Origin: Strigamia acuminata
Taxonomy: Eukaryota > Arthropoda > Chilopoda > Geophilomorpha > Linotaeniidae
Assembly: GCA_949358305.1 (NCBI GenBank)
Contig: OX442323.1
Coordinates: 5,828,001 to 5,892,000 of the forward strand
Reading direction: 5' to 3'
Length of the DNA: 64,000 nt
In this document: positions 1 to 64,000 of the stretch, one piece after another
How positions within the stretch are numbered: the stretch's first letter is position 1
Layout: every line of letters starts with the position of its first letter
Notes under the pieces: generated by a model
Database searches by the model: none
What the model was told of the DNA's origin: nothing
What the model saw: the letters and a program-made list of their open reading frames with translations, nothing else
Program-made: the position numbers and the translations under genes

Positions 1-128
1 GAGCGTTCATTCGGTTGCCACGTTGGGTGGGTTCGTGTACGGTTTACACTTTTCACCGGTCGATGCGAGTTGTTTAGCGGTGGCCGTCGGTGATAATATG
101 ATCCGTGTTTGGAATAATTCGATGTCCG
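1..128 (+). pseudogene. GEMIN5: GEMIN5 copy A, exon fragment 5' of the copia insertion
   Basis: The window opens inside a WD-repeat coding exon. It encodes a piece of the GEMIN5 beta-propeller (…[13 protein letters not shown]… then …[11 protein letters not shown]…). The sequence matches the intact copy at 33966-34090 almost base for base. The reading frame runs to position 128, where a Ty1/copia element begins, and resumes at 4903 after the GTCCG target duplication. The upstream exons lie outside the window. GEMIN5 is the snRNA-binding subunit of the SMN complex. This paralogue cannot encode it as long as the element is present. Homology is certain; loss of function is inferred from the insertion. 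Confidence 0.93.
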
Positions 129-343
129 TGTAGTTTTTGTTCTAATATGTTGGAGGCATAAAAATGGAGACGCTTGGCTTTTTGGTGAAATATTAACAGT
201 GATGGTTTTAATCTAAAACAGATGTTTAAAAGTGCGCGGAGCACTAAATACAAAACAGGGCACTGATTGGTCAGTGCCAAATACAGGTGCACAGGTGGTA
301 AAGACACCTGGCGGACAGGAATATAACATTCAATAAAACAACA
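129..343 (-). repeat. 3' LTR of the copia element
   Basis: This 215-bp terminal repeat matches 4688-4902 throughout by eye. The element is on the minus strand, so this is its downstream LTR. Confidence 0.95.
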
Positions 344-352
344 CTTCCCCTG
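344..352 (-). other. Polypurine tract of the copia element
   Basis: On the minus strand the bases abutting the 3' LTR read AGGGGAAG. A purine run here is where plus-strand DNA synthesis is primed. Confidence 0.8.
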
Positions 353-465
353 AATGGCAATATTCCTACATTTCAAAATTCAAAACATTTTTCTTAAGCA
401 ATTTAGACATTTAAACATTAAAGTATTCATTCACAAACAATTCAAAATATTAAAAACAATATTTC

Positions 466-3400
466 TTAAACAATTTCCTTCAATCCAAATTGGGCGATCA
501 ATTCTTCGTGTTTTGGCTTAAAAAGCCCCTTGGTCAACACATCGGCGACCATCTTCTCACTCTCCAGGAATTCTATGTCGATATCTCCCCGCTCACATGT
601 TTCTCGAACAAAATGGTGGCGAATGTCGATGTGCTTGGTTCTGGAATGAAAAATTGGGTTTCGCACCAATTTGTGTGCCCCCTGATTATCGCTATAAATG
701 AGGGTCGTTTCTTTCTTCTTGTTGATGTATTTAATTTCGTCTAGGAAGTTTCGCAAGTAGATTGCTTCTTTTGACGCGTCGGCCAACGCCATATATTCTG
801 CTTCGGTCGACGAGGTTGCGACGGTCTTCTGCTTTCTTGCTTCCCAGCATATTGTCGCGTTCGCGAGTTTAAAGCAGTAGCCGGTGTACGAGCGACGGTC
901 GTCCAAGTTTGCTCCCCAATCTGCATCCGTGTAGCCGACTAAGTCTTTTCCGGTCTTTTCGAATTTTAGCCCGAGATTCGATGAGTGCTTCAAATATCTT
1001 AGGACGCGTTTTGCTGCTGTCCAATGAGTTCCGGTGAAGCACGTATTATATTGACTTAATGCGCTGACGGTGTAGGAAATATCGGGTCGAGTGCAAACGG
1101 CGAGGTACATGAGTGATCCGATTAAACTTTGGTACGGGAACTTCTCTGGATCCAGTAGCTCTTCGTCGGTCCCATCCTCCTTTTTCTTGTTTTTCTGCAA
1201 TTTCTGATTTGCGTCGAGTGGAGTTGTGTTTTTCGAGCAGTCTTGCATTCCGAAACGATTCAGTATGTCCTTAACGTATTTTTTCTGCGCCATCGTGATT
1301 GATTTCGTCTTTTCGTCCTGTTTAAACTCGATTCCCAAGCAGTAGTGAATTTGTCCTAAATCCTTCATTTTGAACTCGCTCTTCAGGTTCGATTTTAATT
1401 TCTCCAAGTTTCTTTTGCAGTTCGTTGCGATGATAAAATCATCCACGTAGATTGCGACGAGCGTGATGACTTCTCCATTCATTTGGTAATACACGCATGG
1501 GTCTGCGTTTGTTGGCTTCAGTCCGTGCTTTTGCAACTTCTCGTCCAGTTTTTTGTACCACTGGCGACCCGACTGCTTCAATCCGTATAACGCCTTTTTC
1601 ATCCGGCAGACTTTTCCTTTCTTGATTTTTATTCCAGCAATAAATTCCAAATATTCGGGGAATTCCATAAAAATTTCCTCTTCGATTTCGCCGTTCAAAT
1701 ATGCCGTTATCGCGTCCATTTGGTGTACGGTCAATCCCAACTCGGCTGCGATTGCCATCATCATTCGAATTGATCCCGGTCGTGCGACGGGCGCGTAGGT
1801 TTCAAAGTAATCGATGCCTGGCTGCTGTGCATATCCTTTGGCGACCAGTCTGGCCTTTCTGCGTTCGATTGACCCGTCTGCTTCAAATTTCGTGCGGAGG
1901 ACCCATCTACATCCGATTACGTTTCTATTTTTTGGTCGGTCGCACTCCTCCCACGTTTCGTTTTCGATTAAAGCGTCGTACTCTTCCTTCATCGCTTTCA
2001 TCCATTCTTGTGGGTCGTTTCCATTCAAAGCTTCGGCCGCTGTCGTTGGATCGTCGAGAATTGCTATCTGTGCAATTTCGTCCAAAACTTCATTAGTTGT
2101 TGTCGGATTCTTTCTGGTGTATTTCTTTCTGGGTGGGTCCCCATTTCGATTTGGGTAAGGTTTTGGCGTTCTCGAGGATCGTCGTGGAATTATTTGCGCG
2201 TTTTCATTCTGACGAGGTTCGGCTTCTTCGTGTTGCGTCTCTCTCTCGTCCTCATTATCGGGCTCGTTCTCGCCTGCGCTCTCGACTTCGTCCTCGGAAA
2301 TTTCGGTTCCATTCTCGATTTGATCTGTTCTGCAATCGGTGAGAATGTCATTAAAATTATTGTTATTATCGTTTTCTTCACATTCTTCATTCGTTTCATT
2401 TTCCGATTTTTCGACAAATTTCACATCGCGACTTTTTATAATTTTGTTTTCGCTTTTTGACCACAAGCGATACGCCTTCGATCCGTCCCAATATCCGATG
2501 AGAATACATTCTTTTGACTTCGGTTCGAACTTCCCCTTGTTCGGTTTCTTGTCCAACGCGAAGACTCTGCTTCCAAAAACTCGAAAATAGTCGACATTCG
2601 GTTTTCTTCCGGTCCAGACTTGATGCGGGATTTCATTTTCCAAACTTCTAGTCGGGCATTTATTTCGGATGTGGCATGCAGTGTTGATTGCTTCCGCCCA
2701 ATATGAGTTAGGCAATTTTGCTTGCAGTAACATGCATCGTGCCATCTCGATCAAAGTTCTATTCATTCTTTCCGAGACGCCATTTTGTTCCGGGGTTCGT
2801 TCGACGCTGGTTTGGCGCTTTATGCCGTTTTCTTGTAAATATGCGTCGAATTTCTTATTTACATATTCCTTCCCGTTGTCCGATCGTAAAACTTTTAGTG
2901 CGCAACCAGTTTCCCTCTCGCAAAACGTTTTAAATGACTTGAATGCCTCGAAAACTTCGCTTTTGTGCTTCAGAAAATACACCTTGCACCACCTCGATTT
3001 GTCGTCGGTGAAGGTCACGAAGTATCTTGATCCGTTCATGGACTTTGTTGGCATTGGTCCGCAAACGTCCGAGTGTACAAGTTCCAGCAGTTTTTCGCTT
3101 TTTGACGTGGAGTCAGGAAATTTCGTACTTGCGTGCTTCCCCTCGATGCAAGTTTCACAAGTTGGCAGCTTGGCGTCCTTTTCCAAATTCATTCCGTCCG
3201 CCTTTTCGTTTAGTATTTTCAGACTTGACTCGTTCAGGTGCCCAAGTCTTTTGTGCCATTCTTGTATTTTCGTACTTGCGGGTTTTGCAGGTTTTGATCC
3301 GGTTCCGACTTCGATTTCCGCTGCAGTCGCAGCATCCTCGGTCTCGTCGACGATGTAATACAGTCCGTTCCTTTTTTCGGCGGTGAATACGATTTCTCCC

Positions 3401-4566
3401 TTCGGATTTATCACTTCTGCTGACTTATCATCGAAAATCACCTTGTGTCCCCGTTCTGTGATCTTCCCGACCGACATCAAATTCGTTCGTAGATCTCGCA
3501 CCAAAAGAGTTTCCGCCAAATCCAGCTTCACATTTCCGTTCCCGGTGTTGACGACAATTTTCGCGGTTCCTTTTCCGTCGATTTTTGTACTCGCTTTGCT
3601 GGCCAAATTCAGTTTTTGGTTTTTCAGGAATTCGATCGTCGAAAATGTTGAATCGTTCGAGCACATGTGGGAGCTGGCGCCGCTGTCCAAACACCAATTT
3701 TTCGGTCGTGACGTCTCGCTTATCAGCGCTGTCTCGATTTGCTCGCAGAAAAATAATTCGTACTTGGATTTCTCGGCTCTTGATGCGCTTTCCTTCTTGC
3801 TTTTACTTCGGCAATCGGCGATTTTGTGGCCAATTTTTCCGCAACCGTGACACTTGTATTTGAAAACTGGCTTCTCGGTCGAATTCGAATTTTCGTCGCC
3901 GTATTTCTTTGGTTGCTTACGTTTTTGGAACGTTTTTCTGGCCATCATGGCGTCCGACACGTCTTCTTTTCCTTTTCCGCGGGCGATCGACTCGTCTTTG
4001 ATTTTTCCCTCCAAAACTTCCAGCGATGGCAATTTATCTTGGGATTCTATTGCGCATCGAAAGTTGTCGTAGGAATTTGGCAAACTCAGTAGCAGTAGAA
4101 TCGTTGTGAAATCTTCGGGCATTTTAAAATCCATGTCTAGCAATTTGTCTACTAGTTCGAAGAATTCTTTTAGGTGACTCTCCACGTTTTCTCCGTCCGC
4201 CATCTTGTGTGTCGCGAGTCGTTTTAACAACGTGATTTTTCTTGCCGGTCCTTTCGATTGGTACACACTATGCAACTTCCTCCACAATTCATTTGCGGTG
4301 CTGCAATTTTTGGCCATTCGAAGTTCAGATTGCTTTATGTTTAGCAAAATGTCATTTTTGGCTGTTCGATCACTTTTCTCCCACGTCTCGATCTCCTTCA
4401 TACGTTTCGCGTTGCCTTCAATGGTCTCTGGTCGTTTCGACGTACCTTCCGCGTGCACGAGTAGGTCCCGTTGATCCAAAATTGCTTCCATCTGGATCTT
4501 CCATGTGTCGAAGTTTTCCTTTCCCAACGCCTCGATTCGAGCTGAATTTCCGCCGCCGTTCGCCAT
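466..4566 (-). CDS. Copia Gag-Pol polyprotein (1,366 aa), intact
   Basis: A single open frame starts at an ATG (4564-4566). In order it shows: a copia-type Gag with CCHC knuckle (CHGCGKIGHKIADC, about residue 240); an aspartic protease (WCLDSGASSHM, about 292); an integrase with an HHCC zinc module (HKRLGHLN…CETC) and a D-D-E core (HSDVCGP, LRSDNGKEY, EQNGVSER); a copia reverse transcriptase (RKARLVAKGYAQ, LYGLKQSGRQW, catalytic YVDD); and RNase H (VGYTDADWG, SSTEAEYMAL, RTKHIDIRHHF). The integrase-before-RT order and the motifs place it in Ty1/copia. There are no stops or frameshifts, so it is probably active. Gag and Pol share one frame with no stop between them; how the Gag:Pol ratio is set is not visible. 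Confidence 0.97.
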   Translation of the reverse strand: MANGGGNSARIEALGKENFDTWKIQMEAILDQRDLLVHAEGTSKRPETIEGNAKRMKEIETWEKSDRTAKNDILLNIKQSELRMAKNCSTANELWRKLHSVYQSKGPARKITLLKRLATHKMADGENVESHLKEFFELVDKLLDMDFKMPEDFTTILLLLSLPNSYDNFRCAIESQDKLPSLEVLEGKIKDESIARGKGKEDVSDAMMARKTFQKRKQPKKYGDENSNSTEKPVFKYKCHGCGKIGHKIADCRSKSKKESASRAEKSKYELFFCEQIETALISETSRPKNWCLDSGASSHMCSNDSTFSTIEFLKNQKLNLASKASTKIDGKGTAKIVVNTGNGNVKLDLAETLLVRDLRTNLMSVGKITERGHKVIFDDKSAEVINPKGEIVFTAEKRNGLYYIVDETEDAATAAEIEVGTGSKPAKPASTKIQEWHKRLGHLNESSLKILNEKADGMNLEKDAKLPTCETCIEGKHASTKFPDSTSKSEKLLELVHSDVCGPMPTKSMNGSRYFVTFTDDKSRWCKVYFLKHKSEVFEAFKSFKTFCERETGCALKVLRSDNGKEYVNKKFDAYLQENGIKRQTSVERTPEQNGVSERMNRTLIEMARCMLLQAKLPNSYWAEAINTACHIRNKCPTRSLENEIPHQVWTGRKPNVDYFRVFGSRVFALDKKPNKGKFEPKSKECILIGYWDGSKAYRLWSKSENKIIKSRDVKFVEKSENETNEECEENDNNNNFNDILTDCRTDQIENGTEISEDEVESAGENEPDNEDERETQHEEAEPRQNENAQIIPRRSSRTPKPYPNRNGDPPRKKYTRKNPTTTNEVLDEIAQIAILDDPTTAAEALNGNDPQEWMKAMKEEYDALIENETWEECDRPKNRNVIGCRWVLRTKFEADGSIERRKARLVAKGYAQQPGIDYFETYAPVARPGSIRMMMAIAAELGLTVHQMDAITAYLNGEIEEEIFMEFPEYLEFIAGIKIKKGKVCRMKKALYGLKQSGRQWYKKLDEKLQKHGLKPTNADPCVYYQMNGEVITLVAIYVDDFIIATNCKRNLEKLKSNLKSEFKMKDLGQIHYCLGIEFKQDEKTKSITMAQKKYVKDILNRFGMQDCSKNTTPLDANQKLQKNKKKEDGTDEELLDPEKFPYQSLIGSLMYLAVCTRPDISYTVSALSQYNTCFTGTHWTAAKRVLRYLKHSSNLGLKFEKTGKDLVGYTDADWGANLDDRRSYTGYCFKLANATICWEARKQKTVATSSTEAEYMALADASKEAIYLRNFLDEIKYINKKKETTLIYSDNQGAHKLVRNPIFHSRTKHIDIRHHFVRETCERGDIDIEFLESEKMVADVLTKGLFKPKHEELIAQFGLKEIV

Positions 4567-4657
4567 CGTTTCTTAGTTCTGTTTCTTGTGGAATGTTCGT
4601 GTTAAATTCGTTTTTAACTTCCTCGAATGTTCCGGTACAAAACTTGATGATTTTTAA

Positions 4658-4687
4658 GCGCAGTGGAAGCGTGCTGGGCCCATAACC
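4658..4687 (-). other. Copia primer binding site (internal initiator tRNA-Met)
   Basis: The 30 bases directly beside the 5' LTR read, on the plus strand, as the D-arm to anticodon-arm part of a metazoan initiator tRNA-Met, with the CAT anticodon inside GGGCCCATAACC. The minus-strand RNA is therefore complementary to the tRNA interior rather than its 3' CCA end. That is the priming mode of Drosophila copia, which uses a 5' half-molecule of tRNA-iMet. This is a primer site, not a tRNA gene: acceptor and T arms are absent. Confidence 0.88.
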
Positions 4688-4902
4688 TGTAGTTTTTGTT
4701 CTAATATGTTGGAGGCATAAAAATGGAGACGCTTGGCTTTTTGGTGAAATATTAACAGTGATGGTTTTAATCTAAAACAGATGTTTAAAAGTGCGCGGAG
4801 CACTAAATACAAAACAGGGCACTGATTGGTCAGTGCCAAATACAGGTGCACAGGTGGTAAAGACACCTGGCGGACAGGAATATAACATTCAATAAAACAA
4901 CA
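4688..4902 (-). repeat. 5' LTR of the copia element
   Basis: This 215-bp LTR matches 129-343. Its outer edge abuts the GTCCG target duplication and the resumed GEMIN5 exon. Confidence 0.95.
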
Positions 4903-7900
4903 GTCCGCCGGTTCCTACAACGTGTCGTGCTTCTGGGAAGGACTTAGGAGCAAAGTGATGACGGTTGGTTGTGATTTTTGAAGGGTAATTCGGGATAAAT
5001 GATTGATTGGTTTGAATTTTAGGTCGCTTGGCATCCGAAAATAGAAGGACGACTTGCTTTTGGGACGGATGAAGGACGGGTTGGAATTTATAATGTTTTG
5101 AGTAACAAGTAATGGTTTTTTAAATGTTTTTATCGCGTGTTGAAAGTGTTTGTTAATGGGTTTGGTGTTTAGGAAGCCGCTTATTGCGAATAGCAATCAC
5201 AAGGGACCGGTGTATACTGTTGTTTGGGGTGTACCGTGCACTGATAATAGTAATGGTTGGTATTTTATTTTTTTATTTTATTTTTATTTTTAATTTTTGA
5301 TTTATTTAGACGGCGGTGAAATTAAAGCGTCAAAACTGGTCGTTTATTCTTGTGGTAATGGGCTGATTTTGACTCATCCGAACGATTTAAAAGGCGAAAA
5401 AACTAGTTACGATCTTAATATGATTATCAAGAGATGTAATCCACATTTGGTACGAAATTTTGTAAGAAACTTTTTTGAAATTTTTTTTTAATTTGTCGAG
5501 TTATTTTGCAGCAAAAATTTCCATTACGGTCGGAAATCTCGTGGAATGATAGTTTAACGTTAATTGCCATTGGAAACGACGACGGGTACGTCTTGAATTA
5601 ATAATAAATTGTGCTAAAAATTAAATTAAAATTAATTTTTTTTTTTAAAAAACAGATCGATCGAAGTGTACAAAATGCCGTCCGTCAAACGTCTCGTGGT
5701 CATCATGGAAATCAGGAAACTTATTCAGTGTTTACGATGGCATCCGACGAGCACTCACGAAACCAACGACTCTCCTTTGAAATTCTGGTTGGCGGCTTCG
5801 TCCAACGATTCTTCCATCTCGGTTTACGATTTAGATGCGCACGTAGGTCCGTTTTGCGCACACAATCCCATTAATTCGACATTTTTGCTGATGTTTGTCG
5901 TTTATTTCAGGCGCGCAGAACGTGTACGAAAACGAAGCGATCGTAACCAAATGTTCGCGGAAACTAGAAGGTCACAAACTGCGCGTGGTTTCTCTCAATT
6001 GGAGCCCGCACATGTGTGGTCGTTTGGCGTCGGCTTCCTACGACGGAACGGCGCAGGTTTGGGATGTGATTCGCAGCAAGGGAATCGCCAACTTCCGCGG
6101 TCATTCCGGCCGGGTTTTTGCCGTGGAATGGTATCCGCTCGACCCCGACGTGATTTACACGGGCGGGGAAGACAGCACGGCTCAACGATGGATCATCAGC
6201 GAGCAGGAGCATAAAATGCCGCCCGAATGTACGTCGAAAAAGCGCTTTTTAATTATTTTGTTTATTTTTTTTCTGTATTTTTTTAGTAAACATCGGGTGC
6301 AAGGCGAAGAAAAGCAAGAAAAAGAAAGGGACGGACGAGGCAAAGCCGGCGGAAGTGTCGGCGAACGAAAACGCGATGGCGGAAATTCAAATGTTGTTGC
6401 AGCTCAAACGGGAAGAGTTGCTACTGCAGGAGAAAATAACAAAGTGTAACGAGAATGGTACGGATAAGTTAAATGGGGCAGTTGTAGCGATCGCGGAAAA
6501 TAGCAAACTCGAAGAACAGGACGCGAACATTTTCGGTAGTTGTTCCTCTCTCAATTTAGAATCCGAAACCACAACGGCGCCGTCGGTTAAAGGTTAATAT
6601 TAAGTTTTTTATTTATGTTAATTAGTGATAATTAAAAAACTATCGGTTTGATTGTATTTACTCATCCATCTTTTTTATTTTGTGTAGATTTCGCGAACCG
6701 GAAGAAGAAGAAACGACCGTTTAAATCGTTTTTTCCCGTGTCGGCACAATTGGACAATCGCGGGCGCATGTCGTCGTTGAACGACATTTTGTTGCTCGCA
6801 GATCCTTCGTCGATTGAGGGGAAAGACGTCCGATTCGGTAGCGGCGACATGACGCACTTGGGTTGTTTTTCCAACCGCGTGGACACTTTCCTGCAGCTGA
6901 AAAGCGAAGGCAACTACCACAAGGAGCACGACAACCTCGAGTACGCGCTCCAACTCGAGATCTGGAAAGCAAACATTGGAAAGGCCATCGAATTGGCGAC
7001 CGAGCACAACCAACTGAGCGACTGGCTCGTGGCGTTGGCGCCGCTCGGGGGGTCGCAATCGCTCTGGAAGAAGGCGTGTCACTCGTTCGCCAACCAATTA
7101 ATCAAGGAAGGACAAACCTACCGCGCCGTTCTCTGCTTACTGGCGGTTTTCGAGGTCGAGCGTGCGATCGATTTGCTGCGCACGAAGAAAATGTACAGGG
7201 AAGCGCTGTGTCTGGCCAGAGTGAGACTGTCGCCCGACGACCCGGTCATCAACGAGCTGTTGAGCGAGTGGCAAGTTCAGTCGAAGAAAGAAGGCAATTA
7301 CGAATTGGCGGCCAAGTGTTGCGTGGCGAAGGGCGATTTGGGCGGTGCGAGCGAAATGTTGACGCACCGCTGCGATCCGAATTCGCTTAAAGTGGCCGCG
7401 TATTTGGCCAAATTGAGCGGCAATCAGACGAACGCGCTGGCGTTGGCCGAGAAGAGTGTTGTGGGTTTTTTAGAACGGAATGATTGGACGTCCGTGTCCC
7501 AGATTGTCGACGAGCATCCGACATTAAAAGTTTGTTGTTTGGAAATGTGTGCAGAAATTAAATAATGAATTGTTTATTTTTTTTATTCGTAGGTGTTTAA
7601 TTACGTGGCCGAGGTTCATCAATGTCTCCACCTGTTTAAGAACACGATTGGCGACGAGACGATGTGGGAATTGACACCAGATCGAAATCCCGCCTCGCTT
7701 TCGATTTGGAAACCGTGTTTACTCGATGGCAGACCGTTTATGCAGTATGTGATGGATACGTGGACGTCAAGAGACGATTTGACGCTTACAAACGTGGAAG
7801 TTACCGCTCCGATGAGGGAGATTTTAGAGCAAACGATCAGCATTACGGGCGCAGCTCTCTCGAATACTCAGGTAACAGTTTTGTACGAAGTTTTTGATAA

Positions 7901-8986
7901 TTTTTTAATGCTTTTTATACATTTGTAGCTTTTACTTCAAATAAGTCTTTTGTCCACTTGCGCGCTTTTATCTTACGTGGAAAACGATTATTTGTCGGGA
8001 CTGAAATACCTGACGAAGGCGTTCGATTTGTGCCACAACGGCGCTCACAAACACACTTTCCTCGTGCTTTCACGCATGTTGCTTCCGTGGGGAGTGCTCG
8101 ACTTGGGCGGGTGTCTCCCGTCTCGCAAAGGGGACGGCGAAATCGATCACTTTGAATACTCGACCGCGTGCCAATCGATTCGCGCTTATTACAGCCTCGC
8201 AGTTTTGCATTATCTGATGGACAACAACTGCAAAGTGGACATTAATCCGCCGGATTCGACGCTGCTGAGCGGCGAGAGCTTGAATTTCATCGACGACGCG
8301 GAGGAGACGCAGATGCACGTTCCGCTCGTTAATAATGCGGAGAATGTCATCAACAGTTTGAGCGTGCATCACTTGATCGCCAATTTGCTGGTGGATTCTC
8401 AGGCGAAATTCCACGTGTTGAAAAGCGAATTGACGTGCACGCAGAAGGCGATCATATTGGCGAAGTTGAAAAATCAGGAGTCGGGTCCGAAATCGAGCCA
8501 GGATTCGAGCGAAACGAGCACGCTGAAATTGCCGCTCAAATGCTTGTCGAAAAGTTCGAGTGCGACGAGCAACGTGACGGAAAAGACGCTCGATTACGAG
8601 GAAACGCTGCAGAAATCCGAAGAGGAAGGGATTTTGTCGTCCGAAAGTGATGTGATAGATTTTTCGTTGCCATGCGACGAAAGGTATTCCGTAAAGGAGA
8701 TGAATTTGTCGGTTTTAGAAGACGAGAAAAGTCGCATCGAGAAGGAATTGAATTGTAACACCGAGGTAAATTGAATGTAGATTTATTTTTTATTTCTATT
8801 TCTATTATTTTTGTGTGTTTTTAGGTGGACAATTTCCCAGATCCGATGGAAAGTGCTTTTTATTTAATCGAGTTGTGCAAGCGGCATAATTTAGTGAATT
8901 TGCAGTACCAAGTTAAGACTTGGGCGAGGAAGTTCGCTACTTTGAAGGAACAACGAACAAAGTTGTCCCACGAGTTGGACTTTTAG
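4903..8986 (+). pseudogene. GEMIN5: GEMIN5 copy A, 3' part downstream of the copia insertion
   Basis: The rest of the interrupted exon (4903-4963) and eleven further exons match copy B exon for exon, ending at TAG 8984-8986. They encode the later WD repeats (VSLNWSPHMCG, SYDGTAQVWD), a Lys-rich linker (KKSKKKKG), the TPR-like helical middle (LEIWKANIGKAIELATEHNQ, MYREALCLARVRLSPDDPV) and the C-terminal RNA-binding region. I found no stop or frameshift in these exons and all introns keep GT-AG ends. The paralogue therefore looks functional until the copia insertion. It ends three codons later than copy B (HELDF against HE). It might still give a 3' transcript from a cryptic promoter, but no start is obvious. 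Confidence 0.9.
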
Positions 8987-8989
8987 TGT

Positions 8990-9990
8990 AGTTTAGTAAT
9001 TTTGCATTTTTCCTTCATTTTGATCGATGGTGTCGTAGCATTTGAAGATTTTTGATTCGCTGAAATCGAATCTTGGATTCTGTTTAAAGTGTTTTGGAGA
9101 GTTAGAAATTGTTTGTTTTGGTTTGAGTAAAAGTTGATTAAAAGTACCTCGATTTGGAATTTCTCCAGGTTCAATTTCTTTCGCATTTCTTGAAAGACCC
9201 ATTCGTTGGGGATGTATCATTCTTTGAGTATGGACGACCATGGTTTATCAGAATTAGGATCAAGTTTAACGAGTTGAATTACAAGTTGGTTTTGATTGTC
9301 TGAAACAACGAGCAATTACATTGGGACGAGGGTTTTCAACACAAAATTTAGTCTTTTTGGGGGAAATAATGGAAAATGAGTTGCAATAAATATTATTTTA
9401 TAAAATAAATGGACAGTTAGGTATAAAAGTTGTTATTTTATAAAATAAATGGACAGTTAGGTATAAAAGTTGTTATTTTATAAAAAATAATGGAAAGTTA
9501 TGTATAAAAATGTCATATTATGGAAAATTATGTGATAAAATGCATTTTTATGTTCAAAAATGAACTTCACAGATGCAAAAATCATCATTTTGTAAAGAAA
9601 CAATGGAAAATTACACGCATTAATGCAATATTAAGTGCAAAATGCTTTTTTGTAAGAAAAATAATAATTCTTAGGCCAAAAATGCATTTTATGTGCAAAA
9701 ATTGTCATTTTATGGCCAACAAAACGGGCTTTCAAAAGTCTTTTTACCTATAGTCCACACTGTTTCATCTATGATGACAGTCCGAAATAAATTTCTCTGG
9801 AAAAGAATCATCTATTAAAATCGGGCGGCGGTAATAGTTATTATATCCTAATTACATTTTTCCTTCTCACGGAACAGTTGATAAATGAAGTGTTACGTGC
9901 ACTTTAACATTCTTAGATGAGGTGTCCGGTCCAGATCAATCTCAATGCGCATCTCGGCTACCGTTTGCCACCATCGTTATCACACAGCAT
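8990..9990 (-). pseudogene. NUDCD2: NUDCD2 pseudogene (copy A)
   Basis: Minus-strand remnants match all four exons of the intact NUDCD2 at 38229-38991: exon 4 near 9000-9080, exon 3 near 9147-9296, exon 2 near 9746-9795, and part of exon 1 near 9880-9980. Exon 3 has an in-frame TGA where copy B has CGA (IPNEWVFQEM follows the stop), and exon 1 has lost its 5' end with the start codon. It lies tail to tail with GEMIN5 copy A, as in copy B. Its introns have gained AT-rich repeats. It is non-functional. Confidence 0.85.
9391..9490. repeat. 40-bp tandem repeat, about 2.5 copies
   Basis: A 40-bp AT-rich unit containing AAATGGACAGTTAGGTATAA is repeated head to tail inside the NUDCD2-pseudogene intron. 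It runs into decayed versions of the same AT-rich sequence up to about 9720. Confidence 0.75.
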
Positions 9991-10346
9991 ATCGACAACA
10001 TTCGAAAATGCACAAATAATTTTTATATTATTTTTCTGTATTTTTGTGGTTAAATCCTACTTGATTTTTTAGATTAATATTTGGTGTTTATATTTTTTTT
10101 TATATTTTTAATTGTAATTTTGACACTTTGATGTGCATATTTTGTCCGTTGGACTGCGAAGTAATAAAAAAATGTAAAATTTCGACTTTAAAATGAGTTG
10201 GATTAGTGTTTTTTATTCTTTAAGTTGACTAACAAGTAAGAAAAATGATATACGAACATTATTTTATTATTTTTAGCTTTCCGACGCGATCCGAAGGCGT
10301 TTAGATGGAGAATACCCAATAGATTCGTTTGCCGCATTCGATCTTT
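9991..10346. other. Intergenic, AT-rich, nothing recognised
   Basis: This stretch lies between the remains of NUDCD2 copy A and the stop codon of the F-box gene. I see no coding signal. It probably holds the 3'UTR of the F-box gene. Confidence 0.6.
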
Positions 10347-12072
10347 TCACTCTTCGATCGTAAAATCGGCGTAGACAAACAATTTAGGTCTCTGTCTGGA
10401 TATATCACGAAAAATCTTTTTGGTGATCTGAAATAATCGTTATGATTAATTCGGTTTTAATTAGAAATAAATGTTTTTATACGTACTCTTGGACACATGC
10501 AGATATTTAAAAAAGTTAGTTTTGGCAAACTACCGGTAAGTGAAACATCTTTAAAACAGTCACCAGTTATTTGTAATACTCCGTACAAATAGAGTTTTTT
10601 GACGTTCCTAAAACAAAAAAAATAATAATAAAATATATTTTTTTCATTAGAAATCAATCGATTTTAATTTTTTTCTATTAAAAATCATTTAATTTTATTT
10701 TTTTTCATTAAAAAATATAAAAATAATTTTTTTTTATTTATTTATTGTTTAAATTTACCTGCAACTTTTAACAATCGTTTCTAACCCCCGTTCGGTAAAG
10801 CTGTCACACTTGGTAACTTTAACTGTCAGCAAAGCCGGACAACTAGAAAACAAACAGTTCAATTTAATCGCAACAAAAATTGACCTACTTTTACCACATC
10901 GTCATTGCTTCGACGCCCCTATCATCTAACTGACTAGCCGTAAGATCGATGTGAGTGAGCTTAGACATATTGGATCCCTCGAAGAAACTCCTCCAATTCT
11001 TTGCTGTCAACAGTTCGCAGTGTTTCAACGTCAAAGAGCGCAAATTTGGCAATGTCTAACCAAAAATAAACAAACAAAATCAATCAAAATTCGCATCCAA
11101 CACGACCAAACCAACTTTAATGGCCATCAGCCCGGTATCCTGGATCATATAGGCTTTGCTAATATGCAATTCGGTCAAGCCGCAACACTCAACCAACTTC
11201 GTGCATGTCAAATTCGACAATTGGCGCCCGTTCAATTGCAACGTCTTCAAACTCGACTTCCGCTTCTCAATCAAATTCAAAATGGCACTAGAAAATCAAA
11301 TTTAAAATCAACCCAAAAAAACTGATTACAGTATTTCTACAATTAAGAGCCGCGACTATTATTCGATTTTTTTATAGGTCGATAATCGTCATTCCAATGT
11401 TATACGGTATTGGTCCAAAATGTCGATTTTTAGTCTAAATGTCATTTTTTTGTCTAAAAAACTCAGGGACGCATATCGGCGATTCAGAATAAGGGCCGCG
11501 GCCATTAATCGCTGGAAACATGGCATCTTCGACTACCTGTCGGAATAGTCTGAATCTAACCCAATGAACTCTTCGAGCAGACAGCACTCGGTCGCAATTA
11601 AAAAAATGCTCTCATCCGAAAGCAACATACAGTTCGAAATATCTAACTTCTTCAACTTTTTCCATCCAAAAACAATTTTCAAAATAACCGAATGGTTAAT
11701 TACTCTGCAACCCGAGACGCTGAGCGCCTCCACGAGCGGGCAACAAATTACAAGCAATGAAATTACATTCTCGTTGATGCCTCTGCACCATACTAGATCT
11801 AAACTCTTCAAAAAGGCACACTTGAAAATGGTGGGCAATATTTGCAACAATTCCTTGTATCCCCACAGCTCCAAGCGGCGCACCAGAGGAAATCGTTGCA
11901 ATACAGAAACTACCCCTTCCGATCCGATCATGTAACTGTATAAATCTAACTCGAGCCATAAAGTTGGTTCGTACGTTATTTGGCGCCACTTTTGGCATAC
12001 TCTCGCGGCCGAAACGGAGAGCTCACATGGCGTCAAATATGAAAATATTTTGTAGAGCATTTCGTCTGGCAT
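10347..12072 (-). CDS. F-box and leucine-rich repeat protein (FBXL family), 384 aa
   Basis: Six exons (12072-11537, 11287-11116, 11055-10895, 10842-10759, 10607-10487, 10427-10347) join in frame with GT-AG introns to 385 codons including TGA. The N-terminus is an F-box (MPDEMLYKIFSYLTPCELS, then VCQKWRQITYEPTLW). It is followed by about eight AMN1/FBXL-type repeats (LKKLDISNCMLLSDESIFLI, LRSLTLKHCELLT, LTELHISKAYMIQDTGLMAI). Proteins of this family are substrate receptors of SCF ubiquitin ligases: the F-box binds Skp1 and the repeats bind substrate. I cannot name the orthologue. Intron 1 contains degenerate transposon-like sequence (11330-11520). Family assignment is firm; the substrate is unknown. 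Confidence 0.9.
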
Positions 12073-12097
12073 TTCGACTCGCCGCCGTGATCACACT

Positions 12098-12154
12098 GTT
12101 AATAAAATATTATTATTATTATTAAAAAATATTATTGTTATTATTATTATTATT
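12098..12154. repeat. ATT-type microsatellite
   Basis: TTATTATTATTATT runs, partly interrupted, lie just upstream of the F-box gene start. Confidence 0.7.
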
Positions 12155-12415
12155 CAAAACTGCCGCCCTCAGCTGCGGCTATTAATCGAGGACGGCTCTT
12201 ATTTTAAAAAGTAGCCAATTTGAAATAATTCGTTACGTAAGCTCTAGCTCTATACGTTCGTTGTATATTTACCATATTTTTCGATCATTTCGGTCGTTTC
12301 TCGTAATTGCATTTCACTAGTAACAATTTAGTAACAATCGCCCCACTCAGCCGCGGCTCTTATTCGAGGGCGGCTACAATTCGAGAGCGACTCTTAATCG
12401 AATAAATACGGTGTA
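12155..12415. repeat. Degenerate repeat carrying AAGAGCCGC / ATTCGAGGGCGGC motifs
   Basis: Both ends hold variants of a CG-rich phrase (GCGGCTATTAATCGAGGACG on the left, GCGGCTCTTATTCGAGGGCG on the right). The right edge reads, on the minus strand, ACCGTATTTATTCGATTAAG. Related pieces occur at 11336-11365 and 11484-11511. It looks like a small decayed DNA transposon or MITE, but I cannot assign a family. Confidence 0.45.
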
Positions 12416-14049
12416 TAAAATTACCAATAATTTCGTGCTTACGTTCGGTTTCTGTAGAATGGTGGAATTTTCCTGCGTGCTCAGTTGGCGGTCTCTCATT
12501 TTCCGGGATTCGGTTTGCGACGATGTCTGTGATGTGAGGAAAATGAAAAAAACGTTAGTTTCATCGGTCAGCATTTCGATTAAGTGGATCACCAATGCAC
12601 GAACTTCATCAGGGAGTCGGGCAACGGCACGCAGTCGCTGCCGTTCCCCAATGTTGGCTCATTCATCGGGCATTACCGCATAGTCCTCCTCAGCAGGTGC
12701 TATAGCTGGTGGTTGAACCGCTGGGGCCACAGCAATGTTCCGTCTGGTTCTGCGACGTTGGGTTGGAGGTTGCGCTTCCTCTGCAGTCGGGCTTGTTGAT
12801 CGCCGCCGACGAATACCGCGTCTAGGCTCTGCTTCTTTTACTAATAAATCTGTCAATAAATCATCAGTCTCAATCAAATTAATCATTTCCTTTTCAAATA
12901 CCATCAGTAAACGCTGCAAATTTACTCGGTGACGAGATCATTCGTAATGACGACGACGGCTGACTTTCACCAAAACTCGACACAAGCTCAGCTTTAGTCG
13001 CCGACCCTCTTGGTGATGTTAAATAGCTGGAACTCGTCGACGGATTTAAGTCTATCGCTTCGTGCGTGTCGGACGGTGAATCATCCTCAAAACTCGACCA
13101 TATTGTAGAAGATTCTAGTTTTCTCGTCAGCAAAAACGCCTCGTAGCTGCAAGCACCGCTCAATGTGACAGATGGACCTTGAAGTAAACAAATTAATTAT
13201 TCTTTACTTCGATTTAGAAATCCAACTTACTCTCACTTGTCAGCTGCCTTATCCGGACCGACCGTCAGTTGATATGCAAAAAGTTCATGGCCAATCACGT
13301 CTAACGATACTTGGGCGCTTTCTATAACGATCGCGTGCGGTTCCATTTTCCTCCACCTAAACAACAATTCATTATTGCAAAAATGTTATTTTTATTCCAA
13401 CTAACCTGTTATTGGATAACTCCGATTCTTTGGAAGCAGTTACCAAGAGCGGATGCATTCGCACTCGGTCTAACATGGGCTAGAAAATCATTAAATAGGA
13501 ACGAATTAGATTTATTAATTGATTTATTGATTGGCGAGTGTTTACCCTAATAGTTTCGGCAAAAATCTCCAAATTTTCTCTGTTGCCATAATGAGAGCGT
13601 AAATATGAAAGAAAATTACACGGATACATTCCATAAAGCTGATGAAATAAACAATAAACTCCCACTTGAAAATGCAGAATAGATGTTTCAGGAATGTTAG
13701 CTGAAAAAGATGAGATAAATAATTAATGTATTTGTAATGAGTACGAGTTGTAATAGTACCTGCTTTGGTTGTATTCCAAGCAGCCAATCGACTAAAAATT
13801 TCAAATATATTATTTAAATTTGGCGCAACTATAGCTGGAATAACAGGCAGCAGATTGATTAAATTAAGAAGAGCTACTAATAACACGACGACGTCATTGT
13901 CGGTCTAAATTAAAGCAAAATAAAATTAATACACATTTATCGGGACTTCGATTTTTATTACCTTTAGGACTTTTAACATATTCGACATTAGTGAATGGTT
14001 AGCTACTATGGAAAGCCATGGTGGGAGCTTGCAAATGATACGTCCAAAT

Positions 14050-14285
14050 TGTTGTGTCTTCCACCCCATTATTGATAATCTAAACATTGTATAGTGGGTT
14101 GCTAGGAGATCGTCCCCTAGCAACCCACCTCATTCTTTAACTTCATAAAAATAGTCGACTCACTAAATCAAACCGAATCAGTCGTCTTGTTTTTCTCTGG
14201 CCTTTAGGCCCAAACATGAACATCAAATGACGGCCATGCTCTCGCATGGCCCGAACGCATGAACACATTCATCTCAGACACAATA
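14050..14285 (+). repeat. 5' LTR of the TRIM/LARD-like element
   Basis: This 236-bp LTR contains an 11-bp inverted repeat (GGGTTGCTAGG … CCTAGCAACCC) that could form a hairpin. Confidence 0.92.
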
Positions 14286-15294
14286 TTGGCGCAGTTGCGT
14301 GAAAAGAAACCTGTGCAAATCGAATCGAGGAATGCAACATGGAGGCGCACGAGCCATTAAGAACGAATCAAGTAGAACTTTAGTTGGGAATTGTGGTGCA
14401 GTGGACTAAATAGTGGCCCGCTCATCACTCGTTACGGCCGTTCGTTGCTCGTTGCTCGTCACTCGCCACGACCGTTCGCCGTGGCCGCTCGTCACTCGCC
14501 ACAATCGTTCGCCGCCGCAGTCGCTCGTCGCTCGTCCCAGCTGTTCGTTACATCTGCGTGTTTGCCTCTCGTCGCGGGCGCTTGTCAACGGTCTTCAACG
14601 CGAACGATTTCGATTTCCGCCTTCGCCCGCTCACGTAACTCAGGAACCTAAACCTATCGAACATTTCTCGTAATTACTGGACTGCTCACTCTTTGGTTGG
14701 TTACGTCGCCATGGTACTTGTCCACTCGCCCAGGCGAGTTGACCCATCGCTTCATTGACTGGACATATGAAATAAGCCGTAGACCGTGTGTGTTTTTTCT
14801 ACACCGCGTGCTTTGTTTTGTGCAACACGACCGATGTGGTCGTGCAAAGCATCGACGTTGTTCTCTCATCGTGATCACTCGCCTGGCCTTTCCTTGGCTG
14901 CTCGCTTGGGCCTTCCGTAGTTCCGTGCCTTTGGAGTTCACCGTTTGCTCGCCCGGTGTGCTCGCTTTTCCCTCGTTTCGAGGAGGGAAAGTGGGCCGCT
15001 TGTTGCTTGCTGCAGCCTCTCGTCGCTCTCTGCGCCCGCCTGTGGGCTGCTCACTTGCTCCCGTCGCCGGACTTTTCGTTGGTGACCGCCCCTACATTTG
15101 CTTGGCCACTCGCCGCCCCGCATTCGCGTGGCCTGCTCGCCCCCGCCACGCTGTTTTGCCCGGGGTGCCCGCTTTTCTCTCATTTCGATGGGGGAAAGTG
15201 GGCCGCCCATCGCAACCAAGCGTGAGCCGCTCGCCGTTTTTAGGGTTCGTGTTTGCCACCCTGCATCCGCGTTGGCCCCTAGCATTCTCGTGGC

Positions 15295-15470
15295 CTACTC
15301 GCCGCATTCGCGTGCTCTATTCGCCGCATCCGCGTGCTCTACTCGCCGCATCCGCGTGCTCTACTCGCCGCATCCGCGTGCTCTACTCGCCGCATCCGCG
15401 TGCTCTACTCGCCGCATCCGCGTGCTCTATTCGCCGCATCCGCGTGCTCTATTCGCCGCATCCACGTGCT
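15295..15470. repeat. 22-bp minisatellite in the TRIM/LARD-like element
   Basis: About eight copies of a 22-bp unit (core CTACTCGCCGCATCCGCG) with T/C variants. All frames stay open across it, which creates misleading ORFs. Confidence 0.9.
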
Positions 15471-15474
15471 TCAA

Positions 15475-15570
15475 GTCGTCGCACCAGCGAGTCGTCGCAC
15501 CAGCGAGTCGTCGCACCAGCGAGTCGTCGCACCAGCGAGTCGTCGCACCAGCGAGTCGTCGCACCAGCGA
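15475..15570. repeat. 16-bp minisatellite, six exact copies
   Basis: GTCGTCGCACCAGCGA is repeated six times without change, directly after the 22-bp array. A third, two-copy repeat around GCGGGACCTCAAGTCGC follows at about 15610-15665. Confidence 0.92.
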
Positions 15571-15768
15571 GTCGCTGCTCGCCACCATGCGACCACGAGT
15601 TGCCGCTCGCCATCGCGGGACCTCAAGTCGCCGCTCGTCATCGCGGGACCTCAAGTCGCAGCTCGTTGCGGGACCTACCGTATTTGGGCTGCCGCCCGCC
15701 ACCGGATTTGAATCGTCGCACGTTGCTGCTCTTCCCTCTATTTGAGATCTTTTGTAAGGGGGAAGGCA

Positions 15769-16004
15769 TGTTGTGTCTTCCACCCCATTATTGATAATCT
15801 AAACATTGTATAGTGGGTTGCTAGGAGATCGTCCCCTAGCAACCCACCTCATTCTTTAACTTCATAAAAATAGTCGACTCACTAAATCAAACCGAATCAG
15901 TCGTCTTGTTTTTCTCTGGCCTTTAGGCCCAAACATGAACATCAAATGACGGCCATGCTCTCGCATGGCCCGAACGCATGAACACATTCATCTCAGACAC
16001 AATA
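15769..16004 (+). repeat. 3' LTR of the TRIM/LARD-like element
   Basis: Matches 14050-14285. The CAAAT target duplication and hamartin exon 3 follow immediately. Confidence 0.92.
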
Positions 16005-16409
16005 CAAATAACATTAACGCGGGGATTCGGGTGGCGGAATTTTTTGTGGAGTCGCTTAGTTTGTCAAGAAAATGCTAAAATACAAGAAAAAAATTAATAA
16101 TTTAAGTATTTTAGATCGATATTTTTTCTTTACCTTCTGATTTAGCGGGCTTAACTCGGAGAAAATTTGAAAACATCGTAACGAATTTGTTTTAAAGTAA
16201 TAATCGATTAGTCCATTCATAATCCACGTGATAGAACCTTAAAAAAAACAGAAAATGTAATTAAAATTCGAAATTTTTGCGTTTATTTTAAAAAATTTTC
16301 TACCTGAACTTAAGTGATCCTGAATTATAGCCATTATTTGATTATATTGTTCTTTATCGTTTGATTCCAGCTGAGAAAAGAGGCTCACGGCATTTGCTTC
16401 ACTTGCCAT

Positions 16410-17128
16410 GACTTGCGACTGAGAAATAAGAAAAAATCAGTGGAATGAGTCATTTTAGTGTTAGGTTTATAAATGTTGATGAATTTACAAGTTAGTTAAG
16501 TAAATTGTCAATTATTTTATCCCCGCGAAATACAAAATTGAGTATCTCGATGTGATTATTAGTAGAAGGTTATCTGCAGATCTTTATACCGCATAAAAAA
16601 GGCCAGTTGTAATTTACCTCAGAGAATTCCAAGCTAAATCGACGAGTCGGAATAATAATATGTAGAAATACGTTTGTCCTCCACTCTTGCCAGCCTCAAA
16701 TGCGGCGGTTCATCAGCTGTCTCAGCTGCTGTGGATGAACCTAGCGGCGAATTTTGGTAATGTTGAACTGCATATGGTAAAATTTGTGTTTTTGAAGATT
16801 TTAATTATACATTTAATTATACATTTAATTATATTTAATTACATTTAATGACACATTTTTTTGTTTCTTTAGATTTAATAGTAATATAATAAAAAAAAAT
16901 TATTATTTATTTGTTTTGTTATTTTTTATACACGTCTGAGAAAAACAACAAATGTTACACTACCGTTACAATTCAAATTTAAAACCACAATTTAAAATGT
17001 ATGCGCGTTCCGCAAGTGGTGAATTTTGACACATGGTAAAAGACCGAAGAAAAGACCGAATGGGCGGTTAGTATTTACGGAAGGGTAGAAGGTACTGTAC
17101 TTCAGGAAGATAATGATTTTGTTTACAT
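16410..17128. other. Upstream region of the hamartin-like gene
   Basis: No coding sequence is recognisable. A CG-richer patch near 16680-16750 is the likeliest promoter or 5'UTR for the minus-strand gene. The rest is AT-rich up to the ACAT target duplication of the Ty3-type element. Confidence 0.45.
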
Positions 17129-18603
17129 TGCAGTGGCCATGATGGTCACTGAGTGATTTGAAAAGAACAATTTAATATTATTATCATAATTTGTGTGCTT
17201 TATCGTGTTTTTCCAAGTGTTTTAATATTTATTGGACAGAGAAAATTGAGAATTCCAGAGCAATCATCACGTTTTTCCAAATATCATTATGCTGTATCTA
17301 AAAGAATAAATATTTTGATGTTTTATTTCTTATATAAAAAAGACTAATTTCTTTATTCTCTCAATCATACTTAATATTGCACCACATTGAGCAAGGAGAA
17401 CAGGTGATGCAAAATCACCACAGCAACCAGCCCTGGATGGTGCACAGGATGTGCATCCTGCTCCCGGATAAAGAGTTATGGCGCAATCTAAATTCACATA
17501 AGGAGTTGTGGTGCAATTCACCTAGGAGTTCTGGGAGAAATTGCTCCCACAACTTCAGTTCAAGTCTCCTTTTCACCAGTACCAGTCATGTCATATTTTG
17601 CTCCAGTGTTTCTACAAACCCAGTAATAATATGATTGTGATTATCCTGCACCAAAGGAATTTGGATTCACCTTGCTGATAGGGTTAAGCAGCTAGGTTTC
17701 ATCTTGCCAAAAGGGATTCTTTGGCTAGATTTTGTCTTGCTATTTGGGATTCAATAGCTAGATTTATCTTGCTCAAACAGCCAGTTTGAGCTGAGATTTC
17801 AGTGGAGTTTTGTAGCCAAATTGTGTGTAACAATTTGGGAGTTTATCTTTGCACTCAGAGCAAGGGAGTCTTAGCCTTGGACTTTAACAAGCGGGCGCCT
17901 CCTTGAGCGTTTAATCAAGAAGAAATCGAGTAGCGATACGAGATTTACTGTGTGAGACGTACGAGAGACGGACGACATCGCCGCAGCCGACGGAACCACC
18001 GCGGGACCCGAATTGCGAGACGCCGCCCGAGACGAACCACGACGACCAGCCGCCACGGAATTTCTCAGGCCCGAGAAATTACCTGAACAGCCAGCCGCCG
18101 AGGAGGAGAGTTTGCAGAAGCGTGAGTAGTGTTGAAAAGTGCGAAAAGCACGTCCTTTCCGGATATCCCGGCACTATTCTCGCCGTTTGCAAGTTGCGTT
18201 GTTGCCATTTGCAACAATCAAGAAGAAGTAACGAAGCCACGACGTTGCAAGCCAGCCACGTCGCGGGAGAAGTTTTATTGTTTCCGTATTACTAACATTT
18301 CGATTATTTGAAGTAGTATTGTTTAAATTACGCATTATTTGTATAATTAACCCAATTTTTCCCCGAATAAATAACAAATATTCATTTCAAGCAAGTAAAG
18401 TGTATTTTATTAGCCAAACCAGATTTAAGTAGTCAATTTTAGTGAGTTTAGTCTGAGAAGGAGTATTAATTTAAACATTAATATTTCTCCTCATTTGGGA
18501 AGTTATTTGTTTAGAATATTAGAAGAATATTCAGGTTTTGATAAGACCCGTTGTGGCAACCCGTTGTATCTCATTTGCAAAGGTGACATTCGAGGTCACA
18601 ACA
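17129..18603 (+). repeat. 5' LTR of the Ty3-type element
   Basis: This 1,475-bp LTR carries a TATA-like TATATAAAAA at 17331 and an AATAAA at 18366. A strong splice donor (GCGTGAGTAG, GT at 18122) could serve a spliced leader. The small ORFs inside it have no recognisable content. Confidence 0.94.
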
Positions 18604-18625
18604 CTTGGGGGCCTGGCCTTTAGAT
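18604..18625 (+). other. Putative primer binding site of the Ty3-type element
   Basis: CTTGGGGGCCTGGCC follows the LTR. From the TGG it begins like the tRNA-Pro primer sites of other retroelements (TGGGGGC) but then diverges, so the primer tRNA is not settled. Confidence 0.5.
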
Positions 18626-18729
18626 TTGAACCTTAAAAAGTTTTGAATTAACTGAGGGACCTCCATCTTTTATTATTGTTAGCATTTCAAGTCTGTTTCT
18701 TTCTTCTCTGTCATTTTTCTTGACTAATA

Positions 18730-21700
18730 ATGCCACCAAAGAAGGACAGGACACGCCAACGAGGTGCGAGTACTTCACGTCGTGCAAAGACGCGAGGAGG
18801 AGCGACAGGTGCGGACGGCGCTGAATATTTTTTGATGCCCTCTCGTACACCGTCCACTGAGTCTGAACATGGACAAGCAGAGGGCGGACAACAGTCGCCA
18901 AATTTACTAACGCAAGATATGCAGACGGGAGAAACTCAAAAAGATGTTGCGCTGACACCTACCAAAACCACTGAATTTCGGCAAGAAGATTACGTGACTC
19001 CAACACATTCACGAGCGAGTAGTGTGAAGTCCAAAGACAGTAAGCCGTATGATAAATGGTCAAAAGAAGAGTTATTAGCGATGGTCAGAGCAACGAGAAA
19101 ACGGGTGAAGGAACTGGAAAGTCGGCGCGCGACGCCATCGTCCAGTAGAAGCATTTCCACGTCGGGGACAACGTCACCAACACGTGAACTATTACGTGAA
19201 GTTAGATTTCGGATGCAGCAGTTGTTTAATGAGACACAAGATGCAGTTGACGATACAGCACGAAGATATGAAGAAGGCGTACCGCTAACACAAGCAGGTG
19301 CGACTGCAGCGGTGGAAGATGCTGAGAGGAGAACAAAAGAATTTCACAACTTACGTCTGCAAGAGGATCAATTGATAAAGCAATATCACATGGAAGATCG
19401 TCATGCGAGAAAACATCGTAAAGATCGTGAAAACCTCAAATTAGCATTAGATAAGCAGCTAAAAAACGTGCAGGACCAGATGGCCGTCGAAAAGGCGCGA
19501 CTTGCAGATGCACAAAACGAAATCACGAAACAAATGGATATCGGGAAAACTCGACTTGCGGATGTGCAAAGAGAAATGACGAGACAAGTGCTATTAGATA
19601 AGAAAAGGATGGAAGATGATGATTTGCGCCACAAGGAAGCTATGCGGAAAATGGACGAACACCTTCTGGAAGAAAGAAAGAAAATAGAAGTTGAACGAAT
19701 ACGTGTAGAAACAGAACGTAAGCGCGTCCAAGCAGAGAGAGCGAAATTAGAAACAGCCGTGCAAGATGAGAATGATTATTTGCGTAGGGCGACCCTCGAT
19801 GCTCAAGAAGAGGCAGAGAGAGCGAAGCAAGCTTTACTGGAAATGAAATATTTGGCGCAACTACAGTATTCTCAGTCGCAACAAGAAGTTCCTACAGAAT
19901 TTGTGATTGAAGACTCGTCAGCTCCAATCAAAAGGGGGAAAGTGAGTGGAATAATTCCACCAGACGACAAAAAATCAACAGCTTCACCCACGAGAAATAA
20001 AAATTTGCTGAATGTTATTGATCAACGAAATCAGAAGCATAACACACCAGGAAAAGATAAATGCAATCCGGAAAATCCGTCAAGACAAGGGGATTGGTCT
20101 GAAACAGAAGGAACGGATTACAAAAGCGATTATCCGAAAAACTTGAGCAAAGAATTATTAAAAGATCAACTTGATGCGAACAGAGAAGGGAATATGAACC
20201 TAGATAACACAAGTGGAGGACGAGGAATTACTTTCACTGCACAGTCAACTGAGAATCGTGAAAAAAGGAAGTATTCACCCGAGCATGGAGCTGGAAGAGG
20301 TGCACAATTTCACGAAGAAAGTGATTATTCGCCAGAGCGCGAAAGAGAACCTCGTAAACATATTAGGACGGGTCAACCTTTTGAAAGAGGCAGAAATGAA
20401 GAAAATTCTCGTCAAAATTACGACCAAAGTCGAAGTGAGTGGGGTTCGTACAGAGAAAACGAACAAAACTACCGAGGTCGAAACTCACGTCAACAGCAGG
20501 ATCAAGGTCGAGACAGAGGTCCACCACCAGGAGATTCTTATCATGACCAACAGCAAAGAAATCACTCAAGCTATAATCGAAGTCGGTCGAGAGACAGAAG
20601 TAGAGGTTCAAGAGACAGTCACAGTCGGTCAAGATCGAGACAAGGCGGGTCAATGCATGACGACGATCAAGATGCACAGTTGGGGAGAGAATGGCTAGAA
20701 AAATTTATTTCAGACAAGATTCAAGAGGGGTTGACAGGAAAATCTGCAAGACAAAAGGCAATGGAAGCAGCTTTGCAGAAGAAAATTAGAAAATATTGCG
20801 CAGTCAATTGGGTACATCGCATAGTGCGAGCAAGTGAAATTAAGTGGGATAGAATAAATCCAGATTTGTTTGACGGCAGTTGGTTAGCAGGAACACAATT
20901 TCTGGATGAAATTCTAAGATTGGCAAGGAGCCATGGAGCCGATCCACAAGATGCATTGGAGAGAATAATTCCAAAGGCATTAACGGGAGGAGCAGCAGAT
21001 TGGTTTTGCGAAAGTAGATTTACAAATTGGGATAAATTTGCAGCAGGATTCATCAAAGAATATGGCGAGTCTGGAGAGACTTTAATGAAATATTGGGACG
21101 ATTTGCACCAAATGCCAGGTGAAGACATTAGAGAATTCTTAAAGAGAACTGAGGAATTAGTGAAACGTCTGCCCGATCATCAGAGTGATTCGACAATAGA
21201 CAGACAGTTTCGAAAAGGCCTAACAGAATATTCTAAAAGTGTTCTTTTAACCACACACGTACCAGTGGAAAGTTCATTCAAGAAGTTAGCAGAATTCCTT
21301 AGAGATAATCAAGAATTAATAGATGAAACATTTTTAAAATATCTGCCATTTATGGAACAAGAAGCTCGAAAAGACTTCTTACAACAGCAACTGGAATTCA
21401 CCAGAGCAAACTCCAAAATGATGCAGCCTCGCTCAAGATTTCAGGCCAATCAAAAGGAAACTAAAGTAATAACGGCAAGAGGTTCGGGAGCTTCACCGCA
21501 CCCACCACCCAGAGTTCCGATGACACCATCAGCAAAATGGGTGCATGACGTGGACGACGACGGGGAACCAACTGGACACACTTTATATCAGATGAACTTG
21601 CCAACGCGACAGGATGTGGACGACTTGATAGAAGCAGCTCAAGCATTCTTTACAAAAAGTAATGCAACGGCGCCGAAGTATCAACCGCCCACTCAACCAA

Positions 21701-22029
21701 AATCTGTACCAGACACGATAACGCCAACAAAGAAAGCCGCTAGGGTGGACATAAGAAAGACACCGCAAGAAATGGTGACGTCAATGCCGCCTGAGCCAGC
21801 TAAACCCACCGAGGAAGAGAAGCAACCGGCCAAAGTTGACACTGGAAAGGCGGAAGAGATGCCTGAAGCAACTCCACGTGTCAAATTAACGCCCGAAACT
21901 TCACCTTGCCACAACTGTGGTCAAATAGGACATTGGGCGAGACAATGCACGCAGCCGCCCAAGCCAGTATCCAAAGAGGAGATGCGCAAGGCAATTCGTA
22001 CATTGACGGAATGCCTAAAAAACATGTAA
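18730..22029 (+). CDS. Ty3-type Gag (1,099 aa) with coiled coil and SR-rich region
   Basis: Starts at ATG 18730 in AATAATGCC. The N-terminus is basic. Roughly residues 150-390 are charged heptad-rich coiled coil (EERKKIEVERIRVETERKR). Residues about 500-660 are Arg/Ser/Gln-rich and include an SR-like run (RSRSRDRSRGSRDSHSRSRS). A retrotransposon Gag capsid-like domain follows (about 690-880: LTGGAADWFCESRF, FAAGFIKEYGESGE, MPGEDIREFLKRTEELVKRL). One CCHC knuckle (CHNCGQIGHWARQC) lies near 1060. It is several times longer than a usual Ty3 Gag. The stop at 22027 is preceded by a -1 slippery site. Capsid role follows from the family; the function of the N-terminal additions is unknown. Confidence 0.93.
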   Translation: MPPKKDRTRQRGASTSRRAKTRGGATGADGAEYFLMPSRTPSTESEHGQAEGGQQSPNLLTQDMQTGETQKDVALTPTKTTEFRQEDYVTPTHSRASSVKSKDSKPYDKWSKEELLAMVRATRKRVKELESRRATPSSSRSISTSGTTSPTRELLREVRFRMQQLFNETQDAVDDTARRYEEGVPLTQAGATAAVEDAERRTKEFHNLRLQEDQLIKQYHMEDRHARKHRKDRENLKLALDKQLKNVQDQMAVEKARLADAQNEITKQMDIGKTRLADVQREMTRQVLLDKKRMEDDDLRHKEAMRKMDEHLLEERKKIEVERIRVETERKRVQAERAKLETAVQDENDYLRRATLDAQEEAERAKQALLEMKYLAQLQYSQSQQEVPTEFVIEDSSAPIKRGKVSGIIPPDDKKSTASPTRNKNLLNVIDQRNQKHNTPGKDKCNPENPSRQGDWSETEGTDYKSDYPKNLSKELLKDQLDANREGNMNLDNTSGGRGITFTAQSTENREKRKYSPEHGAGRGAQFHEESDYSPEREREPRKHIRTGQPFERGRNEENSRQNYDQSRSEWGSYRENEQNYRGRNSRQQQDQGRDRGPPPGDSYHDQQQRNHSSYNRSRSRDRSRGSRDSHSRSRSRQGGSMHDDDQDAQLGREWLEKFISDKIQEGLTGKSARQKAMEAALQKKIRKYCAVNWVHRIVRASEIKWDRINPDLFDGSWLAGTQFLDEILRLARSHGADPQDALERIIPKALTGGAADWFCESRFTNWDKFAAGFIKEYGESGETLMKYWDDLHQMPGEDIREFLKRTEELVKRLPDHQSDSTIDRQFRKGLTEYSKSVLLTTHVPVESSFKKLAEFLRDNQELIDETFLKYLPFMEQEARKDFLQQQLEFTRANSKMMQPRSRFQANQKETKVITARGSGASPHPPPRVPMTPSAKWVHDVDDDGEPTGHTLYQMNLPTRQDVDDLIEAAQAFFTKSNATAPKYQPPTQPKSVPDTITPTKKAARVDIRKTPQEMVTSMPPEPAKPTEEEKQPAKVDTGKAEEMPEATPRVKLTPETSPCHNCGQIGHWARQCTQPPKPVSKEEMRKAIRTLTECLKNM

Positions 22030-22062
22030 GCGCGATTCCTGCACGGCCAGGGGAACTCGCGC
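22017..22062 (+). promoter_or_regulatory. -1 ribosomal frameshift signal at the gag-pol junction
   Basis: In the Gag frame the sequence reads CTA AAA AAC ATG TAA, giving the slippery heptamer A AAA AAC at 22017-22023, two codons before the Gag stop. After a 6-nt spacer comes a stem GCGCGA (22030-22035) / TCGCGC (22057-22062), with an inner pairing CCTG/CAGG. Slipping by -1 enters the pol frame exactly (…MPKKHVSAI…). Confidence 0.88.
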
Positions 22063-25000
22063 CAGAAAAAATTTCGGAACTGGCCATAACGGAGGAATGT
22101 CGGATGGAAGAGATATTTGTCGCCCCATTTAGCGTAGCCCCACTGAAAATGGTTTTGACCCCTCCAGAAGCCATTGGAACTATGAGAAAGAAGGGTGAGA
22201 TAATTTATACAATGAAGGAAGGTCAAATTGTCGGAATACAGTTTCCACCGACAGAATTATCACTTTTGACGAAAATTAAAGAGGCAATAAACGCTGGTGA
22301 ATCATTTTTTAAAGAGAAAGTTTACGAAGTGTTAAAAGAAGTAAAACTAGTAGAAGAAAATGAAGCTTTAGTGTTTTGGTCGAAAGTGAAGAAAAATTTT
22401 GAAGATGAGCCAACTATCGAAGCTCACGTGATGGAAGCACCATGCACGTGGACAGATGTAGACGCATGTATTGAAGAAATGACCAAACTTCCGTCAATAC
22501 CACAAAGAGTAAGAGTTTTTAAGGTCATAATACCTGAAGACGAAATTTTGGAAAATATGACGACAATGGAGATTGTGACGGAACACGGAAGTGTAATGAC
22601 CAATTTGGATTCAGGTGCGAATCGGAGCTGCATTTCATTGCCTGTAGTGCGAGCATTGGGAATGGAGAAGTTTGTTACTAAAGTAAGACCCAACATGGCA
22701 ATAAACACCGCAGATAAGAAGGTGCAACCCCTGGGTTCAATACGAATACCTTTTCGGTGGTCGCATGGGGCAATGATTCATTCATTTCTGGTGCTGCCCC
22801 ATGAAGTAAAATTTGTATTAATGGGCAACGACATCATGAGACAAATGGGAGTACAACCAAACCCCATCACAGGAAAATGGAACTTTGTCACCAATTTTAA
22901 AATTCCATGCGAATATGTTCCACAAGAAGTGCTAGATCGACTAGAAAAGAAAAAAGAACATGCTGAATCAACTTATCGCACATTCAAGAAAGACTCGAAT
23001 TTTGCAGCATTTCAAGCTCGACTTAAAGTAGGAAATGGAGTGTCGAATTTAGTCGAAGAAGCGAAGCTTCAATTGAATGAAGCCGCGCAATTAGAAACAG
23101 TGCTAAAAAGATATGAGAAAATTCTGACAAAAACGCCCGGCAGAACGCACATTCTGCAGCATTCCATCGAATTGGACACAGAAAGACCAATTAGAGTGCC
23201 CTTTCGAAGCTGGAATCCGCAGAAGAGGGAAATTTTGCGACAAATGTGTCAAGAATTAAAAGACAAAGGCTACGTGTCGGAGGCAGAGGGAGATTATGCA
23301 GCAAGGATTGTGCTAGTGTCAAAAGCAGGGTCAGACCCAAGACTCTGTATCGATTACAGGCCAATTAATGAGCACACCCGCTATGACCCACCACAGATGC
23401 CGACGATAACAGAAATACTACGAGAACTTGGCGAATTCCAATGGGTTTCCACAATCGATTTGACCAAAGGCTACTGGCAAATCGAACTACGGCCAGAGGA
23501 TCGGCCAAAGACAGCCTTCTGGAGTCCCATTGGGAGATTGATGTTTAATGTAATGCCATTTGGATTGGTAAATGCGCCTACTACATTTCAACGCTTAATT
23601 GAGAAAGTTTTAGGAGATGCATTCCATAGCTACGCTTGGGCTTACTTAGATGACATCGTCATAGTTTCACAGACATACGAGCAGCACATGAAACATCTAA
23701 ATTCAGTGCTAAAAAAGTTAGAAAAGGCAAACTTGCATGTGAACCCAGAGAAATCAAAGTTTTGTAGAAAGCAACTAAAATTTCTTGGATTTAGTTTGGG
23801 AGTAGAAGGAGTGGCAGCCGACCCAAAGAAAGTCAGTGCCATTGCGGATTTTCCACCACCAACAAATCTGACCGAACTACAACGCTTCTTGGGAATGGTC
23901 AATTTCTTCCACCGGCTGTTGAAGAACTTAGCCACCATTGCAGAGCCACTGCGACCATTGCTCAAGAAAGGAGTAAATTTTGAGTGGAAGGAAGAACATC
24001 AAACTGCATTCGACCAAATTAAACTTCTGCTAACCGACTCAAAAACAATGATGTTACCCGACCTTAACAAGCCGCTGATTGTCCACACGGATGCGAGCAA
24101 AAAGGGGTTAGGAGCTGCATTAATGCAAGAGAAAGAAATTGACGGCCAAATGATTGAAGTTCCATGTGTGTACATCAGCAGGAGTCTGCAGCAAGCCGAA
24201 AATAATTACAGTGCCACCGACTTAGAGTGTTTGGCGGTCATCTGGGCTCTACGCAAATTCAGAGCCTATTTGGAGTTTACTTCATTTACTGTGCAGACTG
24301 ACCACCAGGCCCTCCGATGGTTAATGCGACTTGAGGAACCTGCAGGAAGACTCGCAAGATGGCAGATGGAACTCATGTCGTATAATTTCCAAATACAATA
24401 CATAAAAGGACCAGCCAATGTTCTTGCAGACGCCATGTCAAGAGCACCAGTGGACTTGCCCGAAAATGATGAGGATAGTGGTGAAGCTGACGGTGACACT
24501 TCCTACTGCCCAACAGAGTCACGTCACTGGAAATTTAAAAATTGGAATCAGCTGCCGGTGCAAGAAGAAGCGCCCACTAGTGACGAACAGTTTGTTGCAC
24601 ACTGGTGCAATGTCTATAACGTTGGAGAAGCTCACAGTGAAATGCAGAAAGAAGAGGAGGAATGGCAATATCTTCCAAGTACCGAGAATGAGATGATCAG
24701 TGCATTTGTCGCCAAAGTGACAGAGCAAATGGATTGCACTCCACCAACAAGGCAGGATTTTATTGATCACCAAACCACTGACAAACAATGTCAACGGATA
24801 CGTCATTACTTGGAAACTCAGCAGTTCCCACCTCAAATCACAACGAGACTCCAGCGTCGAAAGTTTTGCAAAAGGGCCTCGCAACATATTCTAGAAGAAG
24901 GTTTATTGATGAGATATCATCCCACGATTACGGACGAATTTGATGATAGCAACAGGGCATTGAAAGTGGTAGTGCCAAAGTCGCTGAAACATCGAGTGTT

Positions 25001-26792
25001 GTGGTTAATGCACGGCCACCCTTTGGCGAGTCACTGCGGAATTTCAAGAACGATGTATCGAATAAAGCAGATTTACACTTGGGAGAGCATGAAAGCAGAT
25101 GTGTCACGATTCATCCGACACTGCACAAGATGTCAGGCGTGCAAGCCGAGAAAAAAGACAACAACTGAGTCAGCGAACATTGGACCCTATGCGCCTTTCG
25201 AATGCCTAAGTGCAGATTTAACAGGACCTAAACCTCGGACCAAAGAAGGCAATAACTACATCTTCGTCGTAATCGACATTGCGACAAGATGGCCGATATT
25301 ATTTCCAATGGACGGACCGACAGCTCAGCTAGTGGCAGACTGCATTTACGACGTATCAATGGATTGGGGCTTTGCACAAAAAATTATTTCGGACAATGGC
25401 CCGCAATTTAAAGCAGCATTTTACAAAGAATTTTGCAAAAAGTACAAAATGACTCCGAAATTCACTTCACCTTACCACCCACAAGCCAACCCGGTGGAGC
25501 GCCTTAATAGAGATATAAAATATATCATTGCAATTTTTACATCAATCCACAACCGGTGGGATGAATTTTTAAGAGAAATTGCCTTCAGTATTAGAACCAC
25601 GGACACAAGAGGTCGTGGCTATTCTCCCGCCTACTTGAATTGCGCAAGAGAGTTTCGCATCCCGTGGGACCCAAGAATACTTGATGGAATGCTAAAAATT
25701 GATCCAGATCGTCCGGAAATTTATGTGCAAAAATTAGAGAGAATAATTAGCGACACCTATCAACATATGCAGGCGCATATCACGGATTTACGAGAGCGTG
25801 TCGAAGATCACAAGTTGGACAGCAAGTTTGAAAACTTTAGAGTAAACGACCTGGTATGGCGAGAGAATCATGCACTATCAAGAGCAGCGAGAGGATTTTC
25901 CGCCAGTATTGCGGATAAAAGGACGGGGCCTTACGTGATCACACAAGTGCATCAAGGGGGCGCCGTGAAGTTAAGACGCTTAAAGGACAATAAAGTTTTC
26001 ACCTCAATTCACACATCGGAATTAACGCCCTATTTCCCGGAATTCAACCAAGAAATTTGGGTGGAGGGCCAAACTGAAAGTAATCCCGACGCAGAAGTTA
26101 TCAACACATTGTTAGACGACATTCCGCCAACAAAAGAAATCGTGCAAGAAAACACAGGAATCTCAGAGGAAACTCCACAGCTAGAAAATGAAATACGCGT
26201 GCAAAAGGACACTGAAATTCAAGAAAATGCACAAATTTCAGAAGAAAATGCGCAAACAGAGTTAGAAAGGCCGGAAAACATAAATAAAGGCGATGAAGTC
26301 GAGACGCAGTTGCAAGTGCCACCGGTAGATGTCGCTCAAAATCAAGCGAAGCAACCGGAGGCGAGAAATGAGGAGAATGACAAAGTCGAAACGCAACTAC
26401 AGATGTTGCCGGAAGATGTCGCCCAAGCACAGGCACATTCTCAAAAACAAAAAGACGTCGAAATTCAAAACGACGAAGTCAGAATAGGAAGTGGGCAAGG
26501 AGAAATACAAGCACAAGAGGATGCCGAAATTCAAAACGACGAAAGCTCACAAAACACGGAAAATGTAGCGGAAAAGGAGAATTCTATTTTATTTCCACTT
26601 AAAGAGTTTTTTGGAGGTGAAGAGCAATTAAAATCACTCCAAAAAAGGGGGGAAGAGTGGAGTGGAAAAGAAAAACGCAAAAACAAATACAAAAATTTAT
26701 TAAAAACTTCGCCAAGAGAGAAGAAAACTGCCTCGAAATATACATTAAGAGACAGAGCGAAGTTGAAAGCCCCGAGCAAGCTGAGGGACTAA
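22023..26792 (+). CDS. Ty3-type Pol (about 1,590 aa), expressed by -1 frameshift
   Basis: The frame is open from at least 21906 and overlaps gag by 124 bp or more; translation should enter at 22023. Domains: retropepsin (NLDSGANRSCIS); RT (LCIDYRPINEHT, TIDLTKGYWQIEL, FGLVNAPTTFQRL, catalytic AYLDDIV); RNase H (VHTDASKKGLGAAL, YSATDLECLAVIWAL, QTDHQALRWL); integrase HHCC (HGHPLASH…CTRCQAC), D-D-E core (LSADLTGP, IISDNGPQF, NPVERLNRD) and a GPY/F-like module (KRTGPYVITQV). The C-terminal 250 residues are acidic and Gln/Glu-rich with imperfect internal repeats (VETQLQVPPVDVAQ / VETQLQMLPEDVAQ). There is no chromodomain. Its stop TAA overlaps the ATG of the third gene. Confidence 0.95.
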   Translation, partial: HVSAIPARPGELAPEKISELAITEECRMEEIFVAPFSVAPLKMVLTPPEAIGTMRKKGEIIYTMKEGQIVGIQFPPTELSLLTKIKEAINAGESFFKEKVYEVLKEVKLVEENEALVFWSKVKKNFEDEPTIEAHVMEAPCTWTDVDACIEEMTKLPSIPQRVRVFKVIIPEDEILENMTTMEIVTEHGSVMTNLDSGANRSCISLPVVRALGMEKFVTKVRPNMAINTADKKVQPLGSIRIPFRWSHGAMIHSFLVLPHEVKFVLMGNDIMRQMGVQPNPITGKWNFVTNFKIPCEYVPQEVLDRLEKKKEHAESTYRTFKKDSNFAAFQARLKVGNGVSNLVEEAKLQLNEAAQLETVLKRYEKILTKTPGRTHILQHSIELDTERPIRVPFRSWNPQKREILRQMCQELKDKGYVSEAEGDYAARIVLVSKAGSDPRLCIDYRPINEHTRYDPPQMPTITEILRELGEFQWVSTIDLTKGYWQIELRPEDRPKTAFWSPIGRLMFNVMPFGLVNAPTTFQRLIEKVLGDAFHSYAWAYLDDIVIVSQTYEQHMKHLNSVLKKLEKANLHVNPEKSKFCRKQLKFLGFSLGVEGVAADPKKVSAIADFPPPTNLTELQRFLGMVNFFHRLLKNLATIAEPLRPLLKKGVNFEWKEEHQTAFDQIKLLLTDSKTMMLPDLNKPLIVHTDASKKGLGAALMQEKEIDGQMIEVPCVYISRSLQQAENNYSATDLECLAVIWALRKFRAYLEFTSFTVQTDHQALRWLMRLEEPAGRLARWQMELMSYNFQIQYIKGPANVLADAMSRAPVDLPENDEDSGEADGDTSYCPTESRHWKFKNWNQLPVQEEAPTSDEQFVAHWCNVYNVGEAHSEMQKEEEEWQYLPSTENEMISAFVAKVTEQMDCTPPTRQDFIDHQTTDKQCQRIRHYLETQQFPPQITTRLQRRKFCKRASQHILEEGLLMRYHPTITDEFDDSNRALKVVVPKSLKHRVLWLMHGHPLASHCGISRTMYRIKQIYTWESMKADVSRFIRHCTRCQACKPRKKTTTESANIGPYAPFECLSADLTGPKPRTKEGNNYIFVVIDIATRWPILFPMDGPTAQLVADCIYDVSMDWGFAQKIISDNGPQFKAAFYKEFCKKYKMTPKFTSPYHPQANPVERLNRDIKYIIAIFTSIHNRWDEFLREIAFSIRTTDTRGRGYSPAYLNCAREFRIPWDPRILDGMLKIDPDRPEIYVQKLERIISDTYQHMQAHITDLRERVEDHKLDSKFENFRVNDLVWRENHALSRAARGFSASIADKRTGPYVITQVHQGGAVKLRRLKDNKVFTSIHTSELTPYFPEFNQEIWVEGQTESNPDAEVINTLLDDIPPTKEIVQENTGISEETPQLENEIRVQKDTEIQENAQISEENAQTELERPENINKGDEVETQLQVPPVDVAQNQAKQPEARNEENDKVETQLQMLPEDVAQAQAHSQKQKDVEIQNDEVRIGSGQGEIQAQEDAEIQNDESSQNTENVAEKENSILFPLKEFFGGEEQLKSLQKRGEEWSGKEKRKNKYKNLLKTSPREKKTASKYTLRDRAKLKAPSKLRD

Positions 26793-26794
26793 TG
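26790..26794 (+). promoter_or_regulatory. TAATG stop/start overlap between pol and gene 3
   Basis: The Pol stop TAA (26790-26792) shares its last A with ATG 26792-26794, which opens the third frame. Such overlaps allow termination-coupled reinitiation in some viruses and retrotransposons; here that is a possibility, not shown. Confidence 0.6.
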
Positions 26795-29700
26795 ACGTCA
26801 GTAGGGATCCAGGAAGTGGATGACGTCGCGAGCTCGAAGGTGATTGGAGGTTCAGAGTTCACATGTGAGTTCGAAGACGACGAAGCGCACGCAAAGTCGG
26901 AAAATTGGATAAGCAATAGTTTCGATATTAAGAGAAAGGAGATATCACAATTGGTGAGTGAAATCGATTCAAAACAGAAGGAAAATTCACCAAGATTAAC
27001 GCAATCAAACTTTCGGCAACTTTAGATCATCGATCGGCTACAAAAAACAAGGATGGCCGGACGAAAAAGATCACATGAGAAGTACGAGGACAGCGAACTT
27101 GCAGCAATGTCGCCCGAAGCAGTAAGAAATATAAAAAACTTGTGATCGGGGAAAAGAAAATATTATTAAAATGTGGCGACATCGTTTCTAAACCGAGTGA
27201 ATCGTGGAGAATTTAACGAAAGCAAATTCGATAAAAAAGAAAGAAAAACTCGTAAGGAGGCCGGGAAAAGATTAAGTTTAGTAACTTCAACATAAAAGAA
27301 GCGAATCAAACAAATATTTAAGTCAGCAAAGCGAGAATATTAAACGGGTTTATGCAAAACAGAGATTCCGGAAAATGTTCAAAGCCGCCTCGTGATTTAA
27401 AGCGTCGCGAGCGCCATCTAGTGTTGAAATGGATAAACTCGGGCGATAGAACGGCGTTGTTGGCGCCATCTAGTATCCAAATAGACAAACTCGAATAGAA
27501 AGCGATGTCGCGCGCAACCGTTTAAATGAAATAAAAGGCAAAAAATATTGAAATAAAATCTAATTTCAGGCGAAAATTTTGTCGGACTCGTGGGATGCGC
27601 TGCCAAACAGTGTTGTCACCAAACGAAGTATTTTTCGGGGCCGGCTGCCAAGGAAATACAAGAAAGTCTGCCAGGAGAAGGATTACACAGCATATCGAGC
27701 GAGGAGAATATTTACATCGGCGGCCAACAAAAGATTTGGGACCAAAAGGAGGTTGGCTCAATGCACAAATGGAGAATTGAGAGAGGAACTACGAGTCATC
27801 GCTTGGGCAGATGACCCGCCAGGGCCATTTGGGTCGAAGATGCTACAGGAGGCATTCCCTCTAACAGAAGAAGAGTTGGAGGATTTAGAAATATTCCTCC
27901 GTCCGGAAACCGACAAGAGAGAATTCCAGGAGAAAATCATGGCAAAGCTCAGGACCAACATGCACCAAGTTGCAGAAGAGTACCTCCAGGAGGAGCAGGA
28001 ATATGAGCAAACAGGCGGGAAATTAGAAGACGGGACGTACCGATTACCACCCTACTACAGGCAAACACAGTATAAGCTGCATCAGCTCAAAATGGTTGGA
28101 GTTCTAGACAGAGACTACATTCCTGTGCCGATACCGCCAGAATTTCTGCAGCAAGCGGAACAGCAAAACACCGAGCATTGGCAGGGGAGCAGCGGCACCT
28201 ATCAAGAGCGCCCACAGGAGTCCACATCCAGAGACGTTGAGTGGAAAGTATTGTCGCAGTACAGAGTGGATCGTAAAGTCTCTCCACTTTCATTGGTGCG
28301 GGCCAGTCAAGAGGAAGAGTTCCTTTCCGTGGACGTTAATGAAGACATTGACATGAGGTCAACCGCGAGCAGACGGCCATCGGGAGAGTCGCGAGCAAAG
28401 AGTGGAGAACCAGAGACAGTGCGGAGCATCCCATCGCCGATAATATGGAGTGCATCGCTACCACCGCCGCCTCGTTCAGGGACTCTCGAACCAAAAGTGG
28501 AATCAAACATGTTGCACCTAAAACGGAAAAATGAGTTTACCAAGTTGGAAGCCAAAGAGGAAGTGCGAGTGAAAGACAAGCATCCACACACAGAGCCCGT
28601 GGTAGGGGAAGTTCAGAGGATGGACCACTCGATCCCCATGCCGGATACGGCAGTCATGAACTACTCTAGCAACATGGCAATGAGGCCAGTGGAGGGCTAT
28701 GATAAACATTACTACGACCTGTGGGACTGCTGTCTTCGGTTCCCAGCGGCAATATTGGAACAGTTTAAGGAAAGGTTGGATCTTTATCAGCAAGCGCAAT
28801 TGAAAGAAGCGCAGGCCGATTTGATTCGACGAGCAAAAGAATTTGTTGAGTGGCCTTTAAACGAGCAAACCCAAAGGCGATTGCAAAAATTCCAAAAATT
28901 AACAATTCCGGCCCAGCAGAGACTTCTTTTCCCCGGGGTATTTACAACGGATGAAGACGCCTTCACAGCCGCGAGTCTACTTTGGGGCACACACTTGGGC
29001 ATGACCGAGGAGAAGTTGGAGAATTGGCTCTCCGTACTGTACGATCCGGTCTTGCTGCGAAGTAATCTTATTTTGAGAGCCTTGGAGAATGGGGAAACCG
29101 TGGATCAGTGCTTTGTCAGGCTGCGACACGAGTGGGATCTGCGCCGAGAAGAGATGGAACTAAGGAGGGACTCCGAGACTTTTGGGGGGCGACCAATGCC
29201 AAATGTTCAGCCAGCGGGGTCCGAAACAAGATGGCGACCGGTGAGGACGTCAAGTTTGGCCTCCTCCACCTCCACAAGGTTGGAAACCTCATTCGCATCA
29301 TGTTCAAGTTATGAGCAGGGGTATGGATCAGCCGGTGCGGGGAATCATGTGGTGCCTCATCTGTCGAGGTTGGAGCTTAGCCACCAAAGCGGGGAGACCA
29401 CAACCTCAAGTCAGGATCCCACACGAGAGTGTGCCGAGTCAGCAGAAATTAAGCCCCGACAGAAAAGCGATAACGACAACTACGGGAAGATCCGCCGTCA
29501 CTATCCTCGGCTGCAATTTGGGCGAGGGACACGCACGCTTCTCATTTTCAACCCGAAGCTGTGCAAGGAAGCCTTCGCCTGGCTGGAGCGAGCCTTGAGA
29601 GAGCCCGGAAACCCGACCCAACGGCAAAGAGTGGTATTTGCGCACCGCCCGCCAAAAAGCCGTAGGGAGTTGTTTGAAATGGATTACATTAACCTAATCG

Positions 29701-29843
29701 ATAAGATCGCGCACGTCCAAGGCGTTTGGATGCACGTTAACACGGGAGTGCAGTCGGGACCCACAGTGGGTTTGCCGAAATTTTCGGTGTCGGAAGAAGA
29801 ACGGCCACCACTGCCGCCATTCCCCAGGGTAAAGGCAGTTTAG
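26792..29843 (+). CDS. Third gene of the Ty3-type element, spliced, about 811 aa, unknown function
   Basis: Model: exon 1 26792-26953 (54 codons, MTSVGIQEVDDVASS…KRKEISQL), intron 26954-27569, exon 2 27570-29843 (757 codons plus TAG). The donor CAATTG|GTGAGT and acceptor CTAATTTCAG|GCG are strong and both phase 0. Exon 2 is open from 27564 with no ATG until about 27839, so an upstream exon supplying the start is expected. The product is rich in Glu, Arg and Gln, with a basic N-terminal patch in exon 2 (KRSIFRGRLPRKYKKV), an acidic-helical middle, a Pro/Ser-rich linker and a C-terminal block (LIFNPKLCKEAFAWLERAL). No signal peptide, transmembrane helix or Cys-rich ectodomain is visible, so it is not an envelope. 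I recognise no family. An unspliced reading would stop at 27025. Confidence 0.72.
27411..27472 (+). promoter_or_regulatory. Two CTCF-like motifs in the gene-3 intron
   Basis: GCGCCATCTA occurs at 27411-27420 and 27463-27472, within a roughly 52-bp imperfect tandem repeat. The reverse complement TAGATGGCGC resembles the insect CTCF core. Binding is untested. Confidence 0.4.
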
Positions 29844-29941
29844 TGAGAGCAGAAAATGCCACTGCTACCCTTAGTCCGGAGGGCTAAGCGGTTTGGTGAA
29901 GAGAAAATTTGGATGGCGCATCAATGCAAAAAGAGGGGAAG

Positions 29942-31416
29942 TGCAGTGGCCATGATGGTCACTGAGTGATTTGAAAAGAACAATTTAATATTATTATCAT
30001 AATTTGTGTGCTTTATCGTGTTTTTCCAAGTGTTTTAATATTTATTGGACAGAGAAAATTGAGAATTCCAGAGCAATCATCACGTTTTTCCAAATATCAT
30101 TATGCTGTATCTAAAAGAATAAATATTTTGATGTTTTATTTCTTATATAAAAAAGACTAATTTCTTTATTCTCTCAATCATACTTAATATTGCACCACAT
30201 TGAGCAAGGAGAACAGGTGATGCAAAATCACCACAGCAACCAGCCCTGGATGGTGCACAGGATGTGCATCCTGCTCCCGGATAAAGAGTTATGGCGCAAT
30301 CTAAATTCACATAAGGAGTTGTGGTGCAATTCACCTAGGAGTTCTGGGAGAAATTGCTCCCACAACTTCAGTTCAAGTCTCCTTTTCACCAGTACCAGTC
30401 ATGTCATATTTTGCTCCAGTGTTTCTACAAACCCAGTAATAATATGATTGTGATTATCCTGCACCAAAGGAATTTGGATTCACCTTGCTGATAGGGTTAA
30501 GCAGCTAGGTTTCATCTTGCCAAAAGGGATTCTTTGGCTAGATTTTGTCTTGCTATTTGGGATTCAATAGCTAGATTTATCTTGCTCAAACAGCCAGTTT
30601 GAGCTGAGATTTCAGTGGAGTTTTGTAGCCAAATTGTGTGTAACAATTTGGGAGTTTATCTTTGCACTCAGAGCAAGGGAGTCTTAGCCTTGGACTTTAA
30701 CAAGCGGGCGCCTCCTTGAGCGTTTAATCAAGAAGAAATCGAGTAGCGATACGAGATTTACTGTGTGAGACGTACGAGAGACGGACGACATCGCCGCAGC
30801 CGACGGAACCACCGCGGGACCCGAATTGCGAGACGCCGCCCGAGACGAACCACGACGACCAGCCGCCACGGAATTTCTCAGGCCCGAGAAATTACCTGAA
30901 CAGCCAGCCGCCGAGGAGGAGAGTTTGCAGAAGCGTGAGTAGTGTTGAAAAGTGCGAAAAGCACGTCCTTTCCGGATATCCCGGCACTATTCTCGCCGTT
31001 TGCAAGTTGCGTTGTTGCCATTTGCAACAATCAAGAAGAAGTAACGAAGCCACGACGTTGCAAGCCAGCCACGTCGCGGGAGAAGTTTTATTGTTTCCGT
31101 ATTACTAACATTTCGATTATTTGAAGTAGTATTGTTTAAATTACGCATTATTTGTATAATTAACCCAATTTTTCCCCGAATAAATAACAAATATTCATTT
31201 CAAGCAAGTAAAGTGTATTTTATTAGCCAAACCAGATTTAAGTAGTCAATTTTAGTGAGTTTAGTCTGAGAAGGAGTATTAATTTAAACATTAATATTTC
31301 TCCTCATTTGGGAAGTTATTTGTTTAGAATATTAGAAGAATATTCAGGTTTTGATAAGACCCGTTGTGGCAACCCGTTGTATCTCATTTGCAAAGGTGAC
31401 ATTCGAGGTCACAACA
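29942..31416 (+). repeat. 3' LTR of the Ty3-type element
   Basis: 1,475 bp, matching 17129-18603. The target duplication ACAT follows at 31417-31420. Confidence 0.94.
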
Positions 31417-31462
31417 ACATATTTAAAATTATACCATTTACGATCTCTATCTAATAAATTAC

Positions 31463-31735
31463 ACGGACATCAAATGTCACGATTCTTTTGTATTTTTTTT
31501 ATTGAATTTCTTTGAATGAAAAATTCAATGTCAAAGTTACGGGCGTCGATTGGTCGCCGATTAATTACGATTTGATTGGAAGCGGCGACGACAAAGCAAC
31601 GATTTGTCTATACGTGAATGGAAAATTACGTGAAAAAAGACATTTTTATGGAGAAAAAAAAAATTCTCAGGTCATAAATGCAAGACGTTCAATTTATGCC
31701 ACAACAGCGCTCACAAACAGACTTTCCTTAATTTT
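31463..31735 (+). pseudogene. GEMIN5: Scrambled GEMIN5 fragments (third copy)
   Basis: 31463-31623 matches the end of GEMIN5 exon 1, intron 1 and the start of exon 2 (compare 33019-33180; VDWSPINYDLIGSGDDKATI is readable). At about 31688-31733 it jumps to a piece of exon 15 (CCACAACAGCGCTCACAAAC, compare 37237 on). An AT-rich repeat shared with the NUDCD2 introns lies between. It is non-coding debris. Confidence 0.8.
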
Positions 31736-32080
31736 AATTTTTTTTCATTAAAAAATGTAAAAAAATTTAGTCTAAAAATGTCCATTTTTAGTCTACAAAT
31801 GTCGGTTTTTGCATTTGCTAAATATTTTCACTCTTTCTTGAAATCTTATATTTTTTTCCTAAATTATTTTATTTTTATTTATTTTCCATATTTTATCTAT
31901 GTTTTGTCTGGTTTCGAACAATTCCTGGTGCAAACATGAGAATTTTGGTTTTGCCATTAATATAGTATGCGCACTCTTTTCATTTAAATATTTCAACTTT
32001 TACCACCTGTTTTGGACTGTTTCCCTTACAAAGTAGGACTGGCCTGGAATAAAGATTTCCTAATTTTGTAAATTGCAAAA
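31736..32080. other. AT-rich intergenic stretch
   Basis: Includes TTTAGTCTAAAAATGTCC-like phrases that also occur near 11420-11455. Nothing else is recognised. Confidence 0.5.
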
Positions 32081-32084
32081 ATTA

Positions 32085-32335
32085 AACAACGTGTCGTGCT
32101 TCTGGCAAGGACTTCGGAGCAAAGTGACGACGGTTGGTTGTGATTTTGGAAGGGTAATTCGGGATAAATGATTGATTGGTTTGAATTTTAGGTCGCTTGG
32201 CATCCGAAGATGGAAGGACGACTTGCTTTTGGGACGGACGAAGGACGGGTTGGAATTTATAATGTGTTGAGTAACAAGTTTTGGGTTTTTGCGGGATGGC
32301 AACAACGCTCAATGGCGCCGATCTACGAATGAGTA
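32085..32335 (+). pseudogene. GEMIN5: GEMIN5 fragment (exon 5 end, intron 5, exon 6)
   Basis: Closely matches 34107-34294, including the intron, and so arose by DNA duplication rather than retroposition. It is followed by GGCAACAACGCTCAATGGCG, which recurs at 32677 just upstream of intact GEMIN5. Confidence 0.85.
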
Positions 32336-32733
32336 ATGAATTGGCAAAAAGTAATGGAATATGAGGTGCAAAAATTGTTATTCTATGAAATAATAATGAA
32401 AAATTATGTACAAAAATTATTCTATGAAATAGTAATGAAAGATTATGTAAAAAAATTATTCTATAAAAAAATAAATAGTTGTTAATAGTTATTATACCTA
32501 TTAGGTTAAGTATACATTTACATACATGTATAACGGACTTAGCTGCAGCTGCAATGGAATTAAAACCCTAGGTAAAACTAACTTAGGACACATCCAATTT
32601 TTTGAAAAATAAATAAAAAACCACTTTCAAATTTACCGCTCTTGTGCCGAAATTGAAACTTACGCCGCCAGATGGCAACAGCGCTCAATGGCGCCGATCT
32701 GCGAATGAGTAGAACAAGTTCTAGCACTTCATC

Positions 32734-35700
32734 ATGAGAGGAATCGGTTTAGCTCCTTCGCCCAACTGGTATTGCAGCAGGGTCAGCGACTGTACGGCCG
32801 ATGGCCTTTTTGCGTTCGGAATCAAGCAAAATATCGCGCTACTAAAATTAACGACAAATCCACCGACGTACACCGGCGTTTTGAACGGACGTACGCTCAA
32901 CGACCGCGTCGTCGGTGTCCGCTTTGCGCCGAGTCAGACGGAATTAGTCTGTGCGTCCGAAACGGGAACCGTAACCATCTGGAACGTCAACAACCAAGTG
33001 GAATTAAAGCAGTTCCACGGACATCAAGTAAAATAAACGAAATGTCGCAATTTTTTCTATTTTTTTATTCAATTTCTATGAATTTTTCAGGCCAAAGTCA
33101 CGTGCGTCGATTGGTCGCCGATTAATTACGATTTGATCGGAAGCGGCGACGAAAAAGGAACGATTTGTCTATACGTGAATGGGGGCGTTAAGAAATATCA
33201 AATTCACAAATCGGGACAAGTTTCTGTCATCACGTTTTCGCCGTACGACAAAAACGTCCTCGCCGTTGGGTAATTTTTTTTTCTTTTTCACCGTTTAGGA
33301 ATTAATTTCTAATCAATTTTTAATTATTTGAAATAGATTTCGCGACGGTTTGATTTTGGTTCTTCACGCCTTGAATTTACCCGCGCATGTGCATCTTTTG
33401 CGACGCCACGAGGACGAAATCCAGAGTTTGTCGTGGTTCACCACCGGCGGTTTGAACGAAATATTCTTAGCGTCTGGCGGCAAAGATGCCACGGTCCGGC
33501 GATGGGACGTTTCCGAGGGAAAACTCGTCACGACGCATAAAATACCGCAATATTCGTCCAGTTATCGCTCGCGACATCAGGACGATCACGTTAAAAGTCG
33601 ATTATGGGTGACGCTTTACTGGTGCAGCGAGTTGGAAACGCTATTCTGCTCCGGTTATCAGTAAGATTCTTAAGAAAAATTAATAAAATAAATAAAATAA
33701 CGAGTTTTAATTGATTTATTTCACAGTGGCGAGTTGTTATCGCTGAATTTATCGAAGGAATCGTCGAAACAACAGTGGGAAGTTGTGTGTAACAAGGAAT
33801 GTCCGACGCACAACCGAAGCATTTTTAATATTTCCGGGTTTGAGTCGATGGCGTGCACAATATCGATGGACAGACAAGTATTTGATCAATTTAAATTGGG
33901 ATGTTTTATCGATTTAAATTATTATTTTTTGTTTAGATTATTGTTTGGGATTTGGCGGCTAAAAAGAGCGTTCATTCGGTCGCCACTTTGGGTGGGTTCG
34001 TGTACGGTTTACACTTTTCACCGGTGGATTCGAGTCGCTTAGCGGTGGCCGTCGGTGATAATATAATCCGCGTTTGGAATACTTCGTTGTCCGCCGGTTC
34101 CTACAGCGTGTCGTGCTTCTGGCAAGGACTTCGGAGCAAAGTGACGACGGTTGGTTGTGATTTTCGAAGGATAATTCGGGATAAATGATTGATTGGATTG
34201 AATTTTAGGTCGCTTGGCATCCGAAGATGGAAGGACGACTCGCTTTTGGGACGGACGAAGGACGGGTTGGAATTTATAATGTTTTGAGTAACAAGTAATG
34301 GTTTTTTTTAATGTTTTTATCGCGTTTTGGAAGTGTTTGTTAATGGGTTTGGTGTTTAGGCCGCCATTTATTGCGAATAGCAATCACAAGGGAACGGTGT
34401 ATACAGTTGTTTGGGGTGTACCGTGCACTGATAATAATAATGGTTGGTATTCTATTTAATTATTTATTTATTTTTTTTTTAATTTTTAATTTTTTAATTT
34501 ATTTAGACAGCGGTGAAATTAAACCGTCCAAACTGGCCGTTTATTCTTGCGGTAATGGGCTGATTTTGACTCATCCGAACGACTTAAAAGACGAAAAAAC
34601 TAGTCACGATTTGAATACGATTATCGAGAGATGTAATCCACATTTGGTACGAAGTTTTGTAAAGAAATTTTTTATTTTTTGTTGTTTTTTGGTTATTTTT
34701 ATTAATTTGTCGAATTATTTTGCAGCAAAAATTTCCATTACGATCGGAAATAACGTGGAATGATAGTTTAACGTTAATTGCGATTGGAAACGACGACGGG
34801 TACGTCTTGAATTAATGATAAATTGTGCTAAATATTAATTAATTAATTAATTAATTATAGGTCGATTGAAGTGTACAAAATGCCATCCGTCAAACGTCTC
34901 GTGGTCATCGTGGAAATCAGGAAACTTATTCAGTGTTTACGATGGCATCCGACGAGCACTCACGAAACCAACGACTCTCCTTTGAAATTCTGGTTGGCGG
35001 CTTCGTCCAACGATTCTTCCATCTCGGTTTACGATTTAGATGCGCACGTAGGTCCGTTTTGTGCACACAATCCGATTAATTCGACATTTTTGCTGATGTT
35101 TGTCGTCTATTTCAGGCGCGCAGAACGTGGACGAAGACGAAGCGATCATAACCAAATGTTCGCGGAAACTAGAAGGTCACAAACTGCGCGTGGTTTCTCT
35201 CAATTGGAGCCCGCACATGTGCGGTCATTTGGCGTCGGTTTCCTACGACGGAACGGCGCAGGTTTGGGACGTGATTCGCAGCAAGGGGATTGCCAACTTC
35301 CGCGGTCATTCCGGCCGGGTTTTCGCCGTGGAATGGAATCCGCTCGACCCCGACGTGATTTACACGGGCGGGGAAGACAGCACGGCTCAGCGATGGATCA
35401 TCAGCGAGCAGGAGCACAAAATGCCGCCCGAATGTACGTCGGGAGAGCGCTTTTTAATTATTTTGATTATTTTCTTTGTTTTTTATTAGTAGACATCGGG
35501 TGCAAGGCGAAGAAAAGCAAGAAAAAGAAAGCGACGGACGAAGCGAAGCCGGCGGAAGTGTCGGCGAACGAAAACGCGATGGCGGAAATTCAAATGTTGT
35601 TGCAGCTCAAACGGGAAGAGTTGCTACTGCAGGAGAAAATAACAAAGTGTAAAGAGAATGGTACGGATAAGTTAAATGGGGCAGTTGTAGCGGTCGCGGA

Positions 35701-38188
35701 AAATAGCAAACTCGAAGAACAGGACGAGAATATTTTCGGTAGTTGTTCGTCTCTCAATTTAGAATCCGAAACCACAACGGCGCCGTCGGTTAAAGGTTAA
35801 AATTAAGTTTTTTATTTATGTTAATTAGTGGTAGTTAATAAACTATTGATTCGATTGTGTTTTCTGATGGTTTTTTATATTTTTTTTGAAGATTTCGCGA
35901 ACCGGAAGAAGAAGAAACGACCGTTTAAATCGCTTTTCCCCGTGTCGGCGCAATTAGACAACCGCGGGCGCATGTCGTCGTTGAACGACATTCTGTTGCT
36001 CGCGGATCGCTCGTCGAACGAAGCGAAAGACATCCGATTCGGTAGCGGCGACGCGTCCCACTTGGGTTGGTTTTCCGACCGCGTGGACACTTTCCGGCTG
36101 CTGAAAACCGAAGCCAACTACCACAAAGAGCACGACAACCTCGAGTACGCGCTCCAACTCGAGATCTGGAAAGGAAACATCGGAAACGCCATCGAATTGG
36201 CGACCGAGCACAACCAACTGAGCGACTGGCTCGTGTCGTTGGCGCCGCTCGGGTCGCTGTCGCTCTGGAAGAAGGCGTGTTTCTCGTTCGCCGACCAATT
36301 AATCAAGGAAGGGCAAATCAACCGCGCCATCCTCTACTTAATCGCGGTTGGCGAGGTCGAAGGCGCGATCGACGTGCTGCGCAAGAAGAAAATGTACAGG
36401 GAAGCGCTGTCTCTGGCCAAAGTGAGACTGTCGCCCGACGACCCGGTCATCAACGAGCTGTTGAGCGAGTGGGATGTTCAGTCGACGAAAGAAGGCAATT
36501 ACGAATTGGCGGCCAAGTGTTGCGTGGGGAAGGGCGATCTGGGAAGCGCGAGCAAGACGTTGTCGCTTCGCTGCGATCCGAATTCGCTCAAAGTCGCCGC
36601 GCACTTGGCCAAATTGAGCGGCGATCGGACGAACGCGCTGCAGTTCGCCGAGCAGAGTGTTATGGAATTTTTACTCCGGAATAATTGGGCGCCCGTGGCC
36701 GAGATTATCGACGAGCATCCGACATTAGAAGTTTGTTGTTTGGAAATGTGCGAAGAATTACTATTAAATTGTTTTTATTTTTTTATTTGTAGGTGTTTAA
36801 TTACGTGGCCGAGGTTCATCAATGTCTCCACCCGTTGTTTAGGAACTCGACCGGCGACGAGACGATGTGGGAATTGAAACCGGATCGAAATCTCGCCTCG
36901 CTTTCGATTTGGAAACCTTGTTTATTCGACGGCAGACCGTTTATACAGTACGTGATGGATACGTGGACGTCTAGAAACGATTTGACGCTTACGAACGTGG
37001 AAGTTACCGCTCTGATGAGGGAGTTTTTAGAGAAAAGGATTAATATTAATGGCGCAGCTCTCACGTACAGTCAAGTAACATTTTTATACGCAATGTTTGA
37101 TAATTTTTTAATGTTATTTATGTATATTCGTAGCTTTTGCTTCAAATAAGTCTTTTGTCCACTTGCGCGCTTTTATCGTACGTGGAAAGCGATTATTTGT
37201 CGGGATTGAAATACCTGACGAAGGCGTTCGATTTGTGCCACAACGGCGCTCACAAACACACTTTCCTCGTGCTTTCTCGCATGCTGCTTCCGAGCGGAGT
37301 GCTCGACTTGGGCGGGTGTCTCCCGTTTGGCGAAGGGGACGCCGAAATCAATCATCTCGAATACTCGACCGCGTGCCAATCGATTCGCGCTTATTACAGC
37401 CTCGCAGTTTTGCATTATCTGATGGACGACAACTGCAAAGTGGACATTAATCCGCCGGATTCGACGCTGCTGAGCGGCGAGAGCTTCAATTTCATCGACG
37501 AGGCGGAGGAGGCGCACATGCACGTTCCGCTCGTTAAAAATGCGGAGAATGTCATCAACAGTTTGATCGTGCATCACTTGATCGCCAATTTGCTGGTGGA
37601 TTCTCAGGCGAAATTCCACGTGTTGAAAAGCGAATTGACGTGCACGCAGAAGGCGATCATCAACATAATGGCGAAGTCGAAAGAGTTGGAGCCGAAATCG
37701 AGCCAGGATAAAAGCGAAACGAGCTCGCTGCAATTGCCGCTCAAATGCTTGTCGAAAAGCTCGAGTGCGGCGAGCAACGTGACGGAAAAGACGCTCGATT
37801 ACGAGGAAACGCTGCAGATATCCGAAGAGGAAGGAGTTTTGTCGTCCGAAAGCGACGAAAGCGATTTGATCGATTTTTCGTTGCCTTGCGACGAAAGGTA
37901 TTCGGTGAAGGAGATGAATTTGTCGGTCTTACAAGACGAGAAAAGTCGCATCGTGAAAGAATTGAACCGCAACACCGAGGTAAGTTGAATTTAGATTTAT
38001 TTATTTCTATTTCTATCATTTTTGTGTGTTTTTAGGTGGACACTTTTCCCGATCCGATGGAAAGTGCTTTTTATTTAATCGAGTTGTGCAAACGGCATAA
38101 TTTAGTGAATTTGCAGTACCAGGTTAAGACTTGGGCGAGGAAGTTCGCTTCTTTGAAGGAACAACGAACAAAGTTGTCCCACGAGTAG
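32734..38188 (+). CDS. GEMIN5: GEMIN5, SMN-complex WD-repeat protein (1,487 aa), intact copy B
   Basis: Sixteen exons join with no frame error: 32734-33027, 33091-33269, 33337-33660, 33727-33877, 33937-34149, 34209-34294, 34360-34442, 34507-34646, 34726-34799, 34861-35047, 35124-35433, 35493-35795, 35892-36730, 36793-37074, 37134-37979, 38036-38188. The start matches vertebrate GEMIN5 (LAPSPNWYCSR), and so does the length (about 1,508 aa in human). Residues 1 to about 720 are the double WD40 propeller that recognises the snRNA Sm site and m7G cap (ASGGKDATVRRWD, STSMDRDV-like ISMDRQIIVWD, SYDGTAQVWD). A Lys-rich linker, TPR-like dimerisation helices (LEYALQLEIWKGNIGNAIEL) and the C-terminal RNA-binding part follow. 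It delivers snRNAs to the SMN complex in the cytoplasm. It faces NUDCD2 tail to tail. Confidence 0.96.
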
Positions 38189-38228
38189 GATTTTTAGTGT
38201 AGTTTGTGTAATTTTGGGTTTGTTTCGT

Positions 38229-38991
38229 TCACTTTTGTCCTTCGTTGGGATCGATGGTGTCGTAGCATTTCGAGAGTTTTGCATCGCTGAAATCGAATCC
38301 TGGATTCTGTTTAAAGTGTTTTACGATGTTAGAAATTGTTTGTTTTGGTTTGATTAAAAGTTGATTAAACCTACCTCGATTTGGAATTTCTCCAGGTCCA
38401 ATTTCTTTCGCATTTCTTGAAAAACCCATTCGTTGGGGATGTATCGTCCTTCCAGTAACGACGACCACGGTTTTTCAGAATTTGGATCAACTTTAACGAG
38501 TTGAATTACAAGTTGGTTTTGATTTTCTGAAATATCGAGCAAATAGCACAAATAATGTAAAATGATGTGCAAAAATTGTCATTTTAAGGAAAATTAAGTG
38601 AAAGAGACATTTTTATTTTAAAAAAAATAATTCTCAGGCCAAAAATTGTCATTTTATGGCCAACAAAACGGGTTTTCCAGAAATTTTTTTACCTATCGTC
38701 CACACTGTTTCATCCATGATGACAGTCCGAAATAAATTTCCCTAGAAAAGAAATCATCCGTTAAAAATCGGGCGAAATAGTTATTAATAGTTATTATACC
38801 CTGACTACAGGTTTTCCTCTGACGGAACAGTTGATAAATGTAGGTGTAACGTGCACTTTCACATCCTTAGCTCGGGTGCCTGGTTCGAGATCAATCTCGA
38901 AACTCACCTCGGCCACCGTTTGCCACCATCGGCCCCACTCAGTTTCGCACGGCACAATTCCGCTCTTTTCGTCAAAGTGCGAGAGTGACAT
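38229..38991 (-). CDS. NUDCD2: NudC domain-containing protein 2 (156 aa)
   Basis: Four exons (38991-38800, 38741-38693, 38526-38375, 38306-38229) join in frame to 157 codons including TGA, essentially the size of human NUDCD2. The CS/p23-like fold is clear: SGIVPCETEWGRWWQTVAEV, then DLEPGTRAKDVKVHV, then GNLFRTVIMDETVWTI. The conserved C-terminus is there too (KPWSSLLEGRYIPNEWVFQE, EKFQIENPGFDFSDAKL). NUDCD2 is an Hsp90 co-chaperone linked to LIS1/dynein stability. I chose the ATG at 38991 because homology begins there; an in-frame ATG six codons upstream (39009) is also possible. Intron 2 contains an AT-rich repeat shared with copy A. This is the only working copy in the window. Confidence 0.94.
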
Positions 38992-39009
38992 TGAGATCGC
39001 CTTGTGCAC

Positions 39010-40031
39010 TTTTTTCTCTTCTTATCGACCTCGTCCAGAGCTTATTTTGAATCGGGTCATTTATTGTCGTTGGCGCTCCAGTCTTCGCCAAAAATTCACA
39101 ATGCTCCGCCTAGTCTTGATGTATCGACACAAGCGCCATGAATTATCGCCATTATAGCGACGTCTCGTGACAAAGTGAGTCTTTACTCATATTGATTAAT
39201 TTATAGTCGTCGTTAGTTATCTTTATTCTGGATTTTCTGGGGTTTTTCCTATTTTTGGAAACTAATCGCTCGTATTTAAATTTAACATCCTCGTAGATTT
39301 GTTTTTTTTCGTTTTTAAGTTTAAATTTTATTAACCGTTTGTTTTTTTTTGTCACCAGGTGCTGCTCTAAATGACGACATGTTCGTTTATTTATTTATTT
39401 AATTTATTTACTTCTATTACAACAGGATTCTGACAAATCATGTGATCATTTTGCCCTGAATATATGTAACAAACTATAACAAGTTTCTGGAAAAAAGTTT
39501 CAAGAATTTAATGAATTTAACACATCACTACGTATACATACCGTATCGGGTTAATCTAGCACAACACCAAACTCCAATATTTTTTAAATAGACGAAATAG
39601 AATTGAGTGGAATTTTTCAGATTAAAACAGTGAGAAAAATCACAGCCGATGGAAAAGAGAATTAATTTTTACAAAAATTAAAATTAAAAATTAAAATAAA
39701 AATCCAATAGTCGACAAGACCAAAAAAAAAATCAGAAAAACTACAATTTTTCACACAAAGTGATATAAACGGGAAAAATTACGTAATAATGCATTAATAA
39801 AGATTTGTGACCAAACAATGGGCCTCTTATGGAGACTCGACCTCGAACTCTTCCTGAGATGAACTAGAGATGAATTTACATTTCCACAGCTTTAAAAATC
39901 CACGGAAAAGATATATAAGTGTGTTCGTATATCTTTACTTTATTTTTATTAGTTCATAAAAATTCTAATCAATTTAATTTAATTTTAAAAAAGAAAAAAA
40001 AAGAAAAGAGAAACGAAAAAATTGGCATTTC
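39010..40031. other. Intergenic AT-rich DNA
   Basis: Holds the presumed NUDCD2 promoter on the right of its start and the 3'UTR of the mucin-like gene. I see no coding potential. Confidence 0.5.
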
Positions 40032-41775
40032 TTAAGGAGTGGAAAATGAAGCATTGTCGACGCCCCACTGCTTGCTCGCAGGCTTGGGCGCCGAATGAAG
40101 ATTTTCCGTCGATTTCACAGCTTTGACGTCGATTTCTTCGTACTCGTGATTTGTCGGCGTCGTCTGCGTGCTTTTACCGACGATTCGCGGCTCCGTGTCG
40201 TTCTCGGGCTTAAAATTGGGCGCATCTTCGAGCGGGACGACACTCGTGTCGTACGAGTGAACCATTCCGTTGCCGCTGCCCTGCTGGTCGATCGGACTGT
40301 ATTGGTTTTTATTCGTTCCAAAGTCGTTGTAGATGCTGGTCGATTTCGGTCGCGGGATTCTCGTGAGAGTGAAATCTTCGAGGCCGAGACTCAGGTGCGA
40401 GATGTCGTTCAAATCGAAGCTTTTGTACGGCTTCGACCGGCAGTATTTGCACGCGACGAGGATGACGGCGAGCGACAAAAGAAACACACAAGCCGAGCCG
40501 AGCGCCACGTAAATGACGAATTCGATGTCCGTGTGCTTGCTGCTCAGCGTCACTTCCGGCGGCTGGTGGTAGGCGTTGTCCCCGACCGAATTGACCACGT
40601 TCAGCAAGTAGGTTTCGTTGCTGATGCGGAATTTGTTGCTCGAGTTGGCGGTCGACTCGAGGTTGCTGAAAAACTGCGACAACTGTCCCGCCGACTCGGG
40701 ACTCACGCTCACGTTGAGCAGGAACGAGTTGGTGCAGTTGATGGCGTTCAGAGTCACCTGGTGGTCGGGAATGCCGGCTTTCAAGAGGATTTTCTCGTGG
40801 ATTTGTTTCTTAAAGTCTTCGAACTTGTGCGCCATCTCGGTGCAATTGCCCATGAACTGCAGCATGAACCATTTCTTGGTGCTCGCTCGCGGTTTGCTCG
40901 TCGTGGTCTCGGCTTCCGGGGAAAAGGACACGCTGGACGAGGTCATGGACGCGGTTTCGTGCAGTGGAGTGGCGTCCACGTCGCTGAACCTTTCGGTGCT
41001 GTTTCTCGTCGACGGGCTCGTTCCGTTCGCGGAAACCGATTCGGAAACCGTTTCGGGCACCGACGTGACGTTTAATTCCATCTCCGTGTTGTTTTCCGGC
41101 GCGGTGCTGTTGTTATCGACTACTTGGAACGACGTGGTGGAGCCGTTTTCGTCCACGTCGGTGGTGTTGGTGGGGGCGTTTGAAGTGGACACGTTTTGGC
41201 CGTCGGTGGGCAAGATTAAAGTGACACTCGGCGTCTCTGTGGCGTTGAGTGACGGATCTAGTGGTGTAGAGTCTGGTTCGAGTTGAAAGGTTGAATTCGT
41301 GGCGTTGTTTTGGTAGTTGTCGGTTTGGTTGGTCATTTGAGACGTGGTTTGCTCGGGCGGAGTGGACGGTGAGTGTGACCACATGGAGGAATCGTTTCCA
41401 GATGTGTTGGTTGCGGCGGTTGAAGTGGTTTGTTGGCTCGGAGGGAGTGGAGGCAAATTGGATACAGACGCTTGTTTTGCACTGCTCGAACTTGTCGTTG
41501 AGAATTGGGGGTCGTCTGTCAAGTGGACAGTGGACGTTGCTTGCTGATTGCTGGCTGTGGATGTCAATTGCGGCTCGCTGGATGGAGCATTTTCGAATGT
41601 TGAATTGATGAGTGGTTCAACGTTTGTGGTGTTGTCTATGCCTAGGGAATTTAATTTAATTTAATTGTGTTTTTTGAGCGATTAAATGATTTGACCAACC
41701 TTGAGCTGTGATTTGGAGGTTAGAAGAGATGAAAAAGGTGATGAAAAAAGTGGATAGGTTTGTGGTGAACTTCAT
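40032..41775 (-). CDS. Mucin-like single-pass membrane protein with SEA-like domain (561 aa)
   Basis: Two exons (41775-41700 and 41641-40032) join in frame. Exon 1 encodes a signal peptide (MKFTTNLSTFFITFFISSN). Residues about 25-250 are Ser/Thr/Asn/Pro-rich with many N-X-S/T sites, like a heavily glycosylated stalk. A compact domain follows (about 255-365: WFMLQFMGNCTEMAHKFEDF … DHQVTLNAINCTNSFLLNVS) that by position and pattern resembles a SEA-type module. One transmembrane helix (IEFVIYVALGSACVFLLSLA) precedes a cytoplasmic tail of about 155 residues containing YEEI. It is probably a type I surface mucin or adhesion protein. I do not recognise the orthologue, and the SEA assignment is tentative. 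Confidence 0.82.
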
Positions 41776-42780
41776 TTTGCTCCTTTTAATTCAGTGCTCG
41801 GTTAATTTTGAAGCAGTTCATCTGCGAAAAGAGGAATGTTTTTGGTTAGGTTTGAGGTATCGTGAGGCATGCCTAATGAAACGGGTCAAAATTGGGTTTG
41901 AAAGTGCATTTGCTTCGCTTTCTCGTATTACCATCCTGGATGATGCGAGTATATTATCAAATATTTCCGTTTTTTTCCCAGAAATGCCTCTGACGCGATA
42001 TTGACGTCGGTTTTTCGAGTAAATAAAAATTTGAGTAGAGGTGCAACCCAACACGAACGGCGCTGTATAAAATAGCTAAAAGAAAGGTTACGCTCTAAAT
42101 ATTTAATAGACCTGGAATATTTTTGCTGATCAATTAAGGCAATCCGCCAAAATTTTTTTTTTTATTTTATTTTATTTTTTTTTATTTTGGGAATAATTTT
42201 CCGTCCACAATTTATTTTTATTAATATTTCTGCGGAGTAATTCGCTTATTAACACTACAAAGGTAAAATTAACTTAATGATGACAATCCATGATGTTTCC
42301 ATGGGAGCATTCTGATTTCATCGCAGATAATGTAATCGATAAATGATGAAAATCTCTTTCAGAAATGTTCAAAGCAAAGGAAGAGGAAAAAAATAAATGT
42401 AATTGAAATATAACTTGTTTGGATGACATTTGAGAACAGAAATACCAGAAGAAAACCTTCAAAACTCACACAAAAAAAAATCTTTCTTTCTTCCTGTAGG
42501 TTTCATAGAATGGACAACAGTCGCTAGTATTTCCTATATCGTTTAATAATAAACTCGAAATTCTTTTCTATTCAACATCAGAATGAATTATTGACTACAA
42601 TACGAGCAATATCGATCAATTAACCATTAAAACCCGCACTAAAGATGAAATATTGACCACAAATCCAATATTTCCCAACACAATTTAATATTTTAAACAA
42701 TTTTTTAAAATATACAAAATAAATATTGCAATTCACCTTGTTTTTAAGGAGTTATCTATTTCGCTTAACACTACTCTCCG

Positions 42781-42793
42781 GTTGCTAAGCAAC
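42781..42793. promoter_or_regulatory. X-box-like palindrome GTTGCTAAGCAAC
   Basis: Near-perfect RFX half-sites (GTTGC…GCAAC), followed within 50 bp by GGTTGCTAGGGC and GGGGCAACCAC. It is about 1 kb upstream of the mucin-like gene. Function unknown. Confidence 0.4.
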
Positions 42794-45075
42794 CCTCGCA
42801 TCTGTGGTTGCTAGGGCATTACTGTTGCAAAGGGGCAACCACCCGAATGGAAAACCTTTTTTTCCGATTTGAGAAACATCTAGAAATCATCGACACATGT
42901 ATACATTGTATATTTATATACACCCTTTTTCCCAATATTCCAGATTTCAAATACACATTTCCCCTTTGTAAATTGTGCAACCACACCCACGCATGTACAA
43001 TAAACCGTTCTTTTGTGGTTACCAACACCTGCCTTTCCCCAGCGTAATGTAAAGTCAATATTTACGCGATTATTTTGCGCTACATCTCGTCCCATCGCGA
43101 GAGAAATGATCGAAAAACGTGTGCGAATTTTAAGAAAATGTAGCGAAGCAGCCACGCGAGCAAACGAGGTGTTGGTCAGCAGAAAAAAAGGAATATATCC
43201 AACGCTTGAAGCTGATGGATGTGTTTGCCCTCACGGGGTGTCTTAGTAGCCAGATAAAAAGGGTTTTATCGTCTTTACGGCTCTTGGAAATGAGTGGAAT
43301 GGAAGGAAAAATTCAAGTGGCTCTTTAGTTTGATACCACGTTTGGATTTGAGTGTTTTATTTATTTTATTTATTTTTTTACTTGTCATGTCAGAGTTTAA
43401 AGTTACTCGTAGACGGATTTTCATTTCAATGCATTTTTCCATCGAAATGCAGTGCAATTACAGCTCTTTTGCATCATCTTGAAGTTATTTGAGATGAAGG
43501 GTTTCGTGTTGCACTTGCAAATTAAATACTTAGCAAAAAGGATTGTTATTGGAACTGTTATTGGAGTGAGTCATAGGTCCTGTATTGGTTTTCTTATGTA
43601 TAGAGTGACTGGACATTCGTGGATGTATATCAATATGTTGTAATATTTTTTTTGAAAAAATTAAATTTTTTTTTTATATTAATTATTTGTGTATTGGTGG
43701 AGGGGAAATATGATTAGATTTTTAGTTATTCTGTGTAATGTTTTTTTTTATATGAAAAACTGTTATTCTTCTGTCAATATGCCAAGAGACATTTCTCTTG
43801 TAGTCATGGCTACCAAACAACACTCATCCAAACATAGAATTTTCGATTTATTTGTGTAGTGGTGAAAGAGTTACAGTTGGTTGTTACACTATTCTAATTT
43901 ATTATTATTATTTTTTGTGTGTGTAAATTTTGTATTTTTGATTTTGTGAGAATTTGTTGTTAGGGGTTTATAGAGTCGGCTTTTCTGCAATACGTGCGGC
44001 GGACTCGCATCTTCGCTCGCAAAATGTTGGAATTTTAAATCAAAAGAATTCGGATGACTTACCAAACTGAAAAATTAATCCAGTGGATAGTGGATGATTC
44101 GTTGTTGGTCGATTCATTCGGTTCGAGTGTCTGGACTCGCTTGGGTTTGAGCAAAGCACGGCAATGCTACTGCAACGTTCCAGCCTTTATGTGCTTACTC
44201 TTCATGTGCTCAATCGATCTTCTGCTGCGAGCATGACATCATGTGTGACGTCATGCCTTTTTGGCACGATCATGTTTTAAGAGTGGAAAAATTTGAATAA
44301 AAAATTAATCAAGTGGGTTTTCCGTGTGTTTTATTGGACAATTATTATTATTATTGTTATTATTATTATTTTTTTTAAAATATGGATTCTATTTTATATT
44401 TAATTACCGGTATTTTAGATTTTTAATTTCAACTCGGAATACTATAAAAATATTATATTATGTTATTGAATACGCTATTTTGTTGTGTTATTGAATTACA
44501 TGTTTATTTATTTTTTTTAAATAAAGTATGGGAAGGTATTTAATGTTAAAATAAAAAACAGTTGAATGTTTTGAATTAAAATATTTATTTAAGTCGTTCG
44601 AGTAATTTTTGAGTGGGAATAACTTTACAAAAGAATAAAATTATAAATATCAAACAAATCTAACGAAGGATAAGAAAGTCGCAAGATATTTAATTTGGAT
44701 TGTGAGTTTGTGACAGATAAAAAAATATGTTAAAATATATTTGAACAAAAAAATAGAGAACACCATGAAAACCATGAAAACGATCACGGTAAGCCGTTTC
44801 TGGTCTGTGCTTTTGTCTATCGACTCCATAGTTTTGATAATATATGACGTCACAAACAAATTCAAGATCACGAGAACTGCAATTCGTGATCTTCATCGTA
44901 GGACGAACTCTCGAACTCACTATAATTTTATGAATGGAAAAAACATTTTAATATAATATACAAATAAATTTAAATTATTTTAATCATTATAATAATCAAA
45001 AAATTAAAAAAATACAAAACTACTTATCCTGGTGGCAGTACACAGTCTGTAGTTAGGAGTAATAATGAGGCTCAG

Positions 45076-45080
45076 CCAAT
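45076..45080 (+). promoter_or_regulatory. CCAAT box upstream of ALDH16A1
   Basis: CAGCCAATGGGAG lies about 90 bp before the ATG, with a second CCAAT at about 45092. Its position fits a proximal promoter element. Confidence 0.4.
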
Positions 45081-45164
45081 GGGAGAAAAACCCAATCACA
45101 ATCCCCCTCCCCCCCCATCATAGTACTGTCACGTGTCACAACATCAAGAGGGAAATTCGAAATC

Positions 45165-48100
45165 ATGGCTGCTAATTTAGCAACTGTGAGTGATGCGAGG
45201 GATATTTTCCTAAACATGGACTATGTAGAGAAATTAGAAAGTGGTTCATTAGTTAAGGTAATGCGTAAATTTATTTAAAAGTTTTATAAAATCTTTAATA
45301 ATTTTTATCGTATCAACTGCAGGATTGGTTGGCACTTAATCCAAAATTTGGATTTTTCATAAATGGAGAGATGAAAGTTCCAAGCGAAAGAAAATCTTTT
45401 TCTGTTAAAAATCCGAGTGATGATGCTTGCATTGCGTTAGTTTTGGAACCGAAGGAAAATGATATAAAAGAAGTTGTCGAATCCGCTCACGAGGCATTTC
45501 AATCATGGTCGAACGTGGGCGAAACAAGAGCCAGACTTTTATATCGGTGTTATATAATCTTTTAATCAATCGTTGATTACGGGTGATAATTAATATAAAA
45601 TATTGAATTTTTCTCGTTGTTTTAGCCTCGCAAGGAACATTCAAAAACACCAGCAATTATTCAGCGTTGTAGAATGTACGCAGACGGGTAAAACAATCAA
45701 CGAAGTGAAAAATTTCGACATTCCACAAATTATTCGTTCGTTTTACTACTATGCCGGACACGCGCAATTGCGATATACAAAATCAAAGGCTAGAACTGAA
45801 GTACCACACGCTGTTACGGTTGTAATACCTTCGTGGAACTTTCCGGCAATGCAAATTGCTAAAATGGCAGCGCCAGCTTTAGCTGCCGGGAATACAGTGA
45901 TAGTTAAAGATGTCACCAAAACGCCATTATCTGCTTATTTTTTGGCTGAAATGTTCCGAATTTCAGGGTATTAAGCAATTAATAATTTTTTTTTAAATTT
46001 AAATTTGGACTGTTTTATTGTTGTTTATTTATGTAGATTCCCGGATGGTGTGTTCAATGTAATCAGTGGTACTGAGAAAAGTATTACAGAGGGATTGTTA
46101 CGACACAATATTGTCCGAAAAATTTCGTTTGTTGGCTCGTTTGAGACCGGGATAGAAATACGTCAAATGGTTGCTGGTCGTGAGAAACACACAAGTTTGG
46201 AATTGGACGGGAAATGCGCTTTAATTGTGTTCGATAACGTGGATCGAGATAGCTTGATTGAAAAAATTGTTTTTGCGGCTTTTTCTCATAATGGACAGGT
46301 ATTATTTATTTATTTAGGTATTTATTTATTTATTTTTCTACAAAAATTAAATTTTTGTTTATTTTAGTCCAATTTTGCTGCGTCCCGATTGCTGATTCAA
46401 GAAACGATTTTTGAAGATGTAATTTCTAAATTGAAAATTCGGATGAATAAATTACGCATTGGAAAAGGGTTGGATAAAAAGATGGATTTCGGTTCAATTT
46501 TTAATGAAAATCAACTGAAGATTATAAAAACTCACGTAGAAACAGCCAAACAAAATGGAGCAAAGGTTTCATCCAATTTTTATTTACAAATTTTTGTTTT
46601 TTAATTTTTTTAAAATTATTTAGGTGTTTCAGCCTTTAATTTCTACAATTCCCCATGGAAATTACTTTCTGCCAACCCTAATTACGGATATTAATCCAGG
46701 TTCAGTAGTTGCCACGGAAGAGATTTTAGGTCCAGTGTTAGTGGCATTTCCCTTCAGAACTGCCAAAGAATCGATAGCCATGGCTAATAATTCGGCTTTT
46801 GGTCTCGCTGCCGGTGTTTTTACCGAGAACAGTGCTCTGGCAATGGAAGTTGCGTCTAGTCTCAAAGTCGGAACAGTTTGGATAAATTGTTATAATGTTT
46901 TCGATGCTGCGGCTCCATTTGGCGGGTGCAAACTGAGCGGTTACGGACGACACGGTGGAAAAGAGGTTTTAAATTAATTGATTTCTAATTTTGAAATGAA
47001 GTTTTATATTTGTTTTTAATGTTTTCAGGGTTTGAATGAATATCTGAGGCCGATTGGATCATGGAATGAAAATAAATGTTCATATTCATTCGTTGAGGAT
47101 GAGGATGTAGTTTATTTGCCTCGGTATTACAGTGATTATTTGAAATGCAAATTTTAACTAGTATTGTAATTTTTTGTGTGTGATAGAATTACTATTAATA
47201 CTACGTATGAAATGTATATTGGTGGTATACATACACGCCCGGTTGGTAAGTTATCAAGGAAAATATTTAACCGGAGAGATGAATTGGTAGCTGTAGTAGG
47301 GGAAGGCAGTCGGAAAGATATTAGAAATGTAGTCGAAGCAGCCCAGAAAGCCCAGATAGGGTATTATATTACGTTCAAAAATGCAATTTTGATAAAAAAA
47401 AAAATACAATTTTCATTCTAAAAGTGCAATTTCCATACATTAAAATGGAAGGTGCATTTAAGGAATGTAGATTTTCATTTTCATCAATTTTTGAAGATAC
47501 TAACGTAATTTTTAATTTACCAGCTGGGCAAAACGCATTGCCCACAACAGAGCACAAATTCTCTATGACATTGCTGAGAATCTACAGTTCAATTGCAACT
47601 ATTCTTACAGCTTTGTGGAATTTGAAGCAGCAGTTAGGGCCATACGTCACTGGGCGGCATTGTACTATACACTTGGTGGCAAAGTAAATGTAAGATTTAA
47701 AACAAATGTTTCTTTTTAAAGTAATTAATTTACATATGTATAATATATTTAGGAAACAATTTCGTCGTACAAAACTATTCAGGTCAACGAACCAATCGGA
47801 GTCATTGGAATATCTTGTCCGGATTCTGATTTTTGGCCCTTATTATCTTTTGCCACTCTTGTTGCCATGGCAATTGCATTTGGTAATACTGTAGTCGTTA
47901 TTCCGAACAAAACGAATCCAATTCCAGCTTTAAACTTAATAAAAGTTCGTTTGTTTGTTTTTTTATTTTTATTTTTTATTTTTAAGAAAACTAATGCAAA
48001 TTTTTATCATATAAGGTGTTTGAAAAATCCAATGTTCCGGCTGGAGTCATCAATATCGTAACCGGCGATCAGGACATCTTGGCCGAATGTTTAGCTCAGC

Positions 48101-48312
48101 ATCACAACATTAATGCATTGTGGTATTTCGGAGGCAGTGACGGATGTACGAAGATGGAACATGCTTCTGCGGAGAATTTAAAACGCAATTGGATTGCTGA
48201 TCTAAATTCAATCGATTGGATTAAAGGTTTTATAACTCAAGACAAATATTTATGCAACGCTGTTAGTTGTAAAACAATATGGCTTCCAATCGGCAAATCG
48301 CTCGCTAATTAA
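45165..48312 (+). CDS. ALDH16A1: ALDH16A1-type tandem aldehyde dehydrogenase homologue (794 aa), predicted inactive
   Basis: Eleven exons (45165-45257, 45323-45546, 45626-45967, 46037-46298, 46368-46565, 46624-46965, 47029-47123, 47187-47360, 47524-47689, 47753-47944, 48016-48312) join to 795 codons, against 802 aa in human. Domain 1 is a full ALDH fold (VTVVIPSWNFPAMQIAKMA, PFRTAKESIAMANNSAFGLA, VGTVWINCYN). Domain 2 is short, as in ALDH16A1 (EMYIGGIHTRPVG … VNEPIGVIGISCPD … INALWYFGGSDG … CKTIWLPIG). The glutamate of LELxGK is kept (LELDGK), but the catalytic cysteine segment, normally GQxC, reads GQSNFAASR, so Cys302 is absent. Mammalian ALDH16A1 has also lost it. It probably acts as a scaffold or partner protein. 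Confidence 0.94.
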
Positions 48313-48943
48313 GATTGAAATCAGTATTTTTCTATTCATATTTCAATTTGTGTAAGTTACATGCATTGTAAATTATTATTAAATTGTAACTTAAAGTATT
48401 TTGACTATCAACAACCGGAAATACATGGCAGGAGTGCGTTGTGTTTACGACTGAAAAGTTTCAGATCTTAATTGATTTGATCTGTAAAATAATGCGGAGA
48501 AGCAGTGAGAGGGAGGTTTTCAGAGTTGCTGATTGTGTGTGACAACTGTTGTCAACTTCCCTATCCCTACGACCTGAGATGAGAACTTGTACTAATGAGT
48601 GTCACGTGGAGTTATGAAATCAGCGGAAGACCAAACTTACAAACACTGCCAGTACAGGGCAAAAAGTGGTTGCCACCTGGTCGCCAAGTGGTCGCGATTG
48701 TCCCTGCCAAAATCATCAAACTAATTCTTAACACTTGTAAGTTTTGCAGCTTTATTTAAATTCAGTTCATATTCAAACCGTATAAATAAAAATTTATGAT
48801 TAATAATTTATATGATATGGGAACTTAAAACGTAAAATTGCGTAGGTAAAAATTCAAAATTTCCGCCAATTTTACCCATTCTTTAACTACAGCGTTTTAA
48901 CTATGGCATTTGAAATGAGAGCCTAAAAATTTACAAAAAGAAA
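48313..48943. other. Intergenic; contains one copy of a direct repeat
   Basis: Segments at about 48,455-48,530 and 48,810-48,945 recur at 51,070-51,150 and 51,150-51,285 (shared phrase CAAAATTTCCGCCAATTTTA). No coding sequence. Confidence 0.65.
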
Positions 48944-49222
48944 ATGTATATCCTGAGAATCAAACTGGATGAATTGATGAATAGTAACGAGCGACGGGTG
49001 GTGATCGCTGTCATAACGGGACGAGGGAAACACAGCGTTGATCAAGTACCGCGACTCAAACGTGGTGTGATTAATTATTTGTGTACAAAAGTATTACGTA
49101 AGGAGAATAATTTTAAAAAAAAATTATTTTTTTTAATATTTGTTTTTATTTGTATTTTATTTTTAGGTATCATGAAAAGCAAGCTGGTTCAATTGAAGTG
49201 GTATTGACGAGAAAAGAGAAGG
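48944..49222 (+). pseudogene. Relic Smr-domain fragment
   Basis: Two exon-like pieces encode part of a Smr domain as in N4BP2-type proteins: VVIAVITGRGKHSVDQVPRL, then KRGVINYL, and after an apparent intron YHEKQAGSIEVVLTRKEK. The available donor (TTAC|GTAAGG) and acceptor (TTTAG|G) do not keep the Smr frame, and no other part of a host protein is present. I read it as a decayed fragment. A real short gene cannot be excluded. Confidence 0.55.
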
Positions 49223-49431
49223 TTTGACTTAATATTTTTTTATTCATAAATTTTAATTTTGTTTTTCTTGTTTTTAAATGCAAAAATAATATGTCGGTAG
49301 GCTACATTTGATATTTCTTTAACATTTATCATTTTTCAACATCTGCCATCATGTTAACGGTATAATCGTAACTTGATTAATTGTTGAGAATACATGACCG
49401 CGAATGATTTTTAATTTGATTTATTAATTGG

Positions 49432-50235
49432 TTATTTCTTGGAGGTTTTTTTCACCTTTGTGTTTGGTTTGCGTAGCTGCTTCTGTGCTGGATGCGGTGG
49501 CGCCGGCCTTGGCAGATGTTGGATCGGCGCAGGACACGGAGCAGGATACGGCGCAGAACAGGACGCAGGACACGGAGCAGAAGACGGCTTAAGTTGGAAA
49601 GGTTGCAACAGCTGCTGCTCTTGCTTTGCATTCTCAAGGTGGCTGTTGTTGGAGATGGTTTGATCGCTGGACGTTTTACTACTCCGATCCATGCACCCAT
49701 GGTCCTCGTTGTGCGTGTGGACCTGCACATCGGGTGTCTCCTTGCAGCAAAGTGGTAGGTGGTTTGCATTTTTACACAACCTAGATGAACAAACTCAATT
49801 AACATTGAGTTTTATTTACATGTATTTCGAATTTGTCACCTGGTAGATTCTCTAAGACATTCGGTGTTAAAGCAGCGAAATCTGTGGACTTTGTCCTCCG
49901 GTATGATGGTGTGAAACGAGCAGTACGAACACTTCTCCACGTACGGGATTTGAGCCAGCCGGTTCGCCTCCTCCTGCATCTTGCTCCGCTCACGACGTCG
50001 GAGAGCACGCTGCGCGGTAAAGCTTTGAGCAGAATGCGCGGATGACGGCAACGAGTTTGTTACGTCCATTTTCTGACGTCGGAAAGCGCACTCGCGTCTC
50101 TTAGAGCCTGAAAAATTGGCAAAATCAATCAAAAGTCATCAAAAATTCCATTTTTTACCTCTTGTAAAATCCGTTCGTTCCGCGAATGATTTTACTGCTC
50201 CAATTCCCTCATTTTGTACATGTACGATGTACAAA
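49432..50235 (-). pseudogene. Chimeric CEP135 / RNF216-like RBR fragment (inverted)
   Basis: On the minus strand, 50235 to about 50060 copies CEP135 sequence from 51985-52230 (end of one exon, intron, start of the next: KRRECAFRRQKMDVTNSLPS). At about 50040 it switches to a TRIAD/RBR ligase fragment resembling RNF216 (MQEEANRLAQIPYVEKC, then VHRFRCFNTECLREST). A good intron (49839-49781) then leads into LCKNANHLPLCCKET and a Pro/Ala/Cys-rich tail with stop at 49432. The frame is open across the fusion, but the RBR part just after the junction is out of its proper frame. Probably a rearranged pseudogene; a transcribed chimera is possible. Confidence 0.7.
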
Positions 50236-50345
50236 ATCTCTTTGTAGAAAAGCTCGGTGATCGGTTGCGGCCCGCAACCGATCAGAGATCTTTTATCTAG
50301 AAATGGAAGACAAAATCAAACGTAAGTATCTTTTAAAAACAAAAA

Positions 50346-50960
50346 TTGCAAATAACATTTCATTCCACGTTTAGTATTTCTAAAAAACAAGGACACTCAA
50401 CCACAGTTAAAAATCGAAACAGCAAGAAAAACAAACCACCTAATGACACGCGACACATGTTTAGACAAAACGATCTGCTCCTCGAAGAAATCTACGAGTG
50501 CGCCGACGGACATTTGTTTTGCACAGCGTGCATTCGGCAGCACACCGAAGTGCACATCGGGCTAAACAGATTGCAGATGCCATGCATGTACCCACACTGC
50601 AAACAGAAATTCTCACCGTTCATGCTGCTCAAAGCTTTACCGCGCAGCATTCTCTCCGTCATCGTAAGCAAGATGCAGGAGGAGGCAAACCGGCTGGCTA
50701 AAATCCCGTACTTGGAGAAGTGTCCATTCTGCCCGGTTCACACCAAAATGCCGGTGGTCAAAGTCCACAAGTTTCGCTGCTTAAACCCCGAATGTCTTAG
50801 AGAATCTACCAGGTGACAAATTCAAAATGCATGTAAATAAAACTCAATGTTGATTGAGTTTGTTCATCTAGGTTGTGTTAAAAATGCAAACCACCTACCA
50901 CACTGCTGCAAGGAGACACCCGATGTGCAGGTCCACACGCACATCGAGGACCATGGGTTG
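50346..50960 (+). pseudogene. RNF216-like RBR E3 ligase fragment
   Basis: Encodes a partial RING-between-RING segment: YECADGHLFCTACIRQHTEV, MPCMYPHCKQKFSPFMLLKA, MQEEANRLAKIPYLEKCPFC, VHKFRCLNPECLREST. After an intron, the NANHLPHCCKET exon has an extra T (TTGTGTTAAAAATGC against TTGTGTAAAAATGC in the inverted copy), which breaks the frame. This arm and the inverted copy at 49,680-50,030 form an imperfect inverted duplication about 0.6 kb apart. The rest of an RBR ligase (RING2, catalytic Cys) is missing. Confidence 0.75.
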
Positions 50961-51509
50961 AATTTGGTGTGTTTAATTTTCTTCGTTCTTTTTTATAGCA
51001 GTGTTTCCCAAACTGTGAGGCGCGAGCTGATTGTTGGGGCGTAATGGCATTATTGTAACAATCTACCGGTAACTTGACTGAAAAGTTTTAGATCTTAATT
51101 AATTTGATCTGTAAAATCTTGCGGCGAAGCAGTTAAGAGGGAGGTTTTCATATGATACGGGAACGTAAAATTTTGTAGGAAATAATTCAAAATTTCCGCC
51201 AATTTTACCCATCCTTTAACTACAGCGTTTTAACTATAGCATTTGAAATGAGCGTCTTAAAATTTACAAAAAGAAAATGAATATACGCATATACATATTT
51301 ATTTGGTAATTTAAAAACTAATATTATTTATAACTTAATTCTACGATCGATTATTAATTTATTACACATAAAAACTATGTTTGAAATTTCTTCGCGAGAT
51401 GGCGTTGCGGACAATAATCATGGCGGTGCGGAATTTGAAGTTTTGAATTCGCATCACTTCCACATCCACCAAACAAAACGACGAAATAACCACACACAAA
51501 AAACCGCAG
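50961..51509. other. Intergenic upstream of CEP135
   Basis: Carries the second copy of the direct repeat also found at 48.45-48.95 kb (about 51,070-51,285) and the presumed CEP135 promoter with GAGATGGCGTTGCGG at about 51399. No coding sequence is recognised. Confidence 0.55.
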
Positions 51510-54500
51510 ATGGCGACGACAGCAACAGCAACAATGCGATTCAGATCGCTGCGTAAAAAACTAGACCAGTTAGGCTTTAAGCAAGCCCTGAGCGCAGAAT
51601 CCGTGTGCTTGGTCGAAAAACTACTTGCCGAACTCGAGAAATTAAAATCATATCGATCGCCCGTCAAATCGAGACCCGCAGCGGCAAGTACAAAAATAGT
51701 CGCGATTATCTACGCATTTCATTGATTATTTCAATTTACTTTCAGGCGAATATCGGAAATCGTTTAGACGCATTCACTTCGCAAATTAAGCAATTAACGC
51801 AGGAGAATAACCAGTTGCATCAGAGCTTGATGAAGCAAAGCGAAGCCAACGACACGATGAATCAAGGTGCAAACGATGCGAGAAAACGTCCACAAAAACC
51901 CGTTTCGACGTTTGTTTTTGTTCATTTCAGAGCTGAGGAATAAAATTCGGAAACTCGAGCACGACAATTGTGATCTGCGGTTCGTAAACTCGCAGTACAT
52001 GTACAAAATGAGGGAATTGGAGCAGGAAAATCATTCGAGGAACGAAAGGATTTTACAATTACAAGAGAAAGAGGCGCAAGCGATCATCCAAATTCGCGGG
52101 CAAGGTAAAAAAAATGAAATTTTTGATGACTTTTGATTGATTTTGGCAATTTTTCAGGCTCTAAGAGACGCGAGTGCGCTTTCCGACGTCAGAAAATGGA
52201 CATAACAAACTCGTTGCCGTCTTCCGCGCACGCTGAGACACCGGCGTACGTTCACGTCGATGACCCCTACGTGGCCGATATGCTCCAAGTGGCCGACAAG
52301 CGAATAACTCAACTCAGGAAGGAATTAGCCGAGTTACAATCCGTTGTTGACGATTTAAAATACACAAATGAGAATTTACATCAACAGTTGGCTGTAAGGG
52401 ATAACGAAATTGATAGGCTCAATCAACATTTCAGTAGAAACGAAGCCTTGACCACTTGTGTTGATGAAATGATGTCACGAGCATCGCACGAAAAGGAGTT
52501 GCAGTTGTCTAGAGACAAGGTTCGGGGATCTGACGCTTTTTATTGGGTTTTAAGTGATTTTATTTTTAATTTTAGGTTTCTAAATTGGAAGATGAGTTGG
52601 AGAGTTTGCAACTGCAACTGTGTAATTCGTTGAAACAGAAAGATATATCTGAGAATTGCGTTAAACAGTTGACTAATCGCAATAAGAACTTGGAGCACGA
52701 GGTGCATCAGTTTAAGAATATGACGGATAGAATTCAGGACGATAAAGAGAAGCTTCTTAGGACGTCTGTTAGTGAGATTGGAGAGTCTGCTGTGAGTTTG
52801 GGATCGGTTTTGGTCAATTTTTTCTTTTCTTTTTTAAATATTTTGACGAATTTTGTTGTACAGTTGAATTAAATTTTAGGGGAAATTGAAAAAAAGTTTA
52901 AGAGATCTTGACAACTTGCATAACGAGTTGTGCAATGTACGAAAAGTAAGAATTAAAAGCGATTTAAATTGGATTTTTTACTTTTTTATTTCAATTTTTA
53001 TAGATTATTGTCTTTTTTGAATTAAGTTTTTGATTTTTTGATGATTTTTATTTTTATTTTTTTTTAGGATAACGCGAGTCTGAAATGCGATAATGAGAAA
53101 CTCGAAGGAATAATCGAAGCGAGAGAAGAGGAGATTTATCGTTCGGAGAATGAAAAAACGCTTTTAAATGACAAACTTACCCAACTGAATTCACTAAGTA
53201 AATTTAATTAATTAGTTTTTCATTGAAATAATTAATTTAATTTAATTTTTTTAAATTTTTTTTAAAGAATTGCAGCTTGAATCTGAAGTGTCGTCACTCA
53301 AGCAGTCGTTGGAGTGCAAATGCGCGTGCAAATGCGGCAAAAAACCGTATTTTGCACGATTCGATGCGAATTTAGACGAAATCCAAAGAACTTACGGTAA
53401 AGCCGAGTGTTCTAAACGAAGGGATTTTAATCGTTTCGCGAGCGATATTCATCCTCAACCGCCCGTTGTGAGGGAACATAAAGGACTCACGCATAAATCC
53501 AGACATAAAGTGAACGAATCCGCGTCTAAATCGTTGCCACCGACGGTCGCGTTCGGAAGAAGAGCCATAACACCTCCGCCAAGGCTTGAGAACACAAAAT
53601 GTAAAAATGTGAGGTTCGGTCGTTCGCCTTCGCCCAGTGAAGAAGGAATTCATCGTCAGCCGTGTCAGACGCGTGACGCAGCAACGAAAGATATGCAAAG
53701 TGCTTTGCAAATTAAAGCGTTGGCGGAGGAACGAGATTATTATCAAAGGTGCTTCGAATCGTTGAGAAATCGAGGCGAGGGAGTTACGTCTCCACCAACT
53801 AGAGACACCGTAATTGATTTTAATTACTTTTGATGATTGTTTTACAAATTTATCTCATTTTTTCCAATTTTTTTTCATTGTTTAAGAATTCTTTTCCACA
53901 TTTTTTCCACATTTTTTTCCATTTTTAAAAGTTTTTTTCATTTATTTTTCAATTCTTTCAATTTTTTCTTATTACAGAAATTGGAAAGTACTTTGGCAGG
54001 AAATGTAAAGGAGTTGATCAAAGAGCGGGACGAATTAAAGAAACGTCTGAACAAAATGGAAGAGCAAAACGTTGAATTTGAGTCTTTCCTGAAGGAATTG
54101 AAGGCCGAAAAGGATCAAATCCAAAAACAGTGCAGGGAAACAGAGAAGGAAAGGCGGCGGTTGGAACAAGAGATCTCCGTGGGCAAATCAGCGGCCGAAA
54201 GGTCGTTGAACCGCCGATTGGAGCGCGAGAACGAAGTTGTCAGCCAGGATCTACAAAGCGTAATAGTGGAAAGAGACACGTTGAGGGATAAACTAAAATT
54301 GGCCACGGAGACGCAGATTCAGGAGAGACGACGCCTGGATAAACAAATTTCTTGTTTCCAAAACAAACTCAGAGAAGTATGTACAAAAAAATGCTTATTC
54401 AGCTTTTTAAATTAATATTTTATATTCGATGCAGAAAGAAAACCAATTTATCGACGTTTGCGCACAATCCAACGCGTACAAGACACAAATGACTCAATTG

Positions 54501-56992
54501 GAAGAACAGTTACAATTTCGTGACCACGAGCTCGCCGAAGCCAACGACGAACGTGTTCAACAGAGATTTTCAATCGTTGAACTTAGGTATAATCAAATAA
54601 TTCAATATTACGTAATAAAAATACAAATTTCAAATTGTAGGAAAAATATGGAGAAATTTCAACACACACTCGACGAAACTGAACACAAATTGCGTCTGAA
54701 GGAAGCGAGTGGTATCGAAAAATACGCCAAAAACTTGGAAGATGAAATCAGTGAGTGTTTTTATTTGGTTTTATAAGAATATCAATAATTGTGGAAATGT
54801 TTTGCAGTGAAATTAAGATTGATGCACAAAGAATACACGTGCGAAATGGACAATTTGAGGCGTACGGTCACGGCCATCGACAGGGAAAAGGACCAACTGC
54901 AGATGGAAGTTGATGCGCGCACGGAGAAGATCGCCGCGCTCGAAGACAAGCTCAAACGAGCAGGAAGATCCGAAAACGACTCGAAAATTACTTGCAACAC
55001 GCTGCAAGTTAATCTGGAGTGAGTTTTGCATCAATTTAATTTGATTTAATTTAATTTGACGATTAGTCGGCAGAGAGACGTGATTGCACAGTGCGAAAAA
55101 GAAAAGAGGAACTTGCGGAGAGAGTTGGAAATGTGTGGGAAGGAAAACCAACGGCTAGCGTACAACCAGAACAGTTTGACGACTGCAAATCACGCGTTGA
55201 AGGACGATTTAGCGACGATGACGCGGGAGAATCAACGACTTCATGCGGATTTGGACGCGTGCACCGCCGAGATACAGGAACAGAAGCTTCAAATCCAGGC
55301 GTACGTCGCCGAAGTTAGTAAATTCCAGCAACTGATTTGCGATAAGGACCAGGAGCGGATGGATATTTTGGAACAGTTTCAAAACGTGACGATGGAAGCG
55401 AATTCTCTGGAGACGCAAAACAATCACTTGGAGTCCGAGACGGCGACCATTCGCGTGGAATTGCACGCGAAGAACGTCGAAGTTCAACATTTGCAGACAG
55501 TGCTCGGCGGTTTGCAGCAGGAAATCGAACAGGTGAGAATTTGACTCAAATTGGAATTGAAATTATTATTTTTATTTTTTTGTAGTACATCAATGCGCAG
55601 CAATCGATGGAGATCGAGTTGTCGCAGATGAAACGAAACGTTGCAACGATGGGCGGCGAATGCGAGCGCATGAAACTGGAGAAAGACAGCGTTCAAGATG
55701 ATCTGACGACCGTCAGACATTTGTACACGCAAATTGAGATGGATAAGGAAAAGATTGTGGATCAACTCACGAAGAAGGAGACCGAATGCGATCGGGTATT
55801 TTGAATTTAGCGTCGATTTGATTGTGGTTTTTATTTTTGGTTTCGTTTGATTTGCGGCGTAGCTGGAACAGGAACTCGCCGACATTCAAAACCAATTGGA
55901 CGGAGTGCAAGGCGAAGCGCAACAGAGCAGGATTAAAACGATGGAGTTGGAAAACGTGCTGGCGAATAACCGGCGCAAGGAATTCGAAGCGCAGTTGTCG
56001 TACAAAGACATGGCGACCGAGTTGCGGTTAGCGCAGGAACAGTTAGGCGATTGCGAACAACGATTGTAACTTTTAATATTTATTTTTAAATGTTTAATTA
56101 CAACTAAACTGTTTTATTTATTTATTAGGGATCAAAGTAACCACGAAACGGTGCAATTGCGAACGGCGTTGGCTGAAATGAAGGTCGAGGCGGAGCGAAT
56201 GCAGCGCCAATTAACGCACGAAAAATTCGAAAAGTAGATTTCTTTAAATTTAACAAAATGTTTTGTTTTTTGAGGAAATTATTTTGGTTTACAGAGAACG
56301 CGCGTGCCAAGAACTGCGCAAGTTGCAAGCGATTCACTACAAGGACAGAACGAGAATTGACGACACGGATTGTTTAACGCGCAGTCCCGAAGTGTCCTCG
56401 CATTACGAAATGTAAATTTCTGTTAATTTCGTCGATATTTAAGCGTGACTCGATCGAGCGATCTTTCAGAGAACACTTCCACAACAGACTGCGAAGCGGA
56501 CTGCAAGAAGCGGCGGCGACGAGCAATAAAACGGATTTGGCCGCTCGTAACGGGTCGGCCATTCGATCGGACGAGTCGAAAAGCGATTCGCTGCGTAGAT
56601 CCTCGATCAGGCTCGGCAACTACTCGTGGAAACGCTCGTTGTCGTGGGAAAAATCGCAACATTCGTCCGACAATTCGGTGCATTCCGAAGACTGGAGATT
56701 TACGTCGACTCCCGCGATACCCGCGACCACCGGCGACGCAGTCAGACCTAAAACGACGAGCTTCCAGTTAACGTCCACTACTAATTATAAAAAGTAATTA
56801 TTTCCTCGTTTGGGGGACCCAAAAATCGCGTTTTTCGAGGTCACGCGGTTCAATGAACGACCGATTTTGTTTAATAACAGTTTTATTCGTTTCAGTGACG
56901 ACGAAAATTTTAGTTTAAGTCGAAGACGACAAATCAATCCATCCAACGTGCCAATCATAATAACAGATCCGGTGGACAAATTCCCGAACTAA
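51510..56992 (+). CDS. CEP135: CEP135 centriolar coiled-coil protein (about 1,390 aa)
   Basis: About 19 exons separated by 45-90-bp introns. The N-terminus is diagnostic: MRFRSLRKKLDQLGFKQALS, then VCLVEKLLAELEKL, equivalent to the two-stranded coiled coil of human CEP135 (RKRLDQLGYRQTL). The conserved FRRQKM and DDPYVADMLQVADKRITQL follow, then long coiled coils (DREKDQLQMEVDARTEKIAA, KDDLATMTRENQRLHADLDA) to about residue 1250. CEP135 links SAS-6 at the cartwheel to microtubules during centriole assembly. After the conserved end there is an additional Ser-rich tail (RSSIRLGNYSWKRSLSWEKS … DPVDKFPN). Most exon joins are in frame; the first donor is uncertain (51660-51690). A piece of this gene is duplicated, inverted, at 50060-50235. 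Confidence 0.93.
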
Positions 56993-57453
56993 TACGAACT
57001 AAAGTTTATTTTTTAAATGGCGGATGAGCGGGAACGAGTAAGAGATAGTTTTAAAATAGTGTGTGTTAAATTCTATTTACATCGCGATGTTTTTTGAATC
57101 GTTTTTATTAAATAAATGGAAGTTTGTTTTGTAAGCGAGGGATATTATATGCATTCTTGCCAACAATGCCGTTGTGCCGTGCTGTCGCTAGGCAACTAGA
57201 TAGAACAAACTCAGTCCGACTCGGCCATTTCGTTTTTAGAAGACTTGGATCATGGTTTTTGTTTTGTTTACACGGACGGCGCAAAATTAGAATGACTTTT
57301 TGATGTGAATTCTTGGCTGGGGCGAAATAATTTGCGTTTTATTTTTTTTTTTTGTCCACGGGGCTTCGAATTGTGCGTTTATTGGTATTTAGAATGGGCC
57401 GAGAAACGAGTTTCAAATTGTGAAGCTGGAATTCCCGAAACAAATGTCTGGAC
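56993..57453. other. Intergenic between CEP135 and the next coiled-coil gene
   Basis: Contains an AATAAA-type signal near 57110 for CEP135 and an X-box-like motif at 57184-57196. Confidence 0.5.
57184..57196. promoter_or_regulatory. X-box-like motif GTCGCTAGGCAAC
   Basis: Resembles an RFX site about 260 bp upstream of the ATG at 57454. RFX sites mark ciliary genes in animals; here it is only suggestive. Confidence 0.4.
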
Positions 57454-58776
57454 ATGAATCATTCGGCACAGAAATTGCAAGACGACATACGACAGGTAAA
57501 AAATGAAAAATTAATTTCGAAAATTTTTTTAAAATAAAAAATTGGAATTTTTTCGGTTAAATTTCACGTTTTTCTTAGTTTAAAAGTACAAATTCAGGAC
57601 TTCGTTTAGAAATACAACAGTTGAAACGAACTGTGGAAACGTTGGAACAGGAACGACAGGAGAGCCGGTCCCAGAGAGAACATTTGCAAGAGGAGTTGTC
57701 CTGCGTACAGACAATGTGCAACAGTTTGAAAATAGCCAACTCTAACCTTTGTCAGCATTTGGAGACAAAGGACGAAGAAGTGGCTGAGGTATTAAAGCCT
57801 TAAAAACCCCTTAAAACGAGTGGAATTTAATTTTGTTGATCATTTTAACAGATCCAGGCAGACAAACGAGATCTTCTGTGCAAATTGGATTACTTGTGTA
57901 ACCAATGGCAGCTGGAAAGATCTCGAATTAAAGATTTAAAGGAGCGACTCGGACATCGTCATCAACAGCACACGGTCTCGCAAGCGTGCATTCAGGAACT
58001 GGCGTGTGGGCTGAAAGCTGCGCAGAAACACCTGACAGTTGCTCAGAAAAAATTGTACGATTTATTTTGTTTGTTTATTTTGTTTGAATTTAATTGTGCG
58101 TAAATTAAGAGACAAAATATGCGAAACGTTGCAAACCCTGAACAAACACAAATCCCAAGAGCTCGTGCCGTGCAATTCGGAAGAAAGGGTCATCCAATGC
58201 GAACAGAAGTGGTCTCAGCCTGGCATGGACCAATCTGCGTATCTGTTTGGGTATTTATTCGATTTAAAAATTATTTAATTAATTTTTTTTTTTAAATTTT
58301 TGTTTATTTTAAGTGACGATCCGTTTATGCAGCAGATCGAAGTGTTAATGTCGATGTTGTCCAAGTTCGCTAATACGTGTCAGCCTTCAGTCACGCCGCC
58401 ACCGGTTAAGAATCGTTTGAAAAGTTATAAAAAGATGGCGATTAAGGATAAGTGAGGATTAGTGGATTAGTGGATTAGTGTTTGGTTGTTTGATAGGCCT
58501 TTTTTGTTAGCAGAGACGAGAGTTTGCTCCTTGCGGGGGATTGCGCTTCTGTCGTTAAAAGTTCGTCGGCCGTGATTCAAAGAAATCTGTCGCAATTGCC
58601 CAGTGTTTCGGACCTTGGGAGTTACATTTCCAACGAACATCTTTCGTCGTAAATGGAATTTTTAAGTTAAAGGTGAAATATTTAATTTTTCTCATCGATT
58701 TGTTTGTAGTGAAGCAGTTTCCGAGGTTGTGGAAAAACGATTGTCCACTTCGAAATCAGCCGCAGCATTGACTTGA
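57454..58776 (+). CDS. Small coiled-coil protein (311 aa), unidentified
   Basis: Seven exons (57454-57495, 57579-57788, 57852-58054, 58110-58250, 58314-58451, 58514-58648, 58710-58776) join exactly to 312 codons. The start is MNHSAQKLQDDIRQ. Residues about 15-150 are heptad-rich coiled coil (LEIQQLKRTVETLEQERQES, DYLCNQWQLERSRIKDLKER). A short conserved-looking helix follows (DDPFMQQIEVLMSMLSKFA), then a Ser-rich C-terminus. No catalytic motif, signal peptide or membrane segment. It follows CEP135 in the same orientation and has an X-box-like motif upstream, so a centriolar or ciliary role is a guess. I do not recognise the family. Confidence 0.8.
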
Positions 58777-59524
58777 TTTTGTGCGAATCGAATTTGTTTG
58801 TAGAAAAATTAAAAAAGATGCAATCGTGATTAACTATTCATATGTAAACGCGGCTTTCTAATTTTGTTTATTAAAAAGGTGGAGTGCGATAGCAGCGATT
58901 TACTCGTCACATAATTTGTCACCTTGGTTACGGGCTCTGGGGAGTAACGAAAAAAATATGAAAATATGTTAAAACTAACACATCGATCGAGGCAGAAATG
59001 TGGGGCTGGCGTGCGAATTTGGGTGAGTATTTCAAGGGCAGGGATAATTGACCGGTTTATCAATATCGAGTGTGTGTACGCCCGATCCATTGATAGTTGC
59101 GTAGCGCAATTTGATAAGTGCGTTATAGCTGGAAATAATTAATTATTTCGATGAATGTATTTTAAATTAACAATATTTTCCTTTTTATTATCTATTCGTT
59201 TCGTTTTGTTTTGACAAACGTGCGATTATGTTTTTTCAAATATCGAGTATAAAAATGAACATTCAAGTAGGAAATGACAACAACAATTAACATATTCACA
59301 AATTTCTCAATTTAAATAAAATGAAAAAATAGAATAAGGTTGTTATTCTCAATTTATTAATTTGTTTCGCAACTAAAAGAAGAAGAACATTTAATTTAAC
59401 TTAATATAATAAAGAAAAAGAAAGAAACATTTATTTATATACAACTGTTTCACCCGTTGCACAGTTCTAACTAGCTTATCAGTTATCAGATTGTGTAAAA
59501 ACATGGCGAAAAAGATGATGTCAC
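58777..59524. other. Intergenic between convergent genes
   Basis: AT-rich; holds the 3'UTRs of the coiled-coil gene and egghead. Nothing further is seen. Confidence 0.5.
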
Positions 59525-60901
59525 TCATACAGTTACGGATGGTTTGATCTCCTTATTAACTACATAGAAGCGATGTTTGTTGCCGAAACAGCCCCACATG
59601 ACCGCAATGTTTTCTATGATGATATTAAAGGGGATGGTGCATAGCGCGCCCACGACGCAGAGCACAAACTTGACGAGCCCTAACCGATACAAACTGAACG
59701 ACTTGATAACTCCGAAAATGTACATGTAAATATTGACGGCGCCGACGAAACAGCAGAGAAAGTCCACCACTTGCCAGCAGGGTATGGGGAAGAAGGCGGC
59801 GAGGAAGCCGTTGGACGTGGTGAGCGGGATGGTGACCCACGAGTAGAGCGAGACGCACAGAAAGAACTTGATGCGCATGGGAATGAGCGGGCTGTGCACG
59901 ACGAGGAAGATGCCCTGCATCCAACGCTTGCGCTGCTGGATGAAGTCCCAGAGGGTGAAGGGCGACTTCTCCCACATCTCGCCCTCGATGAAGTTGAACT
60001 CGTAGCCCTCGCGGAACGCCACCATGCTGAAGAAGCAGTCCTCGGCCACCGAGCCGTCCAGGCCGTGGTCGAACGACACCTTGCGCTCGGCGCCCGCCTG
60101 CGTCACCACGTACGAGCCCTTCCAGCTGAACAGCGGCTTGTGGAACATGTTGAACTGGAAGCGGATCTTGCCCATGTCGTCCGCCACGCGGAAACTGTCG
60201 GCCAGCGTGGTCACCCAGTTGATCACGTTCTCGTTGGCGTACGTGATGAGTCCCTGGCCGAACTGGTAGCGCCCGTCCAGCACGAAGTTGAGCACGCCGC
60301 GCACCGAGTTGTCCGTCAGCAGCGTCTCCTCGTCCAGGTGCACGATCCAGTCGTTGTCGTTCAGGATGTTCACGTCGTCCTCCAAGCAGTACTGCAGCGC
60401 GCGCGCCTTGAACAGCGCGCCGCTCTTGGTGGTGTACGTGGACGGCAGCACGAGTTCGCGGATGCGCGAGTGTTTGGGAAGGTTCACGGCTTTGTCCGTC
60501 ACCACTTCGACGAGGAAGTTCTCGAGGCCCACGTCCAGGCACGTGTTGATGTTGCGCGTCACGTTGTTGCGCACGAGCTCGGGGAAGTCGCCGCGCGTCA
60601 CCGTGCGGATGCAAATGAAGGGCGCGAGCAGCGGCGAGCCTTTGAGCTTGACCTTCTCGGGGAAACAGTTGTAGAGGACGAGGCCGAGGCAGTTACACAG
60701 GCATTGGGGGAGGGCGAGGAACGTGACGAAGCGGAGCAGGTATAAGACGAGGGTTCCGAGGAAGCCGTACGCTTCGAATGGGTCGATGTCTTGCGATTCG
60801 AATTTCCAGAGTTTGATGCCGCCGACGCCCACCTCGAAGGCGAACAGGAATGTTAGGAAGAGACAGCAGTGCAGCGCGTGTTTCGTGCGGCTGCTCAGCA
60901 T
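59525..60901 (-). CDS. egh: Egghead, beta-1,4-mannosyltransferase of glycosphingolipids (458 aa)
   Basis: One uninterrupted exon. I start at ATG 60899-60901 (MLSSRTKHALHCCLFLTFLF) because the frame upstream has no ATG and the length then matches Drosophila Egghead (about 457 aa). Features: N-terminal membrane helices; the GT2 core with SPLLAPFICIRTVTRGDFPE, CLDVGLENFLVEVVTDKAVN, a DxD-like element WIVHLDEETLLTDNSVRG, GSVAEDCFFSMVAFREGYEF and a QQRKRWMQG motif (GT2 Q/RxxRW); then several C-terminal membrane spans. The enzyme adds mannose to glucosylceramide in the Golgi/ER, the committed step to arthro-series glycolipids. The coding sequence is more GC-rich than its surroundings, which creates long spurious antisense frames. 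Confidence 0.96.
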   Translation of the reverse strand: MLSSRTKHALHCCLFLTFLFAFEVGVGGIKLWKFESQDIDPFEAYGFLGTLVLYLLRFVTFLALPQCLCNCLGLVLYNCFPEKVKLKGSPLLAPFICIRTVTRGDFPELVRNNVTRNINTCLDVGLENFLVEVVTDKAVNLPKHSRIRELVLPSTYTTKSGALFKARALQYCLEDDVNILNDNDWIVHLDEETLLTDNSVRGVLNFVLDGRYQFGQGLITYANENVINWVTTLADSFRVADDMGKIRFQFNMFHKPLFSWKGSYVVTQAGAERKVSFDHGLDGSVAEDCFFSMVAFREGYEFNFIEGEMWEKSPFTLWDFIQQRKRWMQGIFLVVHSPLIPMRIKFFLCVSLYSWVTIPLTTSNGFLAAFFPIPCWQVVDFLCCFVGAVNIYMYIFGVIKSFSLYRLGLVKFVLCVVGALCTIPFNIIIENIAVMWGCFGNKHRFYVVNKEIKPSVTV

Positions 60902-60953
60902 CTTGCTCACGGCTGCGGACGGTAATAAAGGCTGGACTAGCGAGTGCCACCTG

Positions 60954-61775
60954 CGAAAAAAGCAAAAAATTAAAAAATTAATATGTTTGAAATTTTTTGA
61001 AGATTTTTTTTGAGATTTTTGTCAAAATTTCTTCAATTTTTTAAGAATTTCGTCCAAATTTCTTCAATTTTTTAAGAATTTCGTCCAAATTTCTTCAATT
61101 TTTTAAGAATTTCGTCCAAATTTCTTCAATTTTTTAAGAATTTCGTCCAAATTTCTTCAATTTTTTAAGAATTTCGTCCAAATTTCTTCAATTTTTTAAG
61201 AATTTCGTCCAAATTTTTTCATTTTTTTAAGAATTTCGTCAAAATTTCTTCAATTTTTTTTTAGATTTTTGTCAAAATTTCTTTAATTTTTTAAGAATTT
61301 CGTCAAAATTTCATCAAATTATTAAGAATTTCAGCAAATTTCTTCAATTTTTTAAGCATTTCGTCAAAATTTCTTCAATTTTTTAAGAATTTCGTCAAAA
61401 TTTCTTCAATTTTTTAAGAATTTCGTCCAAATTTCTTCAATTTTTTAAGAATTTCGTCCAAATTTCTTCAATTTTTTAAGAATTTCGTCCAAATTTCTTC
61501 AATTTTTTAAGAATTTCGTCCAAATTTTTTCATTTTTTTAAGAATTTCGTCAAAATTTCTTCAATTTTTTAAGAATTTCGTCAAAATTTCATCAAATTAT
61601 TAAGAATTTCATCAAATTTTTTCAGTTTTTCAAGAATTTCATCAAAATTTCGTCAAAATTTTAAGCATTTCGTCAAAATTTCTTCAATTTTTTAAGAATT
61701 TCGTCGAAATTTCTTCAATTTTTCAAGAATTTCGTCAAAATTTCTTCAATTTCTTTGCGATATAAAATACCTTAC
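60954..61775 (-). other. egh: Probable 5'UTR intron of egghead
   Basis: On the minus strand an acceptor TTTTTTCGCAG|GTGG lies 50 bp before the ATG, and a donor CCG|GTAAGG ends a candidate leader exon at 61776. The intron between is almost entirely the 31-bp satellite. Inferred from splice signals only. Confidence 0.45.
61018..61752. repeat. 31-bp AT-rich satellite, about 24 copies
   Basis: A 31-bp unit (AATTTCGTCCAAATTTCTTC plus an A/T-rich remainder ending TTTTTTAAG) repeats head to tail. Distinct variants (…TTTTTTCATTTTTTTAAG…) recur about 310 bp apart (61214 and 61525), so ten-unit blocks have themselves been duplicated. Confidence 0.92.
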
Positions 61776-64000
61776 CGGTTTATAGCGGTGTTGGCACCTA
61801 CCACGAGTGTGTGTTTAATGTTTACGAGGATTTTTTTAAGCATTTTTCTAGTTCAGGGATTTTTTCGACGCTTCACGACTACAGACAGAACGATATGTCT
61901 GATACGAGGTTGAAGTAAACAGCATTGATAAAGGTTATCAGCTTGATAAATGTTTTGTAACAACATTTAACTGATTGTATTGTTTTCAATCCATTTCATT
62001 CCATCCCATTTTATTTATTTCAATTTTTTCTCCATGCTAATTGCGAAATTTTCATCTAGCATTGATAAACTCTGGCCAACTGGCCTATTGTACTCAAACA
62101 GCTCCCGTGACGTCACACCGTGCCTCCAGAGTCGTGAAAACGTCTTACTTTATTTTATTTTTGCACTTGCGTGGTCACCACCTCGTTACCCAACAAATTT
62201 ACCATTTTTACCTTCATTAATATTTATTTACCAAACAGAAAATTATCAATTCAAAACGTCTAGAATAATCAGTTTTAATCGTGAGATTATTTTTCCAGGT
62301 AAAAAGTGGAGGTTTAAATTTGCTCTTTAATTTTTTTTTAAATTTTTTTTCAATACTTTTTAGCACAGATCGCGATAAAGTGAAAATTCCATTCAAAACG
62401 TGCGTTTCTAGGGGCAACGCCCCTTCGTCACAGACCCCGCGATAAATTCCCATTTCTCACAAATATTTACAATGAAATCTTACGGATTAGAACGTTAAAT
62501 GTTTAATTTTTGATAAATTTATTTTTGATACTCGTTTTTAAGGAAAACACTTCGATTCGTGCCACCTGTCTAAAATTTATTATTTCCGCGACCTGGCGCC
62601 TTTCAGTCGGGCTTTAAATCAATTTAATCTTAATTTCTTACTCGGATTATCTTAGATTTGTGTAATAATATTATTCTGTCATTTTTTTAACTCAGATTTT
62701 AGTTAAATTTTGGAGAACTCGAGGATTCGCCATCGGTTCAAACGTTCACGTAATTAAAGGGAGGTGGTGGTGCATTTGCGAGCGATCGGTCCGATCGGTC
62801 GCGATTATACGTGGGAATAAAATTACTTACGGATAAGCAATTGGTTATCCAGTTGTTTGATAGGAATATATCTCGCTACCTTGTCTAATCAGACACCTTT
62901 CGCTCCCTACGGTCGCCGGCAAAGACAAAATGGCCGCCAAACCATCGTCTGCCTCGACAGGGATGTTTGGAATTGTGGGAAATGAGTCACCGTCACTGGA
63001 AATAAGAGTGCTTGGGATTGGTCGGTTGGGATTATTCATTCCTGAAGGTTAATGACGTCAAAGAATGAGGTTTTGCAGGAAAGGTATAGTGAAATAAGAA
63101 GAAAATCACTCTTGAGTTGTTGTTTTTTTGTTTCTTCTCGGGGAGTTTGATGCAGTTTGGTCCTGAAAAAATTGAAATCCATAACAGAAATAAATTTTAA
63201 AACATTTTTTTATGTAAAATACCGAACTGAATAACAAATTTGGTGGGAAAAAAATTAAAGATTACTATAAAGGTGTATGTAACTCTGTGATGTAACAGAA
63301 ACATTTGTTTCTGGCCTTGATGACTTGTTTACATTGGGATTGAAATAGTTTTCGTGTAATTACAAGAAGTCTGGCACTCAGTATGGTCATGGGCCAGAAA
63401 GTACAGGGACTGCGGCGCATCACGGTACTTCGAGGCCCCGGATGCTGGCACCAAATGGGGCCCCCAAATTTATATTAATAAAATTAAAGAAAAAAAATTT
63501 ATCACATTTTTTTTTTCAATTTCTTTTGTACTTTTGGTGATATGAGCAACTGAAATGCGGTTCCGAGAAATATTACCAAAAGTTTTTTCCAATTTTAATG
63601 ACAATTGTTTATTGGTTTGAATTGACATAAATATTTCCATCCGTTGTGTGAGAATGCAATAAACCAATCAATTATCACGTTTTAGTTAAAGTGACCTTTG
63701 GCTCGAATCCAATTGTCGATGTACTAAAAGTCCAAAGCAATTACACTTGTTTTAGTGTCCCTTGAAATAGATTTTTACGGATTTTTCTTTCCTTTTTTAT
63801 TTTTAAATTCTAATTAGCAGATGGAAATAAATAAATAAAATTTATTCATTGTAATGACAATTTTTTATTTTTCTTTTCTTTGTTTTTATTAGTCATTATA
63901 CCGGGTTTTTTTTAGATAAGCGATTTTGTTTTCTTCACGGTCTCTTGCAGAGTGTAATTAACGAAGCAGCAAGGTGAGTCAGAAATACGCACGTTTATCG
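61776..64000. other. Upstream of egghead; no gene recognised
   Basis: Mostly AT-rich with short ORFs only. Patches of higher GC occur near 62880-63050 and 63390-63470, the latter with GGGGCCCCCA-like runs, and may be promoter or transposon debris. The window ends without a recognisable gene. Confidence 0.45.

Follow-up and report, generated by a model that had tools for sequence, protein, structure and literature searches.

Transcripts that still contain introns are normally retained in the nucleus, and an LTR element whose genomic RNA carries introns therefore needs a route by which its unspliced RNA can be exported. To our knowledge, this step has been worked out for few Ty3 elements besides Cer1. 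The available text of the Cer1 report (PMC10309623) describes a Ty3/gypsy element that exports its genomic RNA by means of CERV, an orphan protein made from a five-exon mRNA. The element described here, which lies within a 64,000-nucleotide stretch of Strigamia acuminata DNA (the window), resembles Cer1 in that it is a Ty3/gypsy element with a large Gag and, after pol, an ORF unlike Env. In Cer1, the orphan third protein is produced from multiply spliced mRNA, and the unspliced RNA serves as the Gag-Pol message and as the genome, an arrangement that we propose for the present element as well. The two differ in that cerv exons 1 to 3 use the gag frame, whereas the favored start here is a putative mini-exon located after pol. 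Likened by description, CERV carries a Cys-rich loop that is a candidate C4 zinc finger, whereas the CxxC motif is absent from the 757-amino-acid exon product of our element.

The errantiviruses with env-F, as far as the available text of PMC12992720 describes them, likewise express a third gene after pol from a spliced subgenomic RNA, which for the present element is suggested by splice motifs and reading frames. In the Drosophila errantiviruses, however, the short exon precedes gag and a membrane fusion protein is encoded, whereas here the short exon would reside after pol, and membrane features were not found. LTR elements of bdelloid rotifers are described in the accessible part of PMC5408684 as carrying diverse non-envelope third ORFs, typically expressed from spliced messages. 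These include GDSL esterases, DEDDy exonucleases, coiled-coil proteins and TM proteins, whereas the protein of our element matches no Pfam family. If the role considered below is true, the element would also resemble lentiviral Rev, wherein a protein from spliced RNA acts on unspliced RNA (PMC10309623, text available in part). This likeness is one of logic and not of sequence, as the protein of the element is much larger and its RNA target is only putative.

Thus, spliced third genes of Ty3 elements (env-F, PMC12992720; cerv, PMC10309623) and non-Env third ORFs (PMC5408684) are already known. A preliminary description of this DNA had called an intron confined to the 3′ gene of a Ty3 element unusual, which is overstated given that the portions of PMC12992720 and PMC5408684 available present such genes as common and that the non-Env protein of Cer1 comes from a five-exon mRNA (PMC10309623). 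The part that appears to be new is an orphan protein family together with a coding mini-exon placed after pol. Our literature search neither found the element named nor revealed a closer case, and publication elsewhere is possible. No splicing term occurs in the available portion of PMC13172572, and no further studies of CERV were among the matches listed.

The element and its third gene

The element spans positions 17129 to 31416 and is bounded by LTRs of 1475 bp each. The 5′ and 3′ copies are identical, and the insertion is therefore recent. Its identical LTRs, the target duplication, a Gag with a CCHC motif, and the order RT, RNase H, integrase identify it as a Ty3/gypsy LTR retrotransposon (Metaviridae), which from its general make-up alone can be termed putatively insect-type. 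The protease match in Pol lies under the Pfam cut-off (gag-asp_proteas, E 0.045), and a search of Rfam revealed nothing reaching the gathering score within positions 17000 to 31500. A short RS repeat is present in the Gag of the window copy at residues 617 to 638. The principal features are as follows.

17129..18603, + strand: 5′ LTR, equal to the 3′ LTR in sequence; 4-bp target duplication ACAT
18606..18632, + strand: presumed primer binding site (TGGGGGCCTGGCC...), starting two bases 3′ of the 5′ LTR
18730..22029, + strand: Gag, 1099 aa; Retrotrans_gag at aa 746-832, CCHC at 1059-1075
21906..26792, + strand: Pol (RT, RNase H, integrase), in a frame that differs from that of Gag and overlapping Gag
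27570..29843, + strand: principal exon of the third gene, coding for 757 aa; open frame without match in Pfam, PHROGs or PDB sequences
29928..29941, + strand: polypurine tract AAAAAGAGGGGAAG, adjoining the 3′ LTR, picked by eye
29942..31416, + strand: 3′ LTR, identical partner of the 5′ LTR

The preliminary description proposed that the third gene begins at the Pol stop and is joined by splicing to the large exon (exon 2). Its coordinates for this arrangement agree with ours. The Pol TAA (26790-26792) and an ATG (26792-26794) have one A in common, exactly to the base, and the frame that begins there runs 54 codons to the donor TTG/GTGAGT at 26954. The acceptor CTAATTTCAG has its last base at 27569 and opens an exon of 757 codons plus TAG. 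Both junctions, 26953 and 27570, are in phase 0, so that the joined frame would comprise 811 codons. A stop at 27561-27563 shuts the exon frame immediately 5′ of the acceptor, and the first in-frame ATG within the exon, claimed at about 27839, is at 27840.

Copies of exon 2 were sought in the genome from which the window derives (157 contigs, 237.5 Mb). Fourteen matches were listed, and the whole or nearly whole exon is covered by ten of these, namely the window copy (L001) and L002 through L010. Eight close copies (L002-L009) exhibit identities of at least 96.6% (97-99% in the match table), and L010 is identical at 75% of positions in the match table or 77% across aligned bases. Because L002 through L004 are evenly spaced on a single contig with equal counts, they are not independent. 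As the preliminary description suggested checking, both splice sites were compared among genomic copies: the TAATG overlap, the donor GGTGAGT, and the acceptor junction CAG/GCG are retained in all ten of these full-length or nearly full-length copies. Exon 2 is open throughout in eight of the nine copies L001-L009, the exception (L006) having one internal stop, and L010 is decayed by frame shifts and stops. None of the ten lacks the intron, and no spliced retrocopies were found among the matches listed.

Comparison of the window with L010 reveals 524 differences in exon 2, distributed 103/86/335 over the three codon positions. Apart from a single 1-base gap, all gaps in this alignment (30, 33, 3, 3, 3, 6, and 6 bases) are multiples of three. 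The 616-nt intron in the same comparison has 84 differences (28/19/37 by phase) and gaps of 1, 2, and 9 bases, many of them 1-2 nt. The large exon is therefore selected coding sequence, whereas the DNA between the two splice sites is not coding over its whole length. Since the exon is constrained and the intron is not, the existence of a third gene in this Ty3-type element that is read from spliced RNA is well supported. An acceptor is also present where exon homology begins in L025, L027/L028, and L029-L035. Exon 2 is unlikely to be translated from its internal ATG at 27840, since conservation in L025 and L027 includes its first 90 codons. The earlier proposal of a third gene 3′ of pol that requires an upstream exon stands.

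Candidate starts of the third protein

The sequence between the Pol stop and exon 2 includes the following features.

26792..26953, + strand: exon 1 of the preliminary description, 54 codons, whose ATG shares a base with the Pol stop; unlikely to be the main start
26794..26827, + strand: conserved stretch 3′ of the Pol stop, possible RNA hairpin (conservation; weak folding z)
26954..26959, + strand: donor GTGAGT, which could reach 27026 via a 72-nt intron; kept in 10 of 10 copies
27026..27121, + strand: putative mini-exon, with acceptor AACTTTAG ending at 27025, ATG at 27053, 23 codons, and donor GCA/GTAAGA at 27122; phase 0 to 27570, same plan in relatives
27122..27569, + strand: intron B of the favored model, 448 nt; non-triplet indels among copies

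The frame that overlaps the Pol stop is probably the wrong first exon for the third gene. It carries a 1-nt deletion in L010 and a stop after 33 codons in L025, and there is no ATG at the Pol stop in L027/L028 or in the three L029-group copies examined (L029, L031, and L038). The ATG at 26792 has a poor context, with C at −3. Differences within this exon number one to four per close copy and are distributed 6/2/9 by codon position relative to L010, with no sign of codon constraint, although the numbers are small. The DNA past the Pol stop nevertheless maintains 86% identity over 57 bases in L027/L028. Because this sequence is conserved though the frame is not, stop and start may overlap here only as a consequence of a conserved nucleic-acid element. 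The folding energy of the candidate hairpin is unremarkable (z of −0.05, −1.47, and −1.38), and we regard it as a weak lead.

The apparent 616-nt intron includes a second ATG exon that was overlooked in the preliminary description. In this 96-nt mini-exon, the ATG (27053) is flanked by A at −3 and G at +4, and an equivalent exon, with a purine at −3 and a frame that remains open to a GTA or GTG in phase 0, is found in the window and L010, in L025, in L027, and in L029 and L036. The distance from ATG to donor is 24 codons in L025 (GTAAGA), 18 in L027/L028 (GTAGTA), and 17 in L029-L035 (GTATTT), and the exon-2 acceptor follows in the corresponding phase 0 in L025, at both places of the L027 group, and at all seven places of L029-L035. 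These lineages are considerably diverged: in L027 and L029, the third protein is 31-35% identical across the matched N-terminal stretch, and identity is about 49-51% for the tested C-terminal part of Pol. When L029 is compared with L036, the mini-exon differs at 2 of 51 nucleotides, both of them third positions, compared with 27 of 60 in the 60 nucleotides upstream; against the model, conservation persists for about 60 nt beyond the mini-exon donor (5 of 60 differ).

A comparable ATG-to-donor structure arose in dinucleotide shuffles, of 2000 each, 201 times for the window, 159 for L010, 214 for L025, 157 for L027, 131 for L029, and 147 for L036, by criteria that were set after the pattern was seen. 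Several observations limit how far this pattern can be read. Scored against a donor consensus, the mini-exon donors (window 0.4, L010 −0.2, L025 1.0, L029 0.5) all rank below the donor at 26954 (4.9), and the donor of L027 is outside the top seven of that sequence. Differences between the window and L010 within the mini-exon (6/4/7 by codon position) exhibit no third-position bias, and L025, like L010, is a decayed copy. L036 through L039 represent only two places, as L036 overlaps L038 and L037 overlaps L039. At both, the mini-exon and acceptor are retained, but exon 2 begins differently, and its homologous frame, for which L038 and L039 provided the match, is out of phase with the acceptor; these may be decayed copies or copies that start at an exon-2 ATG. 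In L029-L035, an ATG is located 9 nt inside exon 2, and a coding mini-exon is therefore not strictly needed there. With the exception of L036/L037, the mini-exon fits the diverged lineages better than does the frame at the Pol stop.

The 5′ portion of the mRNA would come from the LTR and the sequence that follows it.

17632..18729, + strand: ATG-free stretch (0 ATG) reaching the gag start, presumed to hold the 5′ leader
18122..18127, + strand: GTGAGT within the LTR, a candidate splice donor for the leader; retained by 30 of 31 aligned rows and by 19 of the 20 distinct sequences among them

The alignment comprises 30 of 41 LTR matches (two being the window element's own) plus the window, giving these 31 rows. 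The hexamer is within the best-conserved 14% of the aligned LTR part, and its conservation is therefore suggestive and no proof of a donor. The bases immediately 5′ of it vary between LTRs, the preceding base is not G in the window, and its score against the donor consensus is only 1.7. Positions 17632-18729 include no ATG where the base composition would predict about 20 (8.5 in 17632-18121, 11.6 in 18122-18729). Thus, a leader exon from this region cannot supply the start, and a start codon within the LTR leader is ruled out. Another GTGAGT, in gag phase 0, resides inside gag at 19942 and might serve first exons shared with gag as in Cer1, although the conserved ATG mini-exon would make it unnecessary.

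We consider it on balance probable that the third, non-envelope protein is made from a spliced mRNA composed of the leader (to 18121), the mini-exon (27026-27121), and exon 2 (27570-29843). A non-coding leader would run to the LTR donor 18122 and be joined to the acceptor at 27025, whereupon the first AUG would be that at 27053. The mini-exon donor at 27122 would then be joined to the acceptor at 27569 and the 757-aa exon, to yield a protein of about 780 amino acids. Unspliced RNA would serve as genome and as mRNA for Gag and Pol, and the spliced RNA would be the source of the third protein. This division would explain why both introns are kept in the copies found. We infer the use of these splice sites in RNA from the DNA.

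Two other gene models make use of the frame at the Pol stop. Re-initiation via stop-start overlaps is known in other retroelements, and ribosomes here might likewise end Pol and re-initiate at the ATG at 26792, on an RNA spliced from 26953 to 27570. Consistent with this, exon 1 has an uninterrupted frame that reaches the donor in phase in all nine close copies, its donor is strong (fourth of 557 GT sites in 17130-29941 by the donor consensus), and exon 2 offers no ATG over 90 codons. However, the frame is broken in L010 and L025 and absent in L027 and L029, its ATG context is poor, codon constraint is not apparent in its few differences, and the splice would leave out the conserved ATG exon, all of which make re-initiation very unlikely. 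The preliminary description had held that related copies with the two pieces out of phase, or with an ATG heading exon 2, would speak against it; the former is seen in L010, a decayed copy, and the latter in L029-L035. Splicing into the acceptor at 27569 is very probable; the 26953/27570 junction is unsupported.

A three-exon extension (26792-26953, 27026-27121 after the 72-nt intron, and exon 2; 843 codons) could instead provide an N-terminally extended isoform in the window's family. Such an isoform is possible in that the three pieces are open in the window copy and joined in phase 0 at every junction. Furthermore, 26792-27121 is free of indels in the close copies compared, which were seven of the nine (all but L003 and L004), and the strong GTGAGT donor has a counterpart near the matching place in L025. 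In L010, however, one nucleotide is missing from the first exon and two are missing ahead of ATG 27053, so that the frame between these deletions is shifted, and the extension is unavailable in L027 or L029. We therefore consider this isoform unlikely, although less so than re-initiation, and retain the mRNA that starts at the mini-exon.

Possible roles of the third protein

The 757-aa product has no match in Pfam or PHROGs, and PDB yielded no passing sequence match and only weak profile matches (E 0.2 or worse). No relative at E ≤ 0.01 was found among the 8000 best candidates of a protein collection, six peptide patterns of the protein were not found in IMG/VR, and comparison with the element's Gag revealed nothing significant (best E 1.2). 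The best 19-residue Kyte-Doolittle mean is 1.09, and no membrane-like segment is present. The position after pol and the splicing resemble those of errantiviruses (PMC12992720, available text) and might suggest the envelope gene of an insect endogenous retrovirus. However, the exon product has no strongly hydrophobic stretch, one N-glycosylation motif, one furin-like motif (exon aa 43), and no Pfam match, and an envelope identity is as good as ruled out by these missing membrane features and family matches.

We tentatively entertain, at less than an even prospect, that the protein is a regulator which binds RNA in the nucleus and enables the element's intron-containing RNA to be exported, by analogy to CERV. 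The L027 version has an RS-rich stretch after about residue 200, and basic residues are abundant in three of the four mini-exon lineages (window, L025, and L029; fewer in L027), both of which are compatible with an RNA-related role. That the protein is instead a second structural protein or a replication accessory, such as a capsid companion, and no RNA regulator, is a somewhat doubtful reading. It is a large orphan protein for which profile and database searches exclude no structural role, but capsid-type and zinc-knuckle matches are already present in Gag, to which the third protein has no significant similarity.

Joining the RNA-regulator reading to the possible hairpin, one could imagine that a whole lineage of insect-type Ty3 elements arrived on its own at a Rev-like mechanism. 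Its orphan protein would be translated from doubly spliced RNA, beginning in a basic mini-exon, and would act on the hairpin past the Pol stop, which is present only in unspliced RNA. The element would thereby change over from making regulator mRNA to exporting its genome. We regard this full scheme as improbable.

Annotation of third genes in LTR elements easily goes wrong if a short first exon hides in an apparent intron. With its orphan third gene, its putative conserved coding mini-exon, and a recent copy with identical LTRs, this element would provide a second testable case beside Cer1.

Sequence motifs near the third gene

The stretch immediately 3′ of the Pol stop in the Ty3-type element (window positions 26793 to 26827) carries a conserved sequence, GACGTC...TCCA-GGAAG-TGGA...GACGTC, within which TGACGTCA (26793 to 26800) is found, a CRE-like sequence. 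The version of this sequence in L029, a diverged related lineage, is altered in part, and pairing is still possible in part.

The proposed intron that precedes exon 2 (27122 to 27569) includes two copies of the motif GCGCCATCTAGTR, at positions 27411 to 27423 and 27463 to 27475, which are similar to an insect CTCF site. A search of the 64-kb window for GCGCCAYCTNGTR returned these two intron sites as the only exact matches, and a third match, with one mismatch, at position 4197. By eye, similar motifs are present in the same intron of L010, a decayed copy of the window family, and of the diverged lineages L025, L027, and L029.

Presumed primer binding site and neighboring repeats

The presumed primer binding site (18606 to 18632) looks longer than usual, extending into an apparent tRNA T-arm, TGGGGGCCTGGCCTTTAGATTTGAACC.

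Upstream of the element, two identical 236-bp repeats (TGTTGT...ACAATA) lie on either side of a region in which a 22-bp unit is repeated in tandem (15260 to 15501), and the whole (14050 to 16004) may be a small LTR-type element. Close outside the other end are two 90-base repeats (31532 to 31621 and 33093 to 33182) that are 94% alike and, by eye, permit a WD40-like reading.

Possible duplicated and mosaic copies

Three window-family copies on contig C9 of the same genome (4410186, 4429612, and 4449038) are spaced by exactly 19,426 bases, which looks like a tandem duplication that includes the element. On contig C1, two copies of an L029-type element (L036–L039; ∼46.013 and ∼46.025 Mb) are 12,371 bases apart and exhibit no differences over the stretch compared. 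In these copies, the head of exon 2 is changed and is out of phase with its own acceptor.

The L025/L012 copy (C1, ∼35.80 Mb) shares 96.5% identity with the window element in the C-terminal part of Pol, whereas its third protein is only ∼42 to 56% identical. The level of divergence also shifts where exon 2 starts in L010. The high Pol identity of L025/L012 relative to that of its third protein suggests that this copy is a mosaic produced through template switching.
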